A DNA stretch of 35,442 nt from Bacteroidota bacterium (GTDB taxonomy: Bacteria > Bacteroidota > Ignavibacteria > UBA10030 > UBA6906). The position numbers and the translations under genes were made by a program. The stretch is from positions 1 through 35,442 of the forward strand of contig JAUQWO010000032.1 of the NCBI GenBank assembly GCA_030835135.1, read 5' to 3'. Shown one piece after another: positions 1-35,442 of this stretch; positions within the stretch are counted from its first letter, which is position 1, and every line of letters begins with the position of its first letter. The notes beneath the pieces were generated by a model. It saw nothing but the letters and a program-made list of their open reading frames with translations, was not told the origin of the DNA and did not search any database.

Positions 1-1
1 T

Positions 2-502
2 CAGCGAGCTGCCCTTGCCTCAGGAATGGTTGTCCTCGTGCTCCTCCTACTGCAATTCGGTTTTGCCATGTACGTCGAGTCCCGTACAGCAGAGGCGACC
101 GAATCTAGCCTTGAGATCGAAGCCTCGGCGCGAGATGTCGCTGCGCGCGATGCTCAGGTCAGGAGCCTGGAGGAGCAGCTTGCGGGCGTCAGAGCCGGCG
201 CTCACCGGAGCCAACTTGCCCGCTCGCTTCATGACCTTGCCTCGTCTGTCACGCCCGGCGTGCGTTTTAACGAACTTGATATTACCTTGCCGGTCACAGG
301 GGCGCAGGTCTTTACGGTGAAGGGCAGGGCCGGCGCTCACGCCCATCTTGCTGCGTGGCTTGCTGCGCTTGACTCAGTGCATTTTGCGCGTGGGGCCCAG
401 CTCGTGCGCTCCGGCAGACCGGAGGAAATGACCAGCAATGAGGGTGCTATTCCGCGAGGTGGGGGGATTGGCTTTGAGGTGAGGGGAGAACTCTCGCGAT
501 GA
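2..502 (+). CDS. PilN/GspL-like inner-membrane assembly protein, 5' truncated
   Basis: The frame is open from base 2, so the start lies outside the window; at least 166 residues are visible. It begins with one hydrophobic helix (residues 9-24 of the visible part), followed by an Ala/Glu/Arg-rich coiled coil and a small C-terminal alpha/beta domain. This is the layout of PilN and of the C-terminal half of GspL, which anchor the cytoplasmic ATPase platform of type IV pili and type II secretion systems. Its stop overlaps the start of the next gene by four bases, as expected for an operon. The assignment rests on topology and gene order rather than on a signature motif. Confidence 0.6.
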   Translation, partial: QRAALASGMVVLVLLLLQFGFAMYVESRTAEATESSLEIEASARDVAARDAQVRSLEEQLAGVRAGAHRSQLARSLHDLASSVTPGVRFNELDITLPVTGAQVFTVKGRAGAHAHLAAWLAALDSVHFARGAQLVRSGRPEEMTSNEGAIPRGGGIGFEVRGELSR

Positions 503-1020
503 AGAAGCGGCAGTACATGTTGCTTCTTGGAGCCGTGGTCCTCGCAGCGGTGTACATCCTCTCGACTGAGGTTGCTGGCCGGTGGATCGAGACCCTTCGC
601 GCCTATGATGAACTCAGGGTGCGGGAGTCTCTCATTGCTGCTCCCGAATCACTTGCAGTGCGCAGGGCCCAGCTCAGGCGAAAGGAGGCATTACTTCGCA
701 GGGAGCTTGCCGAAGCAGCAGGCGATTACAGCCGCTCGTTCTCGGGTTTTCTCTCATTGGCGAGCAAGGAGGCGACATCTACCCGCGTTACTCTCACCGG
801 CGCTTCTCCTCTTGCCGGCCCTCAAGGCGGAAAACGGACACGGGAAGAACGCTTCCGCCTTCAGCTCAAGGGTGAGTTTCACGCCATCGCGCTGTATGTG
901 AACCGTCTGGAAAACGGTCCGCTCGAGATCCAGTGCGGACGGATTCTCCTCAAGCGATCATCGGGACGCGGCCCCGGACTCGATGCCACGCTCGAGGGGT
1001 CATTCCCTTCCGGAGAATAG
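499..1020 (+). CDS. PilO/GspM-like assembly protein
   Basis: A 173-residue protein with a single N-terminal membrane helix (residues 7-24), a charged coiled coil (about 30-75) and a C-terminal ferredoxin-like region ending in a strand-rich segment. PilO and GspM proteins have this bitopic form and pair with PilN/GspL in the periplasm. The ATG overlaps the stop of the upstream PilN-like gene (ATGA) and the next gene follows after 6 bases, so the genes are probably co-translated. PilO and GspM cannot be told apart from sequence alone here. Confidence 0.6.
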   Translation: MKKRQYMLLLGAVVLAAVYILSTEVAGRWIETLRAYDELRVRESLIAAPESLAVRRAQLRRKEALLRRELAEAAGDYSRSFSGFLSLASKEATSTRVTLTGASPLAGPQGGKRTREERFRLQLKGEFHAIALYVNRLENGPLEIQCGRILLKRSSGRGPGLDATLEGSFPSGE

Positions 1021-1026
1021 TCATCC

Positions 1027-1482
1027 ATGGCTGGACTTCCGCAGAAGCCGCTCACGCGCGCCCTCATGATTCTCCTCCTCATGATCTGGGGTGCCGTCGC
1101 CTACCAGGTGGTCGACGCTGTCTCCCGCATGGATTCCCCACCGGAGCCGGCATCCGCTTGTGCTATTCCTGAGAAGAGGCCTCCATTCATATACAAGGCG
1201 GATGTACCAGATCCTTTCACCGGCAGACAGGCAAATGCCGACAGCACGGTGAGAATCATAAGAAAGAAGCCGAAACCTCTGCCCTGGATGCCGCCACCAC
1301 TAGCGCTTACCGGAATCCTAACGCAGAAGAAGAAGGCAACGGCCGTTCTCCAGTCATCCGATGGAACGACGTTTTTCCTGGGTCGCGGGGACACCCTGCG
1401 CGGCGTGCGGATACTCCGGATCGATCCGAGGGTGGTGTTGTACAGCTACAGTGGGAAGAAGGGACAGTGGGTGCTCGAATGA
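1027..1482 (+). CDS. GspC/PilP-like periplasmic linker protein
   Basis: A 151-residue protein with an N-terminal membrane anchor (about residues 9-29), a proline-rich linker containing VPDPFTG, and a C-terminal beta domain (about 90-150). The C-terminal part (LTGILTQKKKATAVL, then GDTLRGVRILRID) has the pattern of the homology region of GspC and of PilP, which connect the inner-membrane platform to the secretin. It lies between the PilO-like gene and a minor pilin. The stop TGA overlaps the ATG of the next gene. Confidence 0.6.
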   Translation: MAGLPQKPLTRALMILLLMIWGAVAYQVVDAVSRMDSPPEPASACAIPEKRPPFIYKADVPDPFTGRQANADSTVRIIRKKPKPLPWMPPPLALTGILTQKKKATAVLQSSDGTTFFLGRGDTLRGVRILRIDPRVVLYSYSGKKGQWVLE

Positions 1483-2807
1483 GGAACCAGTCCGGCGAGG
1501 AGGGCTTTGCGCTTCCATCAGTGCTGATGCTGATGCTCATCCTCACACTTCTGGCGATGTCCGTGCTTCTCTTGCAGCACCTTCGGCGCATGCAGGCGGT
1601 GATGGATGTCGCGCGCGTCCGAGCAGACTTAGCTGCGCAGAGCGGCATAGCACGGGCTCTGAGTGAACCGTCTGCTGGGAAGGGAATCCAGACCTACGAG
1701 TTTGCTGATAGCAGCGTTGCTGTTGTCCGTACACGGCCGTGGGGGCTCCTCACTCTTGCCGAGTCGGAAGGACGGGCTAGCCGCGCGCATGCATCACGAA
1801 CTGCGCTCCTCGGCGCGTCACCACCCGAGTGCTACCGGTACGCTCTCACGTTTGCCAATCCCTCACGCCAGCTTATTTTGACCGGGAGTGCCACGATTGC
1901 GGGAGATCTGGCACTTGGATCAATGGGGGCTGCTGTCGGCACACTGCCGGGAGAACAACAGCCGCGCCAGCTTCCGGTTACGGGGAGTGTCCATCGGGGA
2001 GCCGCCTCATTCCTTCCACCGTTTGAGTCCCGGGCGATGGGAGCTGCGTTCGCGTCATTCGACGGTTTCCTTGGAGGTCAGCTACCTGCGTCAGGATCCG
2101 GCAACAGCGCAATACATACCGAGGACCTGACTCTTATTGTGGATTCTGTGGAGACCGCGTTCATGCAAGGGAATATCCGCATAACACAGAGACTGATCCG
2201 CCGAGAACATCCGCTTGAGGTCTATGTACAGGGAGACCTTGATATCGTGAGTGGCGCAGCGATTGAGGGGCTTGTGGCAATCTATGTGACCGGATCAGCG
2301 AGAGTCTCTTGTGGCGCGCGCTGCGAGAACATTGTTCTCATGTGCAGCGGTTCTGCTACAATCGATAGCGGAGTGGTCATGAGGGGACAAGTGATCGCGC
2401 CCTCGATCTCGGTCGGCCCGGATGCAAAGCTCCTGTATCCCTCAGTGCTCTGCTCCCGAGAAGTCGCGGGCGTCCGTTCAGCACGGAAGATCAACCTCTT
2501 GCGCCGCTCGCGCACCGAGGGGATGGTGATCCTCCTTCGGAATCGGTGTGGAAATGCCTCCATGGATATTGTGACGGTGGACCGCGAAGCGACGGTCTTT
2601 GGGGCGATCCACGCAGAAGGAACAGTGACGCTCGATGGGAGAGTGGAAGGTACCGCACTCTTTGAAGACCTCTTCTTCTTTCAAGCCCCGACATCCTATC
2701 ATGGTTGGATGCGATCAGGGAGGATTGACCGGAGTGCTCTTCCGGAGGGGTTTGCCGTGCCTCCTGCTCTGTCGCCCGGAAAGGGGGAGGTGATGCTGTG
2801 GTTTTAG
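1479..2807 (+). CDS. Large minor pilin (GspK/PilX-like) with beta-helical repeats
   Basis: A 442-residue protein. The ATG at 1479 overlaps the previous stop. It begins with a short charged leader and a prepilin-like cleavage region, EEGFALPSV, followed by a hydrophobic helix (about residues 9-32), typical of PilX/GspK-type minor pilins. The C-terminal half (about 250-420) contains repeated Gly/Val/Ala-rich strands (for example VTGSARVSCGARCENIV and AEGTVTLDGRVEG) resembling the bactofilin-type right-handed beta helix. A minor pilin carrying a polymer-like beta helix is less usual than the GspK alpha-domain form. Function at the pilus tip is inferred. Confidence 0.55.
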   Translation: MRNQSGEEGFALPSVLMLMLILTLLAMSVLLLQHLRRMQAVMDVARVRADLAAQSGIARALSEPSAGKGIQTYEFADSSVAVVRTRPWGLLTLAESEGRASRAHASRTALLGASPPECYRYALTFANPSRQLILTGSATIAGDLALGSMGAAVGTLPGEQQPRQLPVTGSVHRGAASFLPPFESRAMGAAFASFDGFLGGQLPASGSGNSAIHTEDLTLIVDSVETAFMQGNIRITQRLIRREHPLEVYVQGDLDIVSGAAIEGLVAIYVTGSARVSCGARCENIVLMCSGSATIDSGVVMRGQVIAPSISVGPDAKLLYPSVLCSREVAGVRSARKINLLRRSRTEGMVILLRNRCGNASMDIVTVDREATVFGAIHAEGTVTLDGRVEGTALFEDLFFFQAPTSYHGWMRSGRIDRSALPEGFAVPPALSPGKGEVMLWF

Positions 2808-3238
2808 GATACTCAACCCTGGTTGTGCCGCTGGCGAATAGCGCCATTCTCAAAACCTTCCGGAAGGCCAGCAGGAAAGCGAGAACGGCCGTTCATGATG
2901 AATCCGGCCACACGCTTGCCGAGACCCTCGTAGCCCTGACGCTCTTTACCGCGGTGCTCATACCTCTTCTGACTGCTATCGGCAATCTCACTACGGACGA
3001 CCGGGCTGAGCGCACACAGGAAGCGCTCCGGCTTGCTCAGGCCGAACTTGCTTCTTCTGGTTCGCCGGGCGCAAGTGAGGGAGATACCCAGCGCACGGAG
3101 CACGGCCTTCAGGTACTCCGGCGCATCACAAGGCATGGAGAACTCATCGAGGTCGAGGTCATTGTCACGGACACAAGGAAGGGAGGACGCACGCTTGTCC
3201 ACTTCGCTCGGACATCCGTTCACGCGCGCATTCGCTGA
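2798..3238 (+). CDS. Pseudopilin, GspI/GspJ-type
   Basis: A 146-residue protein starting with GTG at 2798, inside the end of the upstream gene. A long basic leader (about 38 residues) precedes the prepilin peptidase motif ESG|HTLAETLVALTLFTA, with Glu at position +5 of the mature pilin and a hydrophobic helix after it. This is the class III signal of type IV pilins and type II pseudopilins. The leader is unusually long, so an internal start is possible, but no better ribosome-binding site was seen. It overlaps the next pseudopilin gene by about 44 bases. Confidence 0.65.
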   Translation: MVLGYSTLVVPLANSAILKTFRKASRKARTAVHDESGHTLAETLVALTLFTAVLIPLLTAIGNLTTDDRAERTQEALRLAQAELASSGSPGASEGDTQRTEHGLQVLRRITRHGELIEVEVIVTDTRKGGRTLVHFARTSVHARIR

Positions 3239-3713
3239 CGAATCAGGCTTCACCATCAACGAACTCATTGTCGCGATGGTCGTCGGCTCGATCCTCGTTG
3301 GCTACGCCTTCGAGCTCTATGTGTTCGCAAGCCGCATCATCACGTCATGGCGGGCCAGGACGGAGATCGCAGGCGCCGCTGAAGGAGTGCTCAACCGGAT
3401 GACACTTGATATTCAGCGTTCATCAGAACTTATCCAGGAGGGCGACTCGCTTTTCGTGATGATCTCAGACAACCGGGAGATCGCGTCATATCGAGTGTCG
3501 AGGGGGATGGTCATACGGGGGGAAGTCCCTATGCACGCAAGCGAGAAGACGCGTGTTGGCATACAACTCGTTCGTACTGGTAGGACTGTAGATCTGCATG
3601 TGCGCGCGGTCTCTGGAACGAACGAGCTTGAGGTTCACGGCTCTGCACAGCTCCAGGTGAGTTCGACGGCCTTGGTGACGAAGGGGGAAGGAGGCCGAGG
3701 TGGCGCTCACTGA
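3195..3713 (+). CDS. Pseudopilin, GspJ-like
   Basis: I place the start at TTG 3195, eight bases after a strong GGGAGG (3181-3186); this gives 172 residues. The frame is open further upstream, but that part only shadows the previous gene. The leader ends DESG and is followed by FTINELIVAMVVGSILVGY: a prepilin peptidase site, Glu at +5 and the N-terminal hydrophobic helix. The remaining beta-rich domain has the size of GspJ. It overlaps gspF by 14 bases. Confidence 0.7.
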   Translation: MSTSLGHPFTRAFADESGFTINELIVAMVVGSILVGYAFELYVFASRIITSWRARTEIAGAAEGVLNRMTLDIQRSSELIQEGDSLFVMISDNREIASYRVSRGMVIRGEVPMHASEKTRVGIQLVRTGRTVDLHVRAVSGTNELEVHGSAQLQVSSTALVTKGEGGRGGAH

Positions 3714-4764
3714 ACTCAGATCCAGGATATCCGGGGCGGATATTGCGACATTTGCTACGCAGCTCTCGGTCATGCTTGAGTCCCGCGTCTCGCTCCAGCG
3801 TTCTCTTGAGGTACTTCTTGTCCAAACACGCAACGTGCGGCTCCGCGAGGTCATTGCCGATATCGGGCGGTCGGTCAGACATGGCAACCCTCTCCATGAG
3901 GCCCTCGCCAGGCATCCACGCGTCTTCGATGCGCTTTTTGTTGTGACTGTGGAAGTCGGTCAGGAAACGGGTCGTCTGGCGGAGGTCCTCGCCCATCTGG
4001 CAGAGTACCTAGAGAAGATGGCCGCGCTCAAACGGAAGATCACGCAGGCAATGACCTATCCTCTCCTCGTCGCTCTCGTGGCACTCGGATCGATCCTCTT
4101 CCTGCTTGTGTTTATCGTACCATCGTTCGGAGAGATGTTCGCGAGTTTCCAGAAGGAGCTTCCGCCAGTCACGCAGATCGTCGTCGATGTCAGCCATATC
4201 GTGACCGGATATGGGTGGTATGCGGCAGGTGTGCTCGCCCTCGGGGTGGCCGGCCTCGGGATAGGTGTAGATCGTCAGCATCTTGCCAGAAGAAGCGCGC
4301 TCTTTGCCCTCAGGCTTCCTGTTGCTGGGGACATTCTTGTGAAGACGCAGGTGGCGAGGTTCTGCCGTACGCTCGCGACGCTTCTCGGTGCGCAGGTCTC
4401 GCTTGTGAAAGCTCTCGAAGTGACGCAGCGGGGGATCTGGATTGAAGGGATGCGCGATGAGGTGGGGCGCATCCTCCGTTCGGTGAAGCACGGCCGGTCG
4501 ATCGCCGCGCCGCTTGAGTCATCGCCATTCTTCCCTCCGATGGTGAGCCAGATGATCGCCGTTGGTGAGGAGACGAGTGAGCTCGACCGGATGCTCTTCA
4601 AAGTCGCAGCTTTCCACGAGCGGGAACTGGATGCCAGGATCGATGCCCTCTCCTCATTAATAGAGCCTGTCGTTGTCCTCCTGCTTGGCTTTGTGGTCGC
4701 AGGGATCCTGATTGCCATGTACCTTCCGATGTTCGAACTCGTGGGGGCGTTTGGTGGAGGGTGA
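3700..4764 (+). CDS. gspF: Type II secretion / type IV pilus platform protein GspF/PilC
   Basis: A 354-residue protein with a GTG start after GGAGG. Two copies of the T2SSF domain are present (about residues 15-135 and 215-340), each a helical cytoplasmic domain ending in membrane helices (about 118-143, 165-185 and 320-345). The pattern VLLVQTRNVRLREVI ... GNPLHEAL and its second copy are diagnostic of GspF/PilC, the integral inner-membrane platform that works with the assembly ATPase. It is the last intact gene of the secretion operon in this window. Confidence 0.9.
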   Translation: MALTELRSRISGADIATFATQLSVMLESRVSLQRSLEVLLVQTRNVRLREVIADIGRSVRHGNPLHEALARHPRVFDALFVVTVEVGQETGRLAEVLAHLAEYLEKMAALKRKITQAMTYPLLVALVALGSILFLLVFIVPSFGEMFASFQKELPPVTQIVVDVSHIVTGYGWYAAGVLALGVAGLGIGVDRQHLARRSALFALRLPVAGDILVKTQVARFCRTLATLLGAQVSLVKALEVTQRGIWIEGMRDEVGRILRSVKHGRSIAAPLESSPFFPPMVSQMIAVGEETSELDRMLFKVAAFHERELDARIDALSSLIEPVVVLLLGFVVAGILIAMYLPMFELVGAFGGG

Positions 4765-4794
4765 TCTCTCGCAAGTCCCAGAACAGTGCTTCAT

Positions 4795-4869
4795 GTGAAA
4801 AAGGAGCGCTTGGGATCGAAAAAGCATGACAGGGGAATCGCTTGGAGACAATCGGGGGTGATCAAATAG
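4795..4869 (+). pseudogene. Probable truncated gspG (major pseudopilin leader only)
   Basis: Thirty bases after gspF a GTG opens a 24-residue frame starting VKKERLGSKKHDRG, which looks like the basic leader of a major pseudopilin up to the Gly of the prepilin peptidase site. Instead of the expected FTLIEL the frame continues IAWRQSGVIK and stops at 4869. gspG commonly follows gspF. I infer that the gene was cut near 4836, which would mark the left edge of the accessory island. There is no strong ribosome-binding site, so this remains a hypothesis. Confidence 0.4.
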
Positions 4870-4954
4870 TCATCCGAAGATGGCTGGGGAGTGGCGATAC
4901 CATCACCGTATTGGGTAGAGTGTAAGTGCTGATAGATCAATTGGTTAGACTCGC

Positions 4955-5233
4955 TCACCCTTGCATTTCATGATCGAAGACGTCAAGTTCGCCGAAATTG
5001 TCTCGCTTGGATGCCCAGTTCAGAACAAAATCTTGTGCGGCTCGCCAGAATTCTAATGGGAGCGAGCCACTTGCGCTGAATGGGTTGACATATGTCGATC
5101 GATTCCGTATGATTTCAATATAGAAACCCTTTGGGAGAGGGTGGTGGGGAAACGAGTTGAGGCCTCTTCTGTCCGAAAGGATAGAGAGGCTTTTTTGTTT
5201 CGACGTCCGTATGAATGTCGGCACCGGAAGCAC
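4955..5233 (-). pseudogene. Possible gene remnant, unknown
   Basis: A minus-strand frame of up to 92 residues. The C-terminal 55 residues (YIEIIRNRSTYVNPFSASG ... LDVFDHEMQG) look like genuine protein, with balanced composition and regular codon use. The upstream part runs through a terminator hairpin and is unlikely to be coding. No ribosome-binding site or start fits the good part. It may be the 3' end of a gene whose 5' part was lost at the island boundary. I do not recognise a family. Confidence 0.2.
5162..5196 (+). terminator. Rho-independent terminator
   Basis: GCCTCT...CTGTCC pairs with GGATAG AGAGGC around a GAAA loop, with one bulged T, and is followed by TTTTTT. It would stop plus-strand transcription coming from the left flank before the J-domain gene. 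Confidence 0.75.
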
Positions 5234-5625
5234 GACCTTATGGGAACTCGGCCGATCCTACCACGGGTAAGAAGACGGTTTGGTAGAATTAAATGATTGT
5301 GGTCAGGCCGTGTCTTAGGGAATTGCTCGATCAGCCAATAGCATGATTTGAGGAGGATGTTTTCGAGGAATGTATTTACTGGGGAAATCAAGATCGGGAT
5401 CTTGTGACGGTCGCATTGACGAACGAATGAGGATGCGTGCGATTTCGATGTGGATGAGACTCAAGAACAACACCGGATTTATTGCCGCACAAAATCTCAA
5501 TAGAATGACGGCGGTAAGAAGGCGGAATCGGCGTCTTGACCCGAGCCCGCGATGCGACATTACGTCCGCGCAGAATGATGTCTCTGGAATGATGAGCTAG
5601 ATTAACCGAAGGACGGCGAGTACAT

Positions 5626-6618
5626 ATGACGCAGAACGAATTGGCTGCCGCTGTACGGCAGATTCTTGGCATATCCTCTGGGAATGATGATTTTGCGGAG
5701 TTGTATGTCAAATTGAAGCAATATCGAAACGGGTGTCACCCCGACAAGACAACTGATGGCGAGGAGAAGAAGCGTCGAGAGGAAGCATTCAAGGGAGCCT
5801 CGCAACTGTTGGAGGAAATGGAGATATACCTGAAGGGGGGAACACTCGAGAGGCTTCCGGCCAAGATAGCCAAGAGAGGAGTCGTCAAGCCTATAGACAT
5901 CGAGATCCTGATTCGCAACCGACGACTTGAAGATGAAGTGCTAGAGCTGCGATCGAAGAACGAGACCCTTACATGGGAGGTCGAGCAGCTTCGTGACGAA
6001 ATCGAGAAAGCAAAGAAAGTCATTTCGACGAAGGCTGCGGACATCGTTCGGCAAGACGCTAGGCCCCGGAATACCCCACAAAGGGTGACCCTCGGAATCA
6101 GTGGAGTTCTCGCCATTGCTATTGGCATGAGCAAGGATCTATTTGGCTTATTGGATCGCGTTCAGGGTTACGATGAATCGACAATCTCGATCGTGCGGAT
6201 TATGGCATTCACGGTTTTCGTTGGTTGCTTCTGGGCCGTCTTGGCGAAGGAGAGACGACTAGCCAAAATAAACAAATCACTTGACAATCTCTTCACTGCG
6301 GTCGAAAGAACAAGCTTCGTCCAGTCGATGGCGGGAATCAAAGTCTTTAGCGACACGGATGTAGCCGAGTACATCCAACGGAGCGCGTTTTCCAAGAGAC
6401 TCTCCGGATCGTATCTTCTATCTTGGCGAAGATTGCTCCCCGGTAGACTCAACAGAGTCGACATTGAGCATCTGTCACAGGCATTCATTTCAAGGCTATT
6501 AGAAGAGGGGATGGCTCGGGAGATTGGGATCTCCGAATGCAAGCGCTACTATGACCTGACAGACAACAGTACGACCATCGCTTGGCATCTTCGGCAGCCC
6601 AACGGGGCCAAGGGGTAA
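5626..6618 (+). CDS. J-domain-like membrane protein
   Basis: A 330-residue protein. Residues 1-65 resemble a J domain: a first helix, a second helix, the HPD motif at 38-40 (CHPDKT) and a third helix with EEAFKGASQLLEEM. HPD is the motif through which J proteins stimulate Hsp70. It is followed by a predicted coiled coil (about 98-140), two membrane helices (about 155-173 and 188-208) and a soluble C-terminal region of about 120 residues without recognised motifs. Membrane-bound J proteins of this layout are not standard DnaJ or CbpA. Together with the next three genes it may form a defence locus; that role is inference. Confidence 0.6.
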   Translation: MTQNELAAAVRQILGISSGNDDFAELYVKLKQYRNGCHPDKTTDGEEKKRREEAFKGASQLLEEMEIYLKGGTLERLPAKIAKRGVVKPIDIEILIRNRRLEDEVLELRSKNETLTWEVEQLRDEIEKAKKVISTKAADIVRQDARPRNTPQRVTLGISGVLAIAIGMSKDLFGLLDRVQGYDESTISIVRIMAFTVFVGCFWAVLAKERRLAKINKSLDNLFTAVERTSFVQSMAGIKVFSDTDVAEYIQRSAFSKRLSGSYLLSWRRLLPGRLNRVDIEHLSQAFISRLLEEGMAREIGISECKRYYDLTDNSTTIAWHLRQPNGAKG

Positions 6619-6646
6619 TTGACTCTCACTGTCATGAACTCACAAG

Positions 6647-6737
6647 CCCGGGACACCCCTGGAATGACAAGCTAGTGCAAAGACTATCGTGCAAGAGATT
6701 CTCGATTTCAGCGTTCCTAGCATTCCAGGTGTCCGGG
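6647..6737. repeat. Long imperfect inverted repeat in an intergenic region
   Basis: CCCGGGACACCCCTGGAATG (6647-6666) faces CATTCCAGGTGTCCGGG (6721-6737), its near-perfect reverse complement, across 54 bases; CTAG and neighbouring bases extend the pairing inward. It fills part of the 319-base gap between the J-domain gene and the SLATT-like gene, where no coding frame is evident. No T-tract follows, so it is not an ordinary terminator. A structured RNA, a regulatory element or the ends of a decayed insertion are all possible. Confidence 0.5.
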
Positions 6738-6937
6738 TGAACGTCGTCAGCCTCTCGCTTGCGGTCTTGGTGGGATCGTCGTTCCATTTGCGTCAATGAA
6801 AAGCGGCTGACCACTCGGACCCATCCAGTTGCTCTGCCTAACACCGCGTCGGGGTCGTCACCGAGTCTGTTATAAGTGTTGGTTGCTTGCAATTATACAG
6901 TCGTTTCGCGGCGCAAATCGGCGAAGGAGAGATCAAC

Positions 6938-7453
6938 ATGGAGTTCGATGAGCGGGACCAACTGTGGAACGCGGTTTGGAAGACGTACTACGATTCCTAT
7001 TTTCAAGAGGTTCTTTCAGAACGGCTTGTATTGCGATGGCAGAGATTTGATGAGTTCTCCAAGGTACTGATCGCGTTGACGGCATCCGGTTCAGCTATCT
7101 CAGGATGGGCCCTTTGGAATGAGCCGGCATTCAAGTGTGCCTGGGCTGGCTTGGCTGGCACGAGTGCAATCTTTGCAATCGCTCATAAATCTATGGATGT
7201 TGCTAGGAAGTTGAATGATTGGGGAGTCTCTCGAACCCAGTTTAGCGCAATTCGCATAGGCTGTGAGAAACTCATTATCGAGCTCCGAGTCAATCCACAG
7301 TTTGACGTTCAAGTCTTCCTCGAGAAACTGAATTCACTCAAGAACAGTTTTGCCGATTCATACGGGCAATCGAAGGTCGATGCCTTCTTGACTGGTCGAC
7401 TCAAGTCTAGTGTTCAAACAGAGCTAGATGTTTTCATCACTTCCAATTACTAA
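6938..7453 (+). CDS. SLATT-like two-helix membrane protein
   Basis: A 171-residue protein. ATG 6938 follows AAGGAGA with correct spacing. An amphipathic N-terminal helix is followed by two close membrane helices (about residues 42-60 and 65-83) and then a helical cytoplasmic tail with SMDVARKLNDWGVSR. This form, two transmembrane helices then a long helical tail, is that of SLATT-fold proteins, predicted pore formers in nucleotide-triggered defence systems. I see no fused effector or sensor. Its neighbour AAA_13 ATPase could be its sensor. The family call rests on topology, not on a diagnostic motif. Confidence 0.45.
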   Translation: MEFDERDQLWNAVWKTYYDSYFQEVLSERLVLRWQRFDEFSKVLIALTASGSAISGWALWNEPAFKCAWAGLAGTSAIFAIAHKSMDVARKLNDWGVSRTQFSAIRIGCEKLIIELRVNPQFDVQVFLEKLNSLKNSFADSYGQSKVDAFLTGRLKSSVQTELDVFITSNY

Positions 7454-7468
7454 CCAAGGATTACACCC

Positions 7469-7543
7469 ATGGGAATCCGAACAGGTCCGCCTAAGCCACC
7501 ACCGCCCCCACCGCCCCGGCCAAGGCCCACGCCAAAACCATAG
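7469..7543 (+). CDS. Proline-rich microprotein
   Basis: A 24-residue frame starting at ATG 7469, 15 bases after the SLATT-like gene, with AAGGA 9 bases upstream. It contains GPPKPPPPPPPRPRPTPKP: 14 of 24 residues are proline and the rest mostly Arg, Lys and Thr. Seven consecutive prolines would stall ribosomes without EF-P, so it could act as a translational brake as well as a peptide. It lies between the SLATT-like and AAA_13 genes in the same orientation. Not a known family to me. Confidence 0.45.
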   Translation: MGIRTGPPKPPPPPPPRPRPTPKP

Positions 7544-7759
7544 GCGTGTCGCGATGGGATCGAGCGAAATGCGGCTGTAATCACCACCAGGATTTGGAAG
7601 GATCACAGTTCAGTCCCCGCGACGAGCATGACTATTCAGACCAACGGTTCCACCTGTGGGGCTGGTGAGCAGAAATCCAGTAATCAACTGCGTCAATGCC
7701 TCCCGCAGTAAGTATTAGCTGCGAGGCGCGACCCGTCAGAATCGCGAAGGTAACCAAAT

Positions 7760-9928
7760 ATGATATCGCAAATTCGAATGGAGCAGGTAGCCAGCTTCAA
7801 GGAGGCCACAACCATTGACTCTGATAAGAGGGTAAACTTGATCTATGGTCTTAATGGCACCGGGAAGACGACGATCTCGGATTTTCTTTACGGTTCTACG
7901 AATCCTCGGTACAACCATTGCCGGATTGTGGCTACGACTCAATCCAAGATTCTAGTTTACAATCGAGCATTCATAAATGACCATTTCTTTGTCGCTGACG
8001 GGTTGAAAGGGATTTTCACTTTGTCCAAGGAGAACAAAAGGGCAGAGGAGAGAATACTCGAGGCACAGGCAACGATCCGAGCGATTATGGGCAATCGTGG
8101 CGATACAGAAGCGAAAAAGCAAGATCTCATGGCGGCCGTCGCCCAGCAAGCCAAAGACGCAGTTGACGAAGTGTGGAAGATCAAGCAAGACTTCTCTGGC
8201 GGCGATCGTGTACTTGAGTATTGTCTCGATGGTCTGAAAGGAGACAAAAGCAAACTGTATTCCCACGTTGCCTCTATCGAGAGGCCTAAGGCAGAACCAT
8301 CAAGATCCGCGTCGGATATCAAAGAGGATGTAGAGATACTCAGTGCTGACGGTGCCGCTGTCCAGAAACTTCTACCTGCTCTTGATCTCTCGGTGGCGGA
8401 AGTAGAGGAAGCGAAAGTGCTTGCAAAGGTGATTGAGGGCAGCAAGGACAACGATCTCGCGGCGCTAATCACTCGTCTCGAGAATGCGGATTGGGTCCGA
8501 GTAGGAATGTCCTTTCTCTCCGAAAGTAGCGATGACGGCAGTGAGAGTTGCCCGTTCTGTCAAGAGAAGACGATCACAACGGCCTTTAGAAAGAAACTCC
8601 GCGAATACTTTGACGAGGTCTACGAGGAGGATCTGCAAAGAATCCGAGAGCTTCAGAGACGCTACAACATGCTCATCGCAGAGGTCCCCAATGTGGAAGT
8701 CTATGCAAATCACCCACTCATCGGTCCGTCAAAGGCATTGATCGAGGAAAGGCACAGAAATCTTCTGACTGTATTGAAGTCAAACGCCAATTCGATCCAG
8801 TCCAAACTGGCCCAGCCCAGCATTCCGATAGCACTGGTTGAATCCAGTGCAGCTATGACGGGCCTCAACACACTGATCATGGCTGTGAATGAGGAGATAC
8901 AAGGGCACAACGACAGGCTTCAGAATAGGGACAATGCACTTGTCGTCCTAAAAAATGAGTTCTGGCAGATAATGCGCTGGAAGTATGACCCTGTCATATC
9001 ACGTCATGAAAGGGACAAGGCGGCCACAACCGAGAAGGTTCAAACTCTTGAAAGGGAAATTAAGCATTTCAACGATGCCCTAAAGTTCGAGAATGACAAG
9101 ATAGTATCTGCACAGAAGGACACAGTGAACACCCAAATGGCGGTCGACGCGATCAACGGTGCCCTCATCGACCTCGGTATGAACGAGTTTCGTATCGTTC
9201 GACTTACGGACACACACTACCGGATAGAACGTCCCAATCAGGCAGATGACGTGTTTCGGACGCTGAGTGAAGGGGAGAAGATGATCATCAGCTTCCTGTA
9301 TTTCTGTGAACTCTGCACTGGAAAATCTAGTCCCGACGAGGCTGACGTTGATCGTATTGCCGTGATTGATGACCCCATCTCGAGTCTATCTCATGTATTC
9401 GTCTTCAATGTGGGCCAGATGATCAAATCGCGATTCTTTTCTTCCAGGCAGATAACTCAAGTCTTCGTGTTGACTCACAGTCTGTACTTTTTCTACGAAT
9501 TGGCAGAGAAGGATTCGGTCAAACGCCGAGATAACCAAAGGCTTTTCAGACTGACGAAACCAAGTTCTGGAAGCAGCATTCAAGTAATGAAGTACGAGGA
9601 GGTGCGCAACGATTATGATGCATACTGGTCGATTATCAACGATCCAACGACCCACCAAGCGGTGATCGCGAACTGCATGCGCAACATTGTTGAGTATTTC
9701 TTTGGATTCATTCGGCACGAAGGCTTGAAGAATGTGTTTCAGAGCCCCGAGCTTCAAGCGCCTCGGTTCCAGACCTTCTACCGCTATATTAATCGGGAGT
9801 CACACTCAGACGGGCAAAACATCACGGACTTGAAGGAATTCGACTACGACATCTTCAGGGAGGGTCTACTGCTGGTTTTCCAAAAATCAGGCTATCCCGA
9901 ACACTTCGCCGCTATGTCGAAGCTTTAG
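7760..9928 (+). CDS. AAA_13-family ATPase, RloC/PrrC-like
   Basis: A 722-residue ABC-type ATPase. Walker A is GLNGTGKTT (30-38); a long coiled-coil middle contains a CPFC pair (264-267) that could form a zinc hook. The signature LSEGEK is at 502-507, Walker B AVIDDPISSL at 534-543 and LTHS at 571-574. RloC and PrrC, the anticodon nucleases of this family, use an Arg-X3-Glu...His triad; here R641, E645 and H682 (in RESHSD) have the same order with a slightly wider gap. In those enzymes the ATPase half controls tRNA cleavage during phage infection. Nuclease activity here is inferred. It is the last gene of the candidate defence cluster. Confidence 0.7.
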   Translation: MISQIRMEQVASFKEATTIDSDKRVNLIYGLNGTGKTTISDFLYGSTNPRYNHCRIVATTQSKILVYNRAFINDHFFVADGLKGIFTLSKENKRAEERILEAQATIRAIMGNRGDTEAKKQDLMAAVAQQAKDAVDEVWKIKQDFSGGDRVLEYCLDGLKGDKSKLYSHVASIERPKAEPSRSASDIKEDVEILSADGAAVQKLLPALDLSVAEVEEAKVLAKVIEGSKDNDLAALITRLENADWVRVGMSFLSESSDDGSESCPFCQEKTITTAFRKKLREYFDEVYEEDLQRIRELQRRYNMLIAEVPNVEVYANHPLIGPSKALIEERHRNLLTVLKSNANSIQSKLAQPSIPIALVESSAAMTGLNTLIMAVNEEIQGHNDRLQNRDNALVVLKNEFWQIMRWKYDPVISRHERDKAATTEKVQTLEREIKHFNDALKFENDKIVSAQKDTVNTQMAVDAINGALIDLGMNEFRIVRLTDTHYRIERPNQADDVFRTLSEGEKMIISFLYFCELCTGKSSPDEADVDRIAVIDDPISSLSHVFVFNVGQMIKSRFFSSRQITQVFVLTHSLYFFYELAEKDSVKRRDNQRLFRLTKPSSGSSIQVMKYEEVRNDYDAYWSIINDPTTHQAVIANCMRNIVEYFFGFIRHEGLKNVFQSPELQAPRFQTFYRYINRESHSDGQNITDLKEFDYDIFREGLLLVFQKSGYPEHFAAMSKL

Positions 9929-10107
9929 CCAATTGCTCGACTGGGTATTTGAATTGTCTGTAGGCAAGGATGTATTGCCAATTATTCAGATACGCCACAC
10001 CCATAGATGGGCACCTGCTGCCCAAGCTGGCTGCGGTTGATCCTAGTTGTCCTTTGTCAACGTGAGACGTCATTCAAGACGAACGACGGCGACACTAGCC
10101 AATATTT

Positions 10108-10569
10108 TCATTTGGCAACTCCAACAGAGTAGAACGTGGCTGTGCCATCCCCATACCCCATCCACTCCGCGACCGTTCTCCACGCACTCGATCCGGTGAG
10201 CAGATCATCGACCGAATCGATCCACTCAAACCTCTTTCCCTTCATACCCGACAGCACCATCCAGTGCTCTTGGTCGTCTATCAGGATGATGACAGGTGTG
10301 CCTCGCCTTAGATACCGCGTGATCAACTTCCGAGCTTTCGCCTCTCCGTGAACCATGTGGGGGAGGGGCTTGCACCCGCTCCTTCTGATGCCCCTCATGA
10401 TGGCATGTTCGTCAGTTCCCTCAACCATTGCTCTCAACCGCGACACTCCAGTCCTCCTGTGTGCTTCCCCGATCGAAATATGGATGCCAAGACAACCCAA
10501 AGCGTGAACGAGAGCGTGCTGGCCGCAGTGTCCTTCGATTGAGTACTGTCTGTGATACTGTCGTTTCAT
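10108..10569 (-). CDS. C39-like papain-fold cysteine protease
   Basis: A 153-residue protein with a compact papain-like triad: Cys15 in EGHCGQHAL, His102 in DQEHWMVLSG and Asp118 in EWIDSVDD. This is the pattern of peptidase C39 and related stand-alone cysteine peptidases, which cut after double-glycine leaders or other short peptides. There is no membrane segment or export signal. It lies downstream of the terminator of the minus-strand DNA-maintenance operon and so has separate transcription or is reached by read-through. Its substrate is unknown. Confidence 0.65.
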   Translation of the reverse strand: MKRQYHRQYSIEGHCGQHALVHALGCLGIHISIGEAHRRTGVSRLRAMVEGTDEHAIMRGIRRSGCKPLPHMVHGEAKARKLITRYLRRGTPVIILIDDQEHWMVLSGMKGKRFEWIDSVDDLLTGSSAWRTVAEWMGYGDGTATFYSVGVAK

Positions 10570-10590
10570 GATGTGCTCCTGCGACGTGAT

Positions 10591-10631
10591 AAGAAAAGAA
10601 AAAGCCCGACGGAAGACTCTCCGCCGGGCTT
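10591..10631 (-). terminator. Rho-independent terminator
   Basis: On the minus strand AAGCCCGGCGG pairs with CCGTCGGGCTT (one mismatch) around an 8-base loop and is followed by a run rich in T. It closes the minus-strand operon 10651-15430 ahead of the C39-like gene. Confidence 0.8.
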
Positions 10632-10650
10632 GTGAGAAAGTGGAATGCGC

Positions 10651-11142
10651 TCAGCTGCGCGCACGCTGAATGAAGATGGTGAGCGCGATCGACCTGATCG
10701 AATCGACATCCCACTGCACAGTGTTCACGGCCTTCGTCGCTTCGATGGCATCCCTGAGCGACTGTTCCATGATGTCCCGGAACCCATCATCCGGGACTTC
10801 GGTCGGCATAACACCAGGCTGAGAAGCCGGAACTACCGCTTTCGACACGACCTCGAAGTCCATTCGGGCTGTGACCTTCTTGCCGTTCTGAACCGCTGTC
10901 TTGGAAATGCGGAATTCATCACCGGCCTTGAGTCCTGCTTCCACGATCTTCTGATGCAGGTCGCCGGACGTGAAGAATGCCTTCTCGATGCCTTCATGGG
11001 CCACACTGTACAGATAGTACGCCCCAAAGGAGTTTTCCCCTGAATAGGGCTTGTCTTTGGTGAGCTTGAGCGTTGCCGACTCATTAAGAGCCAGTTCAAG
11101 CTTCGGTTTGTTCTGAGTCTGTGTCCCGTTCCCGTTCGCCAT
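10651..11142 (-). CDS. Unknown protein of the DNA-maintenance module
   Basis: A 163-residue soluble protein. The N-terminal tail (ANGNGTQTQNKPKLEL) is polar. A beta-rich domain (about 18-100) contains FGAYYLYSVAHEGIEKAFFTSG and GDEFRISKTAVQNGKK, a pattern reminiscent of OB-like single-strand binding folds, followed by a Pro-rich linker and a helical C-terminus. I cannot assign it to a family. It overlaps the Gam-like gene by 47 bases and is the last gene before the terminator, so it is probably made with the DNA-repair proteins upstream. Confidence 0.6.
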   Translation of the reverse strand: MANGNGTQTQNKPKLELALNESATLKLTKDKPYSGENSFGAYYLYSVAHEGIEKAFFTSGDLHQKIVEAGLKAGDEFRISKTAVQNGKKVTARMDFEVVSKAVVPASQPGVMPTEVPDDGFRDIMEQSLRDAIEATKAVNTVQWDVDSIRSIALTIFIQRARS

Positions 11143-11662
11143 CTGTCTCTCCTTTGATTGAGTATGAGAACTTGGTTTCCGCAGGGAAATACTCCACCCC
11201 TGGCGGTATGTCTCCAGTTGCCTTGATGCGGTTCAAGATCGCTTGGTTGTCCGGTGTAATCGATTCGGGCACTGACCGGACGAGACCGAGCTTTCCAGCG
11301 ACTTTCAAGAACGCTTCCATTTGAACCACACTCACTTTGTCTCTGCCTTTTCTCATTTTGAGGGTTCCGCGCGGTAGCCGAATAGTCTTCTCGCCGCTGG
11401 ACCGTGCAAACGCTTCGAGATTGTGCAGGAGCCATGAGCGTTGTTTGTCTAGGCGACTGAGTTCGTTCGAGCGGTAATCTTCAAGTAGCCGGACCTCCTT
11501 GTCGACCAGGTCATTCGCGTCAGACATCCGATCCTCGAGAACCGCCACCGCAGCGAGGAGCTGATCGGCTCGTAATCGATCCATCTCGATCTTGGTTTCT
11601 TGGTCAGCCAGTTCGGATTCCCGGAGGAGTTCTGCTATGAAGTCGATTCTTTCGGTCATCAT
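11096..11662 (-). CDS. Mu Gam-like DNA-end-binding protein
   Basis: A 188-residue protein with a helical coiled N-terminal half (about 1-85), then KTIRLPRGTLKMRKGRDKV and a C-terminal globular part ending FSYSIKGET. This matches the host-nuclease-inhibitor Gam family of phage Mu and related elements, homologous to Ku, which binds double-strand ends and shields them from exonucleases. It is encoded next to an ATP-dependent ligase and a RadC-like protein. Start at ATG 11662 after GGAGG; the start overlaps the stop of the small membrane peptide upstream. Confidence 0.75.
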   Translation of the reverse strand: MMTERIDFIAELLRESELADQETKIEMDRLRADQLLAAVAVLEDRMSDANDLVDKEVRLLEDYRSNELSRLDKQRSWLLHNLEAFARSSGEKTIRLPRGTLKMRKGRDKVSVVQMEAFLKVAGKLGLVRSVPESITPDNQAILNRIKATGDIPPGVEYFPAETKFSYSIKGETDGERERDTDSEQTEA

Positions 11663-11748
11663 TTCCTCCTTGGTCCAAAGATCGAGCCCAGCACGCCGAG
11701 TACAGCTTCTGCTACCATGAGAACGATCGTGATTGTTTTCCTTGTCAT
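11659..11748 (-). CDS. Small single-helix membrane peptide
   Basis: A 29-residue frame beginning MTRKTITIVLMVAEAVLGVL and ending GSIFGPRRK: one hydrophobic helix with basic ends. It starts at ATG 11748 after TAGGAG, contains GGAGG near its end for the next gene and its stop overlaps the ATG of the Gam-like gene, the arrangement of a translated, coupled small gene. Function unknown; the size and form fit a phage- or plasmid-type membrane peptide. Confidence 0.5.
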   Translation of the reverse strand: MTRKTITIVLMVAEAVLGVLGSIFGPRRK

Positions 11749-11769
11749 ATGGATGTGTCTCCTAAGTGA

Positions 11770-12225
11770 TTAGATCATGCCGCGTTCTGCGAGGGAGGTA
11801 TAGCTGTTCTCCCCGATGATGATATGGTCGTGGACTGGGATTCCTATAGTCTTCCCGGATTCCACGAGCTGTTTGGTGATCTCGAGGTCCTCGGCACTCG
11901 GTTCAGGGTTGCCGCTGGGATGGTTGTGTGCAACGATGATTGATGCAGCCGTTGCGACTATCGCACCACGAAACACCTCTCTCGGGTGAACAAGGCTGCA
12001 GTTGAGTGTGCCCTCCGTGACCACCTCAAAACCAATCACCTTGTTGCTCGCATTCAGCCAAATTACCAAGAACCGTTCCCTGACCTGACCCGTGAAGATG
12101 TCGGCGTAGGACCGAAACACATCCTCCGGCGAGCGGAGAATGACCGATCGCTGAGCTTTCAGACCGGGAAGGTCTTCGGATGATTCCTTGAACCGCCAGA
12201 CAACCGTCCGGAGGTGGTATTTCAT
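11770..12225 (-). CDS. RadC-like JAB-domain protein
   Basis: A 151-residue protein with the JAB/MPN metal-binding motif AHNHPSGNPEPSAED: H100, H102 and D113 are the expected zinc ligands. It corresponds to the C-terminal domain of RadC without the N-terminal helix-hairpin-helix region. Such short forms are frequent on plasmids, phages and genomic islands, where their biochemical role is still unclear despite the old DNA-repair name. It lies 26 bases after the ligase gene in the same operon. Confidence 0.85.
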   Translation of the reverse strand: MKYHLRTVVWRFKESSEDLPGLKAQRSVILRSPEDVFRSYADIFTGQVRERFLVIWLNASNKVIGFEVVTEGTLNCSLVHPREVFRGAIVATAASIIVAHNHPSGNPEPSAEDLEITKQLVESGKTIGIPVHDHIIIGENSYTSLAERGMI

Positions 12226-12251
12226 TTGCTATTCCTCAATTGTGAGTGGTT

Positions 12252-13439
12252 CTATTGTTCGCCTTGATACCAGATACAGTCCTGTGGATGCTTATCCGCC
12301 CTCATCGAGACGAACCGAGGATGCCGTATCGCACCGGACTTGAGCCGTTCCATGCCTTGGATCAGAACGACATTGCCGACGAACGCTTCGGGATTGCGAC
12401 CCATCTGCTTCCGGATTCTGTCGGTCATCCCGGATGCCTGGCCGAGTTCGGTCAGGTTTCCATCGACATATTGACCGAACACAACTGCTCCGATTGTTTC
12501 ATTGTACTTGCCTTTCCCTCCCGTAAATCCCATCACAACGCAGTCGAACGTCGATGACTTCTTGGCTTTGTACCAGTTGTTCGCCGGTCTTCCGCCTTGA
12601 ACGTATATCTCGTCCAGACGCTTGAGCATGATGCCCTCACCTCCACTGGCGAGCACCGATTCATATAGGCGTCGCTTATCGGCACTGGTTCTTGCCCACG
12701 GAAGGAAATGGATGAACTCCGAGTGTAATTGTCGCTGGAGGGTCACAAGGTGACCCAGCCGTTCTTCCAGCGTCAAAACACCCAGATCCCGGTCACCAAG
12801 TTTGAGGATGTCGAACACGAACAGCTGAACTGTGGTGCTATCGCCGTTCCCATTCTTCCGGTGTACCGTACCCGATAGAGTTGCGGAATCGATACCAGGA
12901 GCAAGGATCTCGCAGTCCAGAATGGTGCCGGAAAGGTCTGGAAATGTGAGCCGTGAGAGATGGGGAAGGGCAGAGGTTTTCTCGAGCGGTCTACTTGGAT
13001 CCTCGACTCCCGCTGAGCGAGAGAATATGCGAAGTCCGGTTCGGGTGATGTGGACGATAGCCCTCATTCCGTCCAACTTCTCTTGGGCGATATAGCGGGG
13101 ATCATCCAGAAGTGCCTGCAAATGAGCTTCATCCTTCACTCCCTGAGCACTCATCGGCCAGATCGTGGGGAGATTGTTCTTTTTGTTTTGAGCCGGGGCC
13201 GGAGAGATCGCTCCACCGGACCCAACGATGATGTACCCCCGCTTTTGCTTTTCGAGCTGTTTCTTCTGCATCTCCGCCAGTGCTTCCTGCTCGTTGTCGC
13301 CGTCGTAGATCAGCGCTTTCTTGGGAGCCTGACCGATGGCACCGTAGAGACCTTCCACAGTAAACCGTTCGCTGCCCCGGGAGAGATGCAGCTCATAGTA
13401 CTTGTTGTGCCCTCCGCTCGTGCATTCAAGCCGAATCAT
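12252..13439 (-). CDS. ATP-dependent DNA ligase with N-terminal WGR-like domain
   Basis: A 395-residue protein. Residues 1-75 resemble a WGR domain (YYELHLSRGSERFTVEGLYG). The nucleotidyltransferase domain has motif I EKLDGMR with the adenylated Lys at 121, motif III near FSRSAG (139-144), LDCEIL (E177), motif IV SGGEGIMLK (E268) and motif V WYKAKK (291, 293). An OB domain follows (about 295-380). Start at ATG 13439 after AAAGGAGGAGG. Ligases of this size serve phages and repair pathways; next to a Gam/Ku-like gene it could complete an end-joining unit, which is inference. Confidence 0.85.
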   Translation of the reverse strand: MIRLECTSGGHNKYYELHLSRGSERFTVEGLYGAIGQAPKKALIYDGDNEQEALAEMQKKQLEKQKRGYIIVGSGGAISPAPAQNKKNNLPTIWPMSAQGVKDEAHLQALLDDPRYIAQEKLDGMRAIVHITRTGLRIFSRSAGVEDPSRPLEKTSALPHLSRLTFPDLSGTILDCEILAPGIDSATLSGTVHRKNGNGDSTTVQLFVFDILKLGDRDLGVLTLEERLGHLVTLQRQLHSEFIHFLPWARTSADKRRLYESVLASGGEGIMLKRLDEIYVQGGRPANNWYKAKKSSTFDCVVMGFTGGKGKYNETIGAVVFGQYVDGNLTELGQASGMTDRIRKQMGRNPEAFVGNVVLIQGMERLKSGAIRHPRFVSMRADKHPQDCIWYQGEQ

Positions 13440-13460
13440 GCCTCCTCCTTTGAAATGGAA

Positions 13461-13489
13461 AGGCCGGCCCCATCTCTGGAAGCCGGCCT
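13461..13489 (-). promoter_or_regulatory. Hairpin between the DUF932 and ligase genes
   Basis: Perfect 8-bp stem AGGCCGGC/GCCGGCCT with a 13-base loop, just ahead of the ligase ribosome-binding site. On the minus strand it is followed by only three T, so it is a weak terminator or attenuator or an RNA processing/stability element that lowers ligase expression relative to DUF932. Confidence 0.5.
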
Positions 13490-13511
13490 CAGGTGAATGT
13501 ATAGTGAAGGA

Positions 13512-14477
13512 TCAGTTGTTGAGCCATGTACGAGCCAGATCGAATGCGCGGAGCTTGAGCGATTCGCCCGAGCCGAACCAGACCGACTTCAGTCGCTTCT
13601 CCGGGATGGTCGAATTCTGCACGTGATCGGTGTATTCGGTTACGGCATTGTATGCGCCCCACAGGCTTCCACGTGCCATATCTGACCCCGCGCCGGTCTC
13701 GTTCAGTTCGAGGATCTTCGACCGGATATTCTCGGTCCGGGTGTTGAATGAAGCGTCCTCATTGTCCGGGACCAACTCTTTCACGAACTGGATCAGCTGT
13801 CGTTCGGTGATTCGCTTGGCATTCATCCTGTTAAAGATGAGGTCCAGCTCCTGGTACAGAGAGTTCGTCAAGCCGAGAAGCTTGTGAGCCTGGGCAAGCC
13901 GATCCACAGCACTGGGAGTATGCCGGATGCGAACCTCCTGCTCTGCTCCATCCAATGCGGCTGAGAGGGTGTTGTTGCAGACGACCCGGATGGGAGTAAG
14001 CTTTGCACGGACCATCGACTTCCCGTCATGGGAATTGGTCAGAAGCAGGTATTTCTTGACCTCATCGTTCTTCCCGATCTTGATATATCCGGGGAGTTTT
14101 GCCAAAACCCATATTGTTTCTCCCTGACCAAGAACCCCTGCTGTTTCGAAGATTGCCTCTCCAGAGCCTACTAGGCTGTCGAAGAATGCGAACGCTTCCT
14201 CATTCTGCAGGACGGTGTACCGATCTCCGACCAGACCCAGCACCGATTGAGTATCCCGACGCACAGTCGCAAATGACCTCGGCACCTCGACCAGCGTGCG
14301 GCCATTCGGTTTACAGAACAGTGGCTTCTTGTCGACCTGATAATCAAGCCCTGCCGCCTGCATTGCTTCAGCTGAGGTCGCCAGCTGTGGAAGACGAACA
14401 CCGAGACGATGCCATGGGCTTTCTCCCACGTACATCATGGAGGTCTTCCCATTTGTGACGTTAAGGTTGTGTGCCAT
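13512..14477 (-). CDS. DUF932 phage/plasmid-like protein (TIGR03299 type)
   Basis: A 321-residue protein starting at ATG 14477 (MAHNLNVTNGKTSMMYVGES). The frame remains open further upstream, but that extension only mirrors the clamp gene. The central region contains ATVRRDTQSVLGLVGDRYTV, ETIWVLAKLPGYI, YLLLTNSHDGKS and IRVVCNNTLSAAL, the landmarks of the DUF932/TIGR03299 family found on phages, plasmids and integrative elements. Its biochemical function is not established. It follows the clamp gene by two bases. Confidence 0.85.
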   Translation of the reverse strand: MAHNLNVTNGKTSMMYVGESPWHRLGVRLPQLATSAEAMQAAGLDYQVDKKPLFCKPNGRTLVEVPRSFATVRRDTQSVLGLVGDRYTVLQNEEAFAFFDSLVGSGEAIFETAGVLGQGETIWVLAKLPGYIKIGKNDEVKKYLLLTNSHDGKSMVRAKLTPIRVVCNNTLSAALDGAEQEVRIRHTPSAVDRLAQAHKLLGLTNSLYQELDLIFNRMNAKRITERQLIQFVKELVPDNEDASFNTRTENIRSKILELNETGAGSDMARGSLWGAYNAVTEYTDHVQNSTIPEKRLKSVWFGSGESLKLRAFDLARTWLNN

Positions 14478-14479
14478 AG

Positions 14480-15001
14480 CTACTGTACCTTTCTGTGTTT
14501 GAGTTGAATGGGCATGATCAAACCGACTGTCCCGGGATCGCCCTTGAGAGGTTTCACTAGGACTGCTTCGGTTGGTTGTCCGCACATCAGCACGAGTTCC
14601 TCTGAACCCAATGAATCCGCAAGGTTCTTCAGGTATGCGGCATTGATACCGATCTTGTAGTACTTTCCCTGATGAGCTTTCCGAAGCAAGTTGAATACTC
14701 TCGGAGGATTGTGTTTCTCTGGGCGCTGCATCGTCGTACCGTCCGGAAGAATCTGCGCACCGTTGAGACCGATCCTGATGGAATCGAGCCCTTTGCCAGA
14801 CACCTTTCGAGCGTGTTTCAGTGCATCCGGTGACATCCATCCTGGTTCGTCTTCACCGTCTGTCGTGACCGGAACGATGGCGAGAATCCTACCGTCTGTG
14901 GCGAGTGCGTGACGTTTGCTCACGAACACGTTTTGCAGGCTTTCTCGGTTACTGTCGGTGGATACCGCCCTTTCGATCTTGTAGCGTTTGTCGATTTGCA
15001 C
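14480..15001 (-). CDS. Short DnaN-like sliding-clamp homologue
   Basis: A 173-residue protein starting at GTG 15001 after GAGAGGCAG. Two stretches recall the beta clamp: VSKRHALATDGRILAIVPV near the N-terminus and, at the C-terminus, LVLMCGQPTEAVLVKPLKG followed by GLIMPIQL, which has the form of the clamp's final strand region. A normal DnaN has three domains and about 370 residues; this has about one and a half. It may assemble with more subunits or act as a partner or competitor of the host clamp. The similarity is to motifs I recognise, so homology needs profile confirmation. Confidence 0.55.
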   Translation of the reverse strand: MQIDKRYKIERAVSTDSNRESLQNVFVSKRHALATDGRILAIVPVTTDGEDEPGWMSPDALKHARKVSGKGLDSIRIGLNGAQILPDGTTMQRPEKHNPPRVFNLLRKAHQGKYYKIGINAAYLKNLADSLGSEELVLMCGQPTEAVLVKPLKGDPGTVGLIMPIQLKHRKVQ

Positions 15002-15182
15002 GTTCTGCCTCTCTGATTAGTTCTTCGATATCGTTGTACGCCAGTTCGCATTCATGTTGCTCCGAGCCACCTGTGTCGATCTCATCTATTGCCAGCTCAT
15101 AGAGCTCGGCGAGCTCAGTGCGAAGACTCGGATGCTCTTTCCCTTTCTCCCGGATATATGCCTTCAGCTCTTCGATAGTCAT
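14949..15182 (-). CDS. Small acidic helical protein
   Basis: A 77-residue, Glu-rich and predicted mostly helical protein (MTIEELKAYIREKGKEHPSL ...). No cysteine motif or domain is recognised. It overlaps the clamp start by 53 bases and is overlapped by four bases at its own start by the PUR-domain gene (ATGA), so it is translationally coupled in the operon. Confidence 0.6.
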   Translation of the reverse strand: MTIEELKAYIREKGKEHPSLRTELAELYELAIDEIDTGGSEQHECELAYNDIEELIREAERANRQTLQDRKGGIHRQ

Positions 15183-15430
15183 CGCATAATCTCCAGAACT
15201 GCCTCGGATACCGCCTGCCCAAATAGTCCGACCGATTCAGCAGAGATGTGGATCACCGGGATATGCTTTTTAGCCTCGGGAGTCATGCGAGCCTCGGTGA
15301 TGACCAGAGACTTCTTGCCTTGCTGATCCTCATCGACATCGATGAAGTATGTGGTAGGCCCAGCTCGGACCAAAGTGCTGTACACCGTTCCCATATGAAG
15401 AAGCCCTCCTGAGTTGTGGTAGATGGACAT
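15179..15430 (-). CDS. PUR-domain (DUF3276) nucleic-acid-binding protein
   Basis: An 83-residue protein matching the bacterial PUR-alpha-like/DUF3276 pattern: VYSTLVRAGPTTYFIDVDED, then KSLVITEARM, a basic turn, and a C-terminal helix ESVGLFGQAVSEAVLEIMR. PUR domains bind single-stranded DNA or RNA as dimers and are typical of Bacteroidota, Ignavibacteria and spirochaetes. It is the first gene of the minus-strand DNA-maintenance operon. Confidence 0.7.
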   Translation of the reverse strand: MSIYHNSGGLLHMGTVYSTLVRAGPTTYFIDVDEDQQGKKSLVITEARMTPEAKKHIPVIHISAESVGLFGQAVSEAVLEIMR

Positions 15431-15511
15431 CTTTACTTCTTATACCCGATTCTGGAGGGGTCTTGCGTAACTGGCAAACATGCAGTAATCCGCGGCAAAG
15501 AGGATTGAGCC

Positions 15512-15681
15512 ATGAAGACAAGAGACGAATTGGAAAAGAGACTGGCACAGCTTCAGCGCCAGTACAGCGGCACGTCAGCATGTTGTCGATGATGGAGGAG
15601 GGAACGAAACTGGAGGAGCAGCTGTATCCGATCAAGGCAGAGATTGCTCAGATCGGGATGGAACTTCGTGGGGATCTATGA
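15512..15681 (+). pseudogene. Small coiled-coil gene split by a frameshift
   Basis: ATG 15512 after GGATTGAG opens MKTRDELEKRLAQLQRQYSG, which stops at TGA shortly after. A second frame, open to 15681, carries the continuation SMLSMMEEGTKLEEQLYPIK and IAQIGMELRGDL. The two halves together read like one Lys/Glu-rich helical protein of about 55 residues. The change of frame lies near 15570-15590. It may be a decayed gene, a sequencing error or programmed frameshifting; no slippery sequence is obvious. Confidence 0.4.
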
Positions 15682-15942
15682 TTTGGGTCCCATCCTCAAG
15701 TACTGTTACAGGAGATCCTGCGAGTTGCTTCTACTCGACATAGGCCGGGGGAGCGGTCGCCTGGAGGGTCTCAAATTTCCCAAGAGTACGGTACTTTGAA
15801 CCTGGGTCAAGTGATTCTGAATTGTTTTTTTGGTTTTGTTCTTTTGGGTCCTCCTGGTGAATGGATTCAACGAAAAGAAGATTGCGGCAAGGATATGCGC
15901 TAGACGGTTCACCATATAGGGCAAATAGGGCAATATTCTAAG

Positions 15943-15971
15943 TTGACTTTCCCTTGCCGGCGCGATATATT
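15943..15971 (+). promoter_or_regulatory. Sigma-70-type promoter
   Basis: TTGACT (15943-15948) and TATATT (15966-15971) are separated by 17 bases, a near-consensus housekeeping promoter 27 bases upstream of the small gene at 15999. It probably drives 15999-16250 and perhaps the genes after it. Confidence 0.7.
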
Positions 15972-15998
15972 AGGCCTACCTACCTTAGGGGGATACTC

Positions 15999-16250
15999 AT
16001 GACTAACGACATTTCTCTTGGCCTCAATGAAGCATCAAGGGACAAAGGAGTCGTGTTGACTCTTCTGGCCTCCCGAATCAACAACCGCATGATCCGAGAT
16101 TTGTATCATCATCTTTCCGGTCCTTCGCCTGAAAAGGTGGACGAGATATACAATGTCCACGTTCGGGAGGAACTTGCTTGGGTGTTCCGGACTCTTGGTG
16201 AAGATGGCGGGCTAACTGCTTCAGGCCTTCAAGAGCTTCTTGATCGGTAA
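15999..16250 (+). CDS. Small unknown protein
   Basis: An 83-residue, mostly helical protein (MTNDISLGLNEASRDKG ... LQELLDR). The ATG follows TTAGGGGGA and a strong promoter. No motif is recognised; the C-terminal VREELAWVFRTLGEDGGLTA resembles a short regulatory helix bundle, but I cannot name a function. Confidence 0.6.
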   Translation: MTNDISLGLNEASRDKGVVLTLLASRINNRMIRDLYHHLSGPSPEKVDEIYNVHVREELAWVFRTLGEDGGLTASGLQELLDR

Positions 16251-16347
16251 GGCCAGAGGCTTTAGCCAAATTCAATAGCTGAGGTTCGTTGTCATTTTTC
16301 CGCTCTACCTATTCCACGTTGCACTCATACCACATTTAGGGGGATTC

Positions 16348-16635
16348 ATGGCTAGCAACGTTCAAATCAAATGCATCAATAAATCCGACCGTCCAAATCC
16401 GCACGAGCGCATCATCAATATCGGAGGTACAAACCCCGATGGTTCGCGCTGGAGATTGACCCAACAACAGGCCATTGCTGACATTGAGAGCGGAAAATAT
16501 CGCTTCTTTGTCAGTGTCAACGGAAACTCTGTGTGGGTTATCGTTGCCACCAGCAAGTATGACAACAAGTATCTCAAGACCGAATCTGACGGAGAACAGC
16601 CCAACAACCTGCTCAGCCTGCCAGAGTGCCCTTAG
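16348..16635 (+). CDS. DUF3892 protein
   Basis: A 95-residue protein with IKCINKSDRPNPHERIINIG, then GSRWRLTQQQAIADIESG, a beta hairpin with SVNGNSVWVIVA, and the end YLKTESDGEQPNNLLSLPEC. This order is that of DUF3892, a small widespread family of unknown function frequent in accessory regions. It has its own TTAGGGGGA ribosome-binding site. Confidence 0.75.
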   Translation: MASNVQIKCINKSDRPNPHERIINIGGTNPDGSRWRLTQQQAIADIESGKYRFFVSVNGNSVWVIVATSKYDNKYLKTESDGEQPNNLLSLPECP

Positions 16636-16781
16636 AATCATCCTAAGGGCCGCACCTTGCATGAGACGATCACATCAAAGGGGTTGGCTGCAATATCGGG
16701 ATCGTTAGCCCGGAGCATGTCCAGCGTGAAGTCATAGTGAACGGGTTTAGTTTCGCGCCGTAAACGGCAAAGGGATTCCTG

Positions 16782-17099
16782 TTGTCGCCACTTCCACCTT
16801 CCGGCAACTGTGAATCGATAGGTCTTGTGAGTGTGACGATCCAGCCGGAACTTGTGCGAGCAAAGCCTGGTGAAATGCAGCCAAAGGGTTACTCGACAGC
16901 GTGGTATGGTGGTAAGCAGTTCTGGATAGAGAGCCTATCATCATCAGATGCGATAGAGCAGATGTACAAATCTGCGACATCTATGGGTGCTGATGCGCTT
17001 ACTCAATTCAGTGTCGCCACCCAGGATATCCGTACACAGGAGGGTGGGTTATCCGTTAGGGTCTTTGAAGTTAGCGGATTCGCGATCAAGCGCAAATAG
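16782..17099 (+). CDS. Unknown small protein (YbjQ-like C-terminal pattern)
   Basis: Up to 105 residues. The start is uncertain: an in-frame stop is at 16761 and no ATG follows, so TTG 16782, six bases after AAAGGGA, is the best choice. The part AIEQMYKSATSMGADALTQF followed by FEVSGFAIKRK resembles the end of small 'heavy-metal-binding' YbjQ-type or trafficking-dipeptide proteins. No export signal remains, so the gene may have lost its 5' end. Confidence 0.45.
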   Translation: MSPLPPSGNCESIGLVSVTIQPELVRAKPGEMQPKGYSTAWYGGKQFWIESLSSSDAIEQMYKSATSMGADALTQFSVATQDIRTQEGGLSVRVFEVSGFAIKRK

Positions 17100-17176
17100 T
17101 CTAGCGGGGGATCGATGAACACATCAACTCAAGATCAGCGACTCATCTATTCTCACCATCGAGGTGGCGCTTGAGA

Positions 17177-17548
17177 ATGCCACTCCAGATTGGACGGGTC
17201 CGAACTGCTCTCATTCTCTGTTCGCTCCTATGCTTCGCATTTGTCACTTCGAATGCCCAGACTGTCTATGTGACCAAGAGTGGGAAGAAGTATCACTCCA
17301 AGGGGTGTACATCGCTACGGGTGTCTTCGATCCCGTTGGATCTCAGTGAGGCCATAGGTCGGTACTCGCCATGCAAGAATTGTAACCCGCCAACGTTCGG
17401 AGCATCTCAAACCGGTGTAAGGGGAGAGCAAAAGACACAATCAAGAACAGCGTCGGATGGTCGGTGCGAGGCAATGACAAAAAAGGGGGCGAGATGCTCC
17501 AGGAAGGCACAATCCGGTTCAAGGTATTGTTGGCAGCACAATAAATGA
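17177..17548 (+). CDS. Exported cysteine-rich protein with DUF5763-type zinc motif
   Basis: A 123-residue protein from ATG 17177. A signal peptide (about residues 8-28, ending SNAQ) is followed by VYVTKSGKKYHSKGCTSL and GRYSPCKNCNPP, a small Cys/His module often attached to secreted nucleases. The C-terminus CEAMTKKGARCSRKAQSGS plus YCWQH is the short zinc-knuckle of DUF5763. A periplasmic or surface location is likely; the function is unknown. Confidence 0.7.
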   Translation: MPLQIGRVRTALILCSLLCFAFVTSNAQTVYVTKSGKKYHSKGCTSLRVSSIPLDLSEAIGRYSPCKNCNPPTFGASQTGVRGEQKTQSRTASDGRCEAMTKKGARCSRKAQSGSRYCWQHNK

Positions 17549-17555
17549 GGTTATT

Positions 17556-17709
17556 GTGGCAAAGGTCGTTGAGAAGCGTGACGGGTCAAGAAGGATGAGG
17601 ACTATTTGCTTTGATGGTTGTTCGCTGGAAGACGCCCCGAATGGACAAGGGACAAAACTCAATACCATGGTACTGCCTCGGGTGCAAAACAGAAACAGGT
17701 GCGCACTAG
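17556..17709 (+). pseudogene. Possible frame-disrupted small zinc-ribbon gene
   Basis: GTG 17556 opens VAKVVEKRDGSRRMRTICFD GC, after which another frame, ending at TAG 17707, encodes MDKGQNSIPWYCLGCKTETG. Read together they would give one small protein with two Cys pairs. The change of frame lies near 17625-17640. This is a weak call based on the protein-like look of both halves. Confidence 0.25.
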
Positions 17710-17730
17710 TATTGACACTATGGAGGGTAT

Positions 17731-17943
17731 ATGAAAGCAGTAGTCAATAGATCATTGTTATTGAACGTAGCCTTGTTACTGTCTTTAGCACTAATGTCCG
17801 TTTCATGTAAGTCCGATGACAATAACCCTGTGAATGAAGGAACGAGAATCGGTGCTGTATGCAAAGATGGAACGACGAGCACAGCAACAGGAAGTGGCGC
17901 TTGCTCAAGCCATGGAGGTGTTGACCATTGGATATATCGGTGA
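17731..17943 (+). CDS. DUF3761-type lipoprotein
   Basis: A 70-residue lipoprotein. The signal sequence MKAVVNRSLLLNVALLLSLA ends in a lipobox (MSVSC). The mature part GAVCKDGTTSTATGSGACSS followed by HGGVDHWIY matches DUF3761, in which two cysteines flank a short loop. Start at ATG 17731 after GGAGGG. It is predicted to be membrane-anchored; the function is unknown. Confidence 0.7.
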   Translation: MKAVVNRSLLLNVALLLSLALMSVSCKSDDNNPVNEGTRIGAVCKDGTTSTATGSGACSSHGGVDHWIYR

Positions 17944-18079
17944 GTGGTCGCGCAGGTGGAGGGGCCGCTAAGGCTGGCGGTGAGCGAGCATAAGATGCCG
18001 AGGTGTGGGTTTGAACTGACTTGACCGATGATCCGGACGGTGTCGGATGACAGCAACGAACAATGAAGCTAGGGGACGC

Positions 18080-18517
18080 ATGAGAACGCTCGCGAGGATT
18101 CTGCTGGCAGCGGTTTCGCTCGTCCTCTTTCTGTCTGTCCTTCCCGATACTATGGAAGCAAAGGGCTCAAGACCCGGAAGACATTCCTACTCTACCCACG
18201 CACGTTCACGATCGAGCACGCACTACCGATCGTCAACTATTCATCGCGCCAAATCCTCCCCCGCAATCCGGTCAACGAAGTCGCATCGCAGCTCTTACGT
18301 CTATGGCGTGCAGCGAGACTCGCACGGCAAGATCAAACGAAGCGAGGCTTCCAAACGGGCGTTCATGAAGCAGACGGGATATCCACATGGCCGACGGGGG
18401 TATGTGATTGATCACATTGTTCCATTGAGTCGTGGAGGGTCGGACAACCCTAGTAATATGCAGTGGGAGACAAAGGAGGAAGCTAAAGCCAAGGACAAGT
18501 GGGAACGGAAGAGATAG
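18080..18517 (+). CDS. Exported HNH endonuclease
   Basis: A 145-residue protein from ATG 18080 (RBS AGGGGA). A signal peptide (about residues 4-27, ending TMEA) is followed by a Ser/His/Arg-rich linker and, at 85-145, an HNH nuclease domain: RRGYVIDHIVPLSRGGSDNP with the catalytic DHIVPL core, then NMQWETKEEAKAKDKWE. HNH enzymes of this type cut DNA with a single metal ion. Secretion points to DNA uptake, competition or nutrient scavenging rather than to homing. Confidence 0.8.
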   Translation: MRTLARILLAAVSLVLFLSVLPDTMEAKGSRPGRHSYSTHARSRSSTHYRSSTIHRAKSSPAIRSTKSHRSSYVYGVQRDSHGKIKRSEASKRAFMKQTGYPHGRRGYVIDHIVPLSRGGSDNPSNMQWETKEEAKAKDKWERKR

Positions 18518-18558
18518 GTCGACATTGTGGTCCTTGGTGAACAACATTCGGAGATGAC

Positions 18559-19284
18559 ATGAGCGCCGATGAGAAACATCATTCGTATCTAATATTCATG
18601 TTGGCTCTGAGCGTACTGGCTATCGCATTGCTAGCCATTGAGGTAGTCGTTAATGTGGATCCGGATACAAAATCAATTCTACAAGATCTGGATACATTAC
18701 TATGCATTCTCTTTTTTATAGACTTTCTGGTCAGTACGTACCGGGCCAAGGACCGCAAACGATATCTCTTGAGTTGGGGTTGGATCGATCTCATTTCAAG
18801 TATGCCGGTTATCGAGCCCCTGCGGCTGGGAAGAGCAATACGGATTGTCCGGATACTACGGGTCCTCAGAGGTGTACGAGCAACTAAGATCATTGCTGAA
18901 TTTGTTCTTCGTCGTCGAGCTAAAGGGGCTTTTCTGGCGGCTGCATTGGCCACAATTCTGATTGTTACGATCTCAAGCATTGCAGTGTTACATTTCGAAA
19001 CCACTCCGGAGTCGAATATCAAGACCGCAGACGATGCACTTTGGTGGTCTGCTGTGACTGTGACCACGGTCGGTTACGGTGACACATATCCAGTAACGCC
19101 GGAAGGTAGGGTGGTGGGAACCGTTTTGATGATTGCAGGTGTGGGACTATTCGGAACCTTCTCTGGCTTCGTCGCATCGTGGTTTCTGAAATCGGGTGAT
19201 GCCCAGAAAGAGTCGGACCTGCAACGCCTTGAGAATGAAATCGCGAAGTTACGGGAGCTTATGGAGAATCACGTCAAGACATGA
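18559..19284 (+). CDS. Voltage-gated potassium channel, six-helix type
   Basis: A 241-residue membrane protein. S1-S3 occupy about residues 10-82. S4 carries regularly spaced arginines (RLGRAIRIVRILRVLRGVR, about 89-107). S5 is at about 122-146, the pore selectivity filter TTVGYGD at 169-175 and S6 at about 185-210; a short coiled coil closes the protein. This is the layout of bacterial Kv channels. It is not obviously coupled to its neighbours. A role in defence by depolarisation is conceivable but has no direct support. Confidence 0.9.
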   Translation: MSADEKHHSYLIFMLALSVLAIALLAIEVVVNVDPDTKSILQDLDTLLCILFFIDFLVSTYRAKDRKRYLLSWGWIDLISSMPVIEPLRLGRAIRIVRILRVLRGVRATKIIAEFVLRRRAKGAFLAAALATILIVTISSIAVLHFETTPESNIKTADDALWWSAVTVTTVGYGDTYPVTPEGRVVGTVLMIAGVGLFGTFSGFVASWFLKSGDAQKESDLQRLENEIAKLRELMENHVKT

Positions 19285-19325
19285 CCAGAACAATGAGTCG
19301 GTCACGTTCCGCCCGACTTCAATAG

Positions 19326-19496
19326 GAATTCGACTATGTCGTCGACAACCATCTCGAACAATCCATATCCTCCATGCTCGACCGGATCGCCGATCTGCTC
19401 GATGCGAAGGGTGAGAATCGGTTCCAGATTCACAGATACCGCAGTGGAGCGAGGACTGTTCTGAGAATCAGGAACGGTGTCATCGCCATTGTCTGA
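19326..19496 (+). pseudogene. Fragment of a PolX-type helix-hairpin-helix domain
   Basis: A frame open from 19326 (the stop TAG lies just upstream) to TGA 19494 contains ISSMLDRIADLLDAKGENRF and QIHRYRSGARTV, which match the N-terminal 8-kDa-type domain of family X DNA polymerases and related proteins. The domain ends abruptly and the polymerase part is absent. An ATG at 19374 could make a 40-residue peptide, but a remnant is more likely. Confidence 0.45.
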
Positions 19497-19566
19497 AACG
19501 GGTGATGGAGAGCAAGACGGTATAGGATGATAATAGTGATTGTTCCATTTTCGCCCCGAAGTGGGA

Positions 19567-19583
19567 TTAGGGGGACCCCCTAA
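19567..19583. repeat. Perfect 17-bp palindrome
   Basis: TTAGGGGG-A-CCCCCTAA, ahead of the large membrane-protein gene. The half-site TTAGGGGGA also forms the ribosome-binding region of the genes at 15999 (15985-15993) and 16348 (16336-16344). It may be an operator or part of a small hairpin; no T-tract follows. Confidence 0.4.
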
Positions 19584-19634
19584 GATGCCCCTCATCGCTC
19601 GAAAAGCAGTTCGAATGAAAGAGAGAGACCCCCT

Positions 19635-21410
19635 TTGACTTTCGACAGTGTCCTGAAACTTGTTGCGATAGCGCTCGCATTGTACGCCCTCCTTCCACAG
19701 TCAAAGCGCCTGGAATTTAAACTCAGGTTGTCTTGGTACCATGTGCTTTCCATGCTGGCAATCGGCGTTGTTGTGCACATTCTCCTGTTCTACTCTTCGC
19801 TTGTCTCTTGCGAAGTCGTCCCGCAATTCCCTTCCGACCAATTCAAAATGAAGCCGCAGGAGGTCGCCTATCTTGTGGTCATTTCGTCATCTCTCCTTTT
19901 CTGGGTCTGGTTTCACTTTAGTCCTATTCCCCGTAGGAAAGTCAAGGACTTGTCGCTGTTGATACAGCAATTGCTCGCAGAGAGCAGATATGGAGAGGCC
20001 GCCCTTCTTCTTGACGAGAATCTGCACAGGATTCACCGAATCTCACTCCTTGATTTTCGGATGGATAGACTTCGCAGTCGTCTTGTGAGAGATGTGCGGT
20101 TCCCTCCGTTGGAGAAGCCAGAAATAGTCCGTTTGCTGGAGGCAGGTGGAAATGATGATTCGCTGGAGAGTGTGGTTAGGTCTCGAAAAGGGTTGAGTAG
20201 ATTGATCCGTGTCCCACTGCACAGACTTGAGCAGTTTGTGGGACAACTGCTGCCTTCACACGAATTGTCGAAGAGAGCCGCAGAAGATGTCTCTCGTGTC
20301 ACGCTGCTTAATCAGGAGTTATTGGACTACATATCGAAGTCGAAGCCGTATTTTCTACTCAAGGTGCTTGAAACAGATCCAATTGAAAAAGAGAGGTTTG
20401 TAAATGGAGTGATGGCCCGCCTTCTCCGCTCACCGAGGAGCGTTTTGTCGTTCGAATTAGAACAAAGCCAAGACATAAGCACAGAACATCGGTACGCGAT
20501 AAGAGAGTCGAATCGTTTGGTGTATTATTTCTTCTCAGATGTCACTAGGACGGAGAAACTCGGGGTGTGGAAGCCTGTAGGAGATGAGATGCTTAGGCAC
20601 CTCAAACGGCCAGGCCGTGGGGGGGCAGCAGACGATGAATACAACCATGCATTGGGAGATTTTAGCGATATGGGTCGCTGGGAATCTCCCTTGTTCGTGG
20701 GTATCCGTTTCTTCGACATAATGGTCTCTGAGGCAATCTATCAGAAAGTCGAATGGCATATGTGGTTGATGTATTTCCAGTTTGTTCTGAAGGGCATATG
20801 CCAGAACTACGCACCTCACCCAGATAGTAAGGACTCATATTGGGAAACCCCCACGAAATACAGCTATCTGATATATGAGATTCTCGACGTGCTGCAACAG
20901 TGGATTCTCTGTGTGCGACACGTTCCGAAAGACCAAAAGAACATGAGCATTTCATCGGATAGACTTGACCATGAAAACAGTAGCATAGTGAAAACAAGCA
21001 TTATGGTTCTCGGCGAGGGCTTGATGACCATATTCGAAACACAGTCAATTCCGAAAGACTTCTTCGCAAAGCGAGTTCAAGGAGTGTGCCATACGTATTT
21101 TGAATTGGTCAGAAGCGGTCGCATCTCACCCTTCGGGGAACTGCTTCTGAAATCAATTATGCGGGGTGGGTACCAACACAATAGCCCATCGGAAGGTTAC
21201 CAAGCAGAGCTCATAAAGGCATTCATCGACAACGATAACGAGCCGCAGAGGCACCAGGACGTAGAGGTAGGTTTGGCTTTTCTCGTGAATGAATTCGTCT
21301 CTGGGTTCGGTGAGGTGTGCCTGAAGAATCGACTTCGATGTGAATGTACTCCCAAAAGTATCACGCTCATTTCCGAAAGTAGGGGGCGCAGGTACAGCGT
21401 TACCCGCTGA
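19635..21410 (+). CDS. Large unknown membrane protein
   Basis: A 591-residue protein with a probable TTG start at 19635. Three membrane helices fall in the first 95 residues (about 6-21, 35-58 and 77-95); the remaining 490 residues are soluble, Leu/Arg/Glu-rich and probably helical. I recognise no enzymatic motif, no Walker sequence and no nuclease signature. The combination of an N-terminal membrane anchor and a large cytoplasmic region, next to a potassium channel and a CARF-regulated operon, is compatible with a membrane effector or sensor, but there is no direct evidence for either. Confidence 0.7.
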   Translation: MTFDSVLKLVAIALALYALLPQSKRLEFKLRLSWYHVLSMLAIGVVVHILLFYSSLVSCEVVPQFPSDQFKMKPQEVAYLVVISSSLLFWVWFHFSPIPRRKVKDLSLLIQQLLAESRYGEAALLLDENLHRIHRISLLDFRMDRLRSRLVRDVRFPPLEKPEIVRLLEAGGNDDSLESVVRSRKGLSRLIRVPLHRLEQFVGQLLPSHELSKRAAEDVSRVTLLNQELLDYISKSKPYFLLKVLETDPIEKERFVNGVMARLLRSPRSVLSFELEQSQDISTEHRYAIRESNRLVYYFFSDVTRTEKLGVWKPVGDEMLRHLKRPGRGGAADDEYNHALGDFSDMGRWESPLFVGIRFFDIMVSEAIYQKVEWHMWLMYFQFVLKGICQNYAPHPDSKDSYWETPTKYSYLIYEILDVLQQWILCVRHVPKDQKNMSISSDRLDHENSSIVKTSIMVLGEGLMTIFETQSIPKDFFAKRVQGVCHTYFELVRSGRISPFGELLLKSIMRGGYQHNSPSEGYQAELIKAFIDNDNEPQRHQDVEVGLAFLVNEFVSGFGEVCLKNRLRCECTPKSITLISESRGRRYSVTR

Positions 21411-21641
21411 AACCGCTCGTGCCGTTGCTTAGGCATTACCAAAAGTAGGCACTGTGTGAGAAGGCGCACGCTGAATTGGGGCTCTCGGTCCAGGAGCATT
21501 CTTCCCGTGAGTGAATGAACCAAGAGGTCGAGTCATCGCAAGAGTTGCAGCTTCTACGTAATGTTGGTACCGAGAATATCGGCTCTACGGTTCTGTATCA
21601 CTGGGCTCCCCCAGAAGCGCCCGAATATAGGTCTCTGGAAT

Positions 21642-22490
21642 ATGTCTCTGCCTCAGATCGTGATAATCGGCCACGTGGGATACGATGTAGTACTCATCGA
21701 TGGCTTTGAACGCTCGCGGCATATTGCGGGCGCAGCATTCTATTCAGCCGTCGGAGCTGCCTCGTTAATATCGCGGGTTGGGGTAGTCAGTCGGTTGCCG
21801 CGGAATGAAATCACAATCATCGAGGCCCTGAAAACACTCAAGGTGGATCTCGGTGGCATCACGCTCGTGTCCGACGGCAAAACTCCAGAGTTCATTCTCC
21901 GTTACACAGGCTCCGACTTCGAAGATATGGACGCAACGAGGGGAGTGACAATATCTCTCGGCTGTGCTGAGTTCCTAGCTCCGGAGGACATTCCGCCATC
22001 CTTCCTGGATTGTTCGTTCGTCCACATTGCAACTGCGAATCCGACCAACCAAATTCAATGGATCAAATACCTTCGGGCCAAGTCTCGGAGTATTCAAACC
22101 ATTTCGATGGACACAGACCAGTTGTTTCTAAGGAGTGATCCCTCCCTCGTATTGAAAGCGTTCATGCTATCGGACATTGCCTTCATTAACCACCGCGAGG
22201 AGAAAGTGTTGAATCTCCTTAGAGCCCTGAAGAAGCACGTAATTGTCAAGCGAGGAGGGGAGGGAGCAGAGCTGTGGTTTGGGCGCGAACTTATCACCAG
22301 GGTGCCTGCGAAGGGGGTGAGAGTGGTTGACACGACAGGTTCAGGAGATATCCTCGCAGGGGCATTCATGGCTCAAATCGCAGGGGGGAGCGACTATGTG
22401 CAAGCGCTAGCCACCGCGGTCAATATTGCATCGGAATCCGTCCGAGAGTACGGGGTGAACCATTTGTTCAAGAATTCGATCAGTCAATAG
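21642..22490 (+). CDS. PfkB/ribokinase-family kinase
   Basis: A 282-residue protein from ATG 21642. It has the family's Rossmann-like core, VKRGGEGAEL (about 202-211) and the catalytic anion-hole motif VVDTTGSGDILAGAF (about 228-242) with the base Asp236. The N-terminal Gly-Gly motif is replaced by HIAGAAFYSAVGAA (27-40). The family phosphorylates sugars and nucleosides at a hydroxyl with ATP; the substrate cannot be read from the sequence. It is the first gene of the operon with the radical SAM and CARF-sigma-54 genes (23-base gap), so a nucleoside-type substrate is an attractive inference. Confidence 0.85.
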   Translation: MSLPQIVIIGHVGYDVVLIDGFERSRHIAGAAFYSAVGAASLISRVGVVSRLPRNEITIIEALKTLKVDLGGITLVSDGKTPEFILRYTGSDFEDMDATRGVTISLGCAEFLAPEDIPPSFLDCSFVHIATANPTNQIQWIKYLRAKSRSIQTISMDTDQLFLRSDPSLVLKAFMLSDIAFINHREEKVLNLLRALKKHVIVKRGGEGAELWFGRELITRVPAKGVRVVDTTGSGDILAGAFMAQIAGGSDYVQALATAVNIASESVREYGVNHLFKNSISQ

Positions 22491-22512
22491 AAATGGGGAG
22501 CGAAAAGCGATC

Positions 22513-23547
22513 ATGAAAAGCCTGAACCCCGACCAGATGGCCATCCGCATCTCCATAACTGGGCGATGCCAGATGCATTGCTACTACTGTACTCGAGAAA
22601 ATCACTCGAGCAATCAACTCGAATACTCGCAGTTGGCCGGCATAATAGAAGCCTTGGCTCAAGGCGGTTTTAGGAATGTCCATTGGACTGGGGGTGAACC
22701 CCTTTGCCGACCGGACCTCGAGATGATCGTCGCGCACGCTCGAAGGGCGGGCTTTTCGTACCAGAAACTCACGACTAATGGAGCTGGGCTCGCGAAGCGT
22801 GCAGACTCTCTTTGCCTCGCCGGGATCAATCGGGTAAATGTCAGCCTTGATTCTTTAGACCGAGATCAATTCAACGGTCTGACCGGCTCAGCGCTATACG
22901 ATCATGTTCTTGCCGGGATTGAGGAGGCTCGACGACGATTTCGGTGCGTCAAACTCAATGTTTGTGTAACCCGACAGAACGTAAGTGAGTTGGGACGGTT
23001 CATCTCTTTTGCGGAACAATTAGGGGATGGGATCGTAGTCAAGTTTCTTGAATTGGTGCCCTGTCAGAATCACTTCGAACACGATCGTGAGAGTTTTTAC
23101 CAAGAGTTCGTCTCGATCCAAGAAATCATGTCGACGCTATACGGCACTTTCGGGCAGATAGTTCCGAGTTCGTCCCCTGAGCATTCACGGCAGAAATGCC
23201 AATATTTCAAGATAGTCACGAACAACGTCGTTTTCGGTCTGAACCCCAATGAATCCATCGAATACGCATGTCAACGAGAACAGTGTGCCGATTTTCGTAT
23301 GAGTCCTACGGGATATCTCTCAGACTGCTCGGTCAACCTGACAAATGCAATCTTCCTTCCGGATTTGAATTTTGACGATCAGAAGACGGCCATCCAAGAG
23401 CTTATACACAAGAAACGGACGCGCACGACGGAAGAGTGGGAAGTCTATCGGCATAAGCAACAACACTACTCGTTCTGGAGATTTGGGGAGATGGTGCCTG
23501 AGCTTATTCCGTTCACGAAGAGCGCTTGCCAAGAAAACGGCATGTAG
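22513..23547 (+). CDS. MoaA-like radical SAM enzyme
   Basis: A 344-residue protein. The SAM-binding cluster motif is C19-X3-C23-X2-C26 (CQMHCYYC), with GGEP at 60-63 and SLDS at 111-114. A second cysteine set, C253-X4-C258-X13-C272 (ACQREQC...LSDC), lies where MoaA has C-X2-C-X13-C for its auxiliary cluster. MoaA rearranges GTP in molybdopterin synthesis. Here there is no other moa gene, the auxiliary spacing differs and the MoaA C-terminal tail is not evident, so a different purine-like substrate is likely. It is encoded between the PfkB kinase and the CARF-sigma-54 activator. Confidence 0.85.
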   Translation: MKSLNPDQMAIRISITGRCQMHCYYCTRENHSSNQLEYSQLAGIIEALAQGGFRNVHWTGGEPLCRPDLEMIVAHARRAGFSYQKLTTNGAGLAKRADSLCLAGINRVNVSLDSLDRDQFNGLTGSALYDHVLAGIEEARRRFRCVKLNVCVTRQNVSELGRFISFAEQLGDGIVVKFLELVPCQNHFEHDRESFYQEFVSIQEIMSTLYGTFGQIVPSSSPEHSRQKCQYFKIVTNNVVFGLNPNESIEYACQREQCADFRMSPTGYLSDCSVNLTNAIFLPDLNFDDQKTAIQELIHKKRTRTTEEWEVYRHKQQHYSFWRFGEMVPELIPFTKSACQENGM

Positions 23548-23573
23548 TGAGCCATGAACTGGATCAATCAACC

Positions 23574-25334
23574 ATGAGCCGGAATATCCTTCTTGCGGTC
23601 GTTGGCACAAAGTCCTGGGTCGTATCCCAGGCATTGTATTGTTTCCGCGTTGAACAGAACATCCCCATTACTGAAATCATCATAATAACCACAAAAGTGG
23701 GCGAGGATGTTCTGAGGAAGGGCAATGTGGAAGTAGGGCCGGCCAATCTATTAGGGAAGGGAGGCATCCTTCAGAGGTTCTGCCACGAGTATGGGATTGC
23801 ACCAATTGAACCCAAGATCGTGTTGATGAAGGATCAAAAAGGGGTTGAACTCAAGGATACAAGAACCATCGACGAGTGCCAATCGGGAGCGTTTTCGATC
23901 TTGGATACGATCCGCAACTGCGGATTATCGGACGATGACAATGTCTATTGCATTTTCGCCGGTGGGAGAAGACTGATGGTAAGTTATCTCATGTCAGCGC
24001 TTACAATAGCCGGTAGAGCTAACGATCGGCTCTACTATGTGTTGATCACACCAGAGGAAGCAAGCCACGTTCGGGACTTCTATTACAAACCGAAGGATCC
24101 TGCCACCATCGCCTTGCCCGGAGGCATCAAGAGCACAGCAGACGTGTCCATGCAAATGATAGAGATTCCATTCCCGAGGCTTGGGGAAAAGTACGCTTCA
24201 GTGATTAGGGGGGATAAGAGCTATCGTGCGGTAGTGCTCCATATTCAAGATTTCATTTCCTCTGAGCCCAAACCTGCGGTCTCCTCCGATAGTAGTGCTC
24301 GAAAGCACCAGGAAATCATCGGTGAGGACCCTAAGTGGAAGGAGGCGCTGAAAGAAATTGATCGATTTGCTAAGGCAAAGATATCCCCGATTTTGATCCA
24401 TGGAGAGACTGGCACTGGGAAGGAATTGTGTGCACAGTACTATCACAGTTGCTTGTCCAACTATCTTCAGAAAGAGATGCCATTCGTCGCGATTGATATG
24501 AACGGAATTCCCCAGGAGATGAGTGAGTCGGAACTTTTCGGACACGAGAAAGGGGGATTTACAGGCGCAACGCACACCAGAGTAGGACTACTTAAGTCTG
24601 CAAATGGCGGGGTCGCTTTTTTGGATGAGCTGGGCAAGGCTTCAGCTAGCCTGCAAACCAAGTTGCTCCGGGTACTGGAGTATAAGGAGATGCGTCCTGT
24701 CGGGAGCGATAGACTGATGAAGATCGATGTCGCATTCGTATTTGCGATGAAAGAAGACATTGATCAACTCCTGGATGATAATTTGATGACTGAGGACTTC
24801 TTCTATAGGGTCTCGATGGCTCGAGTGCTGGTTCCTCCCTTGCGCGAACGACTATCGGACATCCCCTTGTTGGCTAGACATTTCATTGAACGGAGTTGTC
24901 GAACCCAGAATAAGGAGACGATCATCCTAAGTGATCAGTTGCTTGACCTGCTCTTGCATCACACATGGCCAGGCAATACGCGAGTATTGAAGCAACGTCT
25001 TGAATGGCTCGTTACTCAGAGCAATGGTAAGAAAGTGTCGGACGAACTGTTGGTGAAGTTGAAAACCCGACTGGAGGAAGATCGGGTAAGGATGATGCGA
25101 CGAGAACGAATGAGAATCAACGGGGGGACGAATGACGCTTTGCTCTCTACTCCAGGAGCTAATGACGGTGGGTCAACTTTCAAAGAGCGACAGAGTGCCA
25201 TTGAAAGAGATGTGCTCGAAAGGAAATACCATGAGTGCGGGGAGAATGCCGCGCGGACAGCCCGGGCTCTGGGAATGAAACCTTCTACTCTTAAAGACAA
25301 ACTCAAGGGACACGGTATAATCCATCAGCGATAG
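23574..25334 (+). CDS. CARF (Cas_NE0113-like) - sigma-54 activator fusion
   Basis: A 586-residue protein; ATG 23574 is chosen because the N-terminal strand (NILLAVVGTKSWVV) starts there. Residues 1-180 match the Cas_NE0113 CARF pattern: AVVGTKSWVVSQAL (8-21) and FAGGRRLMVSYLMSALTIAG (128-147) followed by DRLYYVLITP. Residues 250-480 are a sigma-54 AAA+ domain: Walker A GETGTGKE (277-284), sigma-contact loop GGFTGA (327-332; usually GAFTGA), Walker B VAFLDE (347-352) and Arg fingers near FYRVSMARVLVPPLRER. A Fis-type HTH follows (about 555-585). RtcR has the same logic with a different CARF domain. The expected ligand is a cyclic oligonucleotide or RNA end; this is inference. Confidence 0.85.
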   Translation: MSRNILLAVVGTKSWVVSQALYCFRVEQNIPITEIIIITTKVGEDVLRKGNVEVGPANLLGKGGILQRFCHEYGIAPIEPKIVLMKDQKGVELKDTRTIDECQSGAFSILDTIRNCGLSDDDNVYCIFAGGRRLMVSYLMSALTIAGRANDRLYYVLITPEEASHVRDFYYKPKDPATIALPGGIKSTADVSMQMIEIPFPRLGEKYASVIRGDKSYRAVVLHIQDFISSEPKPAVSSDSSARKHQEIIGEDPKWKEALKEIDRFAKAKISPILIHGETGTGKELCAQYYHSCLSNYLQKEMPFVAIDMNGIPQEMSESELFGHEKGGFTGATHTRVGLLKSANGGVAFLDELGKASASLQTKLLRVLEYKEMRPVGSDRLMKIDVAFVFAMKEDIDQLLDDNLMTEDFFYRVSMARVLVPPLRERLSDIPLLARHFIERSCRTQNKETIILSDQLLDLLLHHTWPGNTRVLKQRLEWLVTQSNGKKVSDELLVKLKTRLEEDRVRMMRRERMRINGGTNDALLSTPGANDGGSTFKERQSAIERDVLERKYHECGENAARTARALGMKPSTLKDKLKGHGIIHQR

Positions 25335-25350
25335 CCGAAGGCACGGCGGA

Positions 25351-25370
25351 ATCGCCGGATTTCCGGCGAT
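25351..25370 (+). promoter_or_regulatory. Small perfect hairpin downstream of the activator
   Basis: ATCGCCGG-ATTT-CCGGCGAT, just after the CARF-sigma-54 stop and before the terminator. It may protect the 3' end of the operon transcript. Confidence 0.4.
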
Positions 25371-25394
25371 GAAACCAACGTTTGATTCCTTCAA

Positions 25395-25425
25395 CCCCTC
25401 AGATCGAAAGATTTGAGGGGTTTTT
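25395..25425 (+). terminator. Rho-independent terminator of the kinase-radical SAM-activator operon
   Basis: CCCCTCAGAT pairs with ATTTGAGGGG around CGAAAG, then TTTTT. It isolates the operon from the following gene. Confidence 0.9.
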
Positions 25426-25429
25426 CATT

Positions 25430-25446
25430 TTGGCAAGGTTCCTGCC
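25430..25446 (+). promoter_or_regulatory. Sigma-54 (-24/-12) promoter
   Basis: TTGGCAAGGTTCCTGCC: the invariant GG (25432-25433) and GC (25444-25445) are separated by exactly 10 bases, and the -24 element TTGGCA is consensus; the -12 element CTGC differs from TTGC at one base. It lies five bases after the terminator and about 65 bases before the ATG of 25511, next to the only sigma-54 activator gene in the window. GG-N10-GC alone is common by chance, so the extended match and the context carry the call. Confidence 0.55.
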
Positions 25447-25510
25447 TCTCTTCTCTATGTAGCCAGTAAGAGATCATGAATAGATCACCGATGGGATTCT
25501 GACAAAGACA

Positions 25511-25912
25511 ATGTCCGGCAAGCAAAAAATATCGAGAAGGAGTACAACGCGGCAAGGGCAAAACACACCGTTCGCCTTCTCTGCCAGGCTTGTCGGTGGT
25601 CGATTGATCGAGCAGATGCCGGTGGATGAATCAAAGGTCGATCAGATCGAGCTGAACGGGCGGGTCTTTGCAGTAGAGGGGACGGTCAGGGAGGTGGTGA
25701 GGATTGCGCGAGTCAAGTATAGCGAGGAACATTATAAAGCGGTGATCGCACTCATTAACCAGGGCTACCAGAAGAACGCCGCCGTTGAGCAGGTCGCAGT
25801 CAAGTACGGCTTCGCATCTGTGGATGGGTTCTACAAGCAGTGCGATAAGTACTTGGACACGAAAGATGGAAGCGTAGTTCCATTCGGTGGAACCGTACTT
25901 CCTTCACCTTGA
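25511..25912 (+). CDS. Unknown protein, possible output of the CARF-sigma-54 activator
   Basis: A 133-residue soluble protein with a basic, disordered N-terminus (SGKQKISRRSTTRQGQ), a beta-rich middle (about 22-60) and a helical part with YSEEHYKAVIALINQGYQKN then FASVDGFYKQCDKYL, which looks HTH-like. No membrane segment. The ribosome-binding site is weak. It sits behind the sigma-54-type promoter. I do not recognise a family. Confidence 0.55.
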   Translation: MSGKQKISRRSTTRQGQNTPFAFSARLVGGRLIEQMPVDESKVDQIELNGRVFAVEGTVREVVRIARVKYSEEHYKAVIALINQGYQKNAAVEQVAVKYGFASVDGFYKQCDKYLDTKDGSVVPFGGTVLPSP

Positions 25913-26120
25913 GCCCTCGCGTGTGTATCATCATAAAGTTCTTTGACAACTGACCGCTTCACACGGCCAAGCTGGCACGCCGACAAGGTGCTGGCACCAT
26001 AAAAGAAAGGTCCTCACGATCAGAACCGCGTCAGATAGTTCTGTAGATATCCCCAGGAAAGGGCGCCAGGAAAGACGCTCGTCACAACAGTCCAATCACA
26101 AATCAGAAAGGATCGGTTCC

Positions 26121-26411
26121 ATGACGTACTTGGTAGTCGTATGCAGGAAGGATCGCATTGTAGGCGATCCGGATTTCTTGTTTCGCGAGGTTGAGCGCCA
26201 TTTCAAATCCTATGCGGAAAGATGTCCCAAGGCGTGGTTCAGGATCCGGTGGAGAAAGGACAGCCTCGTCCTTGATACAAATAGCCTTCCCTTGGTGTCA
26301 ACGTGGATGGAGACTGAACGGAAGTTCGTCGATTACCTGATTGCCGACTTCCACATCCCCCAGAATAAATACGATGCACCCAGGGAATGTCACTCCCCGT
26401 CGGCTGCATAG
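26121..26411 (+). CDS. Small unknown protein
   Basis: A 96-residue protein (MTYLVVVCRKDRIVGDPDF ...) with alternating strands and helices, aromatic and basic. It has the CAGAAAGGA ribosome-binding cassette (26104-26112). No motif identified. It is the first of four small genes with the same upstream cassette. Confidence 0.55.
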   Translation: MTYLVVVCRKDRIVGDPDFLFREVERHFKSYAERCPKAWFRIRWRKDSLVLDTNSLPLVSTWMETERKFVDYLIADFHIPQNKYDAPRECHSPSAA

Positions 26412-26529
26412 TGCGAGCGGACGGAATGAAAAGGCAAAACCCACAGAAGTCAAACATCCGCCCCACGGTACCGCCTTGCCCGCGGAAACCGAGGGCAGCA
26501 ACCCTCAAAGACAGAAAGGAGGATAACAC

Positions 26530-26859
26530 ATGGAAATGATCGAAATCGCGGGCTACCTGCCCACCAGCGCTACGACGGTCAGACACTCAACGGCAAAGCA
26601 GATGGATATTGTCGTTCGAGGGATGGCCGAAGAGAGCAGTGGAAAGGTGCTCAGTTTCGAGGTCACGAAGCCCGGCACGGCTCTTCTGATGGTTGTGGGT
26701 GAAGCCGCCCAGCAGCTCATCGTCAAGGAGTTCAGGCGTCTGCAAGATGTCGTAGTTACGCAGATTCCAGCTCTGGACGTGCATCGTGAACGAAACAAGC
26801 GGTCACAAGAGCGGGCTGATCGCATGCGCGCCCAGGCCGCGAAACGCAAGGAGCAGTAG
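26530..26859 (+). CDS. Small unknown protein
   Basis: A 109-residue protein. The N-terminal 75 residues form a possible beta-rich domain (VLSFEVTKPGTALLMVVGEA) and the C-terminal 30 are strongly basic and helical (RERNKRSQERADRMRAQAAK), suggestive of nucleic-acid contact. The start follows CAGAAAGGAGG. No family recognised. Confidence 0.6.
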   Translation: MEMIEIAGYLPTSATTVRHSTAKQMDIVVRGMAEESSGKVLSFEVTKPGTALLMVVGEAAQQLIVKEFRRLQDVVVTQIPALDVHRERNKRSQERADRMRAQAAKRKEQ

Positions 26860-26980
26860 TGGGCTGGATCCGCTCCTTGCGGTAGTCAGTCGGTAAACAG
26901 CCTGCGTGTCAGTGTCCGGCCGGCACTGATGCCTGGTTGTCCCCGGCGATGTACAACCAAAAAGAAAGGACAATCTGTTT

Positions 26981-27394
26981 ATGCTCGTGTGTATGGAGTG
27001 TTGGGAGGTCTACGCAGGTTCCGGTGGAGGCCTCGATAGCTACCAGCGTTGCCCGAAGCGGGCCTGCATGGGCAAACTGGCCGACATCGACGAACTCATG
27101 CTTCCTGCGATCATCTTGCTGAACGAAAAGGGGTACTACACGCAATATTGCTGCTCGGGCCATTTTGTCGACGGTGAACGGGCGTCGGCCTACATATTTT
27201 TCGAGGACTTTGTCGATGGTAAGGCCTTCAAGACGATCCCGAGGGGGTTTAAGAAGGAGAAAGACGAAGCCAAGGGCCTGATCATTCGAAGGAAGTTCAA
27301 AGCCAAGGTGCCCAATGCCAGGCACCGGGAGGCCCTAGAGACCTCACGCGATGTGTTGGACTGGGCGGAGCGCCTGAAACCGTTGGAAGAATAA
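26981..27394 (+). CDS. Zinc-ribbon protein of unknown function
   Basis: A 137-residue protein beginning with two Cys pairs (LVCMECWEVY ... CPKRACMGKL), a typical zinc ribbon, followed by LNEKGYYTQYCCSGHFVDG and YIFFEDF. The CCSGH element and the strand after it resemble a small family of phage/plasmid proteins. The basic C-terminal half may bind nucleic acid. It follows the AAGAAAGGA cassette; no enzymatic assignment is possible. Confidence 0.6.
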   Translation: MLVCMECWEVYAGSGGGLDSYQRCPKRACMGKLADIDELMLPAIILLNEKGYYTQYCCSGHFVDGERASAYIFFEDFVDGKAFKTIPRGFKKEKDEAKGLIIRRKFKAKVPNARHREALETSRDVLDWAERLKPLEE

Positions 27395-27521
27395 TGGCTG
27401 ACCCTGGTGCGCAGCGACTGCAGCGCTGTGTGCGTGGGGTGGTACGGGTTGACGAACGAGTCGTAAAGGCCGTGCAAAACTTGCGCGGGCGGTAGAACAA
27501 CCACAGAAAGGAATACATCAT

Positions 27522-28070
27522 ATGCCACAACAAGCAAATGGATCCAGCTCGCGATCGGGCTCCTTTATCACCGTCAACAGAAATCCCGCAGGCCGAATAA
27601 CTCGGCTTGGGATCAAGGGAGTCAGATGTTGCTCTGAGAAGCCCCCTAGGGAATCGAGGAGCGAGGGGGTGATGCGATGGACGAAGGTGTCAAAGGACCG
27701 AATTGCGAATATTCCCGTGTCAGATTTGCCTGCCGACGTCGGTATGATCTTCGATGACTTCGGAGTTGGGAATTTCTACGTCAAGTACCTCAGCATCTGC
27801 AAGAACGACGTCCGTCTGGAGTGCGGATGGACATCATATTTCCGCGACAAGACTGCGTTTGAACTTGCCGCTATCTCCACGGATGCCTTTTGTGCGGATC
27901 TCCGACGAAAGGCAATTCATGGCGAGCGTGTCGAACTCCATCGTCGTGAGGAAGACTCTATCTTTATTGAACTTCAGTTTGACCTATTCTATCGGATACA
28001 TAATCAGACGTTTGACGGCGTCTTTACCAGCGCGATCACTCTACTAACACGCTATGGGCTTGAGCCCTGA
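27522..28070 (+). CDS. Unknown protein
   Basis: A 182-residue protein; an internal ATG (MRWTKVSKD, at 27672) is an alternative start, because the first 50 residues are Ser/Arg-rich and disordered. The C-terminal 130 residues mix strands and helices (DFGVGNFYVKYLSICKNDV, EDSIFIELQFDLFYRIHNQ) without recognised motifs. It is preceded by CAGAAAGGA, the fourth copy of the cassette. Confidence 0.55.
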   Translation: MPQQANGSSSRSGSFITVNRNPAGRITRLGIKGVRCCSEKPPRESRSEGVMRWTKVSKDRIANIPVSDLPADVGMIFDDFGVGNFYVKYLSICKNDVRLECGWTSYFRDKTAFELAAISTDAFCADLRRKAIHGERVELHRREEDSIFIELQFDLFYRIHNQTFDGVFTSAITLLTRYGLEP

Positions 28071-28228
28071 AGGATCACGAAACTCTCGACCCTGCCCGGC
28101 CATGCGGACTTGTGGCCTGGGGTGCTGAGATCCAAACCGGGGTCATGGAGCTGGAAGGATTCGTCGCCGGGTGTGAACTGCTGCAGACGATCGTCGCCAC
28201 GGCAGATGAGTCGTCGAAGGCGGCGTAA
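28067..28228 (+). CDS. Possible small ORF with a non-ATG start
   Basis: A frame of 53 codons beginning with CTG 28067, overlapping the previous stop as CTGA, and reading LKDHETLDPARPCGLVAWGA then MELEGFVAGCELLQTIV. The protein-like composition and the coupled overlap suggest translation, perhaps from GTG 28112 or ATG 28142. There is no independent evidence. Confidence 0.25.
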   Translation: MKDHETLDPARPCGLVAWGAEIQTGVMELEGFVAGCELLQTIVATADESSKAA

Positions 28229-28281
28229 CCCAACTAGGAACGGTAGTACCGGAGGCTGAAAGAAACATTTGCGGAATCGAA

Positions 28282-28539
28282 ATGACCGAAGAGAAGACGA
28301 TGCACGCTGACATGGGTGATGGGAATCCCCATCGGGATGGTGTGAGGGCAGCCTCAACGCCCGATACTGACCACGCAGAGGGCTATAGCGGACGGGACTA
28401 TGCTCAGGTATCCGTAAGCCTTCCTGGGACGCATAAGGCACCTTCGCGGAAGGGAGCGAGGTCCAACACGGGCCGGGCAACCACCAAGACGAGCTACACG
28501 GTGGACCCACGCAGGCGGCGTGTATCGGGACGGGAATGA
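28282..28539 (+). CDS. Small unknown polar protein
   Basis: An 85-residue, low-hydrophobicity, His/Asp/Ser/Arg-rich and probably disordered protein (MTEEKTMHADMGDGNPHRDG ...). It ends within the ATGA start of the next gene, so it is likely translated together with the recombinase operon. No function suggested. Confidence 0.4.
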   Translation: MTEEKTMHADMGDGNPHRDGVRAASTPDTDHAEGYSGRDYAQVSVSLPGTHKAPSRKGARSNTGRATTKTSYTVDPRRRRVSGRE

Positions 28540-28739
28540 CAGCATCGATGGACCAAAGTGGCACCATCAAAACGAAGAGACTTATGCCAGAGTACACCTT
28601 CCTGACCAGGGAAGGTTCGACATTTACCGGACCGGAGCAGGATGATCTTGTCCGACTCGTCGCTGCCATGATCCTACGGGATTTGAGGTATAAGAAGAAA
28701 ATGACGATAATACCCAACCAGGAGGACGAACATGGATGA
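28536..28739 (+). CDS. Small unknown protein upstream of the recombinase
   Basis: A 67-residue protein with MPEYTFLTREGSTFTGPEQD then LVRLVAAMILRDLRYKKK. Its start overlaps the previous stop and its end overlaps the recombinase ATG by eight bases. A Lys-rich C-terminal segment and small size would fit a recombination directionality factor, but no motif proves it. Confidence 0.5.
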   Translation: MTASMDQSGTIKTKRLMPEYTFLTREGSTFTGPEQDDLVRLVAAMILRDLRYKKKMTIIPNQEDEHG

Positions 28740-30486
28740 GAGACTTGCCGCAGTGGGATATGTTCGGTGTTCCACCGATCAACAGGAAGACAGCCCGGAT
28801 CAGCAGAAGCGTGCCATAACTGAGTTTGCAGCTCGGCAGGGATACGACATCGTCGAGTGGTACGTGGATTTTGGCAAGTCCGGCACCACGTTTGACCAGC
28901 GTCCCGAGTTCGAACGCTTGCGAATTGATGTAGAGAGACGTCCCTTGTTCCACACAGTGATCTGCTACGATGAATCCCGATGGGGACGTGCGATCGATGC
29001 GGAAGAGAACACGTTCTGGCGAGTTCATTTCCGTCGACACGGAGTTGACGTGATCCTGGTGAAGACATCCATAGACCCAGGTCATGAATTCGCCCCGATG
29101 ATGAAGGCGTTTGAAGGGGTACAGGCCTCACAGTTTAGCAAAAAACTCTCCGAGCTCACCTATCGTGGGGCTAGCAGCAATGGAGTCTTTTCGAGTGGTG
29201 GCACGGCTCCGTACGGCTATAGGAGGGTTGCTGTGAGTATCAAGACCGGATTACACAGGGATCTCGCGCACGGAGAGTGGTGTGTCAAGAAACAGGAAAA
29301 GGTGATCTGGGTAATCGGTGACGAGCGGGAGGTCGCGACAGTTCGGTTCATCTTCACTCAGAGAGCACGTGGTACAGCATTCATTGTGATTGCCAGCGAG
29401 TTGAATGACCGTGGGGTGCCGTGCGCACAACGTGGCAGGTGGAGAAACCTTGACAGGAAGTGGAGTGTAGGTACGATAAAATCAATTGTCGAGAACCCGG
29501 CATATTACGGTGCTCGAGTCTACAACCGCTTCTCCAGCAGTAAAATCCGTGCCCAGCTGGAACGCTGGGACACCAAGAGCGGTGTCGCCCATCCACAATG
29601 GCGTATGGATGCTGATAAGTGGATCATTGTCGAGAGTGCCCATGAGTCTATTGTCGGCAAGGAGTTGTGGCAGGAGGCGAATGCCAGGTACGCGAAGCGT
29701 ACGAACTATCGACCCAAGGCGTTCGTTCCCTATCTCCTGTCAGGAGTTGTGTTCTGTGCCCGTTGCGGGTTTGCTTTCCAGGGACAATCGACAAAGAACC
29801 GAGGGAAGGAGTATTTCCGGTATATATGTGGAGGTTATCATGCCAAGCGAGTGTGTGAGTGGGCAGCAGTAGGGCGGGATATCCTCGAATCATTTGCTAT
29901 TGATGCGGTTACGGATGTATTTACGAATGATAGATTCATCGAAGGAGTTCGGGTAGAGTTGAATCGTCTTATGGAGATCGAGCCGGGTGTCGCCGAAACA
30001 CAACGGATAGCCTCCACCCACCGGTTGGGAGAGATCGAAACTGCCCTCGGGAACATCACGCGAGCTATTGAGGGCGGTGCTCCGGTTGAAATGTTTACCG
30101 GCCGGATCAGCGAGTTGTTGGCGGAAAAAGAGAAGGTCCAACAACAGCGTCAGCAGGCAACCATCGTCACAGCAGCAGGATCATCCGTTGATAAGATGTC
30201 ATTCGCCGTTTCGGATTTCTGTGCGTCTTTTCGGCAGGCGTTCGATCGCGCGCCTATTCAGGAGCGAAAGGAGCTGCTGCGGAGAACAATTTGGCGGATC
30301 AAAGTTGATGGTGGCGCCCGGACAGCAGAGTGTTATGTCCGTCGCTTTCCAGTGGTTGGAGGGCTCCAGGACCAGATGATTCGGGACCTGGAAAAACAGG
30401 CAACGGCAACCGATTATCGATTGCCGTTGTGCAATGAGTGGGTGCCCGGAACAGGACTTGAACCTGCACGACCTCGCGGCCACTAG
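28732..30486 (+). CDS. Large serine recombinase (integrase)
   Basis: A 584-residue protein. The resolvase-type catalytic domain (1-145) has VGYVRCSTDQQ with the nucleophile Ser14, and the 'recombinase' domain follows (about 155-290). A zinc ribbon (FCARCGFAF ... YICGGYHAKRVC, about 342-385) and a coiled coil complete a large serine integrase. Start at ATG 28732 after AGGAGG. The last residues, WVPGTGLEPARPRGH, are encoded by the antisense strand of tRNA-Leu, so the natural C-terminus is probably altered by integration. Serine integrases insert at short att sites without a long target duplication. Confidence 0.9.
   Translation: MDERLAAVGYVRCSTDQQEDSPDQQKRAITEFAARQGYDIVEWYVDFGKSGTTFDQRPEFERLRIDVERRPLFHTVICYDESRWGRAIDAEENTFWRVHFRRHGVDVILVKTSIDPGHEFAPMMKAFEGVQASQFSKKLSELTYRGASSNGVFSSGGTAPYGYRRVAVSIKTGLHRDLAHGEWCVKKQEKVIWVIGDEREVATVRFIFTQRARGTAFIVIASELNDRGVPCAQRGRWRNLDRKWSVGTIKSIVENPAYYGARVYNRFSSSKIRAQLERWDTKSGVAHPQWRMDADKWIIVESAHESIVGKELWQEANARYAKRTNYRPKAFVPYLLSGVVFCARCGFAFQGQSTKNRGKEYFRYICGGYHAKRVCEWAAVGRDILESFAIDAVTDVFTNDRFIEGVRVELNRLMEIEPGVAETQRIASTHRLGEIETALGNITRAIEGGAPVEMFTGRISELLAEKEKVQQQRQQATIVTAAGSSVDKMSFAVSDFCASFRQAFDRAPIQERKELLRRTIWRIKVDGGARTAECYVRRFPVVGGLQDQMIRDLEKQATATDYRLPLCNEWVPGTGLEPARPRGH
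30392..30429 (-). terminator. Terminator of tRNA-Leu
   Basis: Perfect 9-bp stem CAACGGCAA/TTGCCGTTG with an 11-base loop; on the minus strand it is followed by CCTGTTTTT. It lies 14 bases beyond the tRNA 3' end, inside the recombinase reading frame. Confidence 0.75.
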
Positions 30487-30526
30487 CTCCTGAAGCTAGC
30501 GCGTCTGCCAATTTCGCCATCCGGGC
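30443..30526 (-). tRNA. tRNA-Leu(CAG)
   Basis: On the minus strand GCCCGGA (5') pairs with TCCGGGC (3'). The anticodon stem is CTAGC/GCTAG around loop TTCAGGA, giving anticodon CAG. The variable arm is long (class II, as in tRNA-Leu) and the T-loop is GTTCAAGTC. The 84-base gene has discriminator A and no encoded CCA. It flanks the recombinase and is the probable integration locus of the island. Confidence 0.95.
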
Positions 30527-30727
30527 GGATTGAACGTTCACAAATATACGGCATCTCATCGAAACATTCAAGGTCTCCGGCCGAAAATCACAGGGGCTGC
30601 GAATGCGCAGGGCCCAATGAGGATATCCGGGCGCCTCATGCCCCGCCTTGACATTCCCGCATGCCGGGAGTATCATGAATGGTGCTGCAACCCGGATCGC
30701 TCATGTCTATCGCTCAAAGGGGGAATC

Positions 30728-31894
30728 GTGAGATCAGTCAGCGTGCTGTGCCTGCTTGCCCTCGTCTCTGTGTCGCTGTTTGCCCAGACCGCGATCGTCG
30801 TTGACCATCACTGCACCAACCCCGATTCCATTCCACCAGCCTACCTGGATTCCGTCCGCGCACGATTCAGGATCGGGTACGGACACACGTCCCACGGCAG
30901 CCAACTCATCACCGGCTGGGAAGCACTCCGGGTATTCCCCGGCGGGAAGTTCACCTTCACGTCCACATCCAGCGGGCTGCACCAGGGTGTCTTTCTCAAT
31001 GACTACTGGCCGTCGCCCGCCGGCGGCGCTGACCTCGGTGCCACCGGCGATCTGACCTGGCGCAACGCGACGCGTACGATGCTCAACCTCGCGAACAATG
31101 ACCGGAATGTGGTGATCTGGTCCTGGTGCGGCGGCGTGAGTTCCAATACCAATGCCGGCATCGACGCGTATCTCACCGCGATGGACTCGCTGGAGATGCA
31201 GTATCCCGGTGTCCGCTTCATCTATATGACCGGCCATCTCGATGGGTCGGGCTCCACCGGGACACTAACCCAAATGAATAACAGGATCAGGCAGTATTGC
31301 TCATCCCACGGCAAGCTGCTCTTCGACTTCGCGGATATCGAGAGCTACGCTCCCGGATCGAGCCAGTCGGTCATGACCCTCATGGCGAATGACAACTGTG
31401 ACTACGACAGCGATGGTAACGGTTCACGCGACAAGAACTGGGCGGCAACATGGGTCGCGGCGAATCCCACAACGCGCCTTGCCTCGCTTGCCTCGGCGTG
31501 CGGCAGCTGCGCGCATTCGCAGCAACTGAACTGCGTGCTGAAAGGCACGGCGTTCTGGTGGCTGCTCGCCCGTATGGCCGGCTGGCCGGGAACAGGAGCG
31601 GCGACAGCCGTTGCGCCGTCCGGCGTGCCCCTGACAACCATGCTTCATCAGAACTACCCGAACCCTTTCAACCCGGCCACAAAGATCTCACTCACGATAG
31701 GTGAACGGCAACTGGCGACCGTCAGCATCTTCGACGCCCTGGGCAGGGAGGTTGCCATCCTGATGAATGCAGTGAAGGATCCCGGAACTTACACCCTCGA
31801 CTTCACCGCCGCAGGGTTGGCAAGCGGCGTCTACTACTGCCGGATGCGTGCCGGCGGAACCACACAGACCCGGGCAACGATGCTCGTCCGATAG
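30728..31894 (+). CDS. Exported protein with type IX secretion sorting domain
   Basis: A 388-residue protein starting at GTG 30728 after AAAGGGGG. A signal peptide (VRSVSVLCLLALVSVSLFAQ) precedes an SGNH-hydrolase-like domain with RIGYGHTSHGSQLITGWEAL, WSWCGG and RFIYMTGHLDGSG. The last 80 residues form a type A C-terminal domain (HQNYPNPFNPATKISLTI ... GVYYCRM), the signal used by the Por/type IX secretion machinery of the Bacteroidota group. The substrate is unknown; its export through the outer membrane is well supported. Confidence 0.8.
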   Translation: MRSVSVLCLLALVSVSLFAQTAIVVDHHCTNPDSIPPAYLDSVRARFRIGYGHTSHGSQLITGWEALRVFPGGKFTFTSTSSGLHQGVFLNDYWPSPAGGADLGATGDLTWRNATRTMLNLANNDRNVVIWSWCGGVSSNTNAGIDAYLTAMDSLEMQYPGVRFIYMTGHLDGSGSTGTLTQMNNRIRQYCSSHGKLLFDFADIESYAPGSSQSVMTLMANDNCDYDSDGNGSRDKNWAATWVAANPTTRLASLASACGSCAHSQQLNCVLKGTAFWWLLARMAGWPGTGAATAVAPSGVPLTTMLHQNYPNPFNPATKISLTIGERQLATVSIFDALGREVAILMNAVKDPGTYTLDFTAAGLASGVYYCRMRAGGTTQTRATMLVR

Positions 31895-32002
31895 CGCTCG
31901 TGCATGAAGGGGTGGCGGGATCATTGTCTTCGCGAACCCCGAACAAACGAATCATCGGCCGCCCGTTGCGTCCCCGCGGTCGGTTCCTTACCTTGGATCA
32001 CT

Positions 32003-32920
32003 ATGCTCCTTGAATCCCTCCGGCTTGCGATCGATCTCCTCTGCCTCGCGGCAGGCCTCTCGGGCATTCTGCTTGCCCTGCTCGTCTATATGCGCACCCC
32101 GAGCCCCCTCATCGCCGATCATGCGCTCACCCTGGGCATCTGGACCATCAATCAGTCGCTCCTCATTGCATTCTTCTATCTGAATGCCATCGTCCATGTC
32201 GTGATCCCCGGCGTGAACGCCGCGATCAACGATGCGAGCTATTTCGTCAGCGGCGTGTTCGCTGCGCTCCTTATTCGTCTGTTGCACGCCTACTTCCGGC
32301 GCGCGCCGGGCAGGACCATGACCATCCTCATGGCGCTCTGTGCCCTGACCGCCCCGATCCCGACTACACTGCTCGCGCGGATGTATCCCCTCTGGGGTTC
32401 CATCATGGATGTGGTCGAAGGGGTCAAACTGGCATCGTTCTACGTCGCACTCATCGCCGTGGCATGGTATCTCTGGCGCGCTGCAGAGAACATCGTATCC
32501 GATGAGATCCGCCGGATGCTCCGGATCCTCGCGGTCGTTCAGGCCGTGTTCTATCCTGTGATGCTCTGGGAGGGCAGCGGGTTCTTCAGCGGATCCTTCT
32601 TCATGCCCGTGAGTTCGTTCTCGGTGTTTTACGGCATCATCAATCTCCTCTGGCTGTACTTCGTCAGCCGCCACATAGAGTTCCCGGTGGTGCAGTTCGT
32701 GAACGCCGAAGGGTCGCTGGAACGCTTCGTCGCACTGTTCGAGATCTCCGAGCGCGAGAAGGAGATCGTGTCACTCCTGCTCGATGGCCAGAGCTATAAA
32801 GAGATCGCCGAAAAGCTGTTCATTGCCCATGAGACCGTGAAGTCGCATGTGACGAACATCTACCGCAAGGCAGGCGTGAAGAGCAAGATGGAACTGGCCA
32901 AATCGGTCAGAAATTGCTGA
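32003..32920 (+). CDS. Membrane-bound LuxR-family regulator
   Basis: A 305-residue protein from ATG 32003. About seven hydrophobic helices occupy residues 5-230, and the C-terminal 60 residues form a LuxR/GerE helix-turn-helix (SEREKEIVSLLLDGQSYKEI ... AHETVKSHVTNIYRKAGVKS). A membrane sensor directly fused to the DNA-binding domain is typical of Bacteroidota and Ignavibacteria. It may regulate the TonB receptor gene that follows, but nothing here proves this. Confidence 0.85.
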   Translation: MLLESLRLAIDLLCLAAGLSGILLALLVYMRTPSPLIADHALTLGIWTINQSLLIAFFYLNAIVHVVIPGVNAAINDASYFVSGVFAALLIRLLHAYFRRAPGRTMTILMALCALTAPIPTTLLARMYPLWGSIMDVVEGVKLASFYVALIAVAWYLWRAAENIVSDEIRRMLRILAVVQAVFYPVMLWEGSGFFSGSFFMPVSSFSVFYGIINLLWLYFVSRHIEFPVVQFVNAEGSLERFVALFEISEREKEIVSLLLDGQSYKEIAEKLFIAHETVKSHVTNIYRKAGVKSKMELAKSVRNC

Positions 32921-32924
32921 TCCC

Positions 32925-32950
32925 CCGACTGGCGATTCCTCGCCAGTCGG
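32925..32950 (+). terminator. Hairpin after the LuxR-type gene
   Basis: Perfect 10-bp stem CCGACTGGCG/CGCCAGTCGG with a six-base loop, starting four bases after the stop. The following bases are not T-rich, so termination would be weak or factor-assisted. Confidence 0.5.
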
Positions 32951-33044
32951 CTCCGTCTGCCACCATTCACCTTTTCTCCCTATACTCTCACCCCCGCACG
33001 GCTTCGTATCTTCCGTACGTACCAACAACCAACGGAAGTGCTTC

Positions 33045-35357
33045 ATGCGAATCTCAGTCGTAGCGACAATCCTCATCGTGGCCACAACTCTCTTCGCAGT
33101 TCCATACCCCGTACGCTCCCAGACATCGGCTCCCGGCACGATCAAGGGGATCGTCACCGACCGGGTGACGGGGACTCCGCTCCCCGGCGCTCATGTGATC
33201 GTGCGTGGTACCCAGCGGGGTAGCGCCACATCTGCGGACGGAACCTACGCCATCACCCGATTGCCTGCGGGAATGTACGTCCTCGAGTTCCGGTCGGTCG
33301 GGTATGAACGGTCGTTGGCCACCGATATCGTGGTCCGTCCGGAGAGAACGACCGTCGTCGATGTGGCGCTCTTGCCCGCACCGATCGAAGGCGAAGAAGT
33401 GACCACTACCGCAGGGTACTTCCAGACGGGTGCCGTGGATGCGTTGAGTGCCGCAACGTTCTCGTTCGAGGAGGTACGCCGCTCACCGGGATCGGCGGGG
33501 GATGTGAGCCGCATCATGACGGCACTTCCCTCCGTCGCGCGCGTGAACGACCAACGGAACAGCCTGGCCGTGCGCGGCGGCAGTCCGTTCGAGAACGCGT
33601 TCTACATCGACAACATTCCCGTACCCAATATCAACCACTTCGCGACCCAGGGTGCTACGGGGGGAGCGCTGGGGATGTTGAACGTCGATCTGCTGGGGAG
33701 CGTAACGCTGAATGCCGGCGGGTTCGGCGCATCCTGGGGCAACCGGCTCTCGTCCATCATGGAGATGCGCCTCCGCGAAGGTTCCCGCGATGGCTTCGCC
33801 GCCCAGGTGAACATGGATATGTCGGGGTTTGGCGGTGTCGCGGAAGGTCCCCTGGGCGATTCTTCGGCCGCGTGGTTGCTGTCCTTCCGGCACAGCTATC
33901 TTGACCTGCTCGTGAACGCGTTCTCCGTGGGCAATACCGTTGCCCCGCGCATGATGGATGGGCAGGGGAAAGTAACGGTGGATATCTCCCCGAACGATCA
34001 GTTGAACGTGCTGGAGATGTTCAGTCAGGACCGGCTCTTCACCGACCACACCACCGCGGTGGAGAACGAGATGATGTACTACGGCGACCAGAACAACCTC
34101 CAGAATTCTGCCGGGGCGACCGTGCGGCATCTCTGGGGTGGGGCCGGCGTCTCTCACCTGACGCTCTCGCATACGGTCATGAAGTTCACCGAGACGTTCC
34201 GCGATATCGCTTCGCAAGAGATCCTCTTTGCGAACAGGTCGAACGAGCAAAGCATGGACCTGCGGAACACCAACCGGTTCACGCTCGGCCGCCGGGCATC
34301 GCTCGAATGCGGTGTTGATGTCCGCCGCGAGGTCTCCACGTATGACAACCGGTTCGGGGCGACGACCGATCCACTCGGCGCGCCGACACCGGAAGTGCGC
34401 GTCTCGCGCGAGCTCTCCACGACCACGTTGGGTGCGTTTGCGAGTGTGTCGGTGGAACCCGTACAGGCCCTGACTGCAACCGTCGGAGTGCGTGTGGACC
34501 ATTTCGGGTACTCCAGTCGGACCTGGTTCGCCCCGCGGCTGTCGGTGATGTACAAGGTCTCCGATCTCACAACCATTTCCGCGGCGGCCGGACTGTACGT
34601 GCAGTCGCTCCCTCATGTGATCCTCTCGCAATCGGTGTCCACATCAGCCCTGCGTGAACCCGATGCACGGCACCTGGTGCTGGGTGTCGGTCACCTGCTC
34701 TCCGAGGATACCCGCCTGACGGTGGAGGGTTACTGGAAGTCATCCCGGCACCTTCCGGTGGATGCCTCCCAGCCAGGGCTGTTCATGCTGGATGAGATCT
34801 TCACCGGCTCGACGTTCGTGGGGAACCATGCGGTGATCACTGACGCCGGAGAGGCGCGGTCATACGGTGTGGAGGTGATGCTGCAGAAGAAGCTCGCCCG
34901 CGACTTCTATGGTCTCGCAAGCCTGTCGCTCGGGCGATCGCAGTACAGGGCACTCGACGGCTTCTGGCGTGACAGGGTCTTCGACAACCGGGTCTCCTTC
35001 TGCATCGAAGGGGGATACAAACCGGATGAAAAGTGGGACTTCAGTCTGCGGTGGGTGTACGGCGGCGGGGTGCCGTATACGCCCCTTGACGTCGATGCTT
35101 CCCGGAAGATCAATGCCGGGGTGCTGGACGCGTCACGCATCAATGGCGAGCGGCTTCCGGCGTATCATTCGCTCAATGCGCGGGTGGACCGGCGGTTCAA
35201 CTTCGACAGGTCGAGCCTGGTGGTGTACCTGAGTGCCTGGAATGTATACGACCGGAAAAACGTGGCCTCCTATTTCTGGAACAAGGTCACCGCATCGCCG
35301 GATACGGAGTACCAGTTCGGAATGTTGCCGATCCTGGGGGTTGAGTACGAATTCTAG
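33045..35357 (+). CDS. TonB-dependent receptor with carboxypeptidase-regulatory-like domain
   Basis: A 770-residue outer-membrane protein. A signal peptide (about 1-25) is followed by a carboxypeptidase-D regulatory-like domain (GTIKGIVTDRVTGTPLPGAH ... LEFRSVGYER, about 29-105), the plug domain with VRGGSPFENAFYIDNIPVPN (about 170-190) and a 22-strand barrel ending in GVEYEF. This is the SusC/FecA-like receptor class that imports siderophores, vitamins or sugars with TonB energy. There is no SusD-like partner in the window. It is a host chromosomal gene. Confidence 0.9.
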   Translation: MRISVVATILIVATTLFAVPYPVRSQTSAPGTIKGIVTDRVTGTPLPGAHVIVRGTQRGSATSADGTYAITRLPAGMYVLEFRSVGYERSLATDIVVRPERTTVVDVALLPAPIEGEEVTTTAGYFQTGAVDALSAATFSFEEVRRSPGSAGDVSRIMTALPSVARVNDQRNSLAVRGGSPFENAFYIDNIPVPNINHFATQGATGGALGMLNVDLLGSVTLNAGGFGASWGNRLSSIMEMRLREGSRDGFAAQVNMDMSGFGGVAEGPLGDSSAAWLLSFRHSYLDLLVNAFSVGNTVAPRMMDGQGKVTVDISPNDQLNVLEMFSQDRLFTDHTTAVENEMMYYGDQNNLQNSAGATVRHLWGGAGVSHLTLSHTVMKFTETFRDIASQEILFANRSNEQSMDLRNTNRFTLGRRASLECGVDVRREVSTYDNRFGATTDPLGAPTPEVRVSRELSTTTLGAFASVSVEPVQALTATVGVRVDHFGYSSRTWFAPRLSVMYKVSDLTTISAAAGLYVQSLPHVILSQSVSTSALREPDARHLVLGVGHLLSEDTRLTVEGYWKSSRHLPVDASQPGLFMLDEIFTGSTFVGNHAVITDAGEARSYGVEVMLQKKLARDFYGLASLSLGRSQYRALDGFWRDRVFDNRVSFCIEGGYKPDEKWDFSLRWVYGGGVPYTPLDVDASRKINAGVLDASRINGERLPAYHSLNARVDRRFNFDRSSLVVYLSAWNVYDRKNVASYFWNKVTASPDTEYQFGMLPILGVEYEF

Positions 35358-35360
35358 GGC

Positions 35361-35388
35361 GTAGGGGCGGTGCATGCACCGCCCCTAC
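35361..35388. repeat. 28-bp perfect GTAGGGGCG palindrome
   Basis: GTAGGGGCGGTGCA and its exact reverse complement meet at the centre, four bases after the receptor stop. Palindromes with GTAGGGGCG ends are dispersed repeats in many bacterial genomes; this one may also act as a transcript-end hairpin. Confidence 0.75.
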
Positions 35389-35442
35389 ACATGCACCGGA
35401 GTGCCGCGGGAGAGGGGCCGAATGCATCGAGACGTCGCATGT

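Follow-up and report, generated by a model that had tools for sequence, protein, structure and literature searches.

Most of what is known of type III CRISPR signalling concerns CARF proteins that break down nucleic acids or alter nucleotide pools; prokaryotic viperins, for their part, stop phage replication by making a modified nucleotide. A described counterpart of the activator presented here is RtcR, the regulator of rtcBA RNA repair, which follows the same logic of a CARF-AAA+-HTH sigma54 activator and becomes constitutive once its CARF is removed. RtcR binds RNA fragments ending in a 2',3'-cyclic phosphate (PMC7790460), and oligoadenylates do not activate it (PMC9650030). A fusion of type III-A and type I-B modules has been described in Candidatus Kryptonia (PMC4737851), and it is in these CRISPR loci that we find the nearest relatives of the activator.

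A three-gene operon, its activator and its mobile setting

The operon joining a kinase, a radical SAM enzyme and a CARF-sigma54 activator is real, its long open reading frames and strong domain matches lying far beyond chance. In the window, by which we mean the whole 35,442-nt stretch of DNA analysed, from a Bacteroidota-type bacterium, a PfkB-family kinase gene (21642..22490, 282 aa), a MoaA-like radical SAM enzyme gene (22513..23547, 344 aa) and the activator gene (23574..25334, 586 aa) lie on the + strand with gaps of 22 and 26 nt, and are followed by an intrinsic terminator with a 13-pair stem and T run (25393..25422, +). These features confirm the three-gene operon of the preliminary description. 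The activator start codon at 23574 is backed by alignment with the Kryptonia homologues. No cas gene is present among the annotated genes of the window, and the earlier statement to that effect stands.

The activator comprises a CARF domain (aa 1-235), a sigma54 AAA+ domain (aa ~247-493) and a Fis-type HTH (aa ~544-582), the last of which scores weakly. Residues 5-205 match Cas_NE0113 (PF09623, 77.8 bits) and TIGR02584 (96.3 bits against a cut-off of 80.65), while Sigma54_activat (PF00158) matches residues 248-417 at 167 bits, bearing out the CARF-sigma54 architecture first proposed. The Walker A/B and arginine-finger motifs of a sigma54 activator are present (GETGTGKE, LDE, PPLRER, GN-R), the GAFTGA loop reads GGFTGA, and RpoN is encoded in the same genome (187 bits). 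In a predicted model (pLDDT 87.9) the N-terminal domain folds as a CARF, as had been supposed, and its best PDB matches are CARFs: Cad1 first, with the ring nucleases Sis0455 and Sso2081, Card1 and Can2 also among the top matches. Family models, predicted fold and tree together confirm the sensor as a CARF of the NE0113/CARF5 family. Cad1, a CARF-adenosine deaminase, is thus the best fold match and, like the system proposed here, a CARF system acting on nucleotides, but it is an effector enzyme, whereas the window protein is a transcription activator by its domains. Identity with RtcR is rejected by the family models: PF06956, the RtcR-type N-terminal domain, is absent from the activator and from its genome, and NF038308 (RtcR) reaches 218 bits against a cut-off of 650, over residues 238-574 only, which is the AAA+ and HTH part.

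Members of the NE0113/CARF5 family mostly occur in type III CRISPR loci, next to Cas10. A CARF-profile scan of 84,980 species yielded 14 loci, none of which has a kinase or radical SAM gene near the CARF relative. Of the 12 loci that lie outside Kryptonia, most have Cas10 adjoining the CARF gene; the proteins there (Csm6/Csx1-type ring nucleases in NCBIfam) share the TIGR02584 model with the window CARF, but are 308-460 aa long (one clipped by a contig end) and lack a sigma54 domain. Sigma54-fused relatives were found only in Kryptonia (LDXX01000007, CALJEK010000035 and relatives; type III-A/I-B CRISPR), as the final gene of the III-A csm operon. The locus encodes Cas10/Csm1 (692 bits, GGDD intact), Csm5 and a CRISPR ring-nuclease homologue, and then Cas3/Cas4, with the activator gene exactly between the III-A and I-B modules. 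Sequence comparison has shown that the window and Kryptonia fusions share a common origin: they form one clade of the CARF tree (support 100/100) and are 36-37% identical over their full length, through linker, AAA+ and HTH. The link to CRISPR signalling that had been suggested thus gains support, both from the NE0113 relatives beside Cas10 and from the csm-operon fusions. Judged by the presence of Cas10 in locus or genome, the Kryptonia relatives count as type III ancillary proteins and the window protein does not. Kryptonia are hot-spring bacteria, and the sensor of the activator is there built into CRISPR loci.

The operon lies in a mobile island. A serine recombinase gene (28732..30486, +) overlaps a tRNA-Leu(CAG) gene (30441..30526, -) that serves as the integration site, and in a relative this tRNA-Leu(CAG) is occupied by another, distinct serine recombinase; a tRNA repeat marking the left island end was not found within the window. 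A probable RloC-like tRNase gene (7760-9928), ~12 kb from the operon, encodes an AAA_13 protein with a PrrC match, whose CPFC and R-x3-E-x36-H, the latter preceded by Ser, fit the RloC motif (PMC2610378). The defence-type setting proposed at the outset is upheld by this RloC-like ATPase gene. The island cargo is mixed.

Two nucleotide-type enzymes and a candidate target downstream

The kinase is a PfkB protein by its match to PF00294 (65.5 bits, cut-off 25.8) and by the catalytic DTxGxGD motif, which reads DTTGSGD at residue 230 and provides the anion hole and base. It has no close relatives among 294 genomes queried, which returned PfkB proteins only ~30% identical. The radical SAM enzyme matches PF04055 (78.7 bits) and carries CX3CX2C, GGEP and three C-terminal cysteines (C253-x4-C258-x13-C272) that are likely ligands of an auxiliary 4Fe-4S cluster. 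Its predicted model, weak at pLDDT 62 and used for fold class only, has as nearest solved structures MoaA, which acts on GTP and is the best match, AbmM and BlsE; viperin structures align too. By their substrates, AbmM and BlsE are nucleoside-chemistry enzymes. Because these are the nearest structures, nucleoside-type chemistry is suggested for the window enzyme, and the earlier view of a nucleoside-type enzyme pair is supported by family models and structural matches.

With MoaA (GTP 3',8-cyclase) the enzyme shares the radical SAM core, GGEP and the C-terminal three-Cys cluster, but it has C-x4-C for C-x2-C, its tail reads ENGM in place of the GG with which MoaA ends, and of MoaA's Arg17/266/268 set it lacks one member, Asp standing at the position of Arg266. 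A molybdenum-cofactor role as MoaA proper is rejected on the absent GG tail and a TIGR02666 score of 170.7 bits, under the cut-off of 284. No other strong MoaA match was found in the window's genome.

Recurrence of the kinase/radical SAM/CARF-sigma54 neighbourhood, the preliminary description's own check, did not materialise in the genomes searched. Only distant, MoaA-type matches to the radical SAM enzyme were returned from two sets of 395 genomes, one from the phylum and one from a second phylum, from every genome of the order (98) and from 8 more, two of these draws appearing to be one sample. Plasmids, phages and viral contigs held nothing close, and the literature consulted contained no described CARF-kinase-radical SAM system.

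Directly behind the activator stop lies a perfect 9-bp inverted repeat, ATCGCCGGA-TT-TCCGGCGAT (25351..25370), a candidate upstream activating site of a kind that 10 of 5000 shuffles contain. A candidate sigma54 promoter, TTGGCAAGGTTCCTGCC (25430..25446, +), follows 96 nt past the stop. It deviates from consensus, and is the top-scoring sigma54 site on both strands of the window (35 kb), its score being matched in 3 of 5000 shuffles and in none of another 2000. The loose consensus (three mismatches) occurs at chance across the window, 26 seen against 24.8 expected, and the promoter claim rests on score rank and a Kryptonia-like position. In 5 of 5 Kryptonia loci a predicted sigma54 promoter likewise follows the activator (88, 87, 89, 88 and 116 nt past its stop), with repeats upstream of it, and we found no published description of this conserved promoter. 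The window and Kryptonia activators have in common the CARF subfamily, AAA+, HTH and a downstream layout of repeats and predicted promoter. The palindrome may be nothing more than a hairpin, and its letters differ from those of the Kryptonia repeats.

The gene behind the candidate promoter (25511..25912, +) encodes 133 aa of no assigned family and has homologues in same-order genomes, one of them in an apparent other integrated element. Its product is not homologous to the small hydrophobic peptide encoded after the Kryptonia activator in 4 of 5 loci, and no such peptide frame was seen behind the window's candidate promoter. The gene may belong to island housekeeping. Because the best sigma54 site lies behind the activator and the Kryptonia layout is kept, the target of the activator is probably downstream, rather than the kinase and radical SAM genes. 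Those two genes had been implied to be the induced output, a view not supported by the window scan, which placed no sigma54 site ahead of the kinase gene.

The same evidence weighs on a reading that casts the kinase and radical SAM enzyme as effectors: the CARF would sense infection, and the operon would respond by making a modified nucleotide to stop phage replication, in viperin-like fashion. Like the prokaryotic viperins with kinases, the radical SAM enzyme lies beside a kinase, with which it is predicted to be co-transcribed, in a defence-like setting that includes a defence-type ATPase, and it aligns with viperin structures and models (49.7 bits to NF038283, 60.6 to PADLOC pVip with kinases). 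However, the NF038283 cut-off is 180, the sequence is nearer MoaA, the kinase is a PfkB protein, the candidate promoter is behind the operon and the trio is not recurrent. We therefore consider the effector reading unlikely.

A sensor with altered pocket motifs

The strand-1 PxxxTE and strand-4 SxAGGRKT motifs, reported to line the CARF ligand pocket (PMC4012209), are kept in aligned family members, the Kryptonia activators included, but not in the window CARF. Against 14 relatives, 8 of 15 near-invariant positions are changed (P14S, T18S, E19Q, L24F, S127I, K133R, T134L, H155Y), most of them within these motifs, and the domain forms the longest terminal branch of the CARF tree (2.23). The substitution of so many near-invariant positions suggests that the ligand has changed.

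One candidate would be tRNA or RNA fragments with 2',3'-cyclic phosphate, sensed by RtcR-like logic and produced, for example, by the island's RloC-like tRNase, with the kinase and radical SAM enzyme acting elsewhere. RtcR provides the precedent for fragment binding (PMC7790460, PMC9650030) and the island the RloC-motif protein, but the window CARF is of the NE0113 and not the RtcR type, it retains the basic residue after strand 4 that is mostly absent in RtcR (PMC4012209), no rtcA or rtcB is recognised among the window's genes, and the tRNase gene is distant, so that we regard fragment sensing as quite unlikely. That the CARF has remained a plain sensor of cyclic oligoadenylate, fed by a type III system encoded on a different element and turning on the genes downstream, is very doubtful: its nearest relatives adjoin Cas10 and its fold matches cA4/cA6-binding CARFs, but the near-invariant positions are substituted as above and Cas10 was not detected in the genome, the Cas10 palm domain PF22335 being silent (one domain model, 88-contig assembly). 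Finally, that three cargo genes without joint function are chance neighbours, with a spurious promoter, is highly improbable, since the single sighting of the trio, the mixed cargo and the lack of close relatives of the two enzymes are countered by tight same-strand spacing, a single terminator and a promoter that is the best in 35 kb and near the Kryptonia position.

The proposed switch and its meaning

Overall, we tentatively favour a transcription switch that is gated by a ligand and descends from an activator of type III CRISPR signalling, a reading that we hold to be quite possible though short of probable. The CARF would bind a nucleotide-like ligand, and binding would license an AAA+ ring sitting at the palindrome just behind the activator gene. 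At the sigma54 promoter at 25430, this ring would open RpoN-RNA polymerase, and the gene or genes from 25511 onward would then be expressed. The PfkB kinase and its MoaA-like radical SAM neighbour, co-expressed with the sensor, may make the CARF ligand, or process and clear it, because the pair occupies the place held in Kryptonia by Cas10, the ligand synthase, and the ring-nuclease homologue. Whereas the Kryptonia activators follow cas10-csm genes and that homologue, the window activator is preceded by the two enzyme genes and has an unrelated gene behind it. We infer that the promoter and palindrome are functional, that the ligand is other than standard cyclic oligoadenylate, and that what the switch controls is the downstream gene or island mobilisation. 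Operon structure is the sole basis for tying the two enzymes to the sensor, and one such locus is known.

A CARF-sigma54 activator that comes with a conserved promoter of its own would give type III CRISPR signalling a transcriptional arm, and its position between modules offers a testable reason for the III-A/I-B fusion of Kryptonia (PMC4737851). The window shows the proposed switch away from CRISPR: its pocket motifs are altered and two nucleotide-type enzymes share its operon, which gives a direct route to ask whether CARF ligands beyond oligoadenylates and RNA fragments exist. A more specific proposal, in which the enzyme pair makes a nucleotide second messenger other than a cyclic oligoadenylate that is read by the relocated, CRISPR-derived CARF-sigma54 protein with its new ligand, is unlikely; if true, however, it would amount to a signalling pathway with new chemistry.

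The operon and its two enzymes

The preliminary description grouped a PfkB kinase, a MoaA-like radical SAM enzyme and a CARF-sigma54 activator into one operon, and the order, strand and spacing of the genes confirm this. The kinase (21642-22490; PF00294, 65.5 bits, motif DTTGSGD), the radical SAM enzyme (22513-23547; a MoaA-type match to TIGR02666) and the activator (23574-25334) follow one another on the forward strand with gaps of 22 and 26 nt, and a forward-strand terminator with a 13-pair stem lies at 25393-25422. A 591-aa protein whose sole match is phrog_13820 (160 bits, annotated as unknown) is encoded on the same strand at 19635-21410, 231 nt upstream of the kinase, and its gene could be co-transcribed with the operon.

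The best named relative of the kinase is a ribose-1-phosphate kinase model, at a score far below that model's cut-off. The radical SAM enzyme is MoaA-like, but its sequence indicates that it is probably not a GTP 3',8-cyclase: it scores 170.7 bits against TIGR02666, where the cut-off is 284, and when aligned with MoaA proteins it lacks their C-terminal GG, spaces its cysteines C-x4-C-x13-C rather than C-x2-C-x13-C, and carries CADFR in place of CNRxR. Of the MoaA Arg17/266/268 set, mutated in a solved triple mutant (PDB 2fb2), it keeps two (R12, R262), while the third is Asp. The genome holds no second strong MoaA match at E 1e-25. A search with a weak predicted model of the enzyme returned MoaA, AbmM and BlsE as its three nearest solved structures; AbmM and BlsE act on nucleosides, and a nucleoside or nucleotide is thus the likely substrate. 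Radical SAM proteins of one family, starting GFYTLSDxRAK, are also found on two viral contigs (L108:3890-4885 and L110:3914-4900), and their R..EW..H tail resembles that of the operon's enzyme.

The sensor and its relatives in Candidatus Kryptonia

In the activator, a CARF domain is followed by a sigma54 AAA+ domain and then by a Fis-type helix-turn-helix that scores weakly. Its CARF domain belongs with the NE0113 family (TIGR02584, 96.3 bits, cut-off 80.65; PADLOC CARF5, 137 bits), and these family models rule out the N-terminal domain of RtcR, the CARF-sigma54 regulator of RNA repair, as its identity. An AlphaFold2 model built from 15 sequences (pLDDT 87.9, pTM 0.85) retrieves the CARF domains of Cad1, the ring nucleases Sis0455 and Sso2081, Card1 and Can2, so the domain is indeed predicted to fold as CARF, as had been proposed.

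Among 294 genomes of the class, the closest CARF matches lie in five genomes of one genus, four with intact 572-aa CARF-sigma54 proteins and one in which the protein is masked and split. A CARF-profile scan of 84,980 species gave 14 loci: two are Candidatus Kryptonia, identical to two of those five, and the other 12 encode CARF proteins without a sigma54 domain, mostly adjoining Cas10-like genes. In a tree of 41 CARF domains the operon's sensor groups with the Kryptonia fusions (support 100/100), on the longest branch of the tree (2.23 changes per site).

In the Kryptonia loci (L043:9021-11456, L044, L045, L046 and L047) the CARF-sigma54 gene ends a type III-A csm operon: cas10, csm genes and a ring-nuclease homologue precede it, and a DUF4258-like gene and type I-B genes, including cas3 and cas4, follow. 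Cas10 keeps GGDD in all three copies read. The I-B/III-A fusion itself has been published (PMC4737851); a search of that paper's main text by term does not turn up a sigma factor. A second protein, of 419 aa (L047:9713-10972), lies in the region of that genome's second CARF match, at the far end of its csm operon.

Candidate promoter and possible output

In all five Kryptonia loci a strongly matching predicted sigma54 promoter lies 3' of the activator stop (at 88, 87, 89, 88 and 116 nt), with repeats such as CGATATATCGGCGCCGAAATATCGG in between. In four of the five, a hydrophobic peptide of 46-50 aa with the conserved core LPxPIILILxGxxML comes after the promoter, and the DUF4258-like and I-B cas genes come next. 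This arrangement is likely to represent a cOA-driven transcriptional output. The top-scoring site on either strand of the window, TTGGCAAGGTTCCTGCC at 25430-25446, is 96 nt past the activator stop; scores are relative only, since the general sigma54 consensus served as the basis of the weight matrix. Its score was matched in 3 of 5000 and 0 of 2000 dinucleotide shuffles of its intergenic stretch, in two runs with different backgrounds. This candidate had been spotted by eye before the Kryptonia loci were examined, and the predicted positions there independently confirm its place, not its function. A perfect 9-bp palindrome (25351-25370) lies between the stop and the terminator; one occurred there in 10 of 5000 shuffles. 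Because the best site is behind the activator, none is found upstream of the kinase within 21411-21641, and RpoN is encoded in the genome, the activator probably acts forward, on the gene or genes from 25511.

The first of these encodes a 133-aa protein (25511-25912) with no family match. Homologues are encoded by two other members of the order, and because one of these sits among small genes and an integrase-like gene, the 133-aa protein may belong to the island. The operon itself lies within an island that ends at a tRNA-Leu (30441-30526), which the recombinase gene overlaps. Since the likely genes from 25511 to this serine recombinase (28732-30486) share one direction, island mobilisation is a possible output; at the same time, the 118-660 nt between them favour separate transcription units. 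The tRNA-Leu(CAG) is an integration hotspot, with two different serine recombinases (36% identity) in two related genomes (28732-30526 here; L099:8288-10022 in the relative). Elsewhere in the island, a run of plasmid- or phage-like genes on the reverse strand (10108-15001) suggests a replicative or plasmid past; by eye it includes one RadC-like and one DNA-ligase-like gene, and it gives matches to a DNA polymerase processivity factor and to phrog_1221.

The ligand and the origin of the switch

A domain search found no Cas10 palm domain in the genome, and the sensor deviates at 8 of 15 near-invariant positions of the 15-sequence CARF alignment (P14S, T18S, E19Q, L24F, S127I, K133R, T134L, H155Y). 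According to Makarova et al. 2014 (PMC4012209), the strand-1 and strand-4 motifs hold the conserved CARF pocket, and the basic residue that follows strand 4 is linked to nucleotide ligands. With those motifs changed and that residue still basic (Arg), the pattern fits a nucleotide ligand other than the usual one, and RtcR provides the precedent: it too is a CARF-sigma54 protein, and oligoadenylates do not activate it (PMC9650030, PMC7790460).

In one rival explanation the ligand is of the RtcR type, with a possible source in the island itself. An AAA_13 protein (7760-9928, forward strand; PADLOC PDC-S06, 804 bits, with a PrrC match) carries a zinc-hook-like CPFC and, near its C-terminus, the Ser-preceded R-x3-E-x36-H motif of RloC, which produces tRNA ends with a cyclic phosphate (PMC2610378); by its motifs it is a probable RloC-like anticodon nuclease. 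The main proposal is that the ligand may be made or cleared by the kinase and the radical SAM enzyme, because they occupy the positions held in Kryptonia by Cas10 and the ring-nuclease homologue. This proposal comes from one locus, and the tie between enzymes and sensor is without comparative support, since the trio, whose recurrence had been put forward as a check, was not found in 395 genomes of its own phylum, 395 of a second phylum or 98 of its order.

A CARF-sigma54 switch of CRISPR origin, accompanied by nucleotide-type enzymes, is well supported. That part of the preliminary interpretation stands; the implied wiring onto its own operon is not supported, since the candidate sigma54 site lies behind the activator, and the switch is probably wired forward instead.

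What the first reader, a model, noticed from the sequence alone, without database searches (positions are those of the whole stretch)
23574..25334. Cas_NE0113-type CARF domain fused to a sigma-54 AAA+ activator
Residues 1-180 show the CARF strand-loop VVGTKSWVV and the AGGRRLM...GRANDRLYYVLITP block, and residues 250-480 are a complete sigma-54 activator with GGFTGA. The only well-known analogue, RtcR, carries a different CARF family. This suggests a second, independent origin of CARF-controlled sigma-54 transcription.
Basis: partly seen in the sequence, partly recalled or inferred. Interest (0 to 1): 0.8.

Follow-up and report, generated by a model that had tools for sequence, protein, structure and literature searches.

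The report
CRISPR-type sensor fused to gene activator
A bacterial mobile element carries a gene switch in which a sensor domain borrowed from CRISPR immune signalling is fused to a sigma-54 transcription activator; its relatives sit inside CRISPR loci with a matching promoter just downstream, pointing to a new way for CRISPR alarm signals to turn genes on.

Summary
Window 23574-25334 encodes a 586-aa protein. Residues 1-~230 are a NE0113/CARF5 CARF domain: TIGR02584 passes its cut-off, there is no PF06956 (RtcR) match, and the AlphaFold model (pLDDT 92) matches the Sso2081 ring nuclease at Z 15.5. The rest is a sigma-54 AAA+ activator with a Fis-like tail.
Relatives with the same fusion are rare: one Kryptonia genus and genome G200, all inside type III CRISPR loci with Cas10. 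CARF and AAA trees both join the window copy to the Kryptonia copies; the CARF tree sets the G200 fusion apart.
Right after the activator gene, these loci carry a palindromic enhancer-like site, then a -24/-12 promoter 67-71 bp away; in Kryptonia it precedes the type I-B cas operon. The window keeps this layout (palindromes 25344-25370, promoter 25431-25446, 71 bp) ahead of a 133-aa gene of unknown function.
The window copy is an orphan: its genome has no detectable Cas10 or Cas1, it lies near a serine integrase at tRNA-Leu, and nine near-invariant positions at or near the ring-nuclease motifs are changed. Probably a captured CRISPR-signalling activator with an altered pocket; ligand and function are inferred.

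The parts
23574..25334 (+). CARF5(NE0113)-sigma54 AAA+-Fis HTH activator gene, 586 aa
23574..24263 (+). CARF domain (residues 1-230): R132 and D95 kept; near-invariant motif I and II positions changed (T13K P14S Q15W E19Q T20A; S127I K133R T134L; H155Y)
   Evidence: TIGR02584/PF09623; AlphaFold pLDDT 92.4; Z 15.5 to Sso2081; column counts over 54 homologues
24315..25052 (+). sigma-54 interaction AAA+ domain and lid (residues 248-493), Walker A GETGTGKE, loop GGFTGA
   Evidence: PF00158 E 3.6e-49, PF25601
25203..25319 (+). Fis-like HTH (residues 544-582), presumed DNA binding
   Evidence: weak PF02954 E 0.025; aligns with Kryptonia HTH_8
25344..25370 (+). overlapping palindromes CGGCGGAATCGCCGGATTTCCGGCGAT right after the stop codon, putative enhancer (UAS); core CCG-N6-CGG at 25355-25366
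   Evidence: 9-bp perfect arms, 2 of 957 window stretches as good; exact core once in the 4.9-Mb genome; same layout in relatives
25393..25430 (+). intrinsic-terminator-like stem-loop and T-rich tail, closing the activator transcript
25431..25446 (+). putative -24/-12 sigma-54 promoter TGGCAAGGTTCCTGCC, 71 bp from the UAS centre
   Evidence: 2 of 70852 window positions score as high; 0.34% of 160-nt stretches hold one as good
25511..25912 (+). 133-aa gene of unknown function behind the putative promoter; homologues in mobile-element settings of the same order
   Evidence: low-confidence model with a trihelical C-terminal part
21561..22490 (+). PfkB-family kinase, probable operon partner (22-bp gap to the next gene)
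   Evidence: PF00294 E 9e-18
22513..23547 (+). MoaA-like radical SAM protein, probable operon partner (26-bp gap to the activator start)
   Evidence: TIGR02666 170.7 bits, below its cut-off of 284; nearest solved structure MoaA 1tv7
28732..30486 (+). large serine recombinase (integrase) of the putative host element
   Evidence: PF00239, PF07508, PF13408; phrog_95 integrase
30441..30526 (-). tRNA-Leu(CAG), presumed integration target; the recombinase frame reads into it

Best explanation
A CARF-gated bacterial enhancer-binding protein. The NE0113 CARF domain should dimerise and bind a nucleotide-type ligand. Binding would license the AAA+ domain to assemble and remodel sigma-54 RNA polymerase. 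The Fis-like tail would hold the protein on the palindromes at 25344-25370, and the target would be the -24/-12 promoter at 25431-25446, which starts a new transcript with the 133-aa gene at 25511. It shares an ancestor with a Kryptonia lineage in which the same protein, enhancer and promoter join a type III-A operon (Cas10, maker of cyclic oligoadenylate) to a type I-B cas operon. The window copy appears to have been carried into an integrative element of a host without detectable Cas10, and its pocket has diverged: ring-nuclease motif residues are lost while the anchoring Arg and Asp are kept. Its present ligand is therefore probably not supplied by a resident CRISPR system. Shown here: domains, predicted fold, relationships, gene context, UAS and promoter sequences and their spacing. 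Inferred: ligand gating, DNA binding, promoter activity, the target's role.
For: Domain profiles above cut-off. CARF fold of the model. CARF tree and AAA tree both place the window with the Kryptonia fusions (99/92 and 99/98). All other fused copies found lie in type III loci: Kryptonia with cas10, csm and I-B cas genes, G200 with cas10/cmr, cas6, RT-cas1 and an array. UAS to promoter spacing is 71 bp in the window, 69-71 bp in four Kryptonia loci and 67.5 bp in G200. Among the Kryptonia loci the UAS (78% invariant) and the promoter (63%) stand out from the linker (15%) and the following DNA (19%). Host sigma-54 gene present. No Cas10 or Cas1 in the genome. Positions kept or lost, read against Sso2081 biochemistry (PMC10018336).
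Against: No expression or binding data. The window promoter score is good but not extreme, and the score matrix was written from memory of the published consensus. The window palindromes share the CCG-N6-CGG core but not the full sequence of the Kryptonia sites; in L016, L013 and L106 the palindrome alone is not better than many stretches of the same locus, and the L013 site is less clear. The HTH is weak by Pfam. The window copy sits on a long branch (2.09 in the CARF tree), so it might be decaying. Absence of Cas10 rests on one Pfam model in a fragmented though 100% complete assembly. The left end of the element was not found.
Confidence: 0.66

Rival explanations
1. The protein still senses cyclic oligoadenylate, made by a type III system on another element or in cells that carry both, and uses it to trigger a response of its own mobile element. 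Losing the ring-nuclease motifs would make it a sensor that does not destroy its signal.
For: R132 and D95, equivalents by position of the two residues that matter most for cA4 binding in Sso2081, are kept, and K133R keeps the charge. All fused relatives sit beside type III genes. The gene is in a mobile-element setting.
Against: No Cas10 in this genome. E19, T13, T20 and H155 positions are changed, including the equivalent of the adenine-contacting Glu.
Confidence: 0.2
2. The ligand is a small nucleotide-derived metabolite made by the operon partners, the PfkB kinase and the MoaA-like radical SAM enzyme, so the switch reports on that pathway rather than on infection.
For: Tight spacing kinase - 22 bp - radical SAM - 26 bp - activator. 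MoaA-type enzymes act on GTP and PfkB-type enzymes phosphorylate sugars and nucleosides (family knowledge). Pocket divergence and no Cas10.
Against: The kinase and radical SAM pair was not seen beside any other fused copy. The nearest radical SAM relatives sit in other gene settings.
Confidence: 0.2
3. A relic: a CRISPR-signalling activator cut off from its signal, with a decaying CARF domain and either constant or no activity.
For: Nine positions that are invariant or near-invariant in 54 homologues are changed, and the branch is long.
Against: The frame is intact over 586 aa, the changes cluster in the ligand motifs while other invariant positions are kept, the AAA motifs are intact, and the UAS and promoter spacing is preserved.
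Confidence: 0.15
4. An ordinary RtcR or an RtcR-like PspF-type regulator.
For: Same overall CARF-AAA-HTH order; 29% identity to RtcR in the AAA part.
Against: No PF06956 match (control); no rtcA or rtcB among the window proteins scanned; PADLOC RtcR_PspF1/2 models match only the AAA part.
Confidence: 0.02

Closest known systems
RtcR (PF06956), sigma-54 regulator of rtcBA RNA repair
   Same: N-terminal CARF-superfamily domain, sigma-54 AAA+ domain, C-terminal HTH, UAS plus -24/-12 promoter next to the gene
   Different: Different CARF family (PF09623/TIGR02584). RtcR is divergently placed beside rtcBA and was not activated by cyclic oligoadenylates in vitro (PMC9650030); here the activator lies upstream of and collinear with its putative target
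RtcR_PspF1 / RtcR_PspF2 (PADLOC CARF_AAA_HTH; RtcR-like proteins near restriction-modification genes, PMC4012209)
   Same: CARF-AAA-HTH architecture; best PADLOC match of the whole protein, through the AAA part (E 6e-71)
   Different: Their CARF part is not matched by the window protein; fused relatives match from model position 128 or later
Csa3 (CARF-wHTH; type III to type I cross-talk, PMC8844856, PMC8699464)
   Same: CARF-controlled transcription factor linking type III signalling to type I cas genes, as inferred here for Kryptonia
   Different: Csa3 has a winged HTH and no AAA+ ATPase or sigma-54
NE0113/CARF5 proteins of about 360-400 aa (annotated Csm6/Csx1-like)
   Same: Same CARF family; many in the same bacterial class
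   Different: A short C-terminal region instead of the sigma-54 AAA+ domain; ring-nuclease motifs kept
CalpL-CalpT-CalpS (described in PMC11229360)
   Same: Cyclic-oligoadenylate signal turned into a sigma-factor transcription response
   Different: Works through proteolysis that frees a sigma factor, not through a CARF-fused sigma-54 activator
Kryptonia type I-B/III-A fused CRISPR locus (PMC4737851)
   Same: The published locus of a relative; its CARF5-sigma54 regulator lies between the two operons
   Different: That paper's main text has no mention of sigma, NtrC or AAA; the regulator, UAS and promoter are described here

Membership tests
NE0113 / CARF5 CARF family (PF09623, TIGR02584) | Profile match above curated cut-off | tested here: met
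   TIGR02584 96.3-99.1 bits against 80.65; PF09623 77.8 against 23
NE0113 / CARF5 CARF family (PF09623, TIGR02584) | CARF Rossmann fold | tested here: met
   AlphaFold pLDDT 92.4, pTM 0.89; Sso2081 Z 15.5 at 2.2 A over 148 residues, Cad1 CARF Z 15
CARF ring nuclease (activity class, not the NE0113 family itself) | Motif I and motif II residues, in NE0113 G-x-T-P-Q..T-E-T and G-G-R-K-T | tested here: not met
   T13K P14S Q15W E19Q T20A K133R T134L, also S127I and H155Y; all kept in Kryptonia and G200 fusions. It is filed as a CARF of the NE0113 family by profile and fold, not as a ring nuclease
sigma-54 enhancer-binding proteins | PF00158 AAA+ with Walker A/B and GAFTGA-type loop | tested here: met
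   E 3.6e-49; GETGTGKE, GGVAFLDE, GGFTGA; GGFTGA is a variant of GAFTGA
sigma-54 enhancer-binding proteins | Host encodes sigma-54 | tested here: met
   PF04552 E 4e-55 in the genome
sigma-54 enhancer-binding proteins | Activates a -24/-12 promoter from a UAS | not testable with these tools
   UAS-like 25344-25370 and promoter-like 25431-25446 found by sequence only
RtcR (PF06956) | PF06956 N-terminal domain | tested here: not met
   absent from the Pfam scan of the window protein; control E. coli RtcR 286 bits
RtcR (PF06956) | Beside rtcA/rtcB | tested here: not met
   no such genes among the window proteins scanned
RtcR_PspF1/2 (PADLOC) | Match over the CARF part of the model | tested here: not met
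   matches begin at model position 160 of 481 and 163 of 468
type III CRISPR accessory protein | Encoded with Cas10 in the locus or genome | tested here: not met
   no PF22335 or PF01867 match in the genome; met in the Kryptonia and G200 loci
type III CRISPR accessory protein | Binds cyclic oligoadenylate | not testable with these tools
   needs binding assays

The most novel reading that the evidence does not exclude
A sigma-54 arm of type III CRISPR signalling exists: in Kryptonia, Cas10-made cyclic oligoadenylate switches on, through a CARF5-sigma54 activator, a promoter in front of a small membrane peptide and the whole type I-B cas operon; and a mobile element has captured this switch, kept its enhancer-promoter geometry and re-tuned the sensor to another signal.
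Probability: 0.35. Interest if true: 0.82.

Novelty: new variant of a known kind. Interest (0 to 1): 0.64.

Why it matters
CARF proteins known to act on transcription are few: Csa3 (winged helix) and RtcR, whose signal is unsettled and which did not respond to cyclic oligoadenylates in vitro. A CARF5-sigma54 activator with a predicted enhancer and promoter in a type III locus gives a directly testable case of a second messenger opening a tightly closed sigma-54 promoter, here placed to bring in a type I system. The orphan copy in the window offers a natural experiment in how a CARF pocket changes once Cas10 is gone.

Tried and rejected
Viral contigs, phage and plasmid records: no fused copy; plasmids hold only NE0113 proteins annotated csm6. 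A phylum-level scan of 395 genomes gave no further fused copy. The genome-contig scan used a single degenerate pattern, so the count of fused copies is a lower bound. Left boundary of the element: no direct repeat of the tRNA-Leu end found in the window, and relatives G001/G002 share only the tRNA stretch. Radical SAM and kinase pair elsewhere: two nearest radical SAM relatives sit in another conserved gene setting without a kinase next to them. Target gene: no family match, weak model. An AAA tree with E. coli RtcR and three other long rows was unstable and was rebuilt without them. Structural search: families not listed are not excluded. Prokaryotic viperin for the radical SAM protein: weaker match (4e-17) than MoaA (4e-50).

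Full report
Observation. Window 23574-25334 (+) encodes 586 aa. The first ~230 residues match the NE0113 CARF family above its curated cut-offs and PADLOC CARF5; residues 248-493 are a sigma-54 AAA+ domain with lid, Walker A GETGTGKE, Walker B GGVAFLDE and a GGFTGA loop; the tail aligns with a Fis-type HTH in relatives. RtcR's PF06956 is absent although the same library finds it in E. coli RtcR. An AlphaFold model of residues 1-240 on 55 sequences has pLDDT 92.4, and its best structural matches are the ring nuclease Sso2081 (Z 15.5) and the CARF domain of Cad1; an alignment profile also reaches these in the PDB by sequence.

Relatives. In 150 relatives, 391 genomes of the class, 395 of the phylum, and one scan of a collection of 84,980 species genomes, NE0113 proteins are mostly 360-400 aa without AAA. 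Fusions to a sigma-54 AAA+ domain turned up only in one Kryptonia genus (L012, L013, L016/L104, L017/L105, L106) and in G200 (L071/L107). L016 and L104 have contigs of the same length and give the same sequence, so they are taken as one Kryptonium thompsonii locus; likewise L017 and L105. Kryptonia copies lie beside type III-A genes (cas6, cas10, csm2-5, a CARF7 protein) and ahead of a type I-B operon (cas8b, cas7, cas5, cas3, cas4, cas1), as far as each contig reaches (csm2-5, cas4 and cas1 named by reading the sequences, the others by PADLOC profiles). A fused I-B/III-A locus in Kryptonia was reported in 2016 (PMC4737851), whose main text does not mention sigma, NtrC or AAA. The Cas10 proteins keep GGDD (sequences). 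G200 holds cas10, cmr1, cmr3, cmr4, cmr6, cas6, RT-cas1 and a 26-repeat array.

Descent. On the CARF tree the window joins the Kryptonia fusions (99/92), while the G200 fusion falls with unfused Ignavibacteriota proteins; holding all fusions together is rejected (AU p 0.006). On the AAA tree the window again joins Kryptonia (99/98), with G200 next (95/82), against 17 other activators of the window's genome. Two fusions within NE0113, both apart from RtcR, is one reading; because the AAA tree keeps all seven together, a single AAA source with a swapped CARF is not excluded. The window branches are long.

Regulatory layout. In the loci compared a palindromic site begins soon after the activator's stop codon and a -24/-12 site follows. 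Distance from the palindrome centre to the -24 G is 71 bp in the window, 70, 69, 71 and 70 in L016, L017, L012 and L106, and 67.5 in L071; L013 has a strong promoter (TGGCACAGTTTTTGAA) with a less clear palindrome. Across four Kryptonia loci the site (78% of columns invariant) and the promoter (63%) stand out from the linker (15%) and the DNA beyond (19%). In the window the palindromes are at 25344-25370 (2 of 957 stretches as good), a terminator-like stem is at 25393-25422 and the promoter-like TGGCAAGGTTCCTGCC at 25431; two of 70,852 positions score as high and 0.34% of 160-nt stretches hold one so good. The scoring matrix was written from memory of the sigma-54 consensus. The exact palindrome core occurs once in the genome, with other places at one or two mismatches, so wider targets are possible. 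The genome encodes sigma-54.

Target. In Kryptonia the promoter precedes a 46-49 aa single-span peptide (not found in L012, whose -12 element is also degraded), a DUF4258-like protein and the type I-B genes. In the window it precedes a 133-aa gene with no family match, homologues near a tyrosine-recombinase-like gene and a transposase-like gene in two genomes of the same order, and a poor model with a trihelical C-terminal part.

Orphan state. The genome has no Cas10 palm (PF22335) or Cas1 (PF01867) match. The gene lies upstream of a large serine recombinase whose frame runs into tRNA-Leu; the tRNA is shared with two genomes of the genus. The same contig carries a PDC-S06 candidate defence gene. 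Against 54 homologues the window CARF differs at T13, P14, Q15, E19, T20, S127, K133, T134 and H155, while G11, T39, T40, D95, G130-R132 and D151 are kept; the fused relatives keep all of these. By position E19 corresponds to Glu17 and R132-K133 to Arg105-Lys106 of Sso2081, where Arg105 and Asp75 dominate cA4 binding and motif I serves cleavage (PMC10018336). This mapping was made by motif, not by superposed coordinates, and D95 as the equivalent of Asp75 is the least certain. The simplest reading is loss of ring cleavage with a changed but possibly still nucleotide-binding pocket.

Neighbours. A PfkB kinase and a MoaA-like radical SAM gene precede the activator with 22- and 26-bp gaps. They might make the ligand; nothing here shows it.

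Limits. No transcription, binding or structure data; few fused copies; element left end unknown; the organism is placed only through relatives (its class includes Kryptonium).

Noticed in passing
L071:6188-7501 (G200): NE0113 CARF domain fused to a RelA/SpoT domain (PF09623 E 2e-22, PF04607 E 4e-17), directly upstream of the CARF5-sigma54 gene in a type III-B locus; a candidate CARF-controlled (p)ppGpp-type synthetase.
   Followed up: partly
L016:9926-10066 and equivalents in L017, L106, L013: 46-49 aa single-span peptide (LPxPIILILxGxxML) as first gene behind the conserved sigma-54 promoter, ahead of the type I-B cas operon; not found in L012.
   Followed up: partly
window:7760-9928: AAA_13 protein matching PADLOC PDC-S06 at E 3e-242 (weak PrrC similarity), a candidate defence gene on the same contig.
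   Followed up: partly
L071:5005-6174: Protein with a Lon C-terminal protease match and a weak Csx3 match in the G200 accessory genes.
   Followed up: no
window:10108-15001: Minus-strand cluster with a WGR-linked ATP-dependent DNA ligase, a DUF932 protein and a Mu Gam-like protein, typical of mobile elements.
   Followed up: no
window:19635-21410: 591-aa protein with no Pfam match but phrog_13820 at E 1e-46 (unknown function), upstream of the kinase gene.
   Followed up: no
control genomes: The PF22335 control search reports a match above cut-off in an E. coli genome, which was unexpected for a Cas10 model.
   Followed up: no
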